Part shown: positions 1-64,000 of the stretch, piece by piece
Numbering within the stretch: position 1 is the stretch's first letter
Layout: each line of letters starts with the position of its first letter
Assembly (NCBI RefSeq): GCF_900198195.1
Contig: NZ_LT899436.1
Location: 2,323,001 to 2,387,000 of the forward strand
Origin: Tenacibaculum jejuense
Lineage (GTDB): Bacteria; Bacteroidota; Bacteroidia; Flavobacteriales; Flavobacteriaceae
Length of the DNA stretch: 64,000 nt
Reading direction: 5' to 3'
The notes under the pieces: generated by a model
Told to the model about the DNA's origin: nothing
Database searches by the model: none
The model's input: the letters and a program-made list of their open reading frames with translations, nothing else
Program-made: the position numbers and the translations under genes

Positions 1-448
1 GAATACTAAATCCTTGTGTAGCTTGTTCATCAGAAAGATTATCGGCAACTAAAGCTCTAAATGGTTCCATTGCTATATTAAAAGATGCATCCATAATCAT
101 AAGCATACCTGCTCCAACCCAAAGTGCTGGAAGTATAGCAATCATGAAATTAGCTTGAGGAATAAGAATCATTCCTACAGACGCTAAAACTGCTCCTAAT
201 AAAAAGAAAGGCTTTCTTCGGCCAAATCTTGTCCAAGTATTATCACTGTAGTGTCCAATTATTGGTTGAACTAGTAACCCCATAAAAGGTGCTATTAACC
301 AAAACCATGAAAGTTCATGGACATCAGCCCCAAAAATCTGTAAAATTCTACTTGCGTTAGCATTTTGAAGGGCAAAACCCATTTGAATTCCAAGAAAGCC
401 GAAACTCATGTTCCAGATTTCTAAGAAACTTAATTTACGCTTCTTCAT
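1..448 (-). CDS. SLC45/GPH-like MFS sugar transporter, N-terminal part
   Basis: The reading frame starts at an ATG at 448 and runs off the left edge, so only about 149 N-terminal residues are present. It begins MKKRKLSFLEIWNMSFGFLG and has several hydrophobic helices, plus the loop GHYSDNTWTRFGRRKPF, which matches the conserved D-x-x-x-x-R-x-GRR-P loop of the SLC45 and GPH sugar symporters. Flavobacterial proteins of this family are usually annotated as maltose or maltodextrin permeases of the inner membrane. The neighbouring LacI regulator, Sus genes and amylase fit uptake of maltodextrins released by the locus. It is divergent from susC and on the same strand as the regulator gene. Confidence 0.85.
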   Translation of the reverse strand, partial: MKKRKLSFLEIWNMSFGFLGIQMGFALQNANASRILQIFGADVHELSWFWLIAPFMGLLVQPIIGHYSDNTWTRFGRRKPFFLLGAVLASVGMILIPQANFMIAILPALWVGAGMLMIMDASFNIAMEPFRALVADNLSDEQATQGFSI

Positions 449-581
449 TATCGTAAAGTATTGTTAGTTATATACTACGATAAGCGCTAGACTTATCATT
501 CTTTTTTGCGGAAGTAAGATTGCTGATAAATCTAAATATGCGGTAAATATATAAATTTTATTTACACAGAAAAGAAATTAA

Positions 582-1598
582 TCAAGATTTGCTCGATTCT
601 CTTAGTTTTAAATTACTAGAGATCACCTTTGTTTGAGGAAATCTGTCGTTATCTTTATTTTCGATTCTGTCTATTAATAATTCTGCCGCTTGTTCTCCCA
701 TGGTATATCCATGTTGAACAACAGTTGTAATTGAAGGTGATGAATATTTTGAGATTAAACCATCTGTGAATCCAATAACAGATAAATCATTTGGGATATC
801 TAAATTCTTTTCTTTTGCTATTTTTATTGCTGTCGCTGCATATATTTCATTTACAGCGAAAACAGCATCTAAATCTTCATTGAAAAGTACTTTTATTTGT
901 TCATAAATATCTTGCTCTTCGTCAACATTTACGATTAATTCTTTACTCACTTTTATCCCTTGTTCTTTTAATGCTCTTTCATAACCTTGATAACGATCAA
1001 GTCCAACTGTAACATGTTCAGGCGTTGTAACTATTCCAATTCTTTTACAACCAATATCAGTTAAATATTTTGTTGCCTTATACCCTGCTCCAATATCGTC
1101 TACAATAACTTTATCACATTCTATGGAATCATGAACTCTATCAAATAAAACAATTGGCATTTCATTTTCTATCAAACGGTAAAAATGATCTAAAGCTTTA
1201 TTTCTCAAAGTTTCTTTGGCTATAGAAACTATTAGACCATCTACACTACCATTGGTTAACACGTTAATCGTTTCAATTTCTTTTTCTTGATTTTCATTAG
1301 AGAAACACACCATAATATTATAGCCTCTTTCATTTGCCACTCTTTCAATTCCGCTGATGACTGTAGAGAAAAAATGATGTACAATTTTCGGTAATACAAT
1401 ACCAATAACTTTTGTCTTTTGGTTACGCAATTGTAATGCTAGATTGTTAGGTCTATAATTATAATAATTTGCATAAGCTTTAATTCTATCTTTAGTTTCT
1501 TGACTAATCTCATGACTATCTCTAAGTGCTTTTGAAACAGTAGAAGTTGATACGCCTAATTCTTTTGCTATTATTTTAATGGTAATTTTTGGCTTCAT
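582..1598 (-). CDS. LacI-family transcriptional regulator
   Basis: The 338-residue protein has the usual LacI layout. The N-terminal helix-turn-helix is at residues 5-30 (IIAKELGVSTSTVSKALRD), followed by the hinge segment ending YNYRPN, then a periplasmic-binding-protein-like sugar-sensing domain to the C-terminus. The length is typical. It lies between the transporter and the divergent susC gene and most likely controls both in response to a maltose-type sugar. A LacI-type palindrome sits in the intergenic region at 1751-1766. Some flavobacterial homologues activate rather than repress; the sequence does not say which applies here. Confidence 0.93.
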   Translation of the reverse strand: MKPKITIKIIAKELGVSTSTVSKALRDSHEISQETKDRIKAYANYYNYRPNNLALQLRNQKTKVIGIVLPKIVHHFFSTVISGIERVANERGYNIMVCFSNENQEKEIETINVLTNGSVDGLIVSIAKETLRNKALDHFYRLIENEMPIVLFDRVHDSIECDKVIVDDIGAGYKATKYLTDIGCKRIGIVTTPEHVTVGLDRYQGYERALKEQGIKVSKELIVNVDEEQDIYEQIKVLFNEDLDAVFAVNEIYAATAIKIAKEKNLDIPNDLSVIGFTDGLISKYSSPSITTVVQHGYTMGEQAAELLIDRIENKDNDRFPQTKVISSNLKLRESSKS

Positions 1599-1750
1599 AT
1601 TTTAAAAATATAATGATATCTATAGGGGTTTATTGTTAAAATGATTTTTAGTTATTTTAATTACAATTTTATTTGTAATTTTTTACAAAACTGATAAAAA
1701 ATTTGAGTTATATTATTAATGTGTTAAGTTAAAGTTAAAAAGTTATCAAC

Positions 1751-1766
1751 ACGAAAACGGTTTCGT
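1751..1766. promoter_or_regulatory. LacI-type operator upstream of susC
   Basis: The sequence ACGAAAACGGTTTCGT is a near-perfect inverted repeat around a central CG, the shape bound by LacI/PurR-type regulators. It lies 110 bp before the susC start, between susC and the divergent regulator gene. Binding by the adjacent LacI-family protein is inferred. Confidence 0.65.
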
Positions 1767-1876
1767 AGGAATAATCATTAACAGAGCGTTGTTTTAATAC
1801 CTATATTCACAACGCGGAACAACGATTGTTGATAACAAACTAATTCAAATTTACGTATTTACTTAAGATTTTTTAC

Positions 1877-4798
1877 ATGAAAAAAATGAAACTAATTTTC
1901 AGTTTATTTCTGTTATGTTTTTCTTTATTAGGTTATGCACAACAAACAGTAAAAGGTACAGTAACTGAACAAGGTACTGGAGAACCTTTACCAGGTGTAT
2001 CTGTCCTAATAAAAGGAGAAGTAAGAGGTACTGAAACAGATTTTAATGGTAACTATGAAATTAAAGGAGTAAAAGCTTCTGATATTTTAGTGTTCTCATT
2101 TATTGGTATGAAAACTACCGAAATTAAAGTAGGTAATCAAACATCTATTAATGTACAATTAGAAGAAGGTGGGCAAGTTCTTGACGAAGTTGTTGTTGTC
2201 GGTTATGGTACTACTACTGTAAAAGACGCAACAGGTTCTGTTGAAGCCATTACTGAAAAACAATTTACTAAAGGTAATATTGTTACACCTGAAAACTTAC
2301 TTAACGGTAGGGTTTCTGGGGTTAGTATTAATACAAGTGGTGCACCAGGTTCTGGATCTCAGATAAGAATTCGTGGTGGTTCATCTCTTAACGCATCTAA
2401 CGATCCTTTAATTATTATTGATGGATTACCAATAAGTAATAGTGGTGTTGATGGTTCTAGAGGAATATTAGCCAACATCAACCCTAACGACATTGCATCA
2501 TTTTCAGTTTTAAAAGATGCATCTGCAACTGCTATCTATGGATCACGAGCTTCTAATGGTGTTATCATCATTACAACTAAAAAAGGTAAAGCTAATTGGT
2601 CATTAGATTTTGACACACAAGTAACAACAGGAAGAATAAACGATCGTATTAATGTGTTCTCTGCTGATGAGTTTAGAAATTTAGTAAATTCTCAACCTAT
2701 TTCAGGAACTACATTAGATACAAGTTTACTAGGTACTGCTAATACTGATTGGCAAAATGAAATTTTTAGAAACACGATATCTACTATCCATAATTTATCA
2801 GCTAGAGGTACAATTTTTAATGTTATTCCTATTAGAATGTCTGTAGGTTTTAATGATCAAGAAGGAGCGTTATTAACTTCAGAATTTATTAGAAGAAATG
2901 TATCTATAGCTTTAAGTCCATCATTATTAGATGACCACTTAAAAATAAACTTAAATTATAGTAGAGCATTTGAAAACAATCGTTTTGCAGATTCAGGTCA
3001 GATTGGTGCTGCTTTACGTTATGATCCTACTCAACCTGTTTTTGATAGTAATTCTCCTTTTGGTGGATTTTACCAACACTTAGCAGGAACTGGTGTAGCT
3101 AATGGTACTACAAACCCTGTAGCTTCTTTATTACAAAGAAACAATACAGGTAGATCGTTTAGACAATTTGGTAATTTACAATTTGATTATAAATTTCATT
3201 TTTTACCAGAGTTAAGAGCTGTAGTTAATTTAGGGTATGACAGAACACAAGCTAGTAGAAAAGATTTTACTTCACTTAGTGTACCTAGAGCTTCTAATGC
3301 AGTGATAATAGGAAACGATTTTGAATCTGAAGAATTAAGAATAAATAGTTTATTAGATGGATATTTAAACTATAAGAAAGATTTTAATGAGAATATTACA
3401 GGTGATTTTACTGCTGGTTATTCATATCAAAGATTTGAGTTTGACGGAAGTAATACAGGAAATCGTAGAGATGTTGATTCTAAACCTCAAACGTTTGCGG
3501 ATCCAGATGTAGTTTTAATTGGTTTCTTCGGTAGAGCTAACTTTAGCTTCTTAGATAAGTATTTAGTAACTTTAAATTATAGACGTGACGGAACTTCTCG
3601 TTTCGCTGCAAAAAATAGATGGGGTAACTTCCCTGGAGCTGCTTTAGCATGGAAGATAAGCGAAGAAGATTTCTTAAAAGATTCTAAATTTGTTTCAAGT
3701 TTAAAATTAAGAGCTAGTTATGGTTTAACTGGACAACAAGAAATTTCAGAAAAAGATATTTTCTTAAACCGATATAGATCTGGTAATGAAAATTCACAAT
3801 ATATATTTGGTGGTGTGCCAATAGCTACTAACATCCCTTCTGAAATTAACGAAGACTTAAAATGGGAAGAAACAGCTACAATAGAATTCGGTATAGATTA
3901 TGGTTTATTTAATGATCGTGTAACTGGATCTATTAGTGCATTCCAAAAGAACTCAACAGATTTACTTGTTGACGCTCCTACTCCACTAAACTTTACCAAT
4001 AGAATTATTCAAAATGTTGGAGAATTACAAATAAGAGGTTTAGAATTTTCTATAAACTCAAACGTTGTAGATACTGATGATTTCAGTTTAAACTTTAACT
4101 TCAATGGTACTTTATTTGATCGAGAAATTAAAGATTTAAATGCAGGTACAGAATTCGAATTAGGAGGCATAAGTGGTGGAACAGGATCATTCATACAATT
4201 AAATAGAGTTGGTGAAGCTCCAAGAGCTTTTTATGTTTTAAAACAATTAACAGATAGTAATGGTAATCCTATTGAAGGTGCTTATTTAGATTTAAATGGT
4301 GACGGAACTATTAATAGTGAAGATCAATATTTAAAAGAGAATCCAGATCCAGACGTAATTTTAGGATTCCAAAGTAACTTTAATTACAAAAACTTTGATC
4401 TTTCATTCAATTTGAGAGCTAGTATTGGTAATTACGCTTATAATAACGTAAATTCGTCTAGAGCACAATTAAACTTATTAAGAGATAATGCCGTACTAGG
4501 TAACATACCAACTTCAGTATTAAGTACAGGCTTTGTAAATACAGCAGATGTTTTACGTTCAGATATATTTATTGAAAACGCATCATTTTTAAGAATGGAT
4601 AATATTACTTTAGGTTATACTTTCAACAGACCAATTAAAAAGTTTTCAAAAAATAGTATTAGAATATGGACAGGAATACAAAATGTATTTACATGGACAA
4701 ATTATTCAGGTTTAGATCCTGAAATATTTGATGGGATCGATAATATTATTTATCCTCGATCAAGAAATATTTTATTTGGAGCAAATATTAAATTCTAA
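1877..4798 (+). CDS. susC: SusC-like TonB-dependent outer-membrane transporter
   Basis: The 973-residue protein starts with a Sec signal peptide ending near GYAQQ. It continues with a carboxypeptidase-regulatory-like beta-sandwich (about residues 24-100, VKGTVTEQGTGEPLPGVSV), a plug domain with the SusC signature LxILKDASATAIYGSRASNGVI-type stretch (here FSVLKDASATAIYGSRASNG), and a long 22-strand barrel ending in a terminal aromatic residue (IKF). Partnered with SusD downstream (9-bp gap), it imports alpha-glucan oligosaccharides across the outer membrane using TonB energy. Assignment to starch-type glycans rests on the adjacent amylase and SusE/F-like lipoproteins. Confidence 0.95.
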   Translation: MKKMKLIFSLFLLCFSLLGYAQQTVKGTVTEQGTGEPLPGVSVLIKGEVRGTETDFNGNYEIKGVKASDILVFSFIGMKTTEIKVGNQTSINVQLEEGGQVLDEVVVVGYGTTTVKDATGSVEAITEKQFTKGNIVTPENLLNGRVSGVSINTSGAPGSGSQIRIRGGSSLNASNDPLIIIDGLPISNSGVDGSRGILANINPNDIASFSVLKDASATAIYGSRASNGVIIITTKKGKANWSLDFDTQVTTGRINDRINVFSADEFRNLVNSQPISGTTLDTSLLGTANTDWQNEIFRNTISTIHNLSARGTIFNVIPIRMSVGFNDQEGALLTSEFIRRNVSIALSPSLLDDHLKINLNYSRAFENNRFADSGQIGAALRYDPTQPVFDSNSPFGGFYQHLAGTGVANGTTNPVASLLQRNNTGRSFRQFGNLQFDYKFHFLPELRAVVNLGYDRTQASRKDFTSLSVPRASNAVIIGNDFESEELRINSLLDGYLNYKKDFNENITGDFTAGYSYQRFEFDGSNTGNRRDVDSKPQTFADPDVVLIGFFGRANFSFLDKYLVTLNYRRDGTSRFAAKNRWGNFPGAALAWKISEEDFLKDSKFVSSLKLRASYGLTGQQEISEKDIFLNRYRSGNENSQYIFGGVPIATNIPSEINEDLKWEETATIEFGIDYGLFNDRVTGSISAFQKNSTDLLVDAPTPLNFTNRIIQNVGELQIRGLEFSINSNVVDTDDFSLNFNFNGTLFDREIKDLNAGTEFELGGISGGTGSFIQLNRVGEAPRAFYVLKQLTDSNGNPIEGAYLDLNGDGTINSEDQYLKENPDPDVILGFQSNFNYKNFDLSFNLRASIGNYAYNNVNSSRAQLNLLRDNAVLGNIPTSVLSTGFVNTADVLRSDIFIENASFLRMDNITLGYTFNRPIKKFSKNSIRIWTGIQNVFTWTNYSGLDPEIFDGIDNIIYPRSRNILFGANIKF

Positions 4799-4807
4799 AA
4801 CAAAAAA

Positions 4808-6412
4808 ATGAACATCAAAAACAATATTAAAAAGGTATTATTTTTTGCATCGATTACAATATTCATGTGGTCATGTACAGAAGATTTAAATATCATACCT
4901 AATGATGATCAAACAACTTTAAGTGAAGAGTTATTTAAAGATGAAGATGCCTATAAAGAGGTTTTAGCTGGTATATATGCTAATTTTTCGTTAACAGGTA
5001 CAGATGGAGCTGAATCTTCTAATTTAGATGGTTTAGATGCAGGAACAAGCCAATATGGTCGTACATTATTGTATTTACAAACGCTTGCTGCAGATCAAAT
5101 GATATGGTCTTACGAAAATGATCAGGGAGTTGCAGAAATTCAACGTAATACTTGGAATGCTCAAAATCCTATTATTTTAGGGATGTACGAAAGAGCTCGT
5201 GCTTCTGTAAATTTTGTAAATAATTTTTTAAATGAAACTACTCCTGAAAAGTTAGATTCTAGAAATGTTTCAGATGCTACGCGTCAAGAAATTGTAAACT
5301 TTAGAGCTGAAGCAAGATTAGTAAGAGCTTTAGCTTACTATCACTTAATGGATTTATTTGGAAAAGTTTCTTTTTCTGATGAAAATTCAATAGTAAATAC
5401 TCCTCCAGAAGAAGCTTCAAGAAGTGAATTATTTACTTTTATCGAAAGTGAATTAAAGGCTATTGAAGCTGATTTAATAGATCCAAGACAGAACGAATAT
5501 GGTAGAGCTGACAAAGCTGTTGCTTGGATGATTTTAGCAAAAATTTATTTGAATGCTGAAGTGTATATTGGTAGTGACCGTTACACAGAATGTATCGAAT
5601 ATTGTAATAAAATTTTAACTGCTGGATATACTTTAGCTCCGAATTATTTAGATTTATTTAAAGCAGATAACGACCAAGGAGCTGCAAGAAATGAAATCAT
5701 TTTTGCTTTTATTTCTGATGGATCGCTAACTCAAAATTTTGGACCAACTACAGTTATGACTAATGGTGCGGTTGGAAGTATTGAGAAAAACGGAGATGCT
5801 CTTGGTGTTACTACTGAAGGTTGGGGTGGTGCATTACGTGTAAGAGCTCAATTTGCAAATCTATTTAACGGAGGCGCATTTATAACCGATACTAGAAATA
5901 CATTAACAAAAGCAGGTAGAACTGTTACTATTACTGATATAGCTGATAGAGATTCTGGTTTTATTTTAGCTAAGTATTCTAATATTACTTCAGCTGGAGT
6001 TGCTGGTGGTAACCAAACTTTTGTTGATACAGATTTTCCTTTATTTAGACTAGCAGATGTAAATTTAATGTATGCAGAAGCTGTATTAAGAGGTGGTTCT
6101 GGTGGTTCAATAGGTGAAGCTATCAAATTAGTGAATGATCTAAGAACAAGAGCTAATAATCCACAAGCAATTACAGCTACAGATCTTACATTAGATTTTG
6201 TTATTGATGAAAGAGCTAGAGAACTACACTGGGAAGCACACAGAAGACAAGATTTAATCCGTTTTAACCGCTTTACAGGAGGTAATTACAATTGGGCTTG
6301 GAAAGGAAATGCTACAAATGGTATTGCACTACCAAATCATTTCGACTTGTACCCTATTCCTGCAAGTGCTTTAGCACCAAACCCTAATTTAACACAAAAT
6401 CCAGGTTACTAA
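4808..6412 (+). CDS. susD: SusD-like glycan-binding lipoprotein
   Basis: This 534-residue lipoprotein has a lipobox cysteine in FMWSC. The SusD/RagB fold is evident from the TPR-like helices (for example NFRAEARLVRALAYYHLMDLFG, with the conserved R-A-x-x-Y) and the C-terminal ERARELHWEAHRRQDLIRFNRF block. It caps the SusC barrel on the cell surface and delivers oligosaccharides. It follows susC by 9 bp and precedes the SusE-like gene by 17 bp, so these genes are surely one operon. Confidence 0.95.
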   Translation: MNIKNNIKKVLFFASITIFMWSCTEDLNIIPNDDQTTLSEELFKDEDAYKEVLAGIYANFSLTGTDGAESSNLDGLDAGTSQYGRTLLYLQTLAADQMIWSYENDQGVAEIQRNTWNAQNPIILGMYERARASVNFVNNFLNETTPEKLDSRNVSDATRQEIVNFRAEARLVRALAYYHLMDLFGKVSFSDENSIVNTPPEEASRSELFTFIESELKAIEADLIDPRQNEYGRADKAVAWMILAKIYLNAEVYIGSDRYTECIEYCNKILTAGYTLAPNYLDLFKADNDQGAARNEIIFAFISDGSLTQNFGPTTVMTNGAVGSIEKNGDALGVTTEGWGGALRVRAQFANLFNGGAFITDTRNTLTKAGRTVTITDIADRDSGFILAKYSNITSAGVAGGNQTFVDTDFPLFRLADVNLMYAEAVLRGGSGGSIGEAIKLVNDLRTRANNPQAITATDLTLDFVIDERARELHWEAHRRQDLIRFNRFTGGNYNWAWKGNATNGIALPNHFDLYPIPASALAPNPNLTQNPGY

Positions 6413-6429
6413 ACAATTACTAAATCAAA

Positions 6430-7524
6430 ATGAAAAATAAATTTATATATAAACTATCTTCATTAGTCTTATTAATTTTTATTGGTATTGGTTGTGAAGA
6501 TAATTCAGAAACTTTTACAGTTTCTGACGGAACAGCACCGGATTTAGGTGCCATAGGAATTAGCGAAATAGAAATAGATCAAGTTAACGTGAACAACCCA
6601 GCGGTTACTTTTAATTGGTCTAGCGCTGATTATGGACAACAAACAGCAGTTGTTTATGATGTAGAATTTTCTACGGATCAAGCTTTTACTAACCCTATAA
6701 TAGGAGCTTCTGTTACAGGTGAAAATGCTGTTACTTTTTCTATGGGAGAATTAAATACAGCGGTTGGTAACGCAGGATTAAACCCTTTTGAATGGGCTGA
6801 CATCCATGTTAGGATTGTATCTTCTTTAGGGAAACAACGTACTAGTCAAGCTAATTCAAATGCTGTTTCATTACGCGTTTTCCCTTTCTACAATTATATT
6901 TTCGATGACTATTTCCTAGTAGGTGATGGTACAGCTCCGGGTTGGGAAAATGACAATGAAAACCCTGCATTATTCAGAGATGCTAGTGATGAAAATTTAT
7001 TCAAGTATACTGGTTTCTTCAGTGATGGTCAATTTAAAGTACTTGAAACAAAAGGAGCTTGGCAACCACAATGGGGAACTAACGACGGAACAACTATCGA
7101 AGTAAATCCTGGAGGTGGCGATGATCCTGAGAGATTTCCAACAGCAGGTGCTGCAAATATAACTCCTGGTTTTTACACGTTCACTATTAATTTTGCAACA
7201 CAAGATTTCACATTTGAACCTTTTGACGCTTCAGGAGCAACGAGTCCTAGTACTTTAGTTTTACAAGGAACTGGTGTAAATGCGCCTATAACATTAACTC
7301 CATTAGCTTTTGATGGACATATTTGGAGAGCTTCAACAGTTCGTTTGAAGCCTGGAGAAGTACAATTCTTGGCAAATGGAACTGACACTTGGGGAAGTGA
7401 TACTGCTTTTTCAGGAATAGCAACTAACGGTGGAGCTAATATTCCTGTAATTGTAGAAGATAATTATGATATCTGGTTTAACGATTTAACTGGAGAATAT
7501 ATACTTATTCCATTAAACTTATAA
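6430..7524 (+). CDS. SusE-like surface starch-binding lipoprotein
   Basis: The 364-residue protein has a lipoprotein signal with cysteine in GIGC. An N-terminal SusE-type Ig domain follows (about residues 35-150, containing VTFNWSSADYGQQ). The C-terminal part has carbohydrate-binding beta modules with repeated tryptophan and FxFxxF strands (FTINFATQDFTFEPF; VQFLANGTDTWGSD). Position third after susC and susD is the normal place for SusE. It probably holds glucan chains at the surface for the amylase and SusCD. There is an 8-bp gap to the next gene. Confidence 0.85.
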   Translation: MKNKFIYKLSSLVLLIFIGIGCEDNSETFTVSDGTAPDLGAIGISEIEIDQVNVNNPAVTFNWSSADYGQQTAVVYDVEFSTDQAFTNPIIGASVTGENAVTFSMGELNTAVGNAGLNPFEWADIHVRIVSSLGKQRTSQANSNAVSLRVFPFYNYIFDDYFLVGDGTAPGWENDNENPALFRDASDENLFKYTGFFSDGQFKVLETKGAWQPQWGTNDGTTIEVNPGGGDDPERFPTAGAANITPGFYTFTINFATQDFTFEPFDASGATSPSTLVLQGTGVNAPITLTPLAFDGHIWRASTVRLKPGEVQFLANGTDTWGSDTAFSGIATNGGANIPVIVEDNYDIWFNDLTGEYILIPLNL

Positions 7525-7532
7525 CTATTACA

Positions 7533-9212
7533 ATGAAAACAATATTAAATAAACTATCTTTCACAGTAATAGCCGTAATGCTTTTCTTTACTGCTTGTGA
7601 AACAGAAGAGAATATTACCGTTACTTCACCTGATCCTACTTTTGAGTTGGAAATGCCAGGAATATCTAATGTATTTTTAAATTTTTCATTACCTGATAAT
7701 CCAGCATTTACAATCACTTGGAAAGATCAAGTTACTTCTTCTTCATCATATGAAGTTGAAATGGCGACAGATGATACTTTTACTACTCCAATAGCATTGG
7801 GAAGTACGTCAGATAATTCATTTTCTATGACTGTTACTTCTTTTAATGAGGCTATTAATAATGCTGGAATCACAAATTTTGATAATATTCCTGTATTTAT
7901 GCGAGTAAAAGCAGGAGATCAAACTAGTAATCAAATCTTATTTTTAGTTACTACCTACCCTATAAATGCTCCTACTTTTGATAGCGGTTTATCTGATGGT
8001 GATTCTTTTACATTATCATTAGATATGAATGATCAAAATGCACTTGAATTGGTAATTAACGATCCTGTTTTAAATGCTAACATAGGAGTTACTGTTCAAT
8101 ACTTCTTAGAAGCTGCAGCTGTAGGAACTAATTTTGCTACAATTGAAGAATTAGGTACTAGTACAGATAATGCGAATATCAATATCACACATGCTAAATT
8201 AAATACAGTTGCACAAGCTTTAGGAATTGCTCCTGATACAACTGGAGATATTGAAATTCGTTTACGTTCTGTAATTACTAATGGTACTAGTGATACATTA
8301 GAAAGAATTGGCACACCAATAACAGTAACTGTAGGTACTTATTTAACTGTATTAGATTTATCTACTACTTGGGGAATTGTTGGTTCAGCTGCTAATGACT
8401 GGGGAGCAACTCCAGATTTACCTTTCTTTAAGACTGATGTAGATGGAGTATTAGCTGCTTATGTTACTTTAATTGATGGTGAAATCAAATTCAGAGAGAA
8501 TAACGATTGGGCTGTAAATTATGGTGATACTGGTGCTGATGGTTCTATCGAATTAAACGGTGATAATATTGCTGTTACTGCTGGTTCATATAAAGTAACA
8601 TTAAATTTTAATGATAACACCTATACACTTGAAAATTTCTCTTTAGGAATTGTAGGTTCTGCTTACAATGATTGGGGAGCAACTCCAGACTTCATGTTAG
8701 AATATGATCAATATTCAGATGTTTTTAGAGGTATTGTTACTCTACTAGATGGAGAAATGAAGTTAAGAATGAATAATGACTGGGCAGTGAATTATGGTGA
8801 TACTGGTGCTGATGGTTCTATTGAATTAAATGGTGATAATATTGCCGTTACTGCTGGTATTTACATTGTTACTGTAGATTTAAATAATAACAATTATACT
8901 TTAGAACCAATCACAAATGTATGGGGACTTGTAGGTTCTGCATTTAACGATTGGGGAGCAACTCCAGATGCACAGTTCACAAGAGATTGGTCTAGACCAT
9001 TTGGTGATGTTTGGATTTTAAGAGATGTAGAATTATTGGATGGTGAATTTAAATTTAGAGCAAATAACGATTGGGCTGTAAATTATGGTGATACTGGTGG
9101 TGATGGTACATTAGAATTAGGTGGTGATAATTTAACTGCAACTGCAGGAACTTATACTATCATATTAGATTTTTCTGATGCCGCTAATCCAACATATACG
9201 ATTCAACCTTAA
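7533..9212 (+). CDS. SusE/SusF-like lipoprotein with three starch-binding repeats
   Basis: The 559-residue lipoprotein (lipobox cysteine in FFTAC) has a SusE-type N-terminal Ig domain. Three close copies of a module of about 90 residues follow, each starting WGIVGSAxNDWGATPD or similar, containing ExKFRxNNDWAVNYGDTGxDG and ending in a YTLE strand (roughly residues 285-370, 372-460 and 462-559). The repeated Trp-rich modules resemble SusF-type starch-binding domains. Their near identity indicates recent internal duplication and suggests multivalent glucan binding. It is the last lipoprotein of the operon before a hairpin. Confidence 0.85.
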   Translation: MKTILNKLSFTVIAVMLFFTACETEENITVTSPDPTFELEMPGISNVFLNFSLPDNPAFTITWKDQVTSSSSYEVEMATDDTFTTPIALGSTSDNSFSMTVTSFNEAINNAGITNFDNIPVFMRVKAGDQTSNQILFLVTTYPINAPTFDSGLSDGDSFTLSLDMNDQNALELVINDPVLNANIGVTVQYFLEAAAVGTNFATIEELGTSTDNANINITHAKLNTVAQALGIAPDTTGDIEIRLRSVITNGTSDTLERIGTPITVTVGTYLTVLDLSTTWGIVGSAANDWGATPDLPFFKTDVDGVLAAYVTLIDGEIKFRENNDWAVNYGDTGADGSIELNGDNIAVTAGSYKVTLNFNDNTYTLENFSLGIVGSAYNDWGATPDFMLEYDQYSDVFRGIVTLLDGEMKLRMNNDWAVNYGDTGADGSIELNGDNIAVTAGIYIVTVDLNNNNYTLEPITNVWGLVGSAFNDWGATPDAQFTRDWSRPFGDVWILRDVELLDGEFKFRANNDWAVNYGDTGGDGTLELGGDNLTATAGTYTIILDFSDAANPTYTIQP

Positions 9213-9239
9213 TAATTTAAGACATATGTAACACAAAAG

Positions 9240-9276
9240 CCATCCTTAAACTTTTATAGTTAATGGATGGTTTTTG
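9240..9276 (+). terminator. Hairpin after the SusF-like gene
   Basis: CCATCC (9240-9245) and GGATGG (9265-9270) form a stem followed by TTTTT. The amylase gene begins only 18 bp later, so this is probably a partial terminator or an mRNA-stability element within the operon. Confidence 0.5.
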
Positions 9277-9293
9277 CTTTTTAATTATACCTT

Positions 9294-12068
9294 ATGAAGA
9301 AAATAGTACTTTTTTTAATCCTTTGTATTCATATTTCATTATTTGCGCAACAGCAAAACGTAACGTTTTCTGTGTCCCCCACAACTTTTAATGAAGATGA
9401 AGAGATTACTATTACTGTTACTAATGTAAATCCTGCAATGTGGGGAGTAACAGATATTTATTTATGGACTTGGTCTTTTGATATTAATGATGATAACATC
9501 ATGGATTCTCCTACTAATGGAACTTGGACGAATTCTAACGAAGCTCAAAAGCTAACTAACAATGGAGATGGTAGTTATTCAATTAGTTTCACCCCTACTT
9601 CATTGTACAACAGAACTGATATTGGCCGAATAGGAATACTTGTTAAAGCTAAAAATGGTACTGGAGATAAAAAATCTCAAGATCAAGTATTTGAAGTTGG
9701 TAAATTTCAATTAACATTAACTTCACCTAGCTCTTCTCCTACCATTATTAATTCAGGAGATGATGTGACAATAACGGCTACAGCTAGTTTAAATGCTAAC
9801 TTTAATTTAAAAGCTAATGGTGCTTCTGTAAATATGCAAAATAACAGTACTAATTATAGCTTTACTACAACTGTTACAGCTACAACAGATTTTGAGTTAG
9901 AAGCCGTAAACGGTACTGATACAAAAACAGCTAATTTTCAAGTTCTTGTAAAACCTACTGTAGTTGAAGAGAGTCTTCCTTCAGGAATAAAAGATGGATT
10001 AACATTAAATCCAACAGATAATACAAAAGCTACTTTAGTTTTATATGCTCCTGGGAAAGAGTTTGTTCATGTTATTGGAGATTTTAATAATTGGACGTTA
10101 AATGATTCTTATTTATTAAAAAAAGACACAGCTAATGATCGTTTTTGGATTGAATTAACAGGTTTAACTCCACAAACAAATCATATGTATCAGTTTTTGA
10201 TTGATGGTTCTTTACGTGTAGCAGATCCCTACTCTACTGTTGTTTTAACTGAGAGTAACGATCAATTTATAAATGCTACTACTTATCCTGATTTACCTGC
10301 TTATCCGACAGGAAAAACAAATCATGCTGTTACATTATTAAGAACTGGAGATACACCATATGCTTGGGAAGTAACCAATTTTAATCGTCCAGCTAAAACT
10401 GATTTGGTAATATATGAGGTTTTATTACGTGATTTTGATCAATTACATAGTTTCGATGCTTTAAAAGCTAGATTAGATTATATTCAAGGTTTAGGTGTAA
10501 ATGCTATTGAATTAATGCCTGTTAGTGAATTTGATGGAAATGAATCTTGGGGATACAATCCTTCATTTCATATGGCCTTAGATAAATATTACGGAACTCA
10601 AAATGCTTTTAAAGCATTAGTTGACGAATGTCATAAACGAGGAATCGCAGTGATTTTAGATGTTGTATATAATCATGCAACAGGACAGAACCCTTTCTAC
10701 AGAATGTGGAATACTGACAACGGAAATTATGGCGGACAAGCTTCTGCTGATAGTCCTTTCTTTAATGCAACTGCAAAACATTCTTTCAACGTGTTTAACG
10801 ATTTCAATCATAGTCAACAAGCCACTAAAGATTATGTAAAACGTACAGTGCAATATTGGATTGAAGAATATAATATTGATGGCTTCAGATGGGATTTAAC
10901 AAAAGGATTTACGCAGAATTGTTCTGGATCAGATGATGCTTGTACCAATAGAATGCAACCAGATAGAGTTGCTGTTTTAAAAGAATACGCAGATTATCAA
11001 TGGGATATCGATTCTGATTTTTATGTAATTTTTGAACACCTAGGAACCAATCAAGAAGAATCAGAATGGGTAAATTATCGTTTAGCTGAAGGAAAAGGAA
11101 TTATGATGTGGAGCAATTTAAACTCTAATTATAACGAAACTACCTTAGGGTTTCATTCTGGTGGAAAATCTGACTTTTCATGGATAGATTATAGAAATCG
11201 TGGCTGGACTGTTCCTGCAAATATCGCTTATATGGAAAGTCATGACGAACAACGTTTAATGTTCAAAAATTTACAGTTTGGAAATTCTAATAGCACTTAT
11301 AATGTAAAAGATTTAGCAACTGCCTTAAATAGAATTACAAGTGCAGGCGCTTTTTATTTTACAGTTCCAGGACCAAAAATGATTTGGCAATTTGGTGAAT
11401 TAGGTTACGATGTAGATATTGATTTTAATGGTAGAACAGGAAATAAACCAATTCGTTGGGAATATGCAGACGAAGTGAACAGAAAAGCTATTTACGATGT
11501 TTGGGCAAAACTAATTGCTTTAAAAAAACAAGAGGATATTTTTAGAACTTCCGATTTCACTTTAGATGTTAATAACGCAAATGGTTTAAAGAAAATTCAA
11601 CTGACAAATGATAATACTTCAGATGATTTACAATATGTTACAATCATTGGTAACTTCGGAATTACAGCTCAAGCAATAAATCCATCATTTCAACAAACAG
11701 GAACTTGGTACGATTTATTAGATGAAACTAAAACTATAAATGTAACCAATACCAATGCTACTCTAGCACTACAACCAGGTGAATTTAGAATTTTTGGTAG
11801 TGATGCAGTAACGTTATCTACAGAAGATATTGAAAATAATGAAGATGTATTACGTGTATATCCAAATCCTTCAAAAGGTTTTATTTCTATAAACAAAGAA
11901 GTTTCCGATGTAAAAATCTATGATATTTCTGGGAAACAAGTTTTATATTTTAAAGGAAATTACAATAAGAATCATACATTCTCTTTACAGCAATTATCAC
12001 AAGGATTATATTTCATTAAAGGGAAAAATAACAATAATTTGTTTTCTTATAAATTGCTAGTCAAATAA
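9294..12068 (+). CDS. Secreted GH13 alpha-amylase-family enzyme with CBM48-like and T9SS domains
   Basis: The 924-residue protein has a Sec signal peptide, N-terminal Ig-like modules (to about residue 225), and a CBM48/isoamylase-N-like module (VHVIGDFNNWTLND, about residues 255-330). The GH13 barrel carries DVVYNH (region I), GFRWDLTKGF (region II, nucleophile Asp), FYVIFEHLG (region III, acid Glu) and ESHDEQR (region IV). The C-terminal 75 residues form a type A T9SS sorting domain (VYPNPSKGFISI to FSYKLLVK), so the enzyme is exported through the outer membrane. It should cleave alpha-1,4 and possibly alpha-1,6 bonds of starch or glycogen to feed the SusCD complex. Confidence 0.92.
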   Translation: MKKIVLFLILCIHISLFAQQQNVTFSVSPTTFNEDEEITITVTNVNPAMWGVTDIYLWTWSFDINDDNIMDSPTNGTWTNSNEAQKLTNNGDGSYSISFTPTSLYNRTDIGRIGILVKAKNGTGDKKSQDQVFEVGKFQLTLTSPSSSPTIINSGDDVTITATASLNANFNLKANGASVNMQNNSTNYSFTTTVTATTDFELEAVNGTDTKTANFQVLVKPTVVEESLPSGIKDGLTLNPTDNTKATLVLYAPGKEFVHVIGDFNNWTLNDSYLLKKDTANDRFWIELTGLTPQTNHMYQFLIDGSLRVADPYSTVVLTESNDQFINATTYPDLPAYPTGKTNHAVTLLRTGDTPYAWEVTNFNRPAKTDLVIYEVLLRDFDQLHSFDALKARLDYIQGLGVNAIELMPVSEFDGNESWGYNPSFHMALDKYYGTQNAFKALVDECHKRGIAVILDVVYNHATGQNPFYRMWNTDNGNYGGQASADSPFFNATAKHSFNVFNDFNHSQQATKDYVKRTVQYWIEEYNIDGFRWDLTKGFTQNCSGSDDACTNRMQPDRVAVLKEYADYQWDIDSDFYVIFEHLGTNQEESEWVNYRLAEGKGIMMWSNLNSNYNETTLGFHSGGKSDFSWIDYRNRGWTVPANIAYMESHDEQRLMFKNLQFGNSNSTYNVKDLATALNRITSAGAFYFTVPGPKMIWQFGELGYDVDIDFNGRTGNKPIRWEYADEVNRKAIYDVWAKLIALKKQEDIFRTSDFTLDVNNANGLKKIQLTNDNTSDDLQYVTIIGNFGITAQAINPSFQQTGTWYDLLDETKTINVTNTNATLALQPGEFRIFGSDAVTLSTEDIENNEDVLRVYPNPSKGFISINKEVSDVKIYDISGKQVLYFKGNYNKNHTFSLQQLSQGLYFIKGKNNNNLFSYKLLVK

Positions 12069-12089
12069 AAGTTCCATTAAACACTTACT

Positions 12090-12120
12090 AGACCGTTCTT
12101 TGAAGAACGGTCTTTTTTTT
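12090..12120 (+). terminator. Rho-independent terminator after the amylase gene
   Basis: AGACCGTTCTT pairs with AAGAACGGTCT across a short loop and is followed by eight T residues. It marks the end of the Sus operon. Confidence 0.9.
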
Positions 12121-12259
12121 ATTTCAAAATTTAAATAAATCAATCTCTTTTTAGACTTTATTCTTTTCATTATCAATATTCTTATATTTGGTGAAGATAG
12201 TTTTTACTGAGAAAAATTATCTTCAACCAAAACCTCTTATTTAGATTCTAAAATTAATA

Positions 12260-14446
12260 ATGAAAAAAAACAATTTCACACTCCTGTTATTGCTAATAGT
12301 TACGTTGTATAAATTAAATTGCCAAAACCAATATTGTGATGATATAGCAAAAAAAATGAATGCTATAGTAGATGTAGATAAGGCCTTACAATATGGAAAT
12401 TCACAATTATCTGGGGCTAGTATAGCTTGTAAAGCTCAAATTTATAGAATTTTAGGAGTAAAATATCATTTAAAAAGAGAGCTAGATTCTTCTTTATATG
12501 CTTTTAATAAGGCTGCAGAATTGAGCAAGAAAATAAATAAATATGAAAATGTTGCGTATGCCTATTCTCAGAAAGCATTTTTATTAACCACAAAAAATAA
12601 TGAAGAAAAAGCTACATTAGCTTTACAAAACGCTCGAGAAGCTTTAAAAAAAGCTCCTAACAGTACGGAATGGTCTACTTACTATTCTGCAAGAGCTAAA
12701 TTAGCCGATAAAAATAAAGCTTATAAAAAAGCAATTATTTATTTAGACTCTGCTATTCAGCTTTCTAAAAAATTGGAAAAACCATTTGATCTAACTACAA
12801 TTTACCATAATAAAGGAGTCTATTATATTAGACTAGCTAATTATGAAAAAGCTACAGCTCAATTAATGAAAACCTTAGCACTCAAAGAGGAAAAAAAAAT
12901 GGGGCCAAATTCAATTGCTAATACATTGTATTTAATAGGAATATGCAATATGCGATTAGAAAAATATAAAAACGCATCTATATTCTATAAAAGAGCTATA
13001 GCAAATTCAAAAAAAGGAAATAATAAATACATTAGGCTTTTATCATTTATAGAAATCAGTATTGCATATCGTGGACTTAAGAAGAATAATATTGCTTTAC
13101 AGTTTTTAGATTCTGCAGAAGTAATTGGAAAAAACATGGAGAATAATGCTAGATTATCTCAAATTTATAGCGAAAAAGGAATAATTTTATCTGAAAATAA
13201 AAAAAGATTAAAAGAAGCTGAAAAATATTTGAAGGGTGCTTATGCACTTGGAAAAACATCAAGTAATTATTTAGTTACTATTTCTAGTATTGATCGAATG
13301 GTGAACTTCTATTTAGATCAAAAAAATTATCCTAAAGTTAAACTGTACCTAGAAGATCTTAAACACACTATTTCAATAACAGATATTGCTTATTCTAAAG
13401 AAGCAATGCACAAGTATTATAGTGAGTACTATGAAAATACTGGAAAACCTACCTTAGCTCTTGAGCATTTTAAAAAATATCATAAGATTAGAGATTCTAT
13501 AGCTAACAAAGAAACTAAAACAAAAGTCGCTGATTTAGAAAAAAAATACGATAGCCAGAAAAAAGAGCTGGTTATAGCTAATTTGACAGAACAAAAAGAA
13601 TTACAAAATTTAAAAATTCAAAAATCTGAAGCAAAGAAAAATACATATTTAATCATTACTTTATCATTATTAATACTACTGTTTACGGGAATTTGGGCGT
13701 ATTCAAAATTAAAAAAACAACGAAAAGAATTAATCGCGGTAAATCAAATTAAGAATAGACTATTTTCTATCATTGCACATGATTTAAGAAGTATGATATT
13801 ACCTTTTCAACGCTCAGGAAAAATTCTTAAATATCATATTAAAAAAGGAAACTACGATAAAACTGTGGTTTTATCTGAACAACTAGAAGCAAATTCACAA
13901 CGCTTATCTAATACATTAGACAACCTCTTAGATTGGTCTTTAAAACAATTAAACGGTTATAAAATGAATCCGATTTACATTTCCGTTAAAGAAGAACTTT
14001 TAGAAATAATTTCTGGTTATGAACAACAAGCAAATTATAAAAAAACTGTAATAGAAATTGAATCTGAAGAGAATATTGAAATTTTATTTGATAAAGGTGC
14101 TTTTCATGTAATTTTTAGAAACTTAATTAGTAATGCTTTAAAATACACCGAACAAGGCTTAATTAAAATTTCATTTAAGAAAGAATATGATGATTTTATT
14201 TGCAATATAAAGGATACAGGTGTGGGAATGTCTTCAGAACAAATAGCATCTATTTTCAATCTAGAAAACAAAAACACCACTACAGGTACACATGGTGAAA
14301 AAGGTACAGGTTTAGGATTAAAATTAGTCCACCGTTTTATTGAAATCAATAAAGGAAATATTAAAGTTTCATCTGAGAAAGAAAAAGGAACCTTATTTGA
14401 AATGAGAATCCCAATTGTACCCGAATCTGAATTAGAGGTAGTTTAA
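12260..14446 (+). CDS. TPR-domain sensor histidine kinase
   Basis: The 728-residue protein has a signal peptide, a periplasmic array of TPR repeats (about residues 50-420), a coiled coil, one membrane helix (about residues 468-485, YLIITLSLLILLFTGIW) and a cytoplasmic kinase. The H-box is IAHDLRS, the N-box NLISNALKYT, and the ATP lid motifs are DTGVGMS and GTGLGLKLV. This is the kinase core without receiver domain. No response regulator is next to it, so its partner is elsewhere. The signal is unknown. It has its own unit, with a terminator-like hairpin overlapping the stop codon. Confidence 0.9.
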   Translation: MKKNNFTLLLLLIVTLYKLNCQNQYCDDIAKKMNAIVDVDKALQYGNSQLSGASIACKAQIYRILGVKYHLKRELDSSLYAFNKAAELSKKINKYENVAYAYSQKAFLLTTKNNEEKATLALQNAREALKKAPNSTEWSTYYSARAKLADKNKAYKKAIIYLDSAIQLSKKLEKPFDLTTIYHNKGVYYIRLANYEKATAQLMKTLALKEEKKMGPNSIANTLYLIGICNMRLEKYKNASIFYKRAIANSKKGNNKYIRLLSFIEISIAYRGLKKNNIALQFLDSAEVIGKNMENNARLSQIYSEKGIILSENKKRLKEAEKYLKGAYALGKTSSNYLVTISSIDRMVNFYLDQKNYPKVKLYLEDLKHTISITDIAYSKEAMHKYYSEYYENTGKPTLALEHFKKYHKIRDSIANKETKTKVADLEKKYDSQKKELVIANLTEQKELQNLKIQKSEAKKNTYLIITLSLLILLFTGIWAYSKLKKQRKELIAVNQIKNRLFSIIAHDLRSMILPFQRSGKILKYHIKKGNYDKTVVLSEQLEANSQRLSNTLDNLLDWSLKQLNGYKMNPIYISVKEELLEIISGYEQQANYKKTVIEIESEENIEILFDKGAFHVIFRNLISNALKYTEQGLIKISFKKEYDDFICNIKDTGVGMSSEQIASIFNLENKNTTTGTHGEKGTGLGLKLVHRFIEINKGNIKVSSEKEKGTLFEMRIPIVPESELEVV

Positions 14447-14464
14447 TTTATATGATTAAACTAC
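14438..14464. terminator. Bidirectional terminator hairpin between convergent genes
   Basis: GTAGTTTAAT (14438-14447) pairs with ATTAAACTAC (14455-14464) over a 7-nt loop. The kinase stop codon lies inside the left arm, and the thioredoxin gene ends at 14470 from the other side. Confidence 0.65.
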
Positions 14465-14469
14465 TTCAT

Positions 14470-15564
14470 TTATGATTTGTTTATCAGTTTTTGAATTTCA
14501 GCTTCAATTATATTCTCTCCTTCATATCCAATAAACTCTTTAACCACTTTCCCTTGCTTATCAATTAAAAAACTATGAGGTAGTAAATTTACTTTATATA
14601 TATAACTGACAGGATCATTCATTCCTTTCAAATTCGATAAATTCTCCCATTTATAGCTGTCTTTTTTTATAGCTTCTTGCCAATCTTCTGTTGTTTCATC
14701 TAATGAGTAACTTATAATAACTAAGTCATTTTTATATTTGGCTTGTAAAGGAGTAAATTCTTGTTTGTTTTGAACATGACACCAAGTACACCAATTAGCC
14801 CAAAAGTCTAATAGAATTATTTTGCCTTTATAATCTGATAACTTAACATAATTTCCTTTAATCGTTTTTGCTTTAAAATCAACGAAGTTTTTACCTATTT
14901 CTACTCTTTTAGAAGAAAGATAATTACGAAGCAATTTTCCATCTGTAGATTTCTTAAGATTATCACTTAACTTATTATATACTATTGATAAATTATCTGA
15001 AGAAAATTTATTCTTTAGAAATACAATTTTATGTAATGAAAACGGATTATTACTATGCTTAAAGATAAGTGCTTTTTGATCTTTTTGAATGGAATCAAAG
15101 TATTTAGTAACCAAAACATTTAACTTATCAGGATCTTTAACTGTCTCTAATAACTTTGACATTTTACGATCATAAGTATCAATAACTTGATAATATTTAT
15201 GAGTAATATTATTAGTTTCGTCATTCTCGACTTTTATTTGCTTAAACTGATTAAAATCTCCCTTAAAAAGTAAATCTTGTTTATTGTACCAGAAATACAA
15301 ATTTTGTTTTGTTGAATTTTTAGGATTAACTATTTCTAAAGTATATTCTCCTTTATCAATACTATCATTTAGTTCAAAAACAAATTTCTCTTTAGAAGAA
15401 ATTACAGTTATTTTTTGATCACTTTTAGTATTTGGATTCATACTGATTTTACAACCAGCTTCAAGATGAACTAAATCGCCTTCTATTAAATAGTTTTTAT
15501 TTTTTGTTTGATTACTACATGAAGTTATCAAGGCAACAACTAATATTATTAAGATAATTCTCAT
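14470..15564 (-). CDS. TlpA/ResA-like thioredoxin lipoprotein
   Basis: The 364-residue lipoprotein (cysteine in ALITSC) has an N-terminal DUF4369-like beta domain (about residues 22-110) and a helical middle. The C-terminal AhpC/TSA thioredoxin domain contains LLDFWANWCTWCHVQNKQEF, with the redox motif CTWC. Such Bacteroidota proteins act in the periplasm as disulfide reductases or cytochrome c maturation helpers. It stands alone with divergent spacing from the next gene. Confidence 0.88.
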   Translation of the reverse strand: MRIILIILVVALITSCSNQTKNKNYLIEGDLVHLEAGCKISMNPNTKSDQKITVISSKEKFVFELNDSIDKGEYTLEIVNPKNSTKQNLYFWYNKQDLLFKGDFNQFKQIKVENDETNNITHKYYQVIDTYDRKMSKLLETVKDPDKLNVLVTKYFDSIQKDQKALIFKHSNNPFSLHKIVFLKNKFSSDNLSIVYNKLSDNLKKSTDGKLLRNYLSSKRVEIGKNFVDFKAKTIKGNYVKLSDYKGKIILLDFWANWCTWCHVQNKQEFTPLQAKYKNDLVIISYSLDETTEDWQEAIKKDSYKWENLSNLKGMNDPVSYIYKVNLLPHSFLIDKQGKVVKEFIGYEGENIIEAEIQKLINKS

Positions 15565-15743
15565 TTCTTTTTATTTAAGTATTTTTTATTCTAAAATTAG
15601 TACTTAACGCTAATAAAGAAGTTTTAATGTATATGAATTTTGCAATTTTTTTAAATATAAGCCCAAGCAACTATAACAAAAATAGAATTTTAAATAAGAA
15701 AAAACTATAATAATAGTCTTTTAACACATAAAATTAAAAACAT

Positions 15744-15771
15744 AAAAAAACCGTTCAGAAAAGAACGGTTT
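15744..15771 (-). terminator. Terminator of the slipin transcript
   Basis: On the minus strand AAACCGTTC pairs with GAACGGTTT around AGAAAA-type loop sequence, followed by a run of T (AAAAAAA on the plus strand at 15744-15750). It lies just after the slipin stop codon. Confidence 0.85.
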
Positions 15772-15774
15772 CTC

Positions 15775-16875
15775 TTATTTATTTACAGCAAATATTTCTT
15801 TTAGCTGTTTTACCATATTTCCATTTCCAGAAACAGAAATCTCACCAATTTTATCAGCAATTTTTTCTACATATTCCATTTCCTTTAATTTATACAGCAT
15901 TTCATTTTCTTCCATTAATTTAGCTGTATTCAGTAAACTTCTTGTTGAAGCTGTTTCTTCTCTACGAGTAATAATATTAGCTTGTGCTTTCTTTTGTGCA
16001 ACTAAAACCTGGTTCATAATTTCTTTCATATCACCAGGTAAAATAATATCTCTAATTCCACAGTCTAAGATTTTCACACCAAGTTTTTTAGCTACTTCAA
16101 CAGAAGCTTCTAAAACAACTTTCGAAACGTCTTCTTTGTTTTCTAATAATTCATCTAAAGAATATTGTCCAATATATTTTCTTAATGCTAATTGCATTGC
16201 AACATACAATTGCTTTTCATAGTCTTTATTCTCTAGTAAAGCTTTTTCAATATCAGTAACTTTATAATTCGTGTAAAAGTTGATTCTAATATTAGCTTTA
16301 TCTTTAGTTAATAATTCCTGACCAGCAATTTCAAGTTGTAACTGACGCATATCTACTTTGCTTATCTTTACTGAAGTATTATTTCTCCAGAATCTGTAAG
16401 TTCCACCTGTTAGTGTTTTTGTGTACAAATCATCTACAAGTAAAACAGCTTTTTCATAAGAAAATACTTCAAAAGCTCTTATATACTTTGCTAGTTCATA
16501 ATTTGAAAATAATGATTTGTCTATGTGTTCTGTAATATAAATTTTACTTGTGTCTACTTTCTGAAATTTTCTGTTAATCAAACCTTTCCAAAATAAATAT
16601 CTACCTGCAGAAAGTATAGATTTAAAGTTATCATTTTCATAGACTAGCACTAGCTCATTATCTTTAACTTCAACTATATCTAGTAAACTAACTAAAGCTT
16701 CATCTTTTAGTAAGATTTCTGTAGCTACAGTAGTATGAAATTGATGCGATAAATCGTAAATCAGTATACTTTGATTAAATCCTAACCAGTGTACTCCTTC
16801 AGTAATTACTTTTTGGTAGTTTCCATTTTTGAAAACTAAGCCAACTTTTCCTAAGTGAATTCTTACTCTTTTCAT
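15775..16875 (-). CDS. Slipin / band-7 (SPFH) family protein
   Basis: The 366-residue protein has an SPFH domain (about residues 100-300; for example KVDMRQLQLEIAGQELLTKD, ALRKYIGQYSLDELL and VKILDCGIRDIILPGDMKEI), then a coiled-coil tail with AQANIITRREETASTRSLLNTA. There is no long N-terminal membrane helix, and the N-terminal 100 residues form a repeated beta region. Slipins of this type are known companions of bacterial RNA-repair operons (RtcB, Ro60), which fits the island it closes. It is the first protein gene downstream of the permuted tRNA block and is probably on the same transcript. Confidence 0.88.
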   Translation of the reverse strand: MKRVRIHLGKVGLVFKNGNYQKVITEGVHWLGFNQSILIYDLSHQFHTTVATEILLKDEALVSLLDIVEVKDNELVLVYENDNFKSILSAGRYLFWKGLINRKFQKVDTSKIYITEHIDKSLFSNYELAKYIRAFEVFSYEKAVLLVDDLYTKTLTGGTYRFWRNNTSVKISKVDMRQLQLEIAGQELLTKDKANIRINFYTNYKVTDIEKALLENKDYEKQLYVAMQLALRKYIGQYSLDELLENKEDVSKVVLEASVEVAKKLGVKILDCGIRDIILPGDMKEIMNQVLVAQKKAQANIITRREETASTRSLLNTAKLMEENEMLYKLKEMEYVEKIADKIGEISVSGNGNMVKQLKEIFAVNK

Positions 16876-16898
16876 TTTCCTTTTTTATTTAATTATGA

Positions 16899-16975
16899 GT
16901 CATTACGAACAAAATGAAGTAATCTATTATGTTATTTAAAAGATTTCTTCTATCATTTTCCTTCGGAATGATTAT
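16899..16975. repeat. REP-like palindrome (GTCATTACGA family)
   Basis: Starts GTCATTACGAACAAAATGAA, has AATCTATTA-type middle and ends CTTCGGAATGA. A second copy is at 17664-17737. Such dispersed intergenic palindromes are common in flavobacteria. Confidence 0.6.
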
Positions 16976-16988
16976 ACTTAATTTTATA

Positions 16989-17185
16989 AAAGAAGTATTG
17001 CTAATGCTCTTTAATACACGGTCATTCGAATCTATTTAAATTTCTGTATATCGTTTTTTAAAGTGGATCAATTACTTCATTAATAATCAACTGACTTTAA
17101 AAAAGTTTATACTTCTGTTTAAATTCAAAACAGATAACAAGTATATCTCATGAGTGCTGACTAAACAACTCATTAGCAATACTTC
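16989..17185. repeat. 15-bp inverted repeat bracketing the 3' region of the permuted tRNA transcript
   Basis: GAAGTATTGCTAATG (16989-17003) is the exact reverse complement of CATTAGCAATACTTC (17171-17185). In RNA it would form a 15-bp stem enclosing about 167 nt, just downstream of the last tRNA half. Confidence 0.6.
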
Positions 17186-17222
17186 AGTTTTTCATCAGTT
17201 TTAAAAGATGATGAGCTTTAAC

Positions 17223-17295
17223 CTACATTAACAGTGTAGTGCTCTAGCCAACTGAGCTATAGAACTGCGTGAGTTCTAACAGGATTCGAACCTGT
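17223..17295 (-). tRNA. Permuted tRNA, Asn(GTT)-like (unit D)
   Basis: On the minus strand the 3' part (T-arm ACAGG-TTCGAAT-CCTGT, acceptor TAGAACT, 17272-17295) comes first. A 5-nt linker CACGC follows (17267-17271), then the 5' part (acceptor AGTTCTA, D-arm GCTCAGTTGGCTAGAGC, anticodon arm CTACA-CTGTTAA-TGTAG, 17223-17266). The acceptor strands match 7 of 7, and joining the pieces in the variable loop gives a standard 73-nt tRNA with anticodon GTT. No normal-order partner exists for either piece. Permutation is my reading of the complementarity; no RNA evidence is available here. Confidence 0.65.
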
Positions 17296-17310
17296 GCAAA
17301 CAAAAACCAG

Positions 17311-17352
17311 CGAGAGTCGTAATCTCGAGTTTAAGACCGGATTCGAACCGGC
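17311..17352 (-). pseudogene. Unpaired tRNA pieces (T-arm C and Arg(ACG)-like anticodon arm)
   Basis: Between units B and D lie a T-arm (17336-17352, GCCGG-TTCGAAT-CCGGT) followed by CTTAAAC, and then an anticodon-arm hairpin CGAGA-TTACGAC-TCTCG (17311-17327) that resembles the arm of the intact tRNA-Arg(ACG) at 19694. CTTAAAC finds no close acceptor partner; the best is GTTTATG of unit A with one mismatch. These may be relics or parts of a further split tRNA. Confidence 0.4.
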
Positions 17353-17376
17353 TTACCTTTCGGCTTTCCATTTTAA

Positions 17377-17450
17377 CTAGATTTTCAGTCTAGCGCGTCT
17401 ACCTATTTCGCCATACCTCCAAATGTGGAAGTAGTGGGATTCGAACCCAC
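17377..17450 (-). tRNA. Permuted tRNA, unit B (Leu-like D-arm, GAA anticodon loop)
   Basis: The minus strand gives T-arm GTGGG-TTCGAAT-CCCAC and acceptor TACTTCC (17427-17450), linker ACATTT (17421-17426), then acceptor GGAGGTA, D-arm GCGAAATAGGTAGACGC and arm CTAGA-CTGAAAA-TCTAG (17377-17420). The acceptors pair 7 of 7 with one G-U. The anticodon loop reads GAA (Phe), yet the TG-GCG...GACGC D-arm is of class II (Leu) type, and a class-II-like hairpin GCC-GAAA-GGT follows. It could equally be a broken leucine tRNA. Confidence 0.5.
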
Positions 17451-17460
17451 ACTAATTAAC

Positions 17461-17532
17461 TCTATCGTTCTAACCTAACTAAACTACATAAACCCTAAGT
17501 TTATGGCGGGAATCGAACCCGCGACCTATAGA
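17461..17532 (-). tRNA. Permuted tRNA split in the anticodon loop (unit A)
   Basis: The minus strand gives TCTAT-AGGTC-GCGGG-TTCGATT-CCCGC-CATAAAC (17499-17532), linker TTAGG (17494-17498), then GTTTATG-TA-D-arm-G-ATAGA (17461-17493). Acceptor strands match 7 of 7 and anticodon stem strands ATAGA/TCTAT match 5 of 5. The two pieces total 67 nt, so a 7-nt loop restores a canonical 74-nt tRNA. The anticodon depends on the junction (TTC, CTC, TAC or TAA are possible). Upstream of TCTAT is a 7-bp hairpin GATTATT/AATAATC. Confidence 0.65.
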
Positions 17533-17663
17533 ATGAGATTATTTTTTGGTGAATAATCAAAACCTTCAAGTCAAGTTGCACATGCATTACTCATACAAAA
17601 CTGCAAGAATGCATACAATAGTGCTATACTGAAACACCCAACAAGACTCGCTTGATATTTTCT

Positions 17664-17737
17664 GTCATTACGAAAAAAGTGAAATAATCTATTTATTGAT
17701 TTTACAGATTCCTTCGTTATTATTTCTTCGGAATGAC
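17664..17737. repeat. REP-like palindrome, second copy
   Basis: GTCATTACGAAAAAAGTG at one end and CTTCGGAATGAC at the other, same family as 16899-16975. It separates the 17763-17962 RNA gene from the permuted block. Confidence 0.6.
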
Positions 17738-17762
17738 GATATAAATTTTCAATGAACTTTTG

Positions 17763-17962
17763 TACCTCTTATCAGATTCGAACTGATACTCCTTATTAAG
17801 GCAGATTGGCTCTAAATGCGCTTCCCTACTCTACATCTTGTGTAATTCGGTGCTTCTGCAAATTCTATTCATTAGTAAGAGAACTACTAACAACATCATC
17901 CAATCACTTCATGGTTACGAAACAACCTTTTACCACAGCACTTCCCTTTATGCTAAAGAGGC
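17763..17962 (-). tRNA. Long interrupted tRNA-like gene, unresolved
   Basis: Acceptor-like ends GCCTCTT (17956-17962) and AAGAGGT (17764-17770, plus discriminator A) pair 7 of 7 with one G-U but are 200 nt apart. After the 5' acceptor come TA and a clear D-arm GCATAAAGGGAAGTGC; before the 3' acceptor is a standard T-arm ATCAG-TTCGAAT-CTGAT with a possible variable hairpin CCTT-AAT-AAGG. A second D-arm-like segment (GTAGGGAAGCGC) lies inside. I could not fix the anticodon. It looks like a tRNA with about 125 nt of intervening sequence, or two fused tRNAs. Confidence 0.4.
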
Positions 17963-17998
17963 GTTTATTTTTAACTATATATTGTCTTTTTAATTGTA

Positions 17999-18026
17999 CC
18001 TCACTATACTCCTTGTTATAGTGAGG
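17999..18026 (-). ncRNA. Conserved leader hairpin H1
   Basis: On the minus strand CCTCACTATA and TATAGTGAGG form a 10-bp stem with loop ACAAGGAG. The same hairpin with compensatory changes occurs at 25069-25096, in the same position relative to an operator and an interrupted tRNA. Confidence 0.7.
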
Positions 18027-18103
18027 CTTTACTTTTTCTTTTCATTATTTCCCCCTCTCATCGGTTTCTTTTTTCATAATTGCACTACAAATATTATAGT
18101 TAA

Positions 18104-18124
18104 TTGCGCATTGTTTTTGCGTAA
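18104..18124 (-). promoter_or_regulatory. Operator and promoter for the odd-tRNA/slipin transcript
   Basis: TTGCGCA-N7-TGCGTAA inverted repeat. On the minus strand it is followed after 10-14 nt by ATAATATTTG, a Bacteroidota -7-like element, so the repeat covers the -33 region. Copies are at 25220, 43813 and 52131. Confidence 0.7.
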
Positions 18125-18140
18125 TAAAATTTATTATAAA

Positions 18141-18626
18141 TTACACTACTTTATCTGCACAAGATGAACTTGCAAATGCATAAGGTTTAGCTTTAAATTC
18201 AAACCCCATTCCTAAAATATATCCCATAGCATCTTTTAGAGCAACGTTTGATTGAAATTTAGGATCTGTATTAATATCTGCATGAACCTCTAATGAAACA
18301 TTGTATTTATCTAAAATATTACAGATAGCATACGCTGTTTCTACAGACATCGTAACTTCTTTAAGCATTCTTTCTTTAATGCTAATCTGTTTAGTTCCTT
18401 TTAGGTTTCTCATAAACATAAATCCACCTTTACCTTCGCGTAACACAACAATAGCTGTTGCATATTCAATATGTGACTTATATGCTTGTGAATCTGATCC
18501 CACACAAATTTTTAAATTGTAACCTTCACTTTGTTCTCTTACAATTGCTTTTTCAATAAGTGTGGTTATTGGTTCACAGAACTCTTTACCACTAAAATTT
18601 CTCCATTTTTGTTTTACAGTTTTCAT
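18141..18626 (-). CDS. YkuK-type RNase H-fold protein (DUF458)
   Basis: The 161-residue protein matches the YkuK/DUF458 family, which has an RNase H-like fold. FSGKEFCEPI is near the N-terminus, KICVGSDSQAYKSH (acidic site) near residue 45, AIVVLREGKGGFMF near 65, and LEVHADINTDPKFQSN (second acidic cluster) near 115. A nuclease role on RNA or RNA-DNA is inferred from the fold; none is proven for the family to my knowledge. It is embedded between tRNA-Phe and the operator of the odd-tRNA transcript, in line with a tRNA-processing role. Confidence 0.8.
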   Translation of the reverse strand: MKTVKQKWRNFSGKEFCEPITTLIEKAIVREQSEGYNLKICVGSDSQAYKSHIEYATAIVVLREGKGGFMFMRNLKGTKQISIKERMLKEVTMSVETAYAICNILDKYNVSLEVHADINTDPKFQSNVALKDAMGYILGMGFEFKAKPYAFASSSCADKVV

Positions 18627-18653
18627 TTTTCATTCATTTTGCATTTTATTTAG

Positions 18654-18726
18654 TGGAACAAACAGGATTTGAACCTGTATCTTCGGATTTTCAGTCCGAC
18701 GCATTGACCAACTTTGCTATTGTTCC
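18654..18726 (-). tRNA. tRNA-Phe(GAA)
   Basis: Acceptor GGAACAA/TTGTTCC, D-arm GCAAAGTTGGTCAATGC, anticodon arm TCGGA-CTGAAAA-TCCGA, T-loop TTCAAAT. Discriminator A; no CCA encoded. Confidence 0.95.
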
Positions 18727-18728
18727 TT

Positions 18729-18800
18729 TTTCAATGATCAGTTATCAGTAGTAATTATTATTTTATTTATTGATCACTGATAACTATTAATTGTTCATTG
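18729..18800. repeat. Inverted spacer repeat between tRNA genes
   Basis: AATGATCAGTTATCAGT at one end and ACTGATAACT...TTCATTG at the other fold into a hairpin. Related AT-rich copies lie at 19038-19132, 19455-19527 and 19922-19998. Confidence 0.6.
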
Positions 18801-18808
18801 AATTTTGG

Positions 18809-18880
18809 GGTGATCTCGGGATTCGAACCCTGTTCTTCTCATTCACAGTGAGATATTTTACCACATAAACTAAAACCACC
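18809..18880 (-). tRNA. tRNA-His(GTG)
   Basis: Anticodon arm TCTCA-CTGTGAA-TGAGA. Encoded G-1 opposite discriminator C73, the histidine identity pair. The acceptor has two G-U pairs and the D-arm is AT-rich. Confidence 0.9.
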
Positions 18881-18885
18881 ATTTG

Positions 18886-18957
18886 TAAACCTGACAGGAT
18901 TTGAACCTATACAACAAGAGTCAAAGTCTTGTATGCTAACCATTACATCACAGGTTT
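18886..18957 (-). tRNA. tRNA-Gln(TTG)
   Basis: Acceptor AAACCTG/CAGGTTT, anticodon arm CAAGA-CTTTGAC-TCTTG, T-loop TTCAAAT. No CCA encoded. Confidence 0.93.
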
Positions 18958-18963
18958 AATTCG

Positions 18964-19037
18964 TACAGGAAGAGAGATTCGAACTCTAAAAATTCAGATT
19001 CTAAATCTGACGCGTATACCAGTTCCGCCATTCCTGC
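18964..19037 (-). tRNA. tRNA-Leu(TAG) with very short variable region
   Basis: Acceptor GCAGGAA/TTCCTGT, class II D-arm GCGGAACTGGTATACGC, anticodon arm TCAGA-TTTAGAA-TCTGA. The variable region is about 6 nt of T-rich sequence where bacterial leucine tRNAs carry a long arm, which is unusual. Confidence 0.88.
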
Positions 19038-19132
19038 TTTTTCAATGATTAGTTATCTGTAAACAATTATCATTTTTTTTCTTACTGATCACTGATAATT
19101 GTAAATTGATTACTGTTTACTTATCATTGTTT
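19038..19132. repeat. Inverted spacer repeat between tRNA genes
   Basis: AATGATTAGTTATCTGTAAA and TACTGTTTACTTATCATT give an imperfect hairpin; same family as 18729-18800. Confidence 0.55.
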
Positions 19133-19134
19133 TG

Positions 19135-19207
19135 CTGAGGCATTGGGATTCGAACCCAAGACTCCCGTGTTAACAGCACGGTACTCTGCCAGCTGAGTTA
19201 TACCTCA
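19135..19207 (-). tRNA. tRNA-Asn(GTT)
   Basis: Acceptor TGAGGTA/TGCCTCA, D-arm ACTCAGCTGGCAGAGT, anticodon arm CCGTG-CTGTTAA-CACGG, discriminator G. Normal gene order, unlike the Asn-like permuted unit at 17223. Confidence 0.95.
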
Positions 19208-19295
19208 ATTTTGGTGACTTTAATGTTAATTTTTAACAGCCAACTAATTTCTTTAACGTTAAGTCACCATACACACACCTTCTTTCTAGGTTTAG

Positions 19296-19368
19296 TCTAG
19301 AGAGCAGGATTCGAACCTACAACCTCCTGCATCCAAAGCAGGTAAACTACCAATTGTTATACCTCTAG
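19296..19368 (-). tRNA. tRNA-Pro(TGG), uninterrupted copy
   Basis: Acceptor CTAGAGG/TCTCTAG, anticodon arm CCTGC-TTTGGAT-GCAGG, T-arm GTAGG-TTCGAAT-CCTGC. It is the intact 73-nt counterpart of the interrupted gene at 20193-20317. Confidence 0.95.
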
Positions 19369-19374
19369 TTTTAG

Positions 19375-19447
19375 CGGTTCATACGAGAATCGAACTCGTA
19401 TCTCCCGAGAGACAGTCGGGAAGGTTAGCCATTAACCACAATGAACC
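19375..19447 (-). tRNA. tRNA-Asp(GTC), copy 1
   Basis: Acceptor GGTTCAT/ATGAACC, anticodon arm CCCGA-CTGTCTC-TCGGG, T-loop TTCGATT, discriminator G. Confidence 0.95.
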
Positions 19448-19454
19448 TTTTTTT

Positions 19455-19527
19455 CAGTGATCAATTAATTATTAGTAAACGATGATTAGTTTCTTTATTA
19501 ATCATTGTCACTGTTCACTGAACATTG
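19455..19527. repeat. Inverted spacer repeat between tRNA genes
   Basis: CAGTGATCAATTAATTATTA at one end with complementary AATCATTGTCACTG and TTCACTGAACATTG segments on the other side; same family as 18729-18800. Confidence 0.5.
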
Positions 19528-19562
19528 TACTCCACCTTGGATTACTCATTCATACTTGTTGA

Positions 19563-19643
19563 ATTAAGAAATCGTGAATACTTTGTATTTCGAACCAAGA
19601 ATTCACACGGCTTAAACGTGAACTGCGTTCTTAATTTCTCAAA
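19563..19643 (-). tRNA. Degenerate D-arm-less tRNA-like element, Leu(TAA)-type loop
   Basis: A 9-bp outer stem AATTAAGAA/TTCTTAATT encloses a hairpin CACG-TTTAAGC-CGTG (loop reads TAA as anticodon) and a T-arm-like GGTTCGAAAT segment. No D-arm can be found. TTCACG/CGTGTGAA and GTGTGAAT/ATTCAC are mutually exclusive pairings, so two folds compete. It may be a decayed leucine tRNA or a regulatory switch. Confidence 0.4.
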
Positions 19644-19693
19644 ACACGTTTTGCTCATTAATCTTTACCATTTTGGCCAGTGGAGCAAATTGT

Positions 19694-19763
19694 ACATCTA
19701 CTAAGACTCGAACTTAGACTTAGAGATTCGTAATCTCTTGTGCTATCCTTTACACCATAGATG
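19694..19763 (-). tRNA. tRNA-Arg(ACG)
   Basis: Acceptor CATCTAT/GTAGATG, anticodon arm AGAGA-TTACGAA-TCTCT, T-loop TTCGAGT. Unusual C1 and discriminator T. Confidence 0.88.
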
Positions 19764-19771
19764 CTTGTTCG

Positions 19772-19842
19772 CACGTTCATAAGGATTCGAACCTTAACCC
19801 TGAGTTTTGGAGACTCAAATGCTACCATTACATTATAAACGT
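19772..19842 (-). tRNA. tRNA-Trp(CCA)
   Basis: Acceptor ACGTTTA/TGAACGT, anticodon arm TGAGT-CTCCAAA-ACTCA, T-loop TTCGAAT, discriminator G as expected for bacterial Trp. Confidence 0.93.
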
Positions 19843-19849
19843 ATTTTTG

Positions 19850-19921
19850 AGCATCTGTCGAGACTCGATCTCGAAACTGAAGATTGGAAATCTACTATGT
19901 TACCAATTACACTACAGATGC
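19850..19921 (-). tRNA. tRNA-Gly(TCC) with unusual T-loop
   Basis: Acceptor GCATCTG/CAGATGC, anticodon arm GTAGA-TTTCCAA-TCTTC with one mismatch. The T-loop is ATCGAGT instead of TTCGAGT, losing the near-universal T54. Confidence 0.85.
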
Positions 19922-19998
19922 ATTTTCAATTATCAGTAAACAATTATCAGTTTTAATTACCCATTGGTAATTGTTAATTGATTAATGTTTACTTGTTA
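19922..19998. repeat. Inverted spacer repeat between tRNA genes
   Basis: TTATCAGTAAACAATTATCA and TAATTGTTAATTGATTAATG with TTTACT arms fold back; same family as 18729-18800. Confidence 0.5.
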
Positions 19999-19999
19999 G

Positions 20000-20082
20000 T
20001 GGAAGTAGTAGGACTCGAACCTACAAGCTCCGAAGAGACCAGATTTACAGTCTGGCGAGCCAACCAATTGCTCAATACTTCC
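20000..20082 (-). tRNA. tRNA-Tyr(GTA)
   Basis: Acceptor GGAAGTA/TACTTCC, anticodon arm CCAGA-CTGTAAA-TCTGG, long class II variable arm with CTCTTCGGAG, T-loop TTCGAGT, discriminator A. Confidence 0.95.
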
Positions 20083-20110
20083 TTTTCAATATTTCAATGA
20101 TCTTCAATCG

Positions 20111-20184
20111 AGACAAGGATGAGATTCGAACTCACAAAAAACAGAGTTGCAGTCTGTCGCCTTAAACCATTCAGCCACCTTGTC
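20111..20184 (-). tRNA. tRNA-Cys(GCA)
   Basis: Acceptor GACAAGG/CCTTGTC, anticodon arm ACAGA-CTGCAAC-TCTGT, short variable region, T-arm TGAG-TTCGAAT-CTCA. The D-arm is of class II style. Confidence 0.92.
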
Positions 20185-20192
20185 ATATTTAG

Positions 20193-20317
20193 TCTAGAGA
20201 GCAGGATTAGTTCGCCACACTTTTATATTTCTCTTTTGTGCTTATGAATGCTATGCATTTCGAACCTACAACCTCCCGCATCCAAAGCGGGTAAACTACC
20301 AATTTTTATACCTCTAG
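20193..20317 (-). tRNA. tRNA-Pro(TGG) interrupted in the T-loop by about 52 nt
   Basis: Acceptor CTAGAGG/TCTCTAG and arm CCCGC-TTTGGAT-GCGGG match the intact tRNA-Pro at 19296, but the T-arm is split: GTAGG-TTCG is followed by about 52 nt before AATCCTGC. Removing them restores TTCGAAT and a 73-nt tRNA. Intron-end sequences TTCG and CGAA pair (4 bp), leaving AAA after the 5' strand and CTAAT after the 3' strand, a bulge-helix-bulge-like arrangement with the junctions in the bulges. No group I or II intron features fit such a short insert. Alternatively it is a tRNA disrupted by an insertion. Confidence 0.75.
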
Positions 20318-20323
20318 TTTTAG

Positions 20324-20396
20324 CAGTGCTGACGGGATTCGAACCCGCAACCCTCCGAGAGACAGTAGGATGCGCTAGCCATTGCGCCACAACACT
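20324..20396 (-). tRNA. tRNA-Asp(GTC), copy 2
   Basis: Acceptor AGTGTTG/CAGCACT with one wobble, loop CTGTCTC, T-arm GCGGG-TTCGAAT-CCCGT. The anticodon stem TCCTA/TCGGA has one mismatch. Confidence 0.88.
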
Positions 20397-20401
20397 TTTT
20401 G

Positions 20402-20486
20402 CAGAGAACAAAGGAATCGAACCTTCACCATTATCATGGACTTAATTAGCAGTTAAGCGTAACAAACCAATATTTACCTATTCTCC
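20402..20486 (-). tRNA. tRNA-Ser(GCT)
   Basis: Acceptor GGAGAAT/GTTCTCT with wobbles, anticodon arm CTTAA-CTGCTAA-TTAAG, variable arm CCAT-GATA-ATGG, discriminator G. Confidence 0.9.
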
Positions 20487-20491
20487 TTTTG

Positions 20492-20563
20492 TACTCTGTA
20501 AGGGAATCGAACCCTTATTTCCTGATAGAAAGTCAGGCGTACTTGCCGTTATACGAACAGAGT
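20492..20563 (-). tRNA. tRNA-Glu(TTC)
   Basis: Acceptor ACTCTGT/ACAGAGT, anticodon arm CCTGA-CTTTCTA-TCAGG, T-loop TTCGATT, discriminator A. Confidence 0.93.
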
Positions 20564-20570
20564 TTTTTTG

Positions 20571-20658
20571 CGGAAGAGGTGGGATTCGAACCCACACGAG
20601 TCGTTAACTCCGAACGGTTTTCAAGACCGTGGCCACCACCAAATTGGCTTGCTCTTCC
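20571..20658 (-). tRNA. tRNA-Ser(TGA)
   Basis: Acceptor GGAAGAG/CTCTTCC, anticodon arm ACGGT-CTTGAAA-ACCGT, long variable arm with GAGT/ACTC, discriminator G. First gene of the array in transcription order. Confidence 0.95.
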
Positions 20659-20670
20659 AAATTTTCATAG

Positions 20671-20709
20671 CATAAAAAAAGCATCTCACTTTGATAAGGA
20701 GATGCTTTT
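20671..20709 (-). terminator. Terminator between a small ORF and the tRNA array
   Basis: AGCATCTC pairs with GAGATGCT, followed on the minus strand by seven T. The tRNA array starts 13 nt later with no promoter visible between, so read-through or attenuation may feed the array. Confidence 0.8.
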
Positions 20710-20731
20710 AATCTTTATAAATGAATGTATA

Positions 20732-20944
20732 TCACAATATACTTTCATAATCTATCTCCTTTTTATAACTAAAATCTAAATCCGATTCACTAAACAGTGA
20801 GCAACATTCCGGTAAACGGAATCCTAAATGATTGGCTGTGTTATGTTGTGGATATTGTTTCATGTTATTTCTGTTATTCGTATTATACTGAACTAATATA
20901 TAGTTATTCTTTGTTGAAATTATATGTTGTTCAGCTTTATACAT
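20732..20944 (-). CDS. Small protein of unknown function (70 residues)
   Basis: The frame starts about 50 nt after a CATATTTGCA promoter-like element and ends before a terminator, so it has the layout of a real short gene. It begins MYKAEQHIISTKNNY and ends DLDFSYKKEIDYESIL; an internal ATG at 20863 would give 43 residues. No family is recognised. It could be a leader peptide for the tRNA array downstream. Confidence 0.45.
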   Translation of the reverse strand: MYKAEQHIISTKNNYILVQYNTNNRNNMKQYPQHNTANHLGFRLPECCSLFSESDLDFSYKKEIDYESIL

Positions 20945-20993
20945 TTTTATTATTTGTTCTTTTTATATTTTGTTTTGTCTTGTTGTTTTTGAC

Positions 20994-21113
20994 ACTGCAA
21001 ATATGGAACACTTTTTTTAACCACACAAGAAAAAAATGAATTTATTTTACTGATTATCAGTTATTTAGTCTTGATCCTGGACAATAAAAATCCTGTCCGT
21101 TTTTCAACGGATA
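20994..21113 (-). promoter_or_regulatory. Three-copy intergenic module, copy M1
   Basis: In minus-strand order: hairpin TCCGTT-GAAA-AACGGA followed by CAGGAT, an AT-rich segment containing CAGTAAAATAAATTCATTTT and CTTGTGTGG, then promoter CATATTTGCA. Related copies are at 30340-30460 and 45345-45442, each after a GCGTCC/GGACGC terminator. Confidence 0.65.
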
Positions 21114-21212
21114 CTTTACTTGTTTACAAAAGTCTGTCTCTCAATTGTTTTCAGTTTTTATGCTTTTATTTTTATTTTCTTTAGTCTAACATTTTCTTTC
21201 AATTTTTTTCAT

Positions 21213-21242
21213 AAAAAAAGCGCCCAATTTTCATTGGACGCT
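21213..21242 (-). terminator. Terminator of small ORF at 21274
   Basis: AGCGTCCAAT pairs with ATTGGGCGCT (one wobble), followed by seven T on the minus strand. Near-identical terminators are at 30531 and 45547. Confidence 0.85.
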
Positions 21243-21273
21243 AGTATTTGTATTTATTTATTATTCATTTCAT

Positions 21274-21387
21274 TCAAAGTAACTCTTGAAATTTGTATAC
21301 ATAGCATCCTTTTTCGCCTAATCCAGGACGAAAATCATAAGTACAAAGCTCTGATTGATTGCTAATATGTATACTTATTGTTTTCAT
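21274..21387 (-). CDS. Small protein of unknown function (37 residues)
   Basis: ATG at 21387 to TGA at 21274, with its own downstream terminator. The protein begins MKTISIHISNQSELCTYDF and ends CYVYKFQELL, with two cysteines. No family is recognised. The compact gene-plus-terminator layout is shared with five other short frames in the island. Confidence 0.45.
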   Translation of the reverse strand: MKTISIHISNQSELCTYDFRPGLGEKGCYVYKFQELL

Positions 21388-21586
21388 TTGTAGTGCAATA
21401 TTAGTTCATTTTTTGAAAATGACTAAAGATTTCATCATTTTTTTATTGATTTCACTTCATATTTTACTTTAAAAAGATATAATACAGAGCTGTTTTTTAA
21501 GTTATTAATCAAAAAAGTATATCAATTAACATATAAAATTGTATTTTGAGGTACTTATTTACCTATTAAAACCCCGAAATCCTTGT

Positions 21587-22162
21587 ATGACTAAAAAAGT
21601 ATTTTTAAAATTAGTTTTAATCTTAGTGTTTTTATCTGGAAAAGGTATTGTTCAATCACAAGCTCCATTAAATTCTTCACAACAATTTCATAAAACTAGT
21701 GGAGACGTTTTGGTGGGATTATTACCAGCAGTAGCTTTAACTTCTACTTTTATCTGGAAAGATAAGCAAAAAGGAACTTTACAGTTTACAAAATCATTTA
21801 TGAGTACTGTAGTAGTTACTTCAGTTTTGAAATTAATTATAGATAAAGAACGTCCTAACGGAGAAAGCTTAAATAGTTTTCCTTCAGGTCACACTTCAAT
21901 ATCATTTGCTAGTGCAACTTTTATTCAAAAAAGATATGGATGGAAATATGGGATTCCTGCTTATGTTCTCGCCAGTTATGTAGGTTTTTCTAGAATTGAA
22001 GCTAAAAAACATGACGGTTGGGATGTTTTAGCTGGAGCTGCAATTGGTTATGGTTTTAGTTATTTATTTACCAAACCATATGATAAAAATGCACAACTCC
22101 AAATAACATCAGGAGTTTTAGATGACACACCTACTTTTGGGTTTAGGTATACTTTTAAATAA
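21587..22162 (+). CDS. PAP2-family phosphatase
   Basis: Starting at the ATG at 21587 gives a signal peptide (MTKKVFLKLVLILVFLSGKG). An upstream TTG would add 16 implausible residues. The PAP2 motifs are KERPNG (KxxxxxxRP type), SFPSGHTS and SRIEAKKHDGWDVLAG (SRxxxxxHxxxD). It probably dephosphorylates a lipid phosphate in the periplasm or inner membrane. It is the only plus-strand protein gene in this part of the island and seems unrelated to RNA repair. Confidence 0.88.
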   Translation: MTKKVFLKLVLILVFLSGKGIVQSQAPLNSSQQFHKTSGDVLVGLLPAVALTSTFIWKDKQKGTLQFTKSFMSTVVVTSVLKLIIDKERPNGESLNSFPSGHTSISFASATFIQKRYGWKYGIPAYVLASYVGFSRIEAKKHDGWDVLAGAAIGYGFSYLFTKPYDKNAQLQITSGVLDDTPTFGFRYTFK

Positions 22163-22164
22163 AA

Positions 22165-22196
22165 AAATCTCTAGACAAAAACTGTCTAAAGATTTA
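22165..22196. terminator. Bidirectional terminator
   Basis: AAATCTCTAGACA pairs with TGTCTAAAGATTT around a short loop, with A and T runs on either side, between convergent genes. Confidence 0.75.
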
Positions 22197-22208
22197 ACTA
22201 AATTGAAA

Positions 22209-22766
22209 CTATGAGTTTCTTAAACACCAATGCAAAATTTTTGCAATGTTCTTTGCATCATCTACACCTCTATGATGCGTTCCTTCTAAAGGAATATCCA
22301 AAATATGTAAAGCTCCTTTCATGCCAACTTTGCGTCGTAAAGCTTTTACTTCAGCAAAGAGTTCTTTTACATTAACATGTTCTTGCGATAAAGGATATTC
22401 AACACCTCTGATCTTACACTGATTTTGAATCATTTTTAAATCATAGGCCCCATAATTTGCCCAAACATATTCTTTAGCGTTATAATCTTCTCGAATTTGT
22501 CGGCAAGCTTCCTTAAATGAAATCCCTTCTTTATCTAACAAATCCTGAGTAATGGTAGTCAATTCTGTACAAAACGGACTTACTTCTGAACGTTCTGGTT
22601 TGACTAAAATTCCTTTATTTTTTGAAATTTCTCCTGATTCGATATCTAATTCACTGATACCAAATTCTATAATTTCATTTACTTGTCCTGCTGGAATTTT
22701 GCCATTCCAACAAGTAGCTTCTATATCTATTACAATTATTTTATTTCCTCTTAATTTCATTTTCAT
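22209..22766 (-). CDS. DEDDh 3'-5' exonuclease (ERI-1/KapD/RNase T-like)
   Basis: The exonuclease fold shows all five catalytic residues: IVIDIEATCW (Asp, Glu), WANYGAYDLKMI (Asp) and HRGVDDAKNI (His, Asp). ERI-1/KapD-type members trim the 3' ends of structured RNAs. I chose the ATG at 22766, which lies inside the end of the upstream gene (overlap about 26 nt), implying translational coupling. An ATG at 22796 is also open. Coupling to the TerD-like gene and to the odd tRNAs suggests a 3'-end trimming role in the same pathway. Confidence 0.88.
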   Translation of the reverse strand: MKMKLRGNKIIVIDIEATCWNGKIPAGQVNEIIEFGISELDIESGEISKNKGILVKPERSEVSPFCTELTTITQDLLDKEGISFKEACRQIREDYNAKEYVWANYGAYDLKMIQNQCKIRGVEYPLSQEHVNVKELFAEVKALRRKVGMKGALHILDIPLEGTHHRGVDDAKNIAKILHWCLRNS

Positions 22767-24525
22767 TAAATATTTTGATAAAACTATCTTTTTCAAGTAC
22801 GTCTAAAGAAAAATCATAAGTTGCTTCTTCTCTATTCGTTACAAGTTCTCCACCTAATTCATAAACAATAGCTTCAAATGTTAGTGGATTATTCCATTGT
22901 TGGTATAAAGCTTTTGTAGCTAAGTCTGAAATTTCTGAATTACCAGAAACTCTTGCATGACCCGCTCCAAAATTTAATAATACAAACGATTGCTGATTTT
23001 CTTCTGGTAAAATCATACCCAAAATGGTTTGCTTTTGTACAGAATTACATTTGATATCTACAAATAATTTATTAGGATCCATCATATATTCATTTTTTAT
23101 ACCATCTCCTCTACCAACAATTATTTTATAATCACAATCTTGTCTTCCAGAATAAACATTATTATTTACCAAAGTTGGTGCATTTAAACCTGTATTGGCA
23201 TATAAATATTCTACAGCTCCATTTGGTGCATCAGTAATATCTCCAGAATACATTAAATCTCCATTACCTTGTTTATAAGTAGCATTCCATCCTACTTTAC
23301 CTCCAATATTGATTCCTGATAAATCTAAATCATAAGCTCCCCATTTATTTTCCCAGTAGACACCAACAGCTAATTTTTCTCCATAGAATTTTGTTCCCGT
23401 TGGGATATTTCCTACGTACATTTTTTCTGATGTTGGTAAAGCATATTCTATATCTTTTGGAATAAATATTTTTTGCTCTGATAAATTGAATCTATTTTTC
23501 AAGTATGCCAGTAAGAAATCATAATTTAAGTCACTTGCATAAGTTGAACGTCCTGGTTTTACCCAAGATTTACCATTTCTTATACGATACATAAACGTAT
23601 CTTGACCATTTTTTCTGATATAACAAGCACTTAATGCTTTAAATAAAGCAAATGGTGTTGCATTATCTAACCAATGCGTATCTTTTTCTAACAATAACGC
23701 ATAGGTTACTTCATTTAATGGGTTAGATGTTAATGGTTTGTGATACTTTTTAGATAATTTACTAATCTTATTAATTGTTTTAGGCGCTCTATTTTTATAA
23801 GCTAAAAACAATGGCTTGAATCGATTAAAAATCTCTGCTAATCGCTCTAATCCGAATTTATTAAAAGCTATTGACGGATTATAAGAACTGTCTTTAATCG
23901 CTTGAATTAATTCTTCATTTTTAATTAATAATGTAGTGTCTGTAGTTCTATAAATTATATATCTGAAAAACTCTACTACACTTTCTGGATAAACTTGATA
24001 TACATCGGCAATCTTAACAATTGCTTCTTTATTTTTTATTTGTTCTTTCCCAGTAAATTCATATTGCAATTCGTCTACTAAAATTGATAGAATATCGTCT
24101 ATAGTTTCTTCTTTTAAAGCAATACCCGATTGTAGCAATGACAAACATTTTTTTGTCATTTCTTCAACTGTATATGCCTTAATTACTTTATAAACTAATT
24201 TTAAGTTTGGGACATTTAAAACTTCTGAAGGAATATAAATTTCACTTTTAAAATTACTTCCGTAAGTAGAAATATAATGTTGTATTTGTTCAACATACAA
24301 TTCAAATCTCGTACTTGTTTTAATTTTATTCCAAGATTTATGGAAGGTTTTGTTTAAATCGTTTCCGCTTAACTGTTCACGAGTATAAAATTCTTCTATT
24401 TTATCTTTTGCCCATAAAGCGTCTTTTTCTATAATGAATCCTTCTTTAGAGATAAACGGACGATCATTATTTTCTGATTCTTTTGCTATTACAGCGTTAA
24501 ACAATTTTAATGTTTTCATTTTCAT
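22741..24525 (-). CDS. Large unknown protein with helical N-terminus and TerD-like C-terminal domain
   Basis: This protein of 594 residues has a helical, repeat-like N-terminal half (to about residue 260). Its C-terminal domain (about residues 385-590) includes VGVYWENKWGAYDLDLSGI and LMYSGDITDAPNGAVEYLY, which resemble the DLDLS and GD...G motifs of the TerD fold. I do not recognise a TROVE/Ro60 vWA site (no DxSxS), although its place next to tRNA-like RNAs recalls Ro60. Its leader contains four copies of a structured motif (24533-24725 plus copies in the upstream tRNAs), the last ending 8 nt before the ATG. It is coupled to the DEDDh exonuclease downstream. RNA binding is inferred from context only. 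Confidence 0.6.
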   Translation of the reverse strand: MKMKTLKLFNAVIAKESENNDRPFISKEGFIIEKDALWAKDKIEEFYTREQLSGNDLNKTFHKSWNKIKTSTRFELYVEQIQHYISTYGSNFKSEIYIPSEVLNVPNLKLVYKVIKAYTVEEMTKKCLSLLQSGIALKEETIDDILSILVDELQYEFTGKEQIKNKEAIVKIADVYQVYPESVVEFFRYIIYRTTDTTLLIKNEELIQAIKDSSYNPSIAFNKFGLERLAEIFNRFKPLFLAYKNRAPKTINKISKLSKKYHKPLTSNPLNEVTYALLLEKDTHWLDNATPFALFKALSACYIRKNGQDTFMYRIRNGKSWVKPGRSTYASDLNYDFLLAYLKNRFNLSEQKIFIPKDIEYALPTSEKMYVGNIPTGTKFYGEKLAVGVYWENKWGAYDLDLSGINIGGKVGWNATYKQGNGDLMYSGDITDAPNGAVEYLYANTGLNAPTLVNNNVYSGRQDCDYKIIVGRGDGIKNEYMMDPNKLFVDIKCNSVQKQTILGMILPEENQQSFVLLNFGAGHARVSGNSEISDLATKALYQQWNNPLTFEAIVYELGGELVTNREEATYDFSLDVLEKDSFIKIFNENEIKRK

Positions 24526-24532
24526 AATATTT

Positions 24533-24580
24533 ATAAGTGAGGTGTATTTAATGGAATATATAGGAACACCTTTTACCTAT
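24533..24580 (-). ncRNA. Structured motif copy E6, in the leader of the TerD-like gene
   Basis: Minus strand: helix ATAGGT/ACTTAT, internal loop AAA opposite C, helix AGGTGT/ACACCT, then conserved TCCTAT. It ends 8 nt before the start codon, so it could mask the ribosome binding site. Confidence 0.7.
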
Positions 24581-24589
24581 GTTTTAAAA

Positions 24590-24661
24590 AAAGACGAAGA
24601 GTAAAATGAACCTAAACATGTTCCGGAATCGAACCGGTATATAGGAACTCTTTTTGTCTTT
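24590..24661 (-). ncRNA. Structured motif copy E5, enclosing a T-arm-like hairpin
   Basis: Helix AAAGAC/GTCTTT, AAA opposite C, helix AAGAGT/ACTCTT, then TCCTAT. The enclosed loop holds CCGG-TTCGATT-CCGG, a T-arm without the rest of a tRNA. Confidence 0.7.
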
Positions 24662-24664
24662 AAT

Positions 24665-24725
24665 AATCAACGAGAAGTAATTTTTCCTTTAATTGTGATT
24701 TTTATAGGAACTTCTTTTGTCGATT
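24665..24725 (-). ncRNA. Structured motif copy E4
   Basis: Helix AATCGAC/GTTGATT, AAA opposite C, helix AGAAGT/ACTTCT, then TCCTAT. It lies between the interrupted tRNA at 24728 and E5. Confidence 0.7.
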
Positions 24726-24727
24726 TG

Positions 24728-24848
24728 TGACTCAGACAGGACTCGAACCTGTAACCTCTAGAACCAAAAGTTTCTAGGAACTATTTATGCTTTTTAACAG
24801 CGAACAGTATAACAAATCTAGTGCTCTACCTAATTGAGCTACTGAGCC
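24728..24848 (-). tRNA. tRNA interrupted in the anticodon loop by about 47 nt (contains E3)
   Basis: Acceptor GGCTCAG/CTGAGTC (one G-U), D-arm GCTCAATTAGGTAGAGC, anticodon stem CTAGA/TCTAG, variable AGGTT, T-arm ACAGG-TTCGAGT-CCTGT: every arm is perfect, but the anticodon loop is expanded by about 47 nt. The insert contains motif E3 (24780-24808). Loop reconstructions give TTG (Gln), TGG (Pro) or TGT (Thr) depending on the splice points. No CCA encoded. Confidence 0.8.
24780..24808 (-). ncRNA. Structured motif copy E3 (within tRNA insert)
   Basis: Here the hairpin is closed at the other end: ACTGTT-C-GCT, loop GTTAAAA, AGC-ATA-AATAGT, then TCCTA. Helix, bulged C opposite three bases and TCCTA are all kept. 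Confidence 0.7.
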
Positions 24849-24852
24849 TGAT

Positions 24853-24918
24853 AATACTAACGGAAAGTAATATTTAGGTGACAGCTAATGTTAAATAGGA
24901 ACTTTCTTAGTCAGTATT
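24853..24918 (-). ncRNA. Structured motif copy E2, between the two interrupted tRNAs
   Basis: Helix AATACTGAC/GTTAGTATT (9 bp, one G-U), TAA opposite C, helix GAAAGT/ACTTTC, then TCCTAT with a further TATTTA/TAAATA helix. Confidence 0.75.
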
Positions 24919-24920
24919 TG

Positions 24921-25037
24921 TAGTTCGGGCAGGGATCGAACCTGCGACACACAGTTTGGATCTTTTCATAGGAACTATTGTTGCTTTTTCATAGCGAATA
25001 GTATTTTTCTGTTGCTCTACCGCTGAGCTACCGAACT
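24921..25037 (-). tRNA. tRNA interrupted in the anticodon loop by about 45 nt, Trp(CCA)-like (contains E1)
   Basis: Acceptor AGTTCGG/CCGAACT, D-arm GCTCAGCGGTAGAGC, T-arm GCAGG-TTCGATC-CCTGC. The anticodon stem is ACAG/CTGT with a 3' loop segment TCCAAA, which reads CCA (Trp); Gly(TCC) is a less good alternative. About 45 nt with motif E1 (24974-25002) separates the two stem strands. First RNA of the transcript after the operator at 25220. Confidence 0.75.
24974..25002 (-). ncRNA. Structured motif copy E1 (within tRNA insert)
   Basis: ACTATT-C-GCT, loop ATGAAAA, AGC-AAC-AATAGT, then TCCTA. Same topology as E3 with a covarying helix. Confidence 0.7.
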
Positions 25038-25068
25038 ATTTCATAATGTTAATGAACTTTTAATTTTG

Positions 25069-25096
25069 CCTCATCATACTCCTCGTTATGATGAGG
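25069..25096 (-). ncRNA. Conserved leader hairpin H2
   Basis: CCTCATCATA/TATGATGAGG 10-bp stem with loop ACGAGGAG. Two compensatory base-pair changes relative to H1 (17999-18026) support an RNA structure. On the plus strand it is followed by TTTTTT, but there is no plus-strand gene before it. Confidence 0.7.
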
Positions 25097-25219
25097 CTTT
25101 TTTCTTTTTCAATCTTCCCCCTCTTCTTTTCAATTTCATAGATCTTTATTTCTTTTTCAGAAAGCAATTTGATTAATTATTGCTCTTTTTCATAATTACA
25201 CTGCAAATATTGAAGTATA

Positions 25220-25240
25220 TTGCGCATTGTTTTTGCGTAA
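25220..25240 (-). promoter_or_regulatory. Operator and promoter for the TerD-like gene transcript
   Basis: TTGCGCA-N7-TGCGTAA, followed on the minus strand by CAATATTTGCA. Operator, promoter, purine-rich leader and hairpin are all homologous to the region at 17999-18124. Confidence 0.7.
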
Positions 25241-25251
25241 TAAAAATAATG

Positions 25252-25563
25252 TTATTTATTTTCATAAATTTTATCTCTACGATCAATTTCAGCAAGCGGA
25301 CTTCCTTTAAATGTATCAATATTTACAAAGCCATTCGCCTCAGTAATTAAGGATTCAGAAGGTTTTACAGCTCCTCTCCTAACATTTCCATAATCGCCAG
25401 TGAGTTTTTTAGTAGCTGGATCAACATCTCCCCATAACTTATCAGGTTTTCCTTGATCTATAGGCTCTACATAATATGTAATTCCTGTTACTTTAGACTG
25501 AACAATAAATCTTCCTGAATTATCTGTGCCTTGTAAAAACCTTTTTAAAACTTCTCTTCTCAT
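25252..25563 (-). CDS. Hypothetical protein, 103 residues
   Basis: A soluble, charged protein starting MRREVLKRFLQGTDNSGRF and ending IDRRDKIYENK. No membrane segments, no recognised domain. It follows the TPR gene by 27 bp and precedes the island operator, so the two probably share a transcript. Confidence 0.65.
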   Translation of the reverse strand: MRREVLKRFLQGTDNSGRFIVQSKVTGITYYVEPIDQGKPDKLWGDVDPATKKLTGDYGNVRRGAVKPSESLITEANGFVNIDTFKGSPLAEIDRRDKIYENK

Positions 25564-25590
25564 TTTTTTATTTTTAATGATTAAACTTAA

Positions 25591-26142
25591 TTACTTCTTT
25601 TTCTTGTTTTTCTTTGCTTTAGCTTCTTTTTTCTTTTCTTTCTTTTTAGTTTTTTTCTTTTTCCGTGGAACTTTGTCTTTAATCCTATCTTTATGCTGAT
25701 TAATTGTATACATGAAACTATCATTATACGTATGAATTTTTGCCTCTTTCAAAAAATCTAATGCTTTTTGATACGATCTTTTTTGTTCAAAAAGTCTTGC
25801 TTTACTTACATACAAAACCGCTTTGTCTGAACCTTTAATCTTTAAAGCAAAATCTATTAATTTTTCAGCTTCATCTAAATCTTCATTCCATAATAGAACA
25901 TTAACATAATGCGGATAAATATGAAATGCGTTAATATCCTCGGCTAAAGCTTCAGCAAAATAACTTTTCGCTTTTTCATAATCATATAAACTCTCAGCAT
26001 TAATGCGTCCAAGTAAACCTAACACCATAGTGTTTTTTTCATCATAAGCTAAAGCATAAGTTAAAGCTTCCATAGCTTCTTCTAAATCATATGGATATGC
26101 ATCTAATGCTTTAAATATGTAATTATTCGTTAGTGTTTTCAT
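25591..26142 (-). CDS. TPR-repeat protein with lysine-rich tail
   Basis: I start at the ATG at 26142 (MKTLTNNYIFKALDAYPYDL). The upstream ATG at 26163 would run into a dispersed repeat. The protein has about three TPR-like helix pairs (residues 5-135), followed by a highly basic tail of about 30 residues made mostly of Lys and Glu (KKKKTKKKEKKKE). Such tails often contact nucleic acid or the ribosome. Function unknown. It sits directly after prfH. Confidence 0.75.
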   Translation of the reverse strand: MKTLTNNYIFKALDAYPYDLEEAMEALTYALAYDEKNTMVLGLLGRINAESLYDYEKAKSYFAEALAEDINAFHIYPHYVNVLLWNEDLDEAEKLIDFALKIKGSDKAVLYVSKARLFEQKRSYQKALDFLKEAKIHTYNDSFMYTINQHKDRIKDKVPRKKKKTKKKEKKKEAKAKKNKKKK

Positions 26143-26158
26143 TTTATTTTCTTTTTTT

Positions 26159-26280
26159 GTCACTTCGAGTGAAAGTATTCAAAATGAAATACAGAATACT
26201 TTTATATCGAGAAGTTCTCGATACTATTTTATTTCGACTTTGTATTCACTCCATCTTCATAAAAATCACTCGAACTAACA
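26159..26280. repeat. REP-like element (GTCACTTCGAGTGA family), copy 1
   Basis: Ends are GTCACTTCGAGTGA and TCACTCGAAC; the centre holds TATCGAGAAGTTCTCGATA, a strong palindrome. Related copies at 27023 and 27794. Confidence 0.75.
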
Positions 26281-26312
26281 ATTCTTTAAATTTTTAATCT
26301 TTAAATCTTTGA

Positions 26313-27008
26313 TTAATTCAATTCTCTACGCAAATCATTTTTTAATTGATTACGTTTTGATTTATAGTTTTTCTTTTTCTGTTTTTGAATTTTAAAATCT
26401 GTTCCAGTAAATATTTGTACTGGATTTCCTCTTTCTATATTCAAATGATTTTCCCATTCTTGTTGTACCGATTGCTGTAATTGCTCAATAGTATTTGCCA
26501 TTACTCGCTCTTTTAATCGTTGTATTGCTATCTTTTTATTTTGATGCTGTGATCTACTTTCTGATACCAATACTTGAATTCCTGTTGGAATATGTTTTGC
26601 TCTAATCGCAGAACTTACTTTATTTACATGTTGTCCTCCAGGACCAGAACTTCGTATGGCTTGAAATGCTATTTGCTTTTCATCTACAGTAGTTTTGTTT
26701 TTCATTTTTAATTCAAAACAACCGATAAACCAATTTTTACGTTTGTGATGTTTTCTGTATGTTGATGTACCAATCCATTTAATAGTGCCTAACCATTCTT
26801 TCAAAAATGAAGTCAAGTTTTTACCTTCAATTTGAATCGTAACCGATTGAACAGTTCCATTTTGATTCCCATTTTCTTTTTGAAGAATCGTATAATCAAA
26901 CTTATTTTCTTCTAATTTTTTAATGAACGTTTTTAATACTTTAGCAACTACCCAAGTACATTCTGCAGGACCACGACCTGCGGTAAATTGAATTGTTTTT
27001 GTTTCCAT
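26313..27008 (-). CDS. prfH: Peptide chain release factor homologue PrfH
   Basis: The 231-residue protein is a short class I release factor: the GGQ motif is in RSSGPGGQHVNKVSSAI, and RSQHQNKKIAIQRL follows. The stop-codon-reading domains of RF1/RF2 are missing, which defines PrfH. PrfH genes are typically found beside rtcB, and the protein has been shown to release peptides from ribosomes with damaged 16S rRNA decoding centres, after which RtcB reseals the break. An rtcB lies 0.9 kb upstream here. The gene is bracketed by REP-like repeats. Confidence 0.93.
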   Translation of the reverse strand: METKTIQFTAGRGPAECTWVVAKVLKTFIKKLEENKFDYTILQKENGNQNGTVQSVTIQIEGKNLTSFLKEWLGTIKWIGTSTYRKHHKRKNWFIGCFELKMKNKTTVDEKQIAFQAIRSSGPGGQHVNKVSSAIRAKHIPTGIQVLVSESRSQHQNKKIAIQRLKERVMANTIEQLQQSVQQEWENHLNIERGNPVQIFTGTDFKIQKQKKKNYKSKRNQLKNDLRRELN

Positions 27009-27022
27009 GTTATTTTCTTGTT

Positions 27023-27143
27023 GTCAGTTCGAGTGATTTTAATCGAATGAAATGAGGTTCAAATTTTATCGAGAACCTACCAAACTCTTCTCGATACAAA
27101 AGCATTCTTTATTTCATTTTGAATACTTTCACTCGAAGTGACA
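27023..27143. repeat. REP-like element, copy 2
   Basis: GTCAGTTCGAGTGATTTTAA to TTTCACTCGAAGTGAC, with TATCGAGAA...TTCTCGATA inside; between prfH and the nucleotidyltransferase gene. Confidence 0.75.
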
Positions 27144-27151
27144 AAGTGCCT

Positions 27152-27694
27152 TTAAGGCATTTTTGATAACAATGGATTACCTATTGGATTTTTTCCTTCT
27201 GATACTAATTTTATTGCGGTTTTTACTGCCCAACATTTATCACTTGAATGAATATTTGAATAAAAACTTAATAACGTTTCTGGCTGAACTACTTGCCAAC
27301 CATTAACCTCAGTTGTTGCTATAGTTTTAGATTCAAAGAAATCGATTGTAACTCTAACTTCTCTTCCTGTTGGTAACCACTCTATTTTTTCGTATCGTCT
27401 AAAATTCTCTTGACTAGGCATATGATCGTAACGAGTCCAAACTTTTTCAAATCCATCATCTAATAAAATTTGCATTACAATTCCAACATTTTTAGGATTC
27501 ACAAAAATGTCTATATCCTTATGATCATGTGCATGTTTGTATTCCTTATGATTCATTTCTGACATGAAATGCCAGGCCCATCCTCCAGAAATAACAATCC
27601 ATTGTTTTAATTTTTCTAATATTTTTAGGCCTAATTCTATACGGTAATCAGGCCATAATTCTCCGTATCTTTTTGTGTTATGTTGTGCTCCCAT
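27152..27694 (-). CDS. Nucleotidyltransferase-fold protein
   Basis: The 180-residue protein has a pol-beta-type active site: VISGGWAWHF (GG turn) followed by HKDIDIFVNP (DxD). The WLPTGREVRVTIDFFES strand carries the third acidic residue. It resembles small nucleotidyltransferases of the aminoglycoside/AbiEii type. In this setting a nucleotide-adding role on RNA 3' ends is plausible but inferred. Flanked on both sides by REP-like repeats, between prfH and rtcB. Confidence 0.75.
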   Translation of the reverse strand: MGAQHNTKRYGELWPDYRIELGLKILEKLKQWIVISGGWAWHFMSEMNHKEYKHAHDHKDIDIFVNPKNVGIVMQILLDDGFEKVWTRYDHMPSQENFRRYEKIEWLPTGREVRVTIDFFESKTIATTEVNGWQVVQPETLLSFYSNIHSSDKCWAVKTAIKLVSEGKNPIGNPLLSKMP

Positions 27695-27793
27695 CGTTTC
27701 TAGTACAATGAGTTAAAACTCATTGATTTTTCTTTTTAACTGTTTATTTTAATGCGTAAAATATATGATCGTACAATTTTTTGTTATACTAAT

Positions 27794-27902
27794 GTCAGTT
27801 CGAATGATTTTATGAAGTAAAATTTTACCAAGAACAATTCGATTACTTCTCGATATAAAATTATTCTCCATACCATTTCAAATAATTTCACTCGAAGTGA
27901 CA
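27794..27902. repeat. REP-like element, copy 3
   Basis: GTCAGTTCGAATGATTTTAT to TTTCACTCGAAGTGAC with a central ACTTCTCGATA segment; between the nucleotidyltransferase and rtcB genes. Confidence 0.7.
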
Positions 27903-27950
27903 ATTCTTAATTCTTCACTAAAAATTATTCATTGGTCACCGATCACTGAA

Positions 27951-29342
27951 TTACTTATCCATTCTTACAATTTTCGGTGTAAAAGTTCCTATAACTTCTA
28001 CCAATTCTTGTTGATTTGCCATGACTTTCTTTATGTTTTTATATGCCATTGGCGCTTCATCAATTCCACCTCCAATTAAACTCACTTGATTCATATTCAG
28101 TTGATGCTTAATATCACTTTTGGTGAACTTTTCTTTACATTTTCTTCTAGAATGTTTTCTCCCTGCTCCATGTGATGCAGACTGCAAACTTTCTTCATTA
28201 CCCAAACCTCGAACAATGTATCCTGGTGCAGTCATAGATCCTGGAATTACTCCTAATTCTCCTTTGCTAGCAGGAGTTGCTCCTTTTCTATGTACAATTC
28301 GTTCTACTCCGTTGACTTGTTCTTTCCAAGCAAAATTGTGATGATTTTCAACCATTGCTAGTGGTTTTACACCTAGTAACTTTGCTACTCGTTTGTGAAT
28401 ATTATCATGACAAGCTTTAGCATAATCACCTGCTAAATTCATAGCTAGCCAATATTCTTGTCCGTCATGTGTATTTAAATCTAACCAAGCTAGATGCTGT
28501 ACATTCTTTGGTAACGGACATTGTTTACTCGCTAAATAGGTATAATGTTTTGCTATATTAGCTCCTAAAGCTCTTGATCCACTGTGAGATAATAATCCCA
28601 CATATTCACCTATAGGTAAATCAAACTCGTTTTTTTCATCAGTTATGGTTACAATTCCGAACTCTACAAAGTGATTTCCACTACCTGAAGTTCCTAATTG
28701 TCTGAATGCCTTTGTTTTTAAGCGCCTTACTAATGGAATATCTCGAAACTCACTACGTTCAAATATTTCATGATCTTGTTTTTTATCATGAGTTTCATAC
28801 ATCCCAAACTTTGTATGCTCTTTTAAAATATTCTCCATTTGATGTTGCTTTCCTTTGATATAAGAAGCTTTCATTGGATAAATACTTAAAGCCATTCTAC
28901 AACCGATGTCTAACCCCACGCCATATGGAATTACTGCATTATCTGTAGCTAAAACTCCGCCAATGGGCAAACCGTAACCCGAATGTGCATCTGGCATTAA
29001 TGCGCCTTGCACTGCTATTGGTAATTTTAAAGCATCGTATAATTGATACTTTGCTTGATCATCAATTTCGTTTTCTCCATAAATTGAAAATGGAGCTCTT
29101 GTATTTCGTAATTGATGCATTCTAACTTCTACTGGTTTTGTTAAACCTTCTGCAACTTTCCCCCAAATCGCATTTCCTTGATATTTTTCTGGATGAAGCA
29201 ATACGTCTTTTGCTTCTTCTAAAATGCGCTCTTTCTTTTCCTTTTTTCTGTATCGGTTAATTTGCCCTAAGGCGATGTTTATGCTATTATTTTGTGGAAA
29301 TCCTAAATTGATTAGATCTTTTCCTTTTAATCTCTTTCCCAT
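27951..29342 (-). CDS. rtcB: RtcB RNA ligase, PrfH-associated type
   Basis: The 463-residue protein carries the RtcB metal and guanylylation residues: GLDIGCRM (Cys), GSGNHFVEFG, LLSHSGSRALG, VENHHNFAW, HRKGATPASKGE and SHGAGRKHSRRK (the guanylylated His). RtcB joins 2',3'-cyclic phosphate or 3'-phosphate ends to 5'-OH ends with GTP and Mn2+, as in tRNA splicing and in repair of ribotoxin cuts. Its start overlaps the end of the upstream gene by 16 nt. The second rtcB at 50660 is of a different subfamily. Confidence 0.96.
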   Translation of the reverse strand: MGKRLKGKDLINLGFPQNNSINIALGQINRYRKKEKKERILEEAKDVLLHPEKYQGNAIWGKVAEGLTKPVEVRMHQLRNTRAPFSIYGENEIDDQAKYQLYDALKLPIAVQGALMPDAHSGYGLPIGGVLATDNAVIPYGVGLDIGCRMALSIYPMKASYIKGKQHQMENILKEHTKFGMYETHDKKQDHEIFERSEFRDIPLVRRLKTKAFRQLGTSGSGNHFVEFGIVTITDEKNEFDLPIGEYVGLLSHSGSRALGANIAKHYTYLASKQCPLPKNVQHLAWLDLNTHDGQEYWLAMNLAGDYAKACHDNIHKRVAKLLGVKPLAMVENHHNFAWKEQVNGVERIVHRKGATPASKGELGVIPGSMTAPGYIVRGLGNEESLQSASHGAGRKHSRRKCKEKFTKSDIKHQLNMNQVSLIGGGIDEAPMAYKNIKKVMANQQELVEVIGTFTPKIVRMDK

Positions 29343-30022
29343 GTTACTTTCCCATTTAAAATTGCTGCTATTGGATAGTTTTGTAAAGCTTTTAATTGTT
29401 TTTTAGCCTTAAGTTTATCCTTTGTAAAATCTTGGGTTGTCCAATAATCTTTTCGATTCCAACCACAAAATTTTGCGTTTGCTTTGTAGTATCTGTTTCT
29501 TAACAACTTGTTATCAAGTAAAGCATCTTCACTTTCTAACTCTGGATCAATTCTTTTAGAATGTGTTATATAAGCTCTCGTGTATTTTATACGATAGGCG
29601 CTTTTAGGAATTCGTACATAAAATCTTTTTCTAAGCTTTTTGTCTTCTGTTCTGTACGAATACACAGTGCACATCTTTTGTGCTTTATAACTTAATCTGT
29701 TAAATTGACGTTTACTGACTGTTGGAAAATCTTTATAGATCAGATATTTTGAAATTTGATGAAACCATTGTTGATCAGCTTCTTCTTTGGTTCTACCCCA
29801 AAATTTCTTCTCTATTGCATCGTATAATTCAAGAATCTCTTTCTTGTTTTTATATCGATCTACGTTTTGAGTTATAACGATCTCTTTAAACCAACCATGT
29901 CGAATTGGTTTTTCAAGTTTTATATAACCTAAACTTTGTTTTTGTTTCCAAATTTGATGTTGTCTTTTCAAGATACCACGAACCTCTTTAAGCCTTTTCG
30001 ACTTTTTATGTTCTGGTTTCAA
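29327..30022 (-). CDS. Unknown basic protein, paralogue of 30775-31449
   Basis: The 231-residue, strongly basic protein shares a colinear block pattern with the gene at 30775: LxKPIRHGWFKEIVITQNVDRY near residue 40, KKFWGRTKEEADQQWFHQISKYLI near 75, and RFYVRIPKSAYRIKYTRAYITH near 150. I do not recognise the family. The basic surface and translational coupling to rtcB (16-nt overlap) suggest RNA or ribosome binding. No catalytic motif is evident. Confidence 0.8.
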   Translation of the reverse strand: MKPEHKKSKRLKEVRGILKRQHQIWKQKQSLGYIKLEKPIRHGWFKEIVITQNVDRYKNKKEILELYDAIEKKFWGRTKEEADQQWFHQISKYLIYKDFPTVSKRQFNRLSYKAQKMCTVYSYRTEDKKLRKRFYVRIPKSAYRIKYTRAYITHSKRIDPELESEDALLDNKLLRNRYYKANAKFCGWNRKDYWTTQDFTKDKLKAKKQLKALQNYPIAAILNGKVTWERD

Positions 30023-30094
30023 TTATTTTCCTATTAAACGTTGCTTTGTTTGTTTCGGAAATGGTAATAAACTAAACGGAATTGTGTAGTATTA

Positions 30095-30127
30095 AAAATC
30101 CGAAACTTTGTTTTGGGCTTCGGACTT
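30095..30127 (-). terminator. Terminator of small ORF at 30143
   Basis: On the minus strand TCCGAAGCCC and a TTTCGGA arm pair (TCCGAA/TTCGGA) and are followed by TTTTTAA. Confidence 0.75.
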
Positions 30128-30142
30128 TAAACATATGGTATA

Positions 30143-30226
30143 CTATTTATGAATGAAGTCACGAAGCTGTTGTGCATAAGAACCTAGTTCTCTTGTTACA
30201 CCGATGTCTTTTCTTAAATTGAACAT
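30143..30226 (-). CDS. Small protein of unknown function (27 residues)
   Basis: ATG at 30226, stop TAG at 30143, with a promoter-like CATCTTTGCA about 110 nt upstream and a terminator 16 nt downstream. The peptide begins MFNLRKDIGVTRELGSY and ends LRDFIHK, mostly helical and charged. Function unknown. Confidence 0.4.
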   Translation of the reverse strand: MFNLRKDIGVTRELGSYAQQLRDFIHK

Positions 30227-30339
30227 TTTACTTCGTTTTTTATGTGTTAAGTTTTAACTCCTTTTTTTTTTATAACAGTTAGACTCCCCTAACTATTATA
30301 ATAAAGTTATTAAAACGATATTTTGTTTTTGCTTTAATT

Positions 30340-30460
30340 GCGATGCAAAGATGTGAGGCTTTTTTTTATTACGCAAGAAAAAAATGAATTTATTTTACTG
30401 AAAATCAAATACTTAAATTAAATCAAAAAAATAGAAATCCTGTCCGAATTTCTTCAGATA
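30340..30460 (-). promoter_or_regulatory. Three-copy intergenic module, copy M2
   Basis: Hairpin TCTGAA-GAAA-TTCGGA followed by CAGGATT, then CAGTAAAATAAATTCATTTT, CTTGCGTAAT (half of the island operator) and promoter CATCTTTGCA. Homologous to 20994-21113. Confidence 0.65.
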
Positions 30461-30530
30461 ATTAATCTATTGTAATTGAGTTATGTAGTACTATTGACTC
30501 TTTTTTCAAAGGGCTACATTTTTTTCATAA

Positions 30531-30566
30531 AAAAAGCGTCCAAATTTTACAACTTGGACGCTTTTA
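30531..30566 (-). terminator. Terminator of small ORF at 30589
   Basis: AGCGTCCAA pairs with TTGGACGCT, followed by T-rich sequence on the minus strand; same as at 21213 and 45547. Confidence 0.85.
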
Positions 30567-30588
30567 AGTGATTTTATACTACAATAAC

Positions 30589-30651
30589 CTATTTGTAACT
30601 CCATAAAAATCGCTTTTGAGCGTCCGATATGTGATTAAATTGCATTAGCAT
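30589..30651 (-). CDS. Possible small peptide (20 residues)
   Basis: ATG at 30651 (or 30645) to TAG at 30589, giving MLMQFNHISDAQKRFLWSYK, placed directly before a strong terminator. Kept only because five similar promoter-ORF-terminator units exist in the island. Confidence 0.3.
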   Translation of the reverse strand: MLMQFNHISDAQKRFLWSYK

Positions 30652-30774
30652 AGGTTATATTTTTGTTTTTGCGTTAATAAATATGTCAACAAATATGACA
30701 ATTTTATTTGATTTATGGGCTTAGATTGATTTTAAATTAAATTCATACAAGTAGAATTCGATAAAATAAGGCTT

Positions 30775-31449
30775 TTAACAAGCTTCATTCATTAAGTATT
30801 TGATTCCTTTATTTTTTAAATCTCTGACTTTTCTCTTACCTTCTTGCCTACTTTCTCTATAACTAGGCCAATCGTCATAAGTTAACCAAGGGAATAACTT
30901 TCTTTCTGTTTCGTAATATCCTTTACTTTTTAACTTTTGTTTTAAAAAAGCGATTTGTTTATCTAATTGCGGATCTACATTTCGAGTATGGGTTACATAA
31001 GCTCTTGTGAATTTTATTTTATAAGCTCCTTTAGGTATTTTAATATAAAAACGAGTTCTTAAATTTTTTCTTTCAGTGTAATATTGAAAAGGAATACATA
31101 GTTTTTTAGCTTCAATACTTAGCTTGTTGTATTGTTTTTTATTTAAAGTAGGGGTTTCTTTATTGATTAAATATTTAGAAATCTGATATCTCCATTTTCG
31201 TTCTGCTTCTTCCTTCGTTTTAGCCCAAACTTTTTTCTCCACTAATCTATATACTTCTTCTATATATTCTTTGTTAGCATACTTATCTATAGTATTAGTA
31301 ATAATTAGCTCTTTAAACCAACCATGTCGGTAAGGTTGATTTAATTTTATTAGTTTTAACTGAGATTTTTTTTCATATAGTACATCAAGTTGTCTATATA
31401 TTTTACGAACTTCTTTCTCCTTTAGTTCTTTATTATTTTTTGGTTTCAT
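30775..31449 (-). CDS. Unknown basic protein, paralogue of 29327-30022
   Basis: The 224-residue protein shares with its neighbour the blocks LNQPYRHGWFKELIITNTID, KKVWAKTKEEAERKWRYQ and RFYIKIPKGAYKIKFTRAYV. It is lysine-rich and soluble. No family recognised. Two diverged copies around one rtcB suggest distinct, retained functions. It is the first gene of the rtcB-prfH stretch on the minus strand, separated from the second copy by about 750 nt of small-ORF units. Confidence 0.8.
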   Translation of the reverse strand: MKPKNNKELKEKEVRKIYRQLDVLYEKKSQLKLIKLNQPYRHGWFKELIITNTIDKYANKEYIEEVYRLVEKKVWAKTKEEAERKWRYQISKYLINKETPTLNKKQYNKLSIEAKKLCIPFQYYTERKNLRTRFYIKIPKGAYKIKFTRAYVTHTRNVDPQLDKQIAFLKQKLKSKGYYETERKLFPWLTYDDWPSYRESRQEGKRKVRDLKNKGIKYLMNEAC

Positions 31450-31629
31450 AACAATATTTTATTTTCTTTTTCAATCTGGGGCAAATATGGAAATTTTCTT
31501 TTGATTTATAATTTTAGATTCGTTTTAAATTGTTTCTACAGGCTATAATATATCTGCAAAATTTCTAATTCACGTCGTAAATCTAATAGTATTAAAAGTT
31601 ATTTTTGCAACTTTAATTGCTCCTAAACT

Positions 31630-34212
31630 TTGAAAAAATTGTTTATTAAATCTGTTTGTTGCACGCTATTATTTTTTATTTCAAAACTAATTACAGCGCA
31701 AAGCTTTATTTATACCAATTATTCTACTGCTGATGGACTCAGTAGTTCTGAAGTATATGATATTACTCAAGATAAAAATGGATATTTGTGGTTTGCAACC
31801 GATAGGGGATTAACGCGTTACGACGGTTATGAATTCAAAAAATATACAACCAATGATGGAATTGATGATTTGGTTATCCTAAATTTTTATGAACAGAACG
31901 ATGGTACTATTTTATGCATTACATTAAATAGAAAACTCTTTTTTATTAACCCTGATACCGATTCTTTTACTTCTTATAAGTACAATCGTGTATTAAAACA
32001 AATTACCGATTACAATGCTATAATCAATATCACTAAAAAGGAAGATTCATTATATATAAATCTTGCAACTTCATTGGGTTACCTTAAAATAAATCAGGAA
32101 GGTATTATTGAAAATAAGTTAATCTCATGCATTAAAGATCTTGATATGTCCAATAAAAATATTGATGCTTCTTATATAAAACATCCCAAACAAGGTTTTT
32201 CTGCATCATTATCTTTTGATAAAATCAAGAAAAAATATGAGAAAAATTGTCATATCTATCTAGATCGCCCTTTTGAAGATTATTTTATATTTATAGATCG
32301 TAAAGAAATGTATGTGCTAAACACTACAACTGATTTTCTAAAAAGAATCGTTAATGATAATATTACAGTTGTTACTGGAACTTATGATTCGAATCATTTC
32401 TGGATTGGCCTTAATCATGGTGGTGGTAAAGTTTTTTCGAAAGATGGAAAATTAAAATATCATTTCTTTCCAAATAAAACAGTAACAAAGTTTTTTGTAG
32501 ATCATGAAGGTGGTTTGTGGATTGGTACAACTGACTCTGGAGTTTACTATATAAAAAATAAATATATTGGATCGCATGCAATTTCTACCTCTTGTAAAGA
32601 TGTTACTTCTCTTACTAAGAATAAAAAAAATCAACTTTATGTAGCCTATAGTAATGGAGAAGTATATAAGCAAAAAAACTATCAATATAAAAAGCTATGG
32701 GAGTCAAAGAACAAACATCCTGTAAAAATTCAGTATAATCAAAAAGTAAAAAAGCTATTTATAGACACTTATAATTTCTCTTACCAAGAAGAAGTTAACT
32801 CAATTCAAAAGATCAATTCCCATAAATATTTTGTTTCACGCGCTATTTCCGATAATCCAAACAGGTTGCCCGTACTCACAAATCGAATTATTGATGATAC
32901 TATAAATGTACAAATTTTACCTCATACTTATACTAAAAAAATTAACCGAATTTTAGATATAGAATATGCTAATGAAGGCTATTTTTTTGGTACTTTGTCA
33001 GGAGGATATCACTACAAGAAAGATTCATTATATGCCTTGAAAGAAATAGATAGTCACTTTAAAGTTAGAATAGAAGATATTGATAAGGTTGATAAAAGAT
33101 ATTATTTTGCTAGTTTAGGTAATGGCGTTATTGTAATGGATAAAGATTCAACTTTTACTATTAAAGAATCTGATGGTTTATCTAGTGATATCATCACTGA
33201 AATATATCCAAAAAACAATAAAGAAGTATTTGTAACTTCTAATACAGGTTTGAATAAAATTACCTTTTCAAATGACTTAAAAAATTATACTGTCTCTAAG
33301 CTTTCTATTGATGAAGGTTTACCAAGTAATCATATAAATGATGTAGAAGTTATCAATGATACAATTTGGATCGCTACAAAGAAAGGATTGTTCTCTTATC
33401 CAGAAAAAAAAATGGATTTGAAACAAGAGACCATATCTAGAGACTGGCTAAAAATAGAAAGTGTTACAATTAATAATAAATTTGAAAACCAGCTTAATAA
33501 AATAAGTGCCTTAAATTATAATGAGAATACCTTAGAAATTAAATTTTCAGCAATTTCATTTAAAAAAAATAAGGATGTTTTGTATCGTTATCGATTAGTA
33601 GGACTAGAAAATAACTGGAATATTACCCAAAATAAATCGGTTAAGTATAATCACCTGACTGCTGGAAAGTACACATTTGAAATTCAAACTAAAGGAGGAA
33701 ATATAGTTTGGAATACAAAAAGTACTACACTAACCTTTAAAATTCATCTCCCATTTTGGAAAACTTGGTGGTTTAATACTTTAATCCTTATCGCCATTTC
33801 AGTTATCATTTATATGTTCTTTAAATTCAAAATTCTTTCTTATGATAAGGAGCTTTTTAAAGAATTACTATTTTTAGTATTAAAAAAGTTAAATGGAAAA
33901 AGTCAACATATTATTATTAAGGAATCTGGTATTGAAATAAAACTAGATACTTCACTAATACATTATGCCAAATCTGCTGGAAACTATTTAGAAATTGTAA
34001 CGCTTGAAAAAACCTATGTTGTTAGAAAAAAAATGGGAGATTTTGAGAAAAACCTCCCAGATAAAGAAAATTTTATACGAGTACACCGTTCCTACATTAT
34101 AAGAAAAGATAAAATAGAAAGTAAAAATACAAAGTGGGTAAAAGTAAACGGTGAACAAATTCCTGTGAGTAGAAACAACAAAGAAAAAATAGATAAAATG
34201 GTTTTCTATTAA
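31630..34212 (+). CDS. One-component sensor: propeller, Y_Y_Y and LytTR DNA-binding domains
   Basis: The 860-residue protein has a signal peptide, an extracytoplasmic beta-propeller of two-component-regulator type (ITQDKNGYLWFATDRGLTRYDG is the first blade), a Y_Y_Y module (YRYRLVGLENNW), one membrane helix (about residues 718-735) and a cytoplasmic LytTR domain (about residues 755-855, ending NFIRVHRSYIIRKDKI...GEQIPVSRNNK). It joins sensing and DNA binding in one chain with no kinase. The start codon is TTG at 31630. Target genes are unknown; the divergent neighbour is an RNA-repair gene. Confidence 0.88.
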   Translation: MKKLFIKSVCCTLLFFISKLITAQSFIYTNYSTADGLSSSEVYDITQDKNGYLWFATDRGLTRYDGYEFKKYTTNDGIDDLVILNFYEQNDGTILCITLNRKLFFINPDTDSFTSYKYNRVLKQITDYNAIINITKKEDSLYINLATSLGYLKINQEGIIENKLISCIKDLDMSNKNIDASYIKHPKQGFSASLSFDKIKKKYEKNCHIYLDRPFEDYFIFIDRKEMYVLNTTTDFLKRIVNDNITVVTGTYDSNHFWIGLNHGGGKVFSKDGKLKYHFFPNKTVTKFFVDHEGGLWIGTTDSGVYYIKNKYIGSHAISTSCKDVTSLTKNKKNQLYVAYSNGEVYKQKNYQYKKLWESKNKHPVKIQYNQKVKKLFIDTYNFSYQEEVNSIQKINSHKYFVSRAISDNPNRLPVLTNRIIDDTINVQILPHTYTKKINRILDIEYANEGYFFGTLSGGYHYKKDSLYALKEIDSHFKVRIEDIDKVDKRYYFASLGNGVIVMDKDSTFTIKESDGLSSDIITEIYPKNNKEVFVTSNTGLNKITFSNDLKNYTVSKLSIDEGLPSNHINDVEVINDTIWIATKKGLFSYPEKKMDLKQETISRDWLKIESVTINNKFENQLNKISALNYNENTLEIKFSAISFKKNKDVLYRYRLVGLENNWNITQNKSVKYNHLTAGKYTFEIQTKGGNIVWNTKSTTLTFKIHLPFWKTWWFNTLILIAISVIIYMFFKFKILSYDKELFKELLFLVLKKLNGKSQHIIIKESGIEIKLDTSLIHYAKSAGNYLEIVTLEKTYVVRKKMGDFEKNLPDKENFIRVHRSYIIRKDKIESKNTKWVKVNGEQIPVSRNNKEKIDKMVFY

Positions 34213-34374
34213 TAGATTTCAACTTGATTGGAAGTACCTCATTTTTATTTTAAGACTTCAATTCTTGTGTTATTAGAAGTTAAGAATTGAGAATATTAGG
34301 GATTGATAAGTTAAAATAACACGTAACTTAATGTATTAAAAAAATCATTAGTCTATTTTTAAACTTAAAAATAA

Positions 34375-34414
34375 GAGGCTGAATACTAAGTTAAAAAACA
34401 AATAATTCAGCCTC
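34375..34414. terminator. Bidirectional terminator between convergent genes
   Basis: GAGGCTGAAT and ATTCAGCCTC form a perfect 10-bp stem across a 20-nt A-rich loop. Confidence 0.75.
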
Positions 34415-34425
34415 CTAACCTTTTA

Positions 34426-37400
34426 CTATTTAATTATAATTTGTTTCGTAATACTCTTAATTTGAGTTTCAAACTTTAAAAAGTAAATTCCTTTAGGTAA
34501 GTTCAAATTCAAATAAAAAGTAGTAGCATTATGTTCCAAATCATGAATATTTTCAATTTTTTTAACAAAGACACCATTGGTATTAAAGATACTAAGTGCT
34601 GTTTTGGTAGCTGTATCTTCTAATCGTATACTAATGTTTCCATTACTTGGGTTTGGAAATATCATAATCTCATCATGTTCTTGTATTGATGTATTATCTA
34701 GTGTATTTGTTCTCATCATAATATCGTTTATTGGATCTTCAATTGCAATAATCCCTCTAAAGCACTTTGGCTGTGAAGGTTTAGAAACACTACCATCTCC
34801 ACATACCGCAACAACTTGCCATACAAAACAGGCAGGCATTAAATCTGGGGTTAAATAAAGTCTATTTGTTGTAGTTTCTGTAGCTAAAAACTTTTCTCCT
34901 GCAGAGTATCCGCAACATTGAGTCAATACATTTTCAGGTGAACTAACTACATATTTAACTGCTCCTGGTACCCTATCCCAAACTAAATAAGTAGCTCCAA
35001 AGTCTAAGCCTCTTGGCGCTGGTAATTTAGCACACAGATTTGTTTCTTTATTTTCATAGCACATCGGTTTTGAAGGATCTGAAATACTACCATCAGCACA
35101 TACTGCTTTTACTTCCCAAGCAAAACATCCATTTTTAAGATAATTTGGAATTGGAATTGAACTGTCACTAGTTTCTATAGGATTAAAGAATAGTGTACTT
35201 GTACTGTTGCAACAAGGTACATCTTGAGTAGCTACACTTACAATATATGTTACGGCATCACGAATAGGATCCCATAATAAATGAGTATCACTATTTCTTA
35301 AATTTGAAGGTGGTGCTAAGGTTGTACATTCATCTTTTTCTTCATTATCATAACAAATAGGTTCCGATGGTTTGGAAATATCACCGTTAGCACATACCGC
35401 TTTTACTTCCCAGGCAAAACATCCAATTTTAATATCATCTGGAATTTGAATACTGTTTGTTGTTGTTCTTAAATCTGAAAAATATGACTCCGGTCCGTCA
35501 CAACAAATCACTGGTTTGCTAGCAACGCTAACTATATATTCGACAGCATGTGGAACTGGATCCCATAACAAATGTGTATCATTATTACTTAAATTTGTAG
35601 GTGCTGGAAAGTTTTCGCAATCAATATCTTTTTTACTGTAGCAACTAGGTTCCGAAGGTTCAGAAATATCACCGTTAGCACATACCGCTTTTACTTCCCA
35701 AGCAAAACAACCATTTTTAAGATCGTCAGGAATTCGTATTGTATTTGTATTTGTTCTTAAGTCTGAAAAATACAACAAAGGTTCATTACAACAATTTACG
35801 GGTTTACTTGCTACACTAATAATATACTCAGTAGCATGAGGCACCGCATCCCAACTTAAAAAAGTTCCATCAGTACTTAAATTTATAGGTGCTGGAAAGT
35901 TTTCACAATCAATATCTTTTTTACTGTAACAACTAGGTTCTGAGGGTTCAGAAATACTTCCATCAGTACATACAGCTTTTACTTCCCAAGCAAAACAACC
36001 ATTTTTGAGATCGTCAGGAATTCGTATTGTGTTTGTATTTGTGCTTAAGTCTGAAAAATATAACAACGGTTCATTACAACAATTCACGGGTTTACTTGCT
36101 ACACTGATAATATATTCAGTAGCATTTGGAACCGGATCCCAACTTAAAAAAGTTCCATCGTTACTTAAATTTTTAGGAGCATCTACAATCTCACATTCAG
36201 AACATTCATAGATTATAGTATCTTCATAAGTACATGTACTTACTCCATCAGGATTTCGTAAGGTTACTGTCGCCGTATAGGTTGTATTAACATCTCCTAA
36301 TCGTATTACTTCATTTTCCTCTAATCCATCACTCCAAGTAATCGATTCAAAATCGGTAATTGCATTGCCCAATTCATCTTCAATAGCAATCACAAAAACT
36401 CCGGAATTACAAGGACGACAACCATTAGCTGTTTTTGCCTGTTCTCTGATTTTTGTATTACTCAATAAGTCGACATCGTTTACAGTAGGACATTCATAGT
36501 TTTTTAATTGAATGGTATCATTACAACACACTAAACTATACTTTAATTCATATTCGCAATTTGAATCGATTTTTTTTAATGTTAATGTCCAAACATCTGA
36601 TGACCTTGCTAACACAATATCGTTGGTTATGATATCACCAGTAGTGGTATTGGTCCAAAAGAAGTTATACCCATCTGAACTTGTAATAATTTGATCGTTT
36701 TGATCTTTCACCTTTAAAGGAAAAACATCCATGACACAAGGGTCATCACAAAAAGGGAAAATTTTGGGTGTTAATGTACAACAATCTGGAGTTAATGCAA
36801 TTCTTACTTCCGAAGCATTACAGTTTGTTGTAGATGCGTTGTACGCTACATAATAGTGCTTTTCTGTATCTAAACTATTAAATGTATGAGAATCAACATC
36901 ATTTACTTCTGTTACTAAATTAATCGTATCGCTATCTAAAATAGAACCTGCTACACTAGTTTCATATAATTTCCAATGATGAGCAACATTACTAGTTAAT
37001 GATTGTACTGAAGCATCAAAAGTAGTATCTGAACAATTATAAACGAGTTCAAAATCACCTTCAATAAAGCTATCGTTATAGGTAAATCTTTTGGTTTTGA
37101 AAATTGTGGTGTTACAATATGTATTTTCCATACTTATTTTCACTTCATAGGTTGTATTCGCTTCAAAAGTTACCGTATCAGCAAATAACTCCGTAAGATT
37201 AAATTGGCCTGTGGTCGTACTTTTTCGAGAAAGTAATGTAGTAGCATTAAAATTTACTTCAAATAATTCAATATTATATGCATCAATATTTAGGGTTGAT
37301 GAAGCATTTACAAATACATCTTCACATAAGTTAAACGCTGATTGTTGAATTGCATCTTTATCTTCAAAATGAAAATTCACTTCATTATCAGCATTACATG

Positions 37401-37947
37401 TTATAGGGCAGATTTCTAAATCTGTAATTAGTACATTAGCTTGTGGCCAATTACTTTGTTTTGTTGGAAAAAACCATAGGTTATTAAAATCTTGTTCTGC
37501 GGTAAAAACTAGTTCATAGGTGTCTGAATTGGGTAATTGGTTCCATATATTTTTTTGCATAATCACCTGATTTGGTGTTGGAATAGGTGGAATAATAGCG
37601 CGTCCATCAGGGATCAATCTATTGGTCGTAAGAATAACATTCATAAAAGCATTATCTAGAATAGGGATATTTTGTGTCCCTCCTAATGTCAAACTTGTAG
37701 CTGTAGCAGTTAATCGTACTCTATATTGTTGATTTCTTTTGAAACTAAAATTAAAATGATTTACACCTTCTCCTCTGTTATTTTTAGCCCAAAGCCAAAT
37801 CGAGTTTGTAGTCCAAGTGGGAGATCCATGAGTATAACTCCATCCTGAATTATTCTGTATAATTGGAATTGTATTACACGGATCTTGCTGTGTAAATACT
37901 TTAATAAATGACACAAAAAACAATAGCAATAATATATTTTTTTTCAT
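34426..37947 (-). CDS. Large secreted T9SS protein with five Cys-rich fibronectin-like repeats
   Basis: The 1173-residue protein has a signal peptide and several beta-rich domains to about residue 580. It then has five repeats of about 100 residues, each with a LSWDPVPxATEYIISVASKP strand, a C-C pair (VNCCNEP), GCFAWEVKAVC and SEPSEPSCY. Two neighbouring repeats are almost identical. The C-terminus is a type A T9SS sorting domain (IFPNPSNGNISI to KSITKQIIIK). It is exported to the cell surface or medium. The paired cysteines predict disulfide-stabilised modules. Adhesion or ligand binding is likely but unproven. Confidence 0.85.
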   Translation of the reverse strand: MKKNILLLLFFVSFIKVFTQQDPCNTIPIIQNNSGWSYTHGSPTWTTNSIWLWAKNNRGEGVNHFNFSFKRNQQYRVRLTATATSLTLGGTQNIPILDNAFMNVILTTNRLIPDGRAIIPPIPTPNQVIMQKNIWNQLPNSDTYELVFTAEQDFNNLWFFPTKQSNWPQANVLITDLEICPITCNADNEVNFHFEDKDAIQQSAFNLCEDVFVNASSTLNIDAYNIELFEVNFNATTLLSRKSTTTGQFNLTELFADTVTFEANTTYEVKISMENTYCNTTIFKTKRFTYNDSFIEGDFELVYNCSDTTFDASVQSLTSNVAHHWKLYETSVAGSILDSDTINLVTEVNDVDSHTFNSLDTEKHYYVAYNASTTNCNASEVRIALTPDCCTLTPKIFPFCDDPCVMDVFPLKVKDQNDQIITSSDGYNFFWTNTTTGDIITNDIVLARSSDVWTLTLKKIDSNCEYELKYSLVCCNDTIQLKNYECPTVNDVDLLSNTKIREQAKTANGCRPCNSGVFVIAIEDELGNAITDFESITWSDGLEENEVIRLGDVNTTYTATVTLRNPDGVSTCTYEDTIIYECSECEIVDAPKNLSNDGTFLSWDPVPNATEYIISVASKPVNCCNEPLLYFSDLSTNTNTIRIPDDLKNGCFAWEVKAVCTDGSISEPSEPSCYSKKDIDCENFPAPINLSTDGTFLSWDAVPHATEYIISVASKPVNCCNEPLLYFSDLRTNTNTIRIPDDLKNGCFAWEVKAVCANGDISEPSEPSCYSKKDIDCENFPAPTNLSNNDTHLLWDPVPHAVEYIVSVASKPVICCDGPESYFSDLRTTTNSIQIPDDIKIGCFAWEVKAVCANGDISKPSEPICYDNEEKDECTTLAPPSNLRNSDTHLLWDPIRDAVTYIVSVATQDVPCCNSTSTLFFNPIETSDSSIPIPNYLKNGCFAWEVKAVCADGSISDPSKPMCYENKETNLCAKLPAPRGLDFGATYLVWDRVPGAVKYVVSSPENVLTQCCGYSAGEKFLATETTTNRLYLTPDLMPACFVWQVVAVCGDGSVSKPSQPKCFRGIIAIEDPINDIMMRTNTLDNTSIQEHDEIMIFPNPSNGNISIRLEDTATKTALSIFNTNGVFVKKIENIHDLEHNATTFYLNLNLPKGIYFLKFETQIKSITKQIIIK

Positions 37948-38640
37948 TTTTTCGTTTGATAATTTTGTTTTTTTCCTACTCTATTAAGGTTTTTCGGTTA
38001 ACACCTTTTTTGAATCGATTCTTTATAAAAACGTAACTTTAACCTTCTATAAAAAGAGATCTTTGTACTTCAAATTTTTTGCGCAAATTTTCTACTGCAA
38101 AAGTATTTTGCTTAGTGAAATTTTACTTGTGTGTTTCTTATGGATGTGATAAAACGACTGAATAAAAGTGATGAAAAACCTATATTTTATAATATCTTGT
38201 GATGAATGATTATATATTTGGGGTGAATGGAAAATATCTAAATAAAAAATAGATCATATCTATTCCTATGATCTATGCTTTATATAAAATGTGTGTTTTG
38301 ATAAATGAAGACCTAAAAAGATTTTTTTTCTTCAAACTGAACTTGTTTCATTTTCTCATTACAACTAATAATCAGAATAATGGGATTCTGAAATACTGAA
38401 ACAAGTTCAGCACAGGTAAATTCAGAATGACGTTTTCAGATACTTTTTAGATCTCCTATTTTTTTGAAGGTAATTTAAACGATTAATGAAAGTATTTGTC
38501 TTTCTTTTAGCTTTCCCAAGCTATTCTTTGCTGTCCATTTATGTTAACGTAAATTGCTAAAATCTGGTCAGAAACTTCGTTATTTAAGATGTAATCAGTA
38601 ATGTTATCACTCCTTAGTGAAAAGAAATATTATTCAACTT
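37948..38640. other. Non-coding stretch
   Basis: No credible gene. It holds the likely promoter region of the large T9SS gene and a REP-like element (38341-38445). Confidence 0.5.
38341..38445. repeat. REP-like element (CTGAAACAAGTTCAG family)
   Basis: Contains CTGAACTTGTTTCA and CTGAAACAAGTTCAG in inverted orientation and ends near TTCAGAATGACG. Relatives at 43966, 46551 and 60400. Confidence 0.6.
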
Positions 38641-38960
38641 TAAAACCTATAATAACCCATTCAAATTCTGAGATTTTGTAGTATTCTCATCAATAATATT
38701 ATAAAATTCTGAAGGCATTTCTTCTAAATGATATGCTAAATATTCTAGAACTGAGTTTTCTTGTGAATTTATAAACTCACTTTCAAATAAAGAACAACTC
38801 TTTTTATCAAACTCTTCTATATTATCAAGAATTTGTTTTGCCTTTTTGAAGTATAGCTCATCAATTTTTTCTTCTGCAAATCAAATTAAGGTTATTGTTC
38901 TATTTTTTAAAGTTAACTCCCACGTATAATTTTTGTTATGTGATATTTTAAATATTTATA
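38641..38960 (-). pseudogene. Decayed gene fragment
   Basis: A frame reading from NYTWELTLKNRTITLI is broken by TGA and continues in the same frame as FAEEKIDELYFKKAKQILDN and EYLAYHLEEMPSEFYNIIDE to a stop near 38650. There is no plausible start codon, and the in-frame stop splits an otherwise protein-like sequence. The original family is not certain (DUF2004-like is a guess). Confidence 0.5.
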
Positions 38961-38984
38961 GCAGTCAAGTAAGGTAATTCAATT

Positions 38985-39235
38985 TGTTTCATTTTTTCTA
39001 CTTTGTTGTATCAACATTATTTTAAGTCATCGATTTCATTAAATGCTTTATTAATCATCCAATTCGAAACCTCTTTAACACTCTTAATTCTTTTTGTCAA
39101 TTCTTCACTTTGGCTATATCGCTCTTTGTTAAATCCAATCTATTTTTGAAAATACTTTTTCGCTATTCATTAACTGTTCATGTAAAATATTTGACTTCTC
39201 AGAATTAGTTTTTAGCATAGTCCCAAAATTGATTA
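38985..39235 (-). pseudogene. Decayed helical gene fragment
   Basis: Protein-like helical text (TNSEKSNILHEQLMNSEKVF, then after a frame change EELTKRIKSVKEVSNWMINK) is split by frameshifts and stops. It lies just downstream of the membrane protein gene. Confidence 0.45.
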
Positions 39236-39239
39236 CAAT

Positions 39240-41006
39240 TTACTCTGTCAAAGCTTTCCATTTTCGGATGGATTTCGAGTAAAAATAAATACTGATAATC
39301 CAAATAATAATGGTAAACCAAAAACCGTAATCATCGAACCATAATATAAAAAGATCTTTGGTTCTATCTGGGTAACCTAATAGCTCACGATAGTATAAGT
39401 AACTAAATAATACAACTAATGGTATAGCAAATAATGCTAAAGAAAATAATATAGATACTAGAGTTTTACGCCATTTTCCAATTAATCCTAAAATTGAAAA
39501 AACAACAATTAAAATATTTAATAATAGCGCAATAAAAATTCCTATTCTATTATTAAAACCTAAATACTTATCTGCTATGTAAATTAATAATATTCCAAAA
39601 ATTAAGACTATACCAGCAGCTACAACACTTAATAGTATATTTCTGATATCTGTTGTTTTAAATAAGAAAATTAATAATGAAAATATAAGAGATAAAATAA
39701 TGAAAGCATAAAGACTCGCTATATCAAAAGTTGGGTGAAATGTGTAATAAACATTTCTGAAAAATATATTTAAACGACCAAAATCACAATAAGGGATATA
39801 GTCAAAATATTCATCGTAATCTTTTTCAATTAAAACACTCTTTCCGTCTGCAGTTTTAGGAAATCTACTGTAATACAGATAGTCTTTTTTATGTTGTGTA
39901 TTGGGAATTAATATTGTGTCGACTCTTTTCTTAGTCTTAAAATAATTTAACTTCAATTTATTTATCTCATACTTTTGAGGTTTTCTATCTTGAATATTAA
40001 TTATGTATTTATAATCATTTTCTAAATTGATAAGGTATAACCAATCTTCCTTTTTAAGGTTATGTTCTACCTCGTATTGCTTAGCTAAATTGTAAAATTG
40101 ATCTAATTCATTACTAATAACACTTTCATCTTTTTTATCTAATAATTTTTGATAATGTATGAGTCTGTTTCGATAATCAATAGAATCTTGACCGTAACTT
40201 ATAAATTCTTGAGAAAAATTATATAAATTCGGAGTAATTAACTCTTTATATGAAGAAATATCATATACAATTCTATATTTAAATGGTTGATTGTTTCTTA
40301 CATAAGATTCTTCATCGTAAATACCATCCTCTGTAAACACATTATTTTTTGAATCCTTTGCTATTAACTCCTCATCTATTTTGAAGAATTGATGAAATTC
40401 TCCATCATGTCTTAAGTATGCTCTAGTAGTATCTATGGTAACTCCCAAGTAATCTGTTCTTTCGGTAGAAACAACTTGCAATGGAAAAGGCTCTGGATAC
40501 TGTTTTGCCTTTATCGTATAATTAGATCTATTTTTTAAGAAAAAAATAGCAGCGTTATTAAATTTCTTAATATCAGCATCTATATTTTCCCAATCGTATA
40601 AAACTTTAATTTTGGTTGTAATACCTTTCTTATAGGAATAGTAGTGCGTAATATTTGTAAAAAATATCAAAAATAAAATACAAAACTGAATAAATAATGT
40701 TCCCTTTTTTAAAGGATAAAAGTTTTTAAATGCATTATTTTTTAAATAAAAAATAATCCAAATTAAAAGTGAAATAATTGAGATTAAAACTCCTATTAAA
40801 ATAGCAGGTGAATCAAAATAAAAACCTTCTAAACTGTAATGACTGGATACATCTTTTTGTGTATTTACTGAAAAGTACCCTGCAATGAAAAATGCTAAAT
40901 GTAATACAACAGCAAATGTTAACATCCAAACCAATCTAGTATTCCAAATTAGCGGATAATGTTCAACTAAATATTTATTTATTTTTTTAATCGTTTCCAT
41001 AGGCAA
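39240..41006 (-). CDS. Integral membrane protein, probable ABC transporter permease partner
   Basis: The 588-residue protein has three N-terminal membrane helices (about residues 27-125), a long extracytoplasmic region of about 300 residues and five C-terminal helices (about residues 430-580). No conserved family motif is seen. The gene starts 4 nt after the ABC ATPase stop, so the two proteins are almost certainly partners. Substrate unknown; a lantibiotic- or lipoprotein-type exporter or a mechanotransmission complex are options. Confidence 0.7.
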   Translation of the reverse strand: MPMETIKKINKYLVEHYPLIWNTRLVWMLTFAVVLHLAFFIAGYFSVNTQKDVSSHYSLEGFYFDSPAILIGVLISIISLLIWIIFYLKNNAFKNFYPLKKGTLFIQFCILFLIFFTNITHYYSYKKGITTKIKVLYDWENIDADIKKFNNAAIFFLKNRSNYTIKAKQYPEPFPLQVVSTERTDYLGVTIDTTRAYLRHDGEFHQFFKIDEELIAKDSKNNVFTEDGIYDEESYVRNNQPFKYRIVYDISSYKELITPNLYNFSQEFISYGQDSIDYRNRLIHYQKLLDKKDESVISNELDQFYNLAKQYEVEHNLKKEDWLYLINLENDYKYIINIQDRKPQKYEINKLKLNYFKTKKRVDTILIPNTQHKKDYLYYSRFPKTADGKSVLIEKDYDEYFDYIPYCDFGRLNIFFRNVYYTFHPTFDIASLYAFIILSLIFSLLIFLFKTTDIRNILLSVVAAGIVLIFGILLIYIADKYLGFNNRIGIFIALLLNILIVVFSILGLIGKWRKTLVSILFSLALFAIPLVVLFSYLYYRELLGYPDRTKDLFILWFDDYGFWFTIIIWIISIYFYSKSIRKWKALTE

Positions 41007-41009
41007 GTA

Positions 41010-42179
41010 TTAATACACAAAAAATCTTCTTGTTGATTTAGAAATGTCTCTAATGTATTGTATTGTAAAATTATTTGAAGCTATTATTGATAGCACATTA
41101 TTAAAAGTAATCGTATTATCTTTAAAGTAAATGATATACACTCCTCCGTTATATTCTATTTGTTCTAACTCGTATTCTTGAAATACTTTTTCAATATCTT
41201 CTCGTGAGTTAGTTGTATCTAATTCGATAATTAAAGAATTTTCTTCTTGTGTTTTTAAGCCTAGAAGATCTGTTGGTTTACCATTTCTAAGATAAATTAC
41301 TTCATCTGAAACTTTCTCTACTTCGTATAATTGCTGTGAAGAAAAAATCATAGCAATCGGATTTACATGTGATTTTGCTAACATTTTTAAATCCTCTAAA
41401 ATTACCTGTTGAGCAAGAATATCTAAATTAGCCAACGGTTCGTCTAATAAAACAATTTCTGGTTTTCTAAGCATCGTTCTGGCTAACTCAAAACGCATTT
41501 TATAACCAGAAGATAGTTCACTCCATTTTAAATCTTTGTATTTCCACAAACCGAACCTTGCAATCATCATATACACCAATAAATGATTTTTCTCACCTGT
41601 AACTCCATGATGAACTAAAGCAAATTTCAAATTATCAATGACACTTCCATACCATTTTGAAGTTCTTTGAGGAATGTAAACTAATTTTGATTTTAAATCA
41701 TATATATCATCTGAATGCTCAAGAAATGAATACGAAAGATCACCTGATGTTTTTTCTATTAAAGAAGCTAAAATTGTGAGTAAAGTTGTTTTACCATTTC
41801 CATTCTCTCCAACCAAACCAAAAATATCCCCCTTATGAAGCTTAATATCAATTGGTCCTAATTTAAATTTTCCTCTTTTATATTCTTTTTCAATAGAAAT
41901 TCCTTTGAGTATTGGTTGTCCAATTATGTTTTTATCTTCTATGCTAAAGTTATTTATAGTCTCCTTACATATTATAAAATCATCTAAAATTTTAGATTTA
42001 TCATTTTCCTCTTTTTCATAAATTTCTACAAATGCTAATGCAGCTTTATAGACTTCTGATTTATTGGTATTTAAAGCTGCATCAAGTAACATTCTATATC
42101 CTAAAGAATGATCTCCTTGATTGTAATACTCTGTGGCTTGTTGAATAAGCAATTCTTGTTTTGTCAACTTATTTTCCAT
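41010..42179 (-). CDS. ABC transporter ATP-binding protein with N- and C-terminal extensions
   Basis: In this 389-residue protein the nucleotide-binding domain (about residues 85-310) has Walker A GENGNGKTTLL, signature-like LSSGYKMRFELA, Walker B PEIVLLDEPLANLD, and a switch glutamine instead of the usual histidine (IFSSQQ). The N-terminal 80 residues are TPR-like and the C-terminal 80 residues form an extra alpha-beta domain. It pairs with the membrane protein encoded next. Confidence 0.88.
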   Translation of the reverse strand: MENKLTKQELLIQQATEYYNQGDHSLGYRMLLDAALNTNKSEVYKAALAFVEIYEKEENDKSKILDDFIICKETINNFSIEDKNIIGQPILKGISIEKEYKRGKFKLGPIDIKLHKGDIFGLVGENGNGKTTLLTILASLIEKTSGDLSYSFLEHSDDIYDLKSKLVYIPQRTSKWYGSVIDNLKFALVHHGVTGEKNHLLVYMMIARFGLWKYKDLKWSELSSGYKMRFELARTMLRKPEIVLLDEPLANLDILAQQVILEDLKMLAKSHVNPIAMIFSSQQLYEVEKVSDEVIYLRNGKPTDLLGLKTQEENSLIIELDTTNSREDIEKVFQEYELEQIEYNGGVYIIYFKDNTITFNNVLSIIASNNFTIQYIRDISKSTRRFFVY

Positions 42180-42287
42180 AACAATTCTTAATTTAATAAG
42201 TTATCTCTCTGTAAAACTAGGTTTTATTTTTCTTTTTTGAAAACTTGAATCTTTATTCGTTGGTCATGATTCAATAATCGTAGTTTT

Positions 42288-43061
42288 TTAATCTACAGTA
42301 AAGCAATCATCTAACATTTGATATAACTTTGGATGTTTCCTTTTCAATAACATTGGTCTTTCGAAAAAATATTCGCAAGCAACAGCAAAAAATTCTTCTT
42401 TTGATGTTCCTCCGTAATTCCTAATATCAGAATCATCATTATTAATATCTTCCATTTTATCATGAACTAAATCTAGCCAAACTAACAAATTCTTATTGTC
42501 TAATAATGCTTTAGGAATACCATCAATATTTCCATCTAGTTTATCTAGTAAATGAACAAATTCATGGATTCCGGTATTTCCTTTATCAGTTTTGTTCGTA
42601 AAACCATGGTGTAAAGCTCTTCTCGATAGAATCATTTTATTTTCAAAACGTCCGTTTCCAACTAATCCACCAATAATTTTGTTTTTTGACTTTGCTGCGA
42701 ACTCTAAATCTTCATTAAAATAATCTGGATAAATAATCACAGTTTTTAAATTTGGATACATAAAATTATTAAAACCAAAAACTGGTATAATAGCACTTGC
42801 TGCAACTAATAAAATATCTAAATCTTCAAGTTCAAAATCAACCGCAACAATTTCTACACGATTCAAAAAAGTCTGAATTCGTTTTTTAAAATGTAAACGG
42901 TCTTCTGTATTTAATTGTTTATAAAACAGTACATTTTCTTCTAATAGTGTATACCAATGTTCTTGAATTTCAACAGTATTAATTTTAGGTTCAACTTTTT
43001 CTTTAGTAATTGATTTATATACTAAAAAAAGGATAATAAGAGTACTAATGATATATAACAA
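42288..43061 (-). CDS. mtfA: MtfA-family zinc peptidase
   Basis: The 257-residue protein has one N-terminal membrane helix (residues 2-15) and the MtfA/DgsA anti-repressor domain. The zinc motif HEFVHLLDKLDG (HExxH) lies near residue 178 and a downstream EEFFAVACEYFFE supplies the third ligand. In enterobacteria MtfA titrates the Mlc repressor and has aminopeptidase activity. Its flavobacterial role is not known. It follows the 43091 gene by 29 nt. Confidence 0.9.
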   Translation of the reverse strand: MLYIISTLIILFLVYKSITKEKVEPKINTVEIQEHWYTLLEENVLFYKQLNTEDRLHFKKRIQTFLNRVEIVAVDFELEDLDILLVAASAIIPVFGFNNFMYPNLKTVIIYPDYFNEDLEFAAKSKNKIIGGLVGNGRFENKMILSRRALHHGFTNKTDKGNTGIHEFVHLLDKLDGNIDGIPKALLDNKNLLVWLDLVHDKMEDINNDDSDIRNYGGTSKEEFFAVACEYFFERPMLLKRKHPKLYQMLDDCFTVD

Positions 43062-43090
43062 AATACTTTTTCTTTTAGGCTAAAATACTA

Positions 43091-43777
43091 TTATTTTTCA
43101 TTTTCTGAATTTAGGAAAGGTTCTACAAAACCAATAAATTCTAAATTGCTTTTTTTCCATCTTGCTCCGTGACCAGACGCAATACGAACTTCATAAATCA
43201 ACTCGTGTTTAAAATGATAAAATACATTCCACCAAGTTTTATGGTGAAGTAAATGTAGTATAAGTTCTTTTACTTTTTCTTCTTTCTGCTTCGGATTTCC
43301 TTCCACGCTACCCCAAAAGTTATTTGTTGTTCGTTCAGAATGTTTTTCAAAAGCTCTGACTGCTTTAGTAACGTGTAAATTATATTGCTCAAAACTTGCT
43401 TTAAAAACATCATCATTTAAAGGCGGAAGTGCGTTTATCGTGTTATCTGTTGCTGATGTTAAACGTTGCCCTAAAACCAAAAGAAAATCAGTGATATCTG
43501 TATGCTGAAATCTTTGATTTAATTCATCAACTTCATTTATCTCAAATAAAAATAGAAACTGTTCATAAGCAGCTTTTCTATCTCTTTGAATTTCTTCTTC
43601 AAAATATGGCAAAGTAAGTGTATTTAAAAAATTTGCATCAGAATAATATCCATGTAAATTAGCTATGAAAGACGTCAAATGTTCTTCTTTACAATACGTT
43701 AAATAATGTTTTTCTTCTTTTTCAATGAGCTCTTTTTGTAAAGTCAACAGTGTAATATGTAATTCTTCTTTTTTCAT
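43091..43777 (-). CDS. Hypothetical protein with island operator
   Basis: A 228-residue soluble, helical protein (MKKEELHITLLTLQKELIEK at the start). No recognised domain. An island operator lies 36-56 bp upstream together with a TAAGTTTG -7 element, so it is likely co-regulated with the RNA-repair genes, and mtfA may be carried along. Confidence 0.7.
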   Translation of the reverse strand: MKKEELHITLLTLQKELIEKEEKHYLTYCKEEHLTSFIANLHGYYSDANFLNTLTLPYFEEEIQRDRKAAYEQFLFLFEINEVDELNQRFQHTDITDFLLVLGQRLTSATDNTINALPPLNDDVFKASFEQYNLHVTKAVRAFEKHSERTTNNFWGSVEGNPKQKEEKVKELILHLLHHKTWWNVFYHFKHELIYEVRIASGHGARWKKSNLEFIGFVEPFLNSENEK

Positions 43778-43812
43778 GTTTTACTGAATAACACAGCAAA
43801 CTTAATTTATTA

Positions 43813-43833
43813 CTACGTATTCTTTTTGCGTAG
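43813..43833 (-). promoter_or_regulatory. Island operator upstream of the 43777 gene start
   Basis: CTACGTA-N7-TGCGTAG inverted repeat, one mismatch between arms. On the minus strand TAAGTTTG (a good -7 element) follows 8 nt later. Confidence 0.65.
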
Positions 43834-43965
43834 CAATTTAAAAAATTAGAAATGGAAAGATTTTTACTTGCATCTTTGGGTATTTTCCAATGTTTTGTCT
43901 TTTAAACTACATTTCTAATTCTAATCCTATTTTCAAATCTTTTTAGATAATTAAATCTATATTGA

Positions 43966-43996
43966 TGAGAACCTGAAACAAGTTCAGGTTGACGTT
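43966..43996. repeat. REP-like fragment
   Basis: GAACCTGAAACAAGTTCAGG palindrome followed by TTGACG, just after the RNA ligase gene. Confidence 0.6.
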
Positions 43997-43999
43997 ACC

Positions 44000-45002
44000 T
44001 TACTTGAATAAAAGTACTTCTTTAACTAAACTAACAGCTTCTTTGTTAAGCGCTTTAGTAAATAGTTTTTGACGTTCTTTTTCAATAGTATTCCACTCAT
44101 CTTCGTAATCTTTCTTAAAATCTACAAAAGCATCTTGGGATAGTAAACCAATAGTTTTACCAGTTTGTTTTGGTTCAAAATCACCCAATTTACTTTGTAC
44201 GTTCATTAGTCTGTTTTCGTTAATGTAACTCATTAGTTTTTCTAGAGTTTCCTTTTCTTTATCTGAAAACGATACCACAGTAGTTTTCCTAACTCGTGTT
44301 GTTGCATGTGAACGTTCAGACCATTTTTCGTTTTTGTTTTTAAAGATTACTCGTGTTCCATTTTTAAAAATTTTACTTTCTACGGGTTTAATTACAACAC
44401 CTTCACAAGTGTTATCTTTAATCTCTGGAAGACCAAGCCAACCTGGAATCTTTGAATCAAACTCGTTTGAATATGCTAGACAATCTTTAAATGAACCTTC
44501 AAAAAGTGATTTTGCATAAAATAGTCTAACGGTTTCAAAAAGTTCATTCGCCTCATCTACATTTAGATATACATCTTGATCAATACGAATATCAAAAGCA
44601 TAAAAATCGTTATCAGGTGTATAAAAGACTCCTTTTTGAATTCTTGACATTCCTTTTGATTTTGGTACTTCTGAGTGTTCATAACTACCTCCAAAGATTT
44701 CTCCATAGACAGTAACTTCAGTCATAGTTGGGTATTTTTCTTTAACAAGTACGTACAGTTTTTCAATAGCTGTTCTATATTTTTCTAATACGTATTTGTA
44801 GTTGTTAAATTTTTCGCCTTCAGCAATTAACCCACTACGTTTTGCGACTTGAATTACTTCTCCATCTGTAATGAAAGAAAAGTTAGCTCCGTGCACTTTT
44901 TCTTGAACTACATATTTTTCTTTATCATATCCATGAAGATAAACTTGCTCAATTTGTTTTTCACGATATGTGTTTTCAATACTGTTATATTTCTTAAACA
45001 TG
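44000..45002 (-). CDS. Rnl2-type RNA ligase
   Basis: I start at the ATG at 45002 (MFKKYNSIENTYREKQIEQV) because the longer frame would translate a tRNA-like element. Nucleotidyl-transferase motifs are EKVHGANFSF (motif I, AMP-accepting Lys), YAFDIRI (III), CEGVVIKPVE (IV) and VIFKNKNEKW (V). This matches T4 Rnl2, which seals nicks with 3'-OH and 5'-phosphate ends. A C-terminal helical domain of about 90 residues follows. With RtcB (opposite end chemistry) the island can join both kinds of RNA break. Confidence 0.92.
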
Positions 45003-45048
45003 ATCTTAATTTTTTTAATAATTACTAATTCTCTTTTTGCGCGCTTGT

Positions 45049-45102
45049 GTAGAAGATGAGATTCGAACTCATTGTTATTAAACATTCCTTTATACTTCTA
45101 CG
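45049..45102 (-). ncRNA. tRNA-like stump in the RNA ligase leader
   Basis: Acceptor GTAGAAG pairs perfectly with CTTCTAC, followed by discriminator A. A perfect T-arm ATGAG-TTCGAAT-CTCAT precedes it, but only 22 nt lie between 5' acceptor and T-arm, so there is no anticodon arm. It ends 47 nt before the ligase start codon. It may be a decayed tRNA or a leader mimic recognised by the ligase or a processing enzyme. Confidence 0.65.
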
Positions 45103-45144
45103 TTTTCATTAACTCTTTAAAACACTTTTCTTTAATACTGACAA

Positions 45145-45174
45145 TAAAAAAGCACCTCGTTTCGGAGGTGCTTT
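45145..45174 (-). terminator. Terminator of small ORF at 45197
   Basis: AGCACCTC and GAGGTGCT pair around CGAAAC-type loop, with T-rich tail on the minus strand. It precedes the tRNA-like stump and ligase gene. Confidence 0.85.
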
Positions 45175-45196
45175 TAAAATTTATATACTAAACTTT

Positions 45197-45301
45197 TTAC
45201 TGTCTATACCTCCTATTTTTCATTTGAAATAACTCCATAACAATACTTGCACTATTTATTTGTGCTCTTTTATTAGTATTCCAATCTTGTATGTTATTCA
45301 T
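45197..45301 (-). CDS. Small protein of unknown function (34 residues)
   Basis: ATG at 45301 to TAA at 45197, with CATATTTGCA promoter element about 45 nt upstream and a terminator downstream. The peptide begins MNNIQDWNTNKRAQINSAS and ends KNRRYRQ. Highly basic C-terminus. Function unknown; possibly a leader peptide for the ligase transcript. Confidence 0.45.
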   Translation of the reverse strand: MNNIQDWNTNKRAQINSASIVMELFQMKNRRYRQ

Positions 45302-45344
45302 TTTTAGCATTTCCTATGAATTAATTTTTTCGTGGTGCAAATAT

Positions 45345-45442
45345 GTGTCAAATATTTCAAACTTACAAATTACAAAACACTTAAAATCAAGTATTTAAAA
45401 CAATAAAACTCAATAGATTTCCTGTCCGTAGTTTTACGGATA
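45345..45442 (-). promoter_or_regulatory. Three-copy intergenic module, copy M3
   Basis: Hairpin TCCGTA-AAAC-TACGGA followed by CAGGAAAT, AT-rich spacer, TTGACACATATTTGCA promoter. The hairpin arms covary with M1 and M2. Confidence 0.65.
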
Positions 45443-45546
45443 CACAACAAACTTGTTACTATTTTGATTACTAGTTATTTGCTGATTTAGCATCGACTAT
45501 GTGTTTGCTTTTTAACTTTCTAAGATTTTTTATCATTTTTTACAAA

Positions 45547-45580
45547 AAAAAGCGTCCAACTTAAAAATTGGACGCTTTTA
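45547..45580 (-). terminator. Terminator of small ORF at 45608
   Basis: AGCGTCCAA/TTGGACGCT stem with eight T on the minus strand. Confidence 0.85.
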
Positions 45581-45607
45581 CTATGAATTATTATTTGTTT
45601 TTAATCT

Positions 45608-45721
45608 CTATTTTCTTCTGAAATAATTACATAACGTCCTTTCTGCGTTCATCCAATTTAGATAAACACCAGCATCTTTTCTCGATATTTGAATTGTGTT
45701 ATGTAATGATTCTTGTTTCAT
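45608..45721 (-). CDS. Small protein of unknown function (37 residues)
   Basis: ATG at 45721 to TAG at 45608. TGCATATTTGCA lies directly upstream, a good -7 element, implying a very short leader. The peptide begins MKQESLHNTIQISRKDAGV and ends CNYFRRK, basic at the C-terminus like its neighbour at 45197. Function unknown. Confidence 0.45.
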   Translation of the reverse strand: MKQESLHNTIQISRKDAGVYLNWMNAERTLCNYFRRK

Positions 45722-45767
45722 TTCTGATGCAAATATGCAATATTTTTTAGAATTTGAGAATTGTAAT

Positions 45768-46469
45768 TTAACAAGAAACTAATGTTTTATAATTTTTTGG
45801 AAGTAATTCAGCTATTAAATTAAACCAAATAGGTACGCGATCTAGTATCCAAGCGTCTGAAGTTATAGCTACAAATTCATTATTTGCAATAACTTTATCT
45901 GGATTATTTTCTAAAATTACATCCCAGTTGTAATCATGTTTTTCTGCAATAGTTAATAATTTAGTTTTCATTCTACCACTATTAGAAACTGGTTGATCGA
46001 AAACCCAAACTACTTTTTTTACCTTATATTTTTGAAAGAAATCACCAATTAAACGGATTGCTTCTTCTGTTTGATTTACACTTTTATAAGTTCCGTGTAA
46101 AGAAGACAAATCACGATAAGCTCCATCTTTTCCTTCAAAAATATACGCATTAGAAAGAATACTTTCTAATAATATAATCTGATTAAAACCATCAATTATG
46201 ATTTCTTTACCGATCAAATTCTCTTTCGAAATTTGCTTTTCCTTTCTGCTTTTTATAGCTGATACAGCAGCAGACATTCCTTTTATAGCTTGTTGTTGAC
46301 GCTTATTCAACTTATAACGATTTCCAGCTAATTCACAAGAAGAAGCTTCTCCATAGCCACGTTCTAATAGAAACGACATATCGTAAACTGCTTCTTTTAT
46401 CTTTCGTAGCATAAATTCTTGTCCAAATAATCGATCATCTGAACCTTCTTTTCCTCTATTTTTTGGCAT
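45768..46469 (-). CDS. DUF434/DUF5616-type protein, PIN/NYN-like
   Basis: The 233-residue protein has an N-terminal helical DUF434-like region (EAVYDMSFLLERGYGEASSC...ELAGNRYKLNKRQ, with CELAGNRYKL typical). Its C-terminal domain includes IIIDGFNQIILLESIL (Asp) and KVVWVFDQPVSNSGRMK, and a FVAITSDAWILDR strand. These acidic strands resemble PIN/NYN nuclease folds, suggesting an RNase. This type of gene is widespread in archaea and some bacteria; its function is unknown to me. Confidence 0.72.
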   Translation of the reverse strand: MPKNRGKEGSDDRLFGQEFMLRKIKEAVYDMSFLLERGYGEASSCELAGNRYKLNKRQQQAIKGMSAAVSAIKSRKEKQISKENLIGKEIIIDGFNQIILLESILSNAYIFEGKDGAYRDLSSLHGTYKSVNQTEEAIRLIGDFFQKYKVKKVVWVFDQPVSNSGRMKTKLLTIAEKHDYNWDVILENNPDKVIANNEFVAITSDAWILDRVPIWFNLIAELLPKNYKTLVSC

Positions 46470-46550
46470 TATTAGTTTTACGAGTTAAGAATAATTATAA
46501 TAATTCTTTATTTTAGTTTATTGAATAATTTTTAGTTGTAAATACTGTTT

Positions 46551-46662
46551 TGACGTCATTCCGAATTTATTTCGGAATCTCATAACTCTGATAAACAACA
46601 ATTTTTAATGAGAACCTGAAATACTGAAATAAATTCAGCACATGCAAGTTCAGGTTGACGTA
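46551..46662. repeat. REP-like element
   Basis: TGACGTCATTCCGAATTTAT to TTCAGGTTGACG, with ATTCCGAAT/ATTTCGGAAT and CTGAAATA...AATTCAG arms. Confidence 0.65.
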
Positions 46663-46671
46663 AGTTTATGA

Positions 46672-47748
46672 TCACACACTACTAATATCGTTCTGATTAT
46701 AAAATTCAGTTCTAATACTATTTAATAACTCATTGGCCAAAGCTTTATCTGGTTTTTCTGGTAAATCTGAAGTTTCATAAAGCTGTTCTAATTCTTTTTT
46801 AATAGTTTCTGCTTCATTAACTAAATCATCGTATTCAAATTCAGCATTTTTGATTCTAAATAAATATTTTCTTTCAGATTCGCTAACTCTAACATTTATA
46901 ACTTTGTTTTTAGCAATCTCTTCTGCCATCTGCAATAAACGAAATGTGTGCATCATGTTCTTCGCATCATAATTTTTATCATGAGAGATATTACTTTTAT
47001 AACGTTCGTCATTTCTTTTATCGACCCAATCCCAATATTCTTTGTACTTTTTACAATACGATGAATAACCTTCTAAATTACTGTATAAAACTGCAATTGG
47101 CTTTTCTTCTTTCGGAATTGAGCTTGTACACACCTCATTTGCATTTTCTCTCGCAATTCCTTGATAACCTAATAAATCACTATAAAACAAATTGAAACAA
47201 TTCTTCATATTTGGAATTTTAGCCAATCCGCAGTTATTGATATCTAAATCATGTTCTGTTAAATATTCTTTTAATGGTGATGACTTTTTACCTTGGAGAA
47301 CAGTACAAAAATCAATGATTTCTTTTCGTTCTTTTTCAACCGGATTAACAATTTTCTTATTTAAACCTCTCGCCTTTTTAATCTGAGTAAAAGCATAATT
47401 AGCAAATGTATTCTTGCATAATTTTGATAAAAATAACTCAGATGTAATTTTATCGTAAATCGGATGTTTAATTTGAATACACTCAGCTGGCATATTTAAT
47501 AATTCTAGAATATTCGGATTATTCTTTAAGCATAATTCTATAAACTTTCTTAATTCATAATACACAATATCATTCGTTTCATTATTGATTTGTCCAACAT
47601 AATCCAACGAATAGAATTTATCTTTCGGTAAAATAAAAACACCCCTAATATCAGTATCTGAAGTAGGCGTTTGTAATCCATAAGCTCTACTTCCGCTGAT
47701 ACTTTCAAAAATAATTGAGTTTGATTTTTTTAATTCTTCTAGTGTCAT
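46672..47748 (-). CDS. COG3541/YcgL-type nucleotidyltransferase (RlaP-like), long form
   Basis: The 358-residue protein has the pol-beta active site SISGSRAYGLQTPTSDTDIRG (GSRAYG and DxD) at residues 16-37. A long helical C-terminus follows, with AMHTFRLLQM-like MMHTFRLLQMAEEIA. This family (COG3541) is found with RNA ligases and RtcB and has been proposed to add nucleotides during RNA repair. A second, shorter member lies at 48052. Which RNA ends it uses is not known. Confidence 0.88.
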   Translation of the reverse strand: MTLEELKKSNSIIFESISGSRAYGLQTPTSDTDIRGVFILPKDKFYSLDYVGQINNETNDIVYYELRKFIELCLKNNPNILELLNMPAECIQIKHPIYDKITSELFLSKLCKNTFANYAFTQIKKARGLNKKIVNPVEKERKEIIDFCTVLQGKKSSPLKEYLTEHDLDINNCGLAKIPNMKNCFNLFYSDLLGYQGIARENANEVCTSSIPKEEKPIAVLYSNLEGYSSYCKKYKEYWDWVDKRNDERYKSNISHDKNYDAKNMMHTFRLLQMAEEIAKNKVINVRVSESERKYLFRIKNAEFEYDDLVNEAETIKKELEQLYETSDLPEKPDKALANELLNSIRTEFYNQNDISSV

Positions 47749-48051
47749 TGCTTAATATTTTTAAATAAATGTCTGGTTGAGCGCAGTCGAAAACTTTTTG
47801 ATAATGAATAATTCTTCTTTCTTTTCCTTGATGAAAAGAAGCAAAAATCAAGATTTATGATAAAAAATTAAGAAAATGCTACAGCATCTACAGCCACAGA
47901 TGAAAAAAACTCGTTATCACTCAAACAGTTTTTCATCTTTTTCCTCACTGCTGCCTTGATTTTCAAACTTTTAATCAATAGATCATTTTTACAATTGCTC
48001 TACAAGGTTTTTATTAAAAGTATTAGGCACATAAATAATTTTTAGTGTTAG
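47749..48051. other. Intergenic stretch with dispersed-repeat sequence
   Basis: No gene. Contains GGTTGAGCGCAGTCGAAA and CCTTGATGAAAAGAAGC segments typical of dispersed flavobacterial intergenic repeats. Confidence 0.5.
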
Positions 48052-48801
48052 TTACAAATCTAAATATTTCAAAAAGAAAGTATTAAACGCTTCTTGATTT
48101 GCTTTTCCACTTGGTAAACTATTTTTTAACTCGTTATTTTCATTAATAACGTCTCTAACTAAACGAATTAGTTCATCTGAAACAGGATCGCTACTCTTTT
48201 CTATTCGTTCACTTTTTAGCTGAATTACAGCATCAATTTTAGCATGGAAAGATGTATCAATTAATTCATACAATTCTCTAAAATATACTGGTGGAATCGT
48301 ATGCTTTTTGGCAATCCAATTGGCACATAAAGCAGTTCTGATAGTATAAAAGAAACTCTTTAATGTCATTTTATCAGTTCCTAAAGTTTCCTCAAAACCT
48401 TTATTCATTGCATGAAAATGATGAAATCCAGCAATTGGATTAAAGTTTTCGCTTGCCAATATTTTTAATTCTTCTAAAAAGGCGGTGTTGGCTCTATAAA
48501 TTACAGGTGAAAATAACCAACCTGTAAACGAAGCATTTGACTTTGCTAATAAACGAAGTGCTTTTCTGATATCCCAGCCAGATCCATCTAAGTCATCTTC
48601 TGTCATAAATTCGATCGTATCTTTTGTTTCCCAAAGATTTAAATACCAATCTTTAGAGTGTTTATAGACAAATCGAATATCATAATCGGAATCTGGAGAA
48701 GCAAAACCCCAAGCTCTGCTTCCTGATTCCACTGCAAATAGAATTTCAATATTCTTTTCTTTTTCTAATGCAGCTAAATGTTCTAAAATTCTTTTTTCCA
48801 T
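48052..48801 (-). CDS. COG3541/YcgL-type nucleotidyltransferase, short form
   Basis: The 249-residue protein carries VESGSRAWGFASPDSDYDIR near residue 23, giving GSRAWG and DYD metal ligands, and a typical YcgL helical C-terminus (DTIEFMTEDDLDGSGWDIRKALRLLAKSN). It is clearly related to, but diverged from, the 46672 product. Its start overlaps the end of the 48783 gene by 19 nt. Likely role: nucleotide transfer in RNA-end processing. Confidence 0.9.
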   Translation of the reverse strand: MEKRILEHLAALEKEKNIEILFAVESGSRAWGFASPDSDYDIRFVYKHSKDWYLNLWETKDTIEFMTEDDLDGSGWDIRKALRLLAKSNASFTGWLFSPVIYRANTAFLEELKILASENFNPIAGFHHFHAMNKGFEETLGTDKMTLKSFFYTIRTALCANWIAKKHTIPPVYFRELYELIDTSFHAKIDAVIQLKSERIEKSSDPVSDELIRLVRDVINENNELKNSLPSGKANQEAFNTFFLKYLDL

Positions 48802-49004
48802 TGTGTTTTTCGTTGACTTTTCCAGTTTCTTTCAGGTATAGTTACGTTTATAGTTTCATATCCGTGAGGAAAACACCATTCACAACCTTGTTCTTTACCT
48901 ACTTTTATTCTAGAAATTTGTATTCCAGAAATTTTTCTCGGAAAATCTATTAATCCATACTCGTTTAAACCGAAAGCGCTTTTAAATCGACTAAACTTTT
49001 TCAT
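48783..49004 (-). CDS. Small conserved-looking protein, 73 residues
   Basis: Starts MKKFSRFKSAFGLNEYGLID, with a CEWCFPHGYE cysteine pair near residue 40, and ends KSQRKTQWKKEF. The amino acid pattern and the 19-nt overlap with the nucleotidyltransferase start suggest a real, translationally coupled gene. The CxxC could bind a metal. Family not recognised. Confidence 0.6.
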   Translation of the reverse strand: MKKFSRFKSAFGLNEYGLIDFPRKISGIQISRIKVGKEQGCEWCFPHGYETINVTIPERNWKSQRKTQWKKEF

Positions 49005-49062
49005 TTGTATTACGTTTTTAATTAAAACCTAATACAGTGCTCCTTTTTTGATTTGCATATTG

Positions 49063-49929
49063 TTATTTCTTTAATGATTTTAAATATAATAAGATTGCAG
49101 AATAAATCAATCCTAGTCCTAATAATACATGAATTAAAATAGGCCAATAAAAAACCTTATCCTTTTGATAGATATATGCGACACTAACAAAAGTGCAAAC
49201 TATACCTAGAACCAATAACGGTAATGCTTTTTCTTTTGCACTTTTTATTAATTCTTCTTCTGATTTTAAGAAACTTTCATTGATTTCATAATCACTAAAT
49301 CCTAAACTTTTAAAATCATTTCTTATATCTTTTTCTGATCTAAAATCTAAACTTTGTTCTATTATATAATTTTTAACTTGATAAGACAGTTCTTCTTCAT
49401 TATTTGAGGTATAACTTACTGTGTCTTTTAGTATGAATAACCAATCTTCAAACTCTTTTACTTTAGTATATCTATCAAAAACTTTTCTAGCAATATCTTT
49501 AGCTTCGTTCATTAATTCAAAAGTAGATAAGCCATGACCTATTTCTTCTTGATAACTATAATTTTCGTAGCATATATAATAATCGGTTAATATTTGATAG
49601 CCAAAATCCTCTTCTAGACATTTATCTCTTATCACTTTAATTACTTCGAAAACTTCATTAATATTGTTATAATCTAATATTAATTTACTTAATTCAAAAA
49701 TTGAAATTGCTAGATACTCATCAGCTGTAGAATGCTTATTAAAAACATTCAATAACTGGTTTTTAAAAGTATTTGAATTATAATTAACTTCAACTAAATC
49801 AAATAAAAAAGAATTCAATTTAAGACTATTCACTTCAGCCATGAAGTATATATCTTTTTCAAAATCTTTCTCTGATAACTTATCATTTAGTACTTGATAA
49901 ATTTTATGTTTTATTCTATACGTTTTCAT
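49063..49929 (-). CDS. Hypothetical protein with two C-terminal membrane helices
   Basis: The 288-residue protein has a soluble helical region (to about residue 225) and two membrane helices (about residues 231-250 and 262-280). No domain recognised. Its start overlaps the previous stop as ATGA, so the pair with 49926 is coupled. Confidence 0.65.
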   Translation of the reverse strand: MKTYRIKHKIYQVLNDKLSEKDFEKDIYFMAEVNSLKLNSFLFDLVEVNYNSNTFKNQLLNVFNKHSTADEYLAISIFELSKLILDYNNINEVFEVIKVIRDKCLEEDFGYQILTDYYICYENYSYQEEIGHGLSTFELMNEAKDIARKVFDRYTKVKEFEDWLFILKDTVSYTSNNEEELSYQVKNYIIEQSLDFRSEKDIRNDFKSLGFSDYEINESFLKSEEELIKSAKEKALPLLVLGIVCTFVSVAYIYQKDKVFYWPILIHVLLGLGLIYSAILLYLKSLKK

Positions 49930-50600
49930 CTTTCATTTTCTAGCATTGTGTAAGCAATCGATATTCTATTAGCTTCAATTTTGTCTTCTGTTTTTAGATA
50001 TAAACTTTCTAGCTTTTTTAAAATGAAATCACTAGAAATCCATTCATCAAACGTAGTTTGTCTGAAATCTAGAAATATTGTATCTGAAAAACTTAGTTTA
50101 TAATCCACAAAAAAATGTAAATGATTTTCTGTGAGATGTTGTTTCCAAATATTTAACGTTTTTTCTTCTCCTAAATACTTTATACTTAGATTTATTACAA
50201 ATATCAAATCTATATATTCAAGATGATTCAAATGATGTATCAGTAATAATTCCAAGAAACTTGATATAGCTTCTATCTCATTTTCATTCCAAGATTTCCA
50301 ATTCGCATGATTTAACTTCTCATAACAATGAAAATCAGTTAAAAAATCATAACCTACTGTTAACTCTAAAATTCTTGGTAAGAAATGTTTATAATCATTG
50401 ATATCTCCATAAGTGGTTAATGCTGATGACATAAAATGATAAATTTCGTCTGGTTGAATCTCTTTCAATGGTTTTGAAAGCAATTCCTTTATTTCTTCAT
50501 CTGTTACACAACAATCACATGATCTTTCTCTTAAATTTCCTAAAACTGTATACGACTGAAATACTTGGTATAAATTATTTATCGATTCTTGTAAATTCAT
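49926..50600 (-). CDS. Hypothetical protein, 224 residues
   Basis: Soluble, helical and acidic, with a CDCCVT cysteine cluster near residue 29. No recognised domain. It lies 59 nt after rtcB2 and overlaps the next gene by 4 nt, so it is in the rtcB2 operon. Confidence 0.65.
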   Translation of the reverse strand: MNLQESINNLYQVFQSYTVLGNLRERSCDCCVTDEEIKELLSKPLKEIQPDEIYHFMSSALTTYGDINDYKHFLPRILELTVGYDFLTDFHCYEKLNHANWKSWNENEIEAISSFLELLLIHHLNHLEYIDLIFVINLSIKYLGEEKTLNIWKQHLTENHLHFFVDYKLSFSDTIFLDFRQTTFDEWISSDFILKKLESLYLKTEDKIEANRISIAYTMLENER

Positions 50601-50659
50601 GATGCTTCTTTTTCAATAGAGCCTTACAAGTAACAAATGGTTAACTTGCAAGGCTATTT

Positions 50660-52045
<1,386 letters not shown>

Positions 52046-52130
52046 CTAGTTTTTAAATTATTATACTTTTCTTTTTGAGCATTTCCCACTCAGACGTTTT
52101 TCTTAATCACAAAACAAAACTGCAACTCTA

Positions 52131-52151
52131 TTACGCAATGTTTTTGCGTAA
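52131..52151 (-). promoter_or_regulatory. Island operator upstream of rtcB2, perfect inverted repeat
   Basis: TTACGCA-N7-TGCGTAA with identical arms, 89-109 bp before the rtcB2 ATG. Best copy of the four in the window. Confidence 0.75.
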
Positions 52152-52206
52152 CAAAAAATAATTATAAAAAAAATTGAAATTTATATTGGATTCGAAAAGT
52201 CTATAA

Positions 52207-52233
52207 ACAAAAAAAGTGCTGATTAGCACTACT
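52207..52233 (-). terminator. Terminator of the S26-like gene
   Basis: AGTGCTG/TAGCACT stem around the stop region with T7 on the minus strand. Confidence 0.65.
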
Positions 52234-52525
52234 TAGATGGCAAGATTTCTGTTACTATACCATACACATTTTTCGTCCATCCGTTAAGATGTCCACGATT
52301 ATTACCTATTAGTAATCCTCGTTTTTCATTTTTACCTTTTACTAAATGCGTAAAACAATTTCCTCGTACTTTACAGAAAACTATATCACCTTCTTCACAA
52401 TTTTGCCATTGTACTGGCTTTAAAACAACGGGTTGTCTTGATTTTAAAATGGGTAACATTGAGTTTCCTGGTTCTTTAGAGATAATTGTTTCTCCATTCA
52501 ATAGCTTTTGAATTTTCCAATTCAT
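52229..52525 (-). CDS. S24/S26 peptidase-like small protein
   Basis: A 98-residue protein with GNSMLPIL (Ser-Met, catalytic Ser position), GDIVFCKV and FTHLVKGK...LLIGNNRGHLNGW. The last part resembles the His-containing strand and GD/GN turn of S26B signal peptidases; a LexA-type Lys is not evident. There is no membrane anchor or DNA-binding domain, as in phage-encoded members. Role unknown: possible damage-responsive cleavage or a stray phage gene. Confidence 0.65.
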   Translation of the reverse strand: MNWKIQKLLNGETIISKEPGNSMLPILKSRQPVVLKPVQWQNCEEGDIVFCKVRGNCFTHLVKGKNEKRGLLIGNNRGHLNGWTKNVYGIVTEILPSK

Positions 52526-52653
52526 AATTATTTGTATTTAAATTAAACATTAATTCAAAGACTATTGCTGAACGAAAAGTAAAGAACGAATAACTTTAAC
52601 CGTTTAAAATCAATGTAAAATTAGTTTATATTTTTGTAATACAAACTATTTAA

Positions 52654-53274
52654 TTGAAAAAATTGACTTTAAAAGAACGTTTTACCCAACTGTTATCACT
52701 TTATTCTCAAGATAATGAACTCATTTCTTCATTATGGAATGAGCTTGAAAAACACTACAAAGAAAAGCATCGCACCTATCATAATTTAAAGCATTTAGAG
52801 GAAATCTTCTCTTATTTTGATCGTTATAAAGATGAATTAAAAGATTCGAATTTAGTTTCTTTTTCTATCTTTTATCATGATGTAGTTTATAATATCTGGA
52901 AAAAAGATAACGAAGAAAAAAGTGCTGATTTTGCTGTAGATCGACTTCGAAAACTACTTTCAAAAGATGATTTAAACATCATTTTTAATCAAATTATAGC
53001 CACTAAAACTCATGAAGGTTCAGATAATGATACTCGTTTTTTAATCGATTTTGATTTAGCTATTTTAGGTCAATCTTCAGAAATATATCAGCAATATGCT
53101 AAACTTATTCGTAAAGAATATAAACTCGTTCCAGATATTTTATATAAAAATGGAAGAAAAAAAGTATTGCATCATTTTATAGATAAACCTTTCATTTACA
53201 AGACCAATACTTTTACTGATCGTTATGAAAAACAGGCGAAATTCAATTTAAAAACAGAATTAAACACATTATAA
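52654..53274 (+). CDS. HD-domain phosphohydrolase (COG4339)
   Basis: The 206-residue protein starts with TTG at 52654, 22 nt after a TATATTTTTG element. The metal-dependent HD motifs are RTYHNLKHLEE, FSIFYHDVVYN (HD) and LIDFDLAILG. The family is predicted to cleave phosphoester bonds; a 2',3'-cyclic phosphate or nucleotide substrate is conceivable here but unproven. It overlaps nothing and is followed after 1 nt by the WYL regulator, so they are co-transcribed. Confidence 0.85.
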   Translation: MKKLTLKERFTQLLSLYSQDNELISSLWNELEKHYKEKHRTYHNLKHLEEIFSYFDRYKDELKDSNLVSFSIFYHDVVYNIWKKDNEEKSADFAVDRLRKLLSKDDLNIIFNQIIATKTHEGSDNDTRFLIDFDLAILGQSSEIYQQYAKLIRKEYKLVPDILYKNGRKKVLHHFIDKPFIYKTNTFTDRYEKQAKFNLKTELNTL

Positions 53275-53275
53275 T

Positions 53276-54292
53276 ATGGCATCAAATAAAAATGCTCTTA
53301 TTCGATATAAAACTATAGATCAATGTTTACGAAATACCATGCGTAAATGGACTTTAAATGATCTGATTGATGCTTGTTCTGATGCTTTATATGAGTATGA
53401 AGGTAAAGATGTTTATGTAAGTAAAAGAACTGTTCAGCTCGATATTCAAATGATGCGTAGTGATAAATTGGGTTACAATGCTCCAATAGAAGTTTATCAA
53501 CGAAAATATTATCGTTATGCAGAAGAAGGTTATTCTATTATGAATATTCCTGTCACTGAAAATGATGTAAAAGTAATGAACAATGCGATTCAGGTTTTAC
53601 GTCAATTTAAAGATTTTTCTCTGTTTAGAGAAATGGATGGAGTTTTACAACGTTTAGAAGATTCTGTATACTCTTCACAAGAAAATAATCGTGCTATTAT
53701 TCATTTAGATAAAAATGAACAATTAAAAGGTTTGCAACTTATAGATCCATTATACAGTGCAATTCAAAAGAAGAAAGTTTTAGAAATCACATATAAGTCA
53801 TTTAAAGCTAGACAAGAAAATATTCTTACTGTTCATCCGCAGCTTTTAAAAGAGTTTAATAATCGATGGTTTTTAATAGTGTATCATAAAACTGATTTTA
53901 TGAATTTAGCTCTTGATCGTATTATAAAAATTGAAGAGAAAGATGAACTTGAATACATAGATAAAGCTGTTAATGGTGATGAATATTTTAAAAATGTAAT
54001 TGGCGTTACTGTTTCTAATTCTAGACCAAAACGTATCGAATTTTGGATTGAAAAACGCTTAGCTCCTTACGTAATTACCAAACCTTTTCACCATACTCAA
54101 CGTTTAATCAAAGAAACTGAAGATGGTTTCATATTTAATATTTTAGTTCAAATAAACTTTGAATTAGAACGTGTAATTTTAGGTTATGGAGAATCTATTA
54201 AAGTACTAAAACCAGAAAAATTAAGAGACAAAATTAGTAAACAATTAGGGCGAGCTTACAATAATTATAAATCGGTTAATTCGGATGATTAA
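53276..54292 (+). CDS. WYL-domain transcriptional regulator
   Basis: The 338-residue protein has an N-terminal winged helix (residues 8-75, ALIRYKTIDQCL...SKRTVQLDIQMMR), a WYL domain (about residues 165-235, with NNRWFLIVYH in place of the canonical WYL) and a C-terminal WCX extension. WYL regulators sense nucleic acid or nucleotide ligands in defence and repair loci. It is the only DNA-binding regulator encoded within the RNA-repair part and is thus the best candidate to bind the TTACGCA-N7-TGCGTAA sites. Confidence 0.9.
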   Translation: MASNKNALIRYKTIDQCLRNTMRKWTLNDLIDACSDALYEYEGKDVYVSKRTVQLDIQMMRSDKLGYNAPIEVYQRKYYRYAEEGYSIMNIPVTENDVKVMNNAIQVLRQFKDFSLFREMDGVLQRLEDSVYSSQENNRAIIHLDKNEQLKGLQLIDPLYSAIQKKKVLEITYKSFKARQENILTVHPQLLKEFNNRWFLIVYHKTDFMNLALDRIIKIEEKDELEYIDKAVNGDEYFKNVIGVTVSNSRPKRIEFWIEKRLAPYVITKPFHHTQRLIKETEDGFIFNILVQINFELERVILGYGESIKVLKPEKLRDKISKQLGRAYNNYKSVNSDD

Positions 54293-54350
54293 GCAAATTT
54301 TTTTCTCACTATTTCAATTATCAAAAATTGAATAGGTTTAAGCGCTTTTG

Positions 54351-55976
54351 TCATTCAAAAAATTCTTGTCCATTATTATCAATATAAAGTATTTTTCCGT
54401 CATGGAAAAGCTGAGCTATTTCTAGAAGTGAAATATAATCTGAAGCAGTAGAAGCTGCTTTACTTATTCGGTCATAAATACATTGTGTTGTTTCTTTACC
54501 AGATTCAACATTAAAAATTCCAACTTTTCCTGCTTTAGTGACCACATAATATCCATTATTTTCGGGTTCTATTTCATCATAGATAGCGGGTGAAATTTCT
54601 TTACCTTTTTTATTTAGAAAACCGAGTTTTTTATCCTTCCTAAAAATAAAAATCATTACATGGTCTTTTGAAGAAATAGGATTTATGTTATCATAAACTA
54701 TTTCGGTATTTGCTAATCCTCTAACTGATTTTAGCCCATACTTATCTCCTTTTTGAACAACAGCTATATCATTTACAAAACTGAGAATACGATCATAATG
54801 AATAGGTATTACTATTTCCCCTTTTGCATTTATAACTCCCCATTTTGATCCTTTTGATACAGATAAGTAACCTTTATCAAAATTATGACGATCATAACGA
54901 TATAACCGGAAACTGTACGAAGCTAGCGTTTCGATCTCATCAAAAATAAACTCTGTTTGTTTTTTACCTTTATTAGAAATCAGTCCCCATTTATTTTTGT
55001 GTTTAGCTACTAATATATCTTTATGTAAAAAATAAATCTTTTCATATTGTGCTTCCAAAATTTCTTTTCCATCTACAGAAACGATTCCCCAAAAACCATT
55101 ACTCTGGAAAAGAGCAACATCATTATAAACCCCTTCAAGATCATCGTACTTTGTTTCTATTTTTATATTTCCTTGTTTATCAATAAGTCCATATTTCCCA
55201 TTTTGTTTTACAACACCAAACCCTCCATAAAAAGAACTATTATCTTCATATTCAATTTTTCCAATTACTTTACCAGTTGTATCTATATAACCATATAGAC
55301 TATTTTCATCATCAGAAGTATTTTTCTCTACCTGAGCTAAACCATCACTAAAATCTTTTACTCTTTTATATTCAAAATCTGTTAACTGCTTTCCTTTTAT
55401 AGTAAATAATCCTTTTTTTCTTCCTTTGTATACCACATACAAATTTTCTTTCTTATATTCAATATATTCATAATCAACTGGTATAATAATCTTACCATTG
55501 AGATTAGCAATTCCTTTTTTTCCTTGTAAATCTTCAAGTTCAAAATTTCCATATCTATATATAATATCATCATATTTCAAAGGAAGAATCACTTCTCTAT
55601 TTAAATTCACTATTCCCCATACTATTTCGCCTTCATATTCTTTACTTATCTTAAATAAGTTAGTAGTAATTGATGATTTATAAAATGGATCAAAAGGAAT
55701 TATTATGTCTCCTGATGTATTTATAATTCCACGATTTCCATTAATAGTAACTATACTATATCCATTACCAAAAAGACCTGCACGATCATATTGTGGTTTA
55801 ATAATAATATTTTTGTTTCTATCACAAAAACCATATTTATCTCCTTTTCTATAGGGGATCAATTGTTCGTGTTGATTTAAAATATTGTCTCCCATCTTGA
55901 TATTTATCTCTTTTGTTTTTGTTGTACATGAAAAAGTAACAAAAAACAAGCAACTATAAATCGTATTTTTAATCAT
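54351..55976 (-). CDS. WG-repeat lipoprotein
   Basis: I start at the ATG at 55976, which gives a lipoprotein signal (MIKNTIYSCLFFVTFSC). The upstream ATG would add 23 residues before it. The rest is a chain of about ten WG beta-repeats (for example YGFCDRNKNIIIKPQYDRAG, KWGLISNKGKKQTEFIFDEI). Such proteins are usually outer-membrane-attached and of unknown function. It stands alone after the convergent WYL gene. Confidence 0.88.
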   Translation of the reverse strand: MIKNTIYSCLFFVTFSCTTKTKEINIKMGDNILNQHEQLIPYRKGDKYGFCDRNKNIIIKPQYDRAGLFGNGYSIVTINGNRGIINTSGDIIIPFDPFYKSSITTNLFKISKEYEGEIVWGIVNLNREVILPLKYDDIIYRYGNFELEDLQGKKGIANLNGKIIIPVDYEYIEYKKENLYVVYKGRKKGLFTIKGKQLTDFEYKRVKDFSDGLAQVEKNTSDDENSLYGYIDTTGKVIGKIEYEDNSSFYGGFGVVKQNGKYGLIDKQGNIKIETKYDDLEGVYNDVALFQSNGFWGIVSVDGKEILEAQYEKIYFLHKDILVAKHKNKWGLISNKGKKQTEFIFDEIETLASYSFRLYRYDRHNFDKGYLSVSKGSKWGVINAKGEIVIPIHYDRILSFVNDIAVVQKGDKYGLKSVRGLANTEIVYDNINPISSKDHVMIFIFRKDKKLGFLNKKGKEISPAIYDEIEPENNGYYVVTKAGKVGIFNVESGKETTQCIYDRISKAASTASDYISLLEIAQLFHDGKILYIDNNGQEFFE

Positions 55977-56450
55977 TATTTCTTTGTGATACAAATAATT
56001 GTTTCTTAGTAGTGAAATATACTTTTTTTTCTGATTTGTAATCAAGTATCCCTCGTTTTTTGAAAAAGTCTAATATTATATTAGCTAATCAATATTTCTA
56101 AAAATACTCATTCACTGCAACTTGTACACATTATTTTTTTAAAATTTTTAAAGTTTTTAAGGCTATAAATCACTCAAAACTTTATTGAAATCAACACTTT
56201 GTAGAGATGATATTCAATTTCCCAAGGTATAATTAATTCAAAGTATAGAATTTGAATAACTGTGAATCCATAATAATTCTTAAGCCTTAAAGGTTACATA
56301 AAAAAGTTAAATCAAAAAGGAATTACTTCTGTTTTGGTTGATATTAGTCTTCCTAAGCAATTGGTTATAAATATAAAAACAACTCAAAGTACGTAGTTTT
56401 CCGCAACAGAAATAGTACAAATAAAGAAATTAATCAATACTTTTAAATGA
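55977..56450. other. Non-coding AT-rich stretch
   Basis: No reading frame of note and no repeat recognised beyond AT-rich runs; it separates the WG gene from the light/DNA-repair operon. Confidence 0.5.
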
Positions 56451-56921
56451 TTAATTATTAAAAACCACATAAGCGTTAAGACTTGTAGCAATAGTCATCC
56501 AAACTAAATACGGTATAATTAAAATCGTATAATATTTTAACTGTTTTATATGCTTAAAAGTGATGTAACCAATCAAAAGCCACAATAAAGTGATACTTAT
56601 TAAACCTAATACGGTGTAATGTTTATTGAAAAAAAGTAAATTCCATATTACGTTTAGAAACCATTGAACAGCGTATAAAACGATCAATTTCTTGTCAAAA
56701 CTTTCATAAATGTAACTTACTTTAGTCATATAAAAAGCAAACAATAACATTATGGTTGTCCAAGCTGCACCAAAAACCCAATTCGCTGGAGTCCATGGTG
56801 CTTTATTTAAGTTTTGATACCAGTCTGTTCGTGGACCATCGTTCATTAATAAAACACCTACATAAAGTGCTAGAAAATTAACTATTAAAAAAATAATGAA
56901 TCTGATGTATGATTTTTGCAT
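56451..56921 (-). CDS. tspO: TspO/MBR-family membrane protein
   Basis: The 156-residue protein has five membrane helices and the TspO signature, with NKAPWTPANWVFGAAWTTIM at residues 37-56 (PxWxPPxxxFGxxW type). TspO binds porphyrins and takes part in light and oxygen responses. It is last in the photolyase operon, 4 nt after CIA30, a placement that fits a light-stress role. Confidence 0.93.
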   Translation of the reverse strand: MQKSYIRFIIFLIVNFLALYVGVLLMNDGPRTDWYQNLNKAPWTPANWVFGAAWTTIMLLFAFYMTKVSYIYESFDKKLIVLYAVQWFLNVIWNLLFFNKHYTVLGLISITLLWLLIGYITFKHIKQLKYYTILIIPYLVWMTIATSLNAYVVFNN

Positions 56922-56925
56922 TGAT

Positions 56926-57456
56926 TTAGTTGATTTTGATAGAATCGATTATTAGCTTAAAATCTTCATCTTTTTTATTAGCAACTAAAAAAGCAATTTC
57001 TTTAATTTCTGTATGATTAAAATTTTGTCTGCGTAATCTGTTACCTCTGAAAATTGGATACAAACTATTTAAATCAATTTCTATAGTTTCCCAATCACCA
57101 GAAGTTGTAAAATTTTGAGTATACCAGTGTCGATCTGTTGGACTTGATTTTACTCTAAATTGATATGCTTTTCCGTCTCCTTTTAAACGAAGAATAACTT
57201 TTTTTGAGTTTTCATGTAAAGCTACAACTACCGTACTTTTGACCATCGCAAAACCACCGTTATTTTCTGTAGAAACATGACCAGAAAATACGCCTTTACC
57301 ATTTTCATTTAACGCTATAGAAGAAGTTGAAATTCCTCCCATAACATCATCACTGGTTGTTTTCCAACTACTAATATCAGAAGATTGAGAAAAATCTACA
57401 ACGGTTATAGTATCTTGGAAAGCAAACAACATAATGATAAAGGCTAAATATTTCAT
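56926..57456 (-). CDS. CIA30-family protein, exported
   Basis: The 176-residue protein has a short signal peptide, then a CIA30 (complex I intermediate-associated protein 30) beta-sandwich: WKTTSDDVMGGISTS, GFAMVKS and RLKGDGKAYQFRVK. Bacterial members are often next to photolyases and sugar-binding-like; a role in complex I is not expected. Gap of 1 nt to the SDR gene. Confidence 0.88.
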   Translation of the reverse strand: MKYLAFIIMLFAFQDTITVVDFSQSSDISSWKTTSDDVMGGISTSSIALNENGKGVFSGHVSTENNGGFAMVKSTVVVALHENSKKVILRLKGDGKAYQFRVKSSPTDRHWYTQNFTTSGDWETIEIDLNSLYPIFRGNRLRRQNFNHTEIKEIAFLVANKKDEDFKLIIDSIKIN

Positions 57457-57457
57457 A

Positions 57458-58138
57458 TTATAATTTTAAACTGACTATTCCTGCATCGATAGGGAAAACT
57501 TGACCAGAAATTGCAGAAGCATGATCTGATAACAAATAATTTGCTAAGCTTGCTACTTCTTCTGCTTTTAAGAATTTCTTTAGCGGATGTCTCATTTCCA
57601 TATTTTCACGCTGTTTATCATTACGTAATAACTTTTCTGCTAAAGATGTATCTGTTACAGTTGGAGCAATACAATTAAATCTAACTTTAGTAGCAAATTC
57701 ACCGGCTAAAGATTTTGTTAAACCTTCAACAGCAGATTTACTAGCTGCAACACTTGCATGGAAAGGCATTCCTAATTTGGTAGCAACAGTACTAAATAAA
57801 ACTACGCTTCCGTTATTATTTTTAAGTGAGTTAATATACTTTTGAATCACTTTAACAGCTCCAATTACATTGATTTCAAAATCACTTCTAAAATCATCTA
57901 ACTTTAGTCTTCCTATCGGTTTTAAGTTAATGCTTCCCGGGCAAAAAACCAAACCATTTATGTCTTCAGAAAGTTCAGGTAATTCGTCTTCTAAAATATC
58001 AATTGAATAGTGTGTTACATTTGCATGACTTGCAACTTCTGTTCTACTAAAATTAATTACTTTATGTGTTTCTTGTAAAGAAGTTACTATTGCATTACCA
58101 ATTCCTTTACTTCCTCCTACAACTAAAATTGTTTTCAT
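57458..58138 (-). CDS. Short-chain dehydrogenase-like protein lacking the catalytic Tyr
   Basis: The 226-residue protein has a Rossmann glycine motif VVGGSKGIGNAI, NVIGAVKVIQ and an active-site Ser in LFSTVATKLG. The usual YxxxK reads VAASK, so the catalytic tyrosine is replaced by valine, and ordinary dehydrogenase activity is doubtful. The C-terminus IDAGIVSLKL is typical of the family. SDRs of this kind accompany photolyase clusters in many marine bacteria. Confidence 0.85.
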   Translation of the reverse strand: MKTILVVGGSKGIGNAIVTSLQETHKVINFSRTEVASHANVTHYSIDILEDELPELSEDINGLVFCPGSINLKPIGRLKLDDFRSDFEINVIGAVKVIQKYINSLKNNNGSVVLFSTVATKLGMPFHASVAASKSAVEGLTKSLAGEFATKVRFNCIAPTVTDTSLAEKLLRNDKQRENMEMRHPLKKFLKAEEVASLANYLLSDHASAISGQVFPIDAGIVSLKL

Positions 58139-58174
58139 TTCTATTATTTTTTATGCAATGAACTCAGTTCATTG

Positions 58175-58441
58175 TTATCTTTTAGATACTTTATTATTTG
58201 ATATATTTCTTTGTCTTGTACATTTAAACCTTCCTTTATCAAAAGGCCTTTTTGCTTGATGTTTAGTAGCTCTACCCTGCACTCTTTTTCTCCACATTCT
58301 AAAGCTAGAAGGCTTCATTTCTCTTCGCATTAAATCTATTACTTCTTGTTCTTTTAATCCGAATTGAAATTGAATAGCATCGAAAGTTGTACGATCTTCC
58401 CAAGCCATTTCTATAATTCTATCAATTTGTCTATCCGTCAT
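58175..58441 (-). CDS. TIGR03643/DUF2805 family protein
   Basis: The 88-residue basic protein begins MTDRQIDRIIEMAWEDRTTF and contains FGLKEQEVIDLMRREMKPSS and WRKRV, the family signature. A helix-turn-helix-like fold is likely, so DNA binding is possible. The family is nearly always beside photolyase or cryptochrome genes. Overlaps the upstream gene by 11 nt. Confidence 0.88.
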   Translation of the reverse strand: MTDRQIDRIIEMAWEDRTTFDAIQFQFGLKEQEVIDLMRREMKPSSFRMWRKRVQGRATKHQAKRPFDKGRFKCTRQRNISNNKVSKR

Positions 58442-58856
58442 AATAATCTAGATTTAAATATTCATTTTTATAATCAATCATTTTTGAAATGAATTTCTTA
58501 TTCTCTGAATAATTCTTGTTTTTAAAAAATTTTATAAAACTTCCCTCCGCGTGAATACTGAAAAACGAGGAATTGTATATTACTAATTTGTAATAAGGAA
58601 TACACCAAGAAAAACGTTCTAATCTGTTCGTGAAATGAACTAAAATTCCTTTCGGACGCATTTCTATGTTTCCATAATTTAATTCAGAAAACTGAACTTT
58701 ATCTGATTTTAATTTTTGACTTACTTCAGCAATCATAAAACGACCAGAACCTACTCCATTCAGTTTAACTTTATTTAGTAAAGAGAATGGCTTTCCTAGT
58801 AATTCTCTACTATGCACTAAAAAGTCTTCATTTGTATATGTAGTATTAAATATCAT
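58431..58856 (-). CDS. Hypothetical protein in the photolyase operon
   Basis: A 141-residue soluble protein (MIFNTTYTNEDFLVHSRELL) with mixed beta strands. Its ATG overlaps the photolyase stop by 1 nt, and its end overlaps the TIGR03643 gene. Family not recognised. Confidence 0.65.
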   Translation of the reverse strand: MIFNTTYTNEDFLVHSRELLGKPFSLLNKVKLNGVGSGRFMIAEVSQKLKSDKVQFSELNYGNIEMRPKGILVHFTNRLERFSWCIPYYKLVIYNSSFFSIHAEGSFIKFFKNKNYSENKKFISKMIDYKNEYLNLDYYDG

Positions 58857-60346
58857 TATTCATCTCTTAACATTCTACTTCTATTTGTAATCGTATGCTT
58901 ACGTAAAATTCGTAAGCTTTCTCTTTTTACATCTCCATCTTTCAACATATTCCATAAGATATCACTGGCTTTTTTTCTATTTTCTTTGATATCTACTATC
59001 GGATTTGGATAATCTTTACCTAGAACACAGTTATTAAATTGTTGATCTAAATGTGTCATTAAGTAAGGCTCATGAATAAATGGAGTTGGTAAATGTGCTA
59101 ATTCCGGAACCCATTTTTTAATAAAAATTGCATCTGGATCGTGATCGTGACTATTTTTCACAGGATTATAAATTCTTAGATTATTAATTCCTGTTTCTCC
59201 TGCTTGCATTTGCAGTTGAGGAAAATGAATTCCAGGCTCAAAATCTAGAAACTGACGTGATAAATGATGAGTTGCTTCTTGCCAAGGCTGCCATAAAATG
59301 TGTGTAAAAAAAGACACTAACATGGCACGCATTCTGAAATTGATAAATCCTGTTTTATTTAAACAACGCATAGAAGCATCAACTAAAGGGAAACCTGTAT
59401 TTCCTTCTTCCCAAGCCGTTTTGTAAGATTCTGAAATTGATTTTTTCAGCTTGTGAAAACCTTTATTTATACTAGCATTTTCCATCGTACATTCCATTTC
59501 AAACTTTTGAATGAAATGTGCTTGCCAACGTAAGCGAGAAATAAACGCTCCTAAATGACGCTTATGTTCCGATTCTTCTTTTACTACTTTTGCCTTTTGA
59601 AACACTTCTCGTATCGATACATTTCCCCAAGCTATGTAAGGAGAAAGTCTACTGCAACTACTTCTCGAAGCTTCTGGTTTTGATATATGATACATGTAAT
59701 TTTCGTGACGTTTTTCAAAAAACGTATTTGCATATTTCCATGCAATAGTTCTTCCGCCCTGCTGAAAATCAGAAGTATCTCCAGTTACTAAATCCGTAGT
59801 ATGAAAATAATCTGAGATTCTATTAATTTCTGAAATACTAACAAAGTCTTCTTTATCTGCATCAAAAGGTAAAATATCTTGATACATATAACTTTCCCAT
59901 TTATCAAACCAATCTTCTCGATTTAATAAACCTCTTAAAACTCCGTTATTTATATTCTCTTTCCATTCAATGGAATTATTTCTACAATAACGTGCAAATT
60001 CTTTATCTCTATTGAAAGTGACTAATAATCCTGTTTCTTGATGTGAAAAAACATCTGTGACATTATAATGATTCAAAAGCTGATTAAAAACAGCAAAAAT
60101 TTCACCATTAACAGCTAAAATTTTAGTGTTATATTCTTTCAATTCAGTGTTCATGTCAACCAATGATTGTTTTATAAAATCCCAATGACGTTGACTGTAG
60201 TGGTCGTCATTTATCAATAAGTTTTCAAAAACAAATAATAATAAAATTCTTTTTCCTGAGTTTAGCGCATTTGTTATCGCCTCATTGTCATGCAATCTCA
60301 AATCTCTCTTTAACCAAACTACTGCTATATCTTCTCTTTTCTTCAT
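58856..60346 (-). CDS. Class I deoxyribodipyrimidine photolyase/cryptochrome
   Basis: In this 496-residue protein the N-terminal photolyase alpha/beta domain (VWLKRDLRLHDNEAI) binds an antenna cofactor. The C-terminal FAD domain has SRLSPYIAWGNVSI, RLRWQAHFIQKFE, FPLVDASMRCLNKTGFINFR and the AGETGINNLRIYNP block. It probably repairs UV-induced pyrimidine dimers using blue light, though the subgroup could also be a cryptochrome. The DNA-binding and tryptophan positions look intact. A REP-like repeat lies before it. Confidence 0.9.
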   Translation of the reverse strand: MKKREDIAVVWLKRDLRLHDNEAITNALNSGKRILLLFVFENLLINDDHYSQRHWDFIKQSLVDMNTELKEYNTKILAVNGEIFAVFNQLLNHYNVTDVFSHQETGLLVTFNRDKEFARYCRNNSIEWKENINNGVLRGLLNREDWFDKWESYMYQDILPFDADKEDFVSISEINRISDYFHTTDLVTGDTSDFQQGGRTIAWKYANTFFEKRHENYMYHISKPEASRSSCSRLSPYIAWGNVSIREVFQKAKVVKEESEHKRHLGAFISRLRWQAHFIQKFEMECTMENASINKGFHKLKKSISESYKTAWEEGNTGFPLVDASMRCLNKTGFINFRMRAMLVSFFTHILWQPWQEATHHLSRQFLDFEPGIHFPQLQMQAGETGINNLRIYNPVKNSHDHDPDAIFIKKWVPELAHLPTPFIHEPYLMTHLDQQFNNCVLGKDYPNPIVDIKENRKKASDILWNMLKDGDVKRESLRILRKHTITNRSRMLRDE

Positions 60347-60399
60347 ATTTTCAAATTTTCGTTTTCTGAATATTTGAATATAATGGGATCACACAAACC

Positions 60400-60464
60400 T
60401 AACATCATTCCGAATTTATTTCGGAATCTATGAATACGAACCTGAAACAAGTTCTGATCGATGT
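60400..60464. repeat. REP-like element
   Basis: ACATCATTCCGAATTTATTT, GGAAT, then CCTGAAACAAGTTC and GATGTT; same family as 46551-46662. Confidence 0.6.
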
Positions 60465-60504
60465 TATTAATTTTATGAAAAGCCATTATTATCATATATA
60501 CTTA

Positions 60505-62007
60505 CTATAATAAGTTCAGTTGAAATTCTTTTTTATTATCTAGGTTATCAAGGAAATGTTCTGCATTAGAAAAATGCTCTTCTCTTTTCTCAACTCCCAT
60601 TTTATCTAAATTTCGAATTAGCATATTCAAACGTGGATTTTTTGATAAAAACTCTCTGTTGGTATGCATAAATCTCCAGAATAATCCGTCCCAAATCTTT
60701 TGCCATTCACCATTTGAGTAATCACTCATTTTTTTAATGTAATTACTACTACTTATATATGGTTTAGTAGACATTAATCCTCCGTCAGCAAATAAGCTCA
60801 TCCCGTAAACATTCGGCACCATTACCCAGTCGTAAGCATCGATAAACAGCTCCATAAACCAACGATATACTTCATCTGGATCAAACTCACACAACAACAT
60901 AAAATTCCCTAAAATCATTAAGCGTTCAATATGATGTGCATATCCTGTTTTTAAGATCTTTTTAATTGTAGTATCTATTGGTAAAATTCCCGTAGTTCCT
61001 TCATAAAAAGAAGCTGGTATTTTTCTAGAATGGTTCCAGAAATTCTTTGTTCGTTCTTCTGTACCTTTCACTTCATAAATTCCACGTATAAACTCACGCC
61101 AACCTAATATTTGACGGACAAAACCTTCTAAAGAATTAATCGGAATTTCATGTTGAGCAGCATAATCAATTGCCTTTTTAATTACTTCTAAAGGAGATAA
61201 CAATCCAACATTAATTAATGGTGATAAAATACTATGATTCAAGAAATGTTTGTCTTTCACAATAGCATCTTCATAAATTCCGAATTCATGGAAACGAACT
61301 TCAAAAAACTGTTCTAACCAATTTTCTGACTCTTCATAAGTTAAAGGATATAATTGTTGCTTATCAATTTCCCCTAAAGTGTCAGAGAAATTTTCTTCAA
61401 TATATTTCTTGGCTTCTAGATAATATTTGTTAGCATCAGGAAATGTAATTTGTGGTGGTGTTTTACCTTTTGGATATTTCTTTCTATTATCCGTATCAAA
61501 AGTCCACTTTCCTCCTACTGGTTGTTCATTTGTGATTAAAATATTTCTACCTAAACGTTCCTTTTTATAGAAAGAAGTTTGGAAAAATTTCTTTTTAGAA
61601 GCTTTAAAAAAAGTAGTTAATTCATCTTTAGTATTAATAAATAACGAATTGTCTATTTCAATTAATTCTATCTCATTTTCAAATTCATGAATTCTCTTTT
61701 CTAGCCAATTATCCGTAGGATTAATAAAATAAAGTTGTTTGTATCCTTTTTCTATCAATTGTGGCAGTAAATTTCTAATATCTGAAATTTCAGTTGTACT
61801 TTCTACATAAGTAACTTGATATCCTTTTTCATTTAAAAAGTCTTTATAAAACTGCATTGTAGCTCTGTGAAAAGCTAATTTTTGCTTGTGAAAAGCATAT
61901 TGTTTGAAGAATAAATATTCCTCAACTAAATACACCTCATTTTCTTTTGAAATATGCGTTGTACTTTTAAATAACTGATGCGGAAAAATAATACTTACTG
62001 CTTTCAT
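60505..62007 (-). CDS. Photolyase-related protein (DPRP family) lacking Fe-S cysteines
   Basis: I start at the ATG at 62007 ([17 protein letters not shown]), which overlaps the DASH stop as TAATG. The protein matches the deoxyribodipyrimidine photolyase-related (FeS-BCP, PhrB-like) family: GWREFIRGIY, MILGNFMLLCEFDPDEVYRW and FADGGLMSTKPYISSSNYI. In PhrB the next stretch carries Cys ligands for a 4Fe-4S cluster; here it reads KMSDYSNGEWQK with none. It may repair (6-4) lesions without the cluster or act as a light sensor. Confidence 0.88.
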   Translation of the reverse strand: MKAVSIIFPHQLFKSTTHISKENEVYLVEEYLFFKQYAFHKQKLAFHRATMQFYKDFLNEKGYQVTYVESTTEISDIRNLLPQLIEKGYKQLYFINPTDNWLEKRIHEFENEIELIEIDNSLFINTKDELTTFFKASKKKFFQTSFYKKERLGRNILITNEQPVGGKWTFDTDNRKKYPKGKTPPQITFPDANKYYLEAKKYIEENFSDTLGEIDKQQLYPLTYEESENWLEQFFEVRFHEFGIYEDAIVKDKHFLNHSILSPLINVGLLSPLEVIKKAIDYAAQHEIPINSLEGFVRQILGWREFIRGIYEVKGTEERTKNFWNHSRKIPASFYEGTTGILPIDTTIKKILKTGYAHHIERLMILGNFMLLCEFDPDEVYRWFMELFIDAYDWVMVPNVYGMSLFADGGLMSTKPYISSSNYIKKMSDYSNGEWQKIWDGLFWRFMHTNREFLSKNPRLNMLIRNLDKMGVEKREEHFSNAEHFLDNLDNKKEFQLNLL

Positions 62008-63311
62008 TAGAAAAAGGTTGGTTGTAACCACATTTGTTGATATTTGCCATTTGCATCATATCGTTCTGCTTGTAGTTGTACATTAAATTTTCTATCTCTT
62101 GGATCATTTCCAACACCAGATACATACTGCCAATTTCCATAATTGCTATGCACATCGTAATCAATTAGCATACTTTCGAAATATGCCGCGCCAATTCTCC
62201 AATCTAACAACAGTTCTTTTGCAAAATATGAAGCTACGTTTTGTCGACCTCTATTGCTCATCCAACCCGTTTCTTTTAACTCTATCATATTGGCATTTAC
62301 GAAAGGCTCATTAGTTTCACCATTAATCCAATTTTGAATTAATCTTTCGTTATTTTTCCATGAATATGATAATTCCTTTATTCCTTCTAACTTGAATAAA
62401 TTATTTTCATGTTTTAGCGATAAATATTTAAAATAATCACGCCAAATCAATTCAAAAATCAACCAATAAGTAGACTGATTACTTCCGAACTGTTTTTCAT
62501 ATTTTTTTACTTCCCAGTAAATTGACTTCGCTGAAATACAACCATGAGCCAACCAAGGAGAGAATTTTGAACTATAATCAACTCCAATTAAACCATTTCT
62601 AGTTTTCTTATAATATGATAGTTTTTTAGATGAAAAGAAATACGAGTTTAAACGCTCAAAAGCTGCAGATTCTCCTCCTTTAAAAGGAAAAGCAGTTTTA
62701 GTTGGAACTTCAAAATTATGATAACCTAAGTCTTGTAATGTTGGGATTTTAGTATCATTCTCCAGATAATTCTCTTTTGGCATTGCTACAGGAATTACTT
62801 CTTCACGAATTGTAGCATATTTCTCTACTTTTTTTCTGAAAACAGTAAAAACTTCTGGGATAGTTTTAATGTTTATTGGAATATCTTCTGGATGATATAA
62901 AAATTGATCATAAAAACTTTTAACCTGAACCGTATCTGGAAGTTTTTCTACTACACGATTAATTTCTGATGTTTCTTCCTGAGTAAATTCTTTTTGATAA
63001 AAGAGAGCATCCGCGTTGTGAGTCAGACAAAACAATGGTAAAATTACATGCGGATGCTCATGATGTATATAAATAGGTACGTTTAATTCTTTCAATTGAT
63101 TTGATAAATCATTTACTGATTCTATCAAAAATTTTGCTCTGTATTTCTCTGTTTTTTTAAAACCAAATTGTTTTGTTTCAAACATGGTTTTATCAAAACA
63201 ATATATTGCAATTACTTTATCATAATTAGAAATAGCTTCATGTAAAGCTTTATTATCTCGAGTTCTTAATGTGTTTGTAAACCAAACTATTGCTGTTTTT
63301 TGTTGCTGCAT
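62007..63311 (-). CDS. DASH-family cryptochrome
   Basis: The 434-residue protein has the N-terminal photolyase domain ([18 protein letters not shown]) and the FAD domain with [69 protein letters not shown] and NDPRDRKFN, all typical of cry-DASH. It repairs dimers in single-stranded DNA and/or senses blue light, with FAD and MTHF. Translationally coupled with genes on both sides. Confidence 0.93.
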
Positions 63312-63430
63312 TTTTTACTACAATATTTTACATTTTCCCAGTTCTTCTCCCATTTTTTTCTCCATGTAAATGGTCGTTCACAAACTGGACAAATTTTAGT
63401 GGGTAAATGTTGTTTTTTTACTCCTTTCAT
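63287..63430 (-). CDS. DUF2256 zinc-ribbon-like protein
   Basis: The 47-residue protein reads [20 protein letters not shown], then [20 protein letters not shown] and a final CSNKKQQ. CPVC and YCSKKC give four cysteines for a zinc site. DUF2256 is a regular neighbour of cry-DASH genes. Its ATG overlaps the upstream stop (ATGA), and its end overlaps the DASH start by 25 nt. Confidence 0.92.
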
Positions 63431-64000
63431 TTTTGATAAACCAAAGCATTAATCATTCCTTTAAATACAAAAGCATGAAAGGGTAAAACGGAATACCAAT
63501 ACAATCTTCCTAATATTCCTTTTGGTCGAAATACTGCTCTTTGAAATAATTGATTTTTCACAATTTTGAACTCTAGCCAAGCTTCACCAGGAAGTTTCAT
63601 TTCAGCAAATAATAGCAAACGTTTCTGTTCTTTATCAGCTAATAAAACCCTCCAAAAATCCAACGGATCTCCCGGTTCTAAATATGTATTATGTGTTCTC
63701 CCTCTGCGTAAGCCTACTCCACCAAAAATTTTATCTACATAACCTCTAATACGCCAAAGCCAGTTGTAACTATACCAACCATTTTCACCTCCAATAGACC
63801 ATATTTTGTCAATTGTAAAATCTTCGTCAATTACTTTTCTAGATCGTACATCTTTAAAACATCCGAACTGTGGAATTCGAACATGATTATTTAATTGATC
63901 ATTAAAAACACCACTACTAATTGCATCTTTCCAACTTGATACTACAGCATTTTGTTCGATCTTTTGAAATGCCAAACTAACAGCTTGTCTATATTGTATG
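63427..64000 (-). CDS. SDR-family protein with DUF2867 domain, C-terminal part
   Basis: The frame is open to the right edge, so the N-terminal Rossmann part is outside the window. The visible 191 residues begin [19 protein letters not shown] (no start codon needed) and carry the DUF2867 block: [49 protein letters not shown] and GEAWLEFKI. Such fusions are common upstream of cryptochrome genes in marine bacteria. Function unproven; a lipid or pigment epimerase has been suggested for relatives. Confidence 0.85.

Follow-up and report, generated by a model that had tools for sequence, protein, structure and literature searches.

A structured RNA motif repeated beside the gene of one protein family in Bacteroidota and phages, and its likely role as the binding site of that protein

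In a 64,000-nt stretch of the Tenacibaculum jejuense genome (the window; NZ_LT899436.1, positions 2,323,001 to 2,387,000), six copies of one structured RNA motif form an array on the minus strand (25037-24533), directly 5' of a gene (24525-22741) for an uncharacterized 594-aa protein. Because the motif adjoins the gene for this protein in bacteria and in phages, the two likely form an RNA-protein particle, which probably serves RNA repair or tRNA handling. The reading that we consider likely is that the six copies are one conserved motif and the binding site of the 594-aa protein, one protein to each motif; that the protein and its tRNA-mimicking RNAs make up a ribonucleoprotein of the surrounding RNA-repair island, the mimic presenting a tRNA shape; and that the protein regulates its own synthesis. 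The features concerned are listed in Table 1.

Table 1. Features of the motif array and its surroundings in the window (R1 is the covariance model described in the text)
Feature	Positions	Strand	Description
594-aa partner protein gene	22741..24525	-	helical N-terminal half; C-terminal part (residues ~381-532) modeled as TerD-like
Motif copy E6	24533..24580	-	hairpin whose end is 8 nt away from the first ATG of the 594-aa gene; R1 52.3 bits
Motif copy E5	24590..24661	-	loop encloses a tRNA T arm (24637-24623), then a short GAAC/GTTC hairpin (by eye); R1 52.7 bits
Motif copy E4	24666..24722	-	plain hairpin; P2 AGAAGT/ACTTCT; R1 57.7 bits, E 1.5e-12
tRNA-like gene 2	24728..24848	-	Rfam RF00005 59.7 bits; acceptor 7/7 pairs; E3 in anticodon arm
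Motif copy E3	24775..24808	-	ACTGTT-C-GC...GC-ATA-AATAGT-TCCTA; in anticodon arm of tRNA-like gene 2
Motif copy E2	24856..24915	-	plain hairpin; P1 ACTGAC/GTTAGT, bulge TAA, P2 GAAAGT/ACTTTC; R1 43.0 bits, E 4e-8
tRNA-like gene 1	24921..25037	-	7-bp acceptor (7/7 pairs), D arm, T arm; Rfam RF00005 48.9 bits; E1 replaces anticodon loop
Motif copy E1	24969..25002	-	ACTATT-C-GC...GC-AAC-AATAGT-TCCTA; capped at P1; in anticodon arm of tRNA-like gene 1
Leader hairpin	25068..25097	-	GCCTCATCAT/ATGATGAGGC; on the plus strand terminator-like, with T-rich tail
Palindrome TACGCA-N7-TGCGCA	25221..25239	-	upstream of the array; second copy at 18123-18105
TPR protein	25591..26163	-	PF14559 31.7 bits, cut-off 25
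PrfH peptide release factor	26313..27008	-	TIGR03072 230.5 bits, cut-off 166.65
Nucleotidyltransferase-like protein (weak)	27152..27694	-	Lnu matches far below cut-off
RtcB RNA ligase	27951..29342	-	PF01139 E 4.4e-81; same island

The motif consists of a helix (P1), three A-rich bases (AAA, AAC, ATA or TAA in the six window copies) opposite a single C, a second helix of 6 bp (P2), which in these copies terminates in G-C and U-A pairs, and then UCCUA. Its plus-strand signature, TAGGAAC, lies at 24561, 24642, 24705, 24775, 24896 and 24969, six of 13 matches in the window; shuffles give 5.97 +/- 2.35 per whole window. A preliminary description of the window had read these six as one minus-strand motif, and the six helices that it quoted are all found, each with 6/6 P2 pairs, the single C and the 3-nt A-rich stretch. 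Four copies (E2, E4, E5, E6) are hairpins of opposite orientation to E1 and E3; a T arm lies within the loop of one of them, E5, and likewise within one hairpin loop in L075, L076 and L077 (such numbers denote the loci compared here). In E1 and E3 a small loop caps P1, while the other end runs into the anticodon stem, with the motif in the position of the anticodon loop. Both lie inside tRNA genes, as that description had it; Rfam scores these genes as tRNA, and their inserts are ~50 nt long. Each has the cloverleaf, including a 7-bp acceptor, a D arm and a T arm (Rfam), the 7-nt anticodon loop is absent from both, the motif standing in its place, and ARAGORN calls neither. The remark that E6 ends 8 nt before the gene was also accurate (24533, with the ATG at 24525), this being the first ATG; close homologues align from the second (24519). 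Rfam 15 finds only tRNA and a sub-threshold YrlA between 24400 and 25600 (E < 0.01), the hairpin motif matching no family of that library.

Upstream of the array, the palindrome appears operator-like, a putative function. The leader hairpin has a sister copy (18027-17999) with compensatory changes before a second RNA array; sites of this kind, terminator-like on the plus strand, number two in the region and 0.4 in shuffles. A sigma-70 scan of the motif array gave two sites, with 4.5 in shuffles.

The proposal that the covarying helices reflect selected RNA structure is borne out by larger sets of copies from bacteria and phages. RNAalifold returned the same structure for 52 bacterial copies (alignment A2; 52 of 60 distinct bacterial hairpins, eight near-duplicates or long-loop copies having been dropped), in which 8/11 pairs are changed on both sides, double-change cells including, in all these alignments, paralogous copies that inherit their changes and are therefore not independent events. 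Covariation in A2 was 0.516, as compared with 0.237 when shuffled, and none of 500 shuffles was as high. Phage copies played no part in building the R1 model; for 46 of 57 (A6; 11 near-duplicates or long-loop copies dropped), RNAalifold arrived at the identical structure unaided, with covariation of 0.745 (0.266 shuffled, at most 0.192 in slid registers) and double changes in 11/12 pairs. As these copies were preselected by a pairing rule, the percentage paired in A6 is biased, and the unbiased test is a control on GTTCCT sites: in 34 phage and viral loci, the full structure is formed at 56 of the 76 sites that lie 0-600 nt upstream of the gene, as against 1/36 elsewhere on the same strand, 1/77 on the opposite strand and 9/1520 with shuffled flanks. 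A few chance pairings remain in the structure scan of these loci. Among tRNA forms (A7; 28 of 30), 97.1% of cells are paired and 17/25 pairs show double changes (acceptor 6, P2 5, T arm 3, P1 2, D arm 1), the outermost P2 pair being unpaired in 12/28. The last motif copies of L005 and L007 are hairpins rather than tRNA forms.

In bacteria, motif and protein keep close company. The protein is carried by 23 of 296 genomes of the order, in two genera, one of them Tenacibaculum; a plasmid search gave no homologue. All 24 distinct loci (L001, L004-L026; L002, L025 and L035 are the same place, as are L003 and L006, each counted once) have at least two motif copies just upstream. The R1 covariance model was built from two bacterial genera. 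Applied to 196 genomes of the order with no use of the protein, it singled out 11 genomes with strong matches, each of them one of the 23 that carry the protein, and gave one weak partial match besides (22.3 bits). In the T. jejuense genome it found four copies, all in the window array, and one weak stray (24.4 bits); since the model was built in hairpin orientation, E1 and E3 are expectedly missing. The search beyond the original six copies that the preliminary description had called for also recovers the motif in three genera outside the model, with 3-4 copies each directly 5' of the homologous gene. tRNA-like bodies are present in 23 of 27 bacterial arrays and absent from four of the 24 loci (L008, L015, L019, L021), which have hairpins only. 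At L035 (7562-9457; G228, the place shared with L002 and L025), in one Tenacibaculum genome, the partner gene is split into two ORFs (444 and 170 aa) that share a frame, which is either a real break or an assembly error.

The same association extends to phages. Protein matches were obtained by tblastn in Synechococcus phages S-CRM01 (35%) and S-CBWM1 (33%) and in gut phage Phass-1 (28%), and 38 viral contigs of IMG/VR encode relatives (best-segment identity 30-74%); a second search from the Phass-1 protein gave no new ones. R1 matches all three phages and 31 of the 38 viral loci, four of the seven misses being cut contigs. By the structure rule, the motif occurs in 31 of 34 phage and viral loci, down to 28% protein identity; in Phass-1 the array begins ~1.3 kb after the gene. 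These 34 comprise the three phages and 31 of the 38 IMG/VR loci, with near-duplicates among them (L136/L144; L139-L142; L145, L146, L148); left out were three near-duplicates in which the motif is present (L117, L124, L137) and four cut contigs with no clear R1 match (L122, L126, L130, L147). Neither R1 nor the structure scan found the motif in L114, L115 and L143, where the gene is complete. Starting instead from two motif patterns alone, ten viral loci were retrieved. The records of seven also encode a homologue, S-CRM01 reappearing among them, while the other three records (35.5, 6.4 and 20.9 kb) have none. Several phage loci sit within tRNA arrays. Matches to tmRNA also lie near motif arrays in L123 (7780-8032), L150 (16198-16476) and L119 (4444-4720), of permuted or cyanobacterial type in two.

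A conserved loop and UCCUA combined with free helix sequence fit a protein that reads shape and a few bases, which is why the motif is taken as a binding site, and it is assigned to the 594-aa family because this is the sole protein keeping company with it. The earlier suggestion of a likely protein-binding or processing site is supported.

Motif and tRNA body are joined in three layouts. In the first, the tRNA is unpermuted and carries the motif in its anticodon arm (20 of the 24 bacterial loci, L075-L077 and several viral loci). In the second, the motif closes a permuted tRNA composed of T arm, acceptor with a short closing loop, and D arm (twice in L125, once in S-CRM01); the minimum-energy fold has this form for both L125 copies and differs for S-CRM01, where the arms are present in sequence only. 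In the third, it surrounds a complete tRNA at the acceptor end (L154, L155, L157): Rfam places a 72-73-nt tRNA inside P2 (52.1, 48.3 and 44.7 bits, respectively), with an anticodon arm predicted to have a 4-nt loop, and in L154 and L155 the tRNA continues into ACCA, as a 3' end would. Only for L154 does the minimum-energy fold contain the full cloverleaf, so that the layouts of S-CRM01, L155 and L157 rest on arm sequences and Rfam tRNA matches. What the three layouts have in common is a tRNA body that lacks a standard anticodon loop. A tRNA-like module (D, T and acceptor arms) is thus joined to a stem, and the stem would bind the protein.

Of 7997 candidates scored against the 594-aa protein, 1593 are homologues at E <= 0.001, 120 of these being listed. 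The protein has no match in Pfam or NCBIfam; Pfam TerD in particular is found neither in the window protein nor among 25 diverse members. In the AF2 model, of middling confidence, the best match of the predicted C-terminal fold is TerD, at the place where Ro60 has a vWA domain. With the whole model, Foldseek gave no match at E <= 0.001 and did not have TerD in its top 50; a sequence search of the PDB gave nothing below E 0.03. In PHROGs, three families are matched by one member each (best E 3e-5), a function being given for only one, "tail fiber chaperone" (0.0077). The protein differs from TerD proteins in having no Pfam TerD match and in being fused to a long helical half.

The closest known counterpart is the Ro60/Rsr-YrlA system (RF02553; rsr-yrlBA-rtcBA operon), in which a noncoding RNA made of a stem and a tRNA-like module likewise lies beside a dedicated protein and RtcB. 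YrlA combines a stem for Rsr with a tRNA-like module for PNPase, according to PMC8394870, and PMC7790460 places Salmonella YrlA in the rtcBA operon. The permuted forms of L125 and S-CRM01 even have the YrlA order (stem, T arm, closed acceptor, D arm, stem). One possibility is therefore that this is a highly diverged Ro60-Y RNA system, with TROVE proteins as the ancestors of the protein and the Y stem as the origin of the motif, but this seems unlikely. TROVE in Pfam has no match among 25 diverse members (A5), and the best C-terminal fold match of the predicted model is to TerD rather than vWA. No locus scanned has an RF02553 match over the gathering score of 69 bits, the array itself giving just 26.7 and 16.6 bits, and both the internal loop of the motif and its loop sizes and sequence are unlike those of the Y stem as generally known. 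Kinship to TROVE by sequence was tried and rejected: hhalign of the 25 diverse homologues with five TROVE proteins gave a profile-profile probability of 1.1%, and with 25 close homologues, reversed and some column-shuffled controls scored equal to the real pair. PF05731 was found in none of 60 genomes of the family, that of T. jejuense included, in none of eight phage and viral records (some perhaps fragments), and in 13 of 198 genomes of the phylum (one of the same family), the protein-bearing G000, G094 and G027 being without it. Unlike Y RNA, moreover, the motif is repeated several times per locus and also occurs as plain hairpins and in unpermuted tRNAs. The system is most likely an undescribed ribonucleoprotein that would work like Ro60-Y RNA and is not a member of it by sequence.

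Another possibility, which we regard as rather improbable, is that the motifs act in cis only, as a leader controlling translation or processing of the mRNA of the 594-aa protein, with no trans-acting RNA at all. The last hairpin does adjoin the start codon, both in the window array and at those bacterial loci that were examined, and the majority of viral arrays lie within 600 nt upstream of the gene. Against this, arrays lie 3' of the gene in L128, L136, L144 (a near-duplicate of L136) and L151. Further arrays are tens of kb away in two contigs, one of 424 kb (array at 411-424 kb, gene at 20 kb) and one of 165 kb (motif at 46 kb, gene at 67 kb), although a GTTCCT site also occurs ~80-90 nt before the gene in both, so that distance alone is no proof of action in trans. 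Arrays 3' of the gene or far away are read as RNA able to act in trans. In addition, the tRNA-like bodies of 23 of 27 bacterial arrays, with covarying acceptor and T stems, would be superfluous for a leader.

The repair and phage contexts and the tRNA-rich phages would also suit decoys, the tRNA bodies soaking up anticodon nucleases or tRNA-targeting toxins of attackers. This is quite improbable: the part that such nucleases cut is exactly what has been replaced or removed, and the plain hairpins would be left without a role. Least probable of all is that the inserts are introns, cut from the anticodon arm and the halves joined by the neighboring RtcB, for while RtcB does lie in the same island and omitting the insert by eye in L076 and L077 restores full pairing of the anticodon arm around a CAU anticodon (in L076 with one G-U pair), the majority of copies are plain hairpins, the permuted and 4-nt-loop forms have no anticodon to restore, and no RtcB was found near phage arrays.

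How might a particle of the 594-aa protein and its tRNA mimics work? Each motif would bind one protein, so that an array of mostly 2-7 motifs would carry several; the arrays would be multi-site RNAs, and the tRNA forms among them mimics. The protein would hold a non-decoding tRNA-shaped body and present it to tRNA-handling enzymes, as Ro60/YrlA is thought to do for PNPase. In bacteria, the enzymes served may be the RtcB/nucleotidyltransferase repair set, and in phages those that handle phage tRNAs. Protein not taken up by mimics would, in bacteria, bind the last hairpin by its own start codon and lower its own translation; the position of E6 suggests that the protein limits its own synthesis there. 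Since some arrays are 3' of the gene, autoregulation cannot be the main role everywhere.

A link to repair is suggested by gene neighborhoods. PrfH and RtcB genes occur together in the window island, and RtcB was found in all 14 bacterial stretches examined (13 distinct places), with PrfH, TPR and nucleotidyltransferase genes in several; a homologue of the nucleotidyltransferase-like protein adjoins RtcB in L001-L003, L035 and L076. In 34 phage and viral stretches, tblastn (E <= 1e-4) gave no RtcB, no PrfH and one nucleotidyltransferase (L115), so the repair link rests on the bacterial loci. PrfH-RtcB operons with TPR and Pol-beta NTase genes, the same gene set as in the window island, have already been described (PMC6514570); its available text makes no mention of the 594-aa protein, TerD or the RNA motif. 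The Anabaena trn operon and rtcB have a common repressor, TrcR (PMC10272220), and a jumbo phage survey speaks of ROT/TROVE with a tRNA-like partner (PMC7824862). Many motif loci lie in or near tRNA arrays of the kind known from bacteria and large phages, from which the motif-bearing members differ in having no standard anticodon loop; nothing comparable is mentioned in the available portions of three papers on phage tRNAs (PMC9964418, PMC6409571, PMC5852040), and the open-access literature, as far as its accessible text goes, gave no description of the motif, nor of tRNAs that lack an anticodon and are linked with a protein of this kind.

We lean, by a small measure, towards a broader view, namely that this is an undescribed class of ribonucleoprotein, in which a TerD-like protein family is paired with a small RNA tag that evolution has attached to tRNA bodies by three routes (within the anticodon arm, as the closure of a permuted tRNA, or at the acceptor end), each leaving them unable to decode. 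Such a class, common to RtcB islands and large phages rich in tRNAs, would have arrived at the Y RNA principle independently and would steer tRNA repair or supply. Neither partner falls in a described family of the libraries searched, and no counterpart to the modular grafting was found. To our knowledge, only Ro60-Y RNA uses comparable tRNA mimicry in the niche of RNA damage and phage tRNAs, and on a stricter judgement the system could count as a further form of the Y RNA kind. If the broader view is right, an RNA family is added together with a protein family that accompanies it in Bacteroidota, in cyanophages and in a gut phage, and the purpose of a tRNA-shaped body that does not decode becomes a testable question: nature provides RNAs whose sole difference is the way the motif is attached to the tRNA, and these can be tested with one protein. 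It also suggests that some of the tRNA genes counted in such arrays may not be decoding tRNAs.

The second RNA array of the window (16880-18160, minus strand), with an RNaseH-like gene (18141-18626) on one side and an HflK/band-7-like gene (15775-16875) on the other, has the palindrome and leader hairpin in common with the first. It contains permuted tRNA modules with sub-threshold YrlA matches (33.0 and 32.5 bits), and differs from the first array in its partner gene (HflK-like) and in the motif core TTCCT, which is absent from its strand. Within it, a tRNA-like RNA of at least ~200 nt (~17962-17760, minus strand) carries a long conserved insert that separates the D arm from the T arm; by eye, it resembles one in another genus (L077, ~7600-7880). 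The abstract of a 2016 paper by Burroughs and Aravind reportedly names a band-7-associated tRNA-like molecule; as in the present case, an RNA resembling tRNA would there accompany a scaffold protein of RtcB systems. It would fit the second array better than the first, and the ~200-nt RNA, or the second array as a whole (16.9-18.1 kb), is perhaps that molecule.

Several further observations concern the island and its surroundings. An array of 16 tRNAs lies within the repair island (18653-20658, minus strand), and L076 and L077 have similar arrays next to the same genes; one member of the window array (20572-20658, minus strand) is tRNA-Sec according to Rfam (52.1 bits) and tRNA-Ser(tga) according to ARAGORN. 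Two related proteins encoded near RtcB (29327-30022 and 30775-31449, minus strand) have no family matches and are 47% identical over 196 aa (comparison in L035). The T. jejuense genome also encodes a protein with two RNase_PH domains, as in PNPase, which has no bearing on whether such an enzyme is used here. Finally, a DUF805b cis-regulatory RNA match lies at 37973-38007 (minus strand; 46.2 bits, cut-off 35.6).
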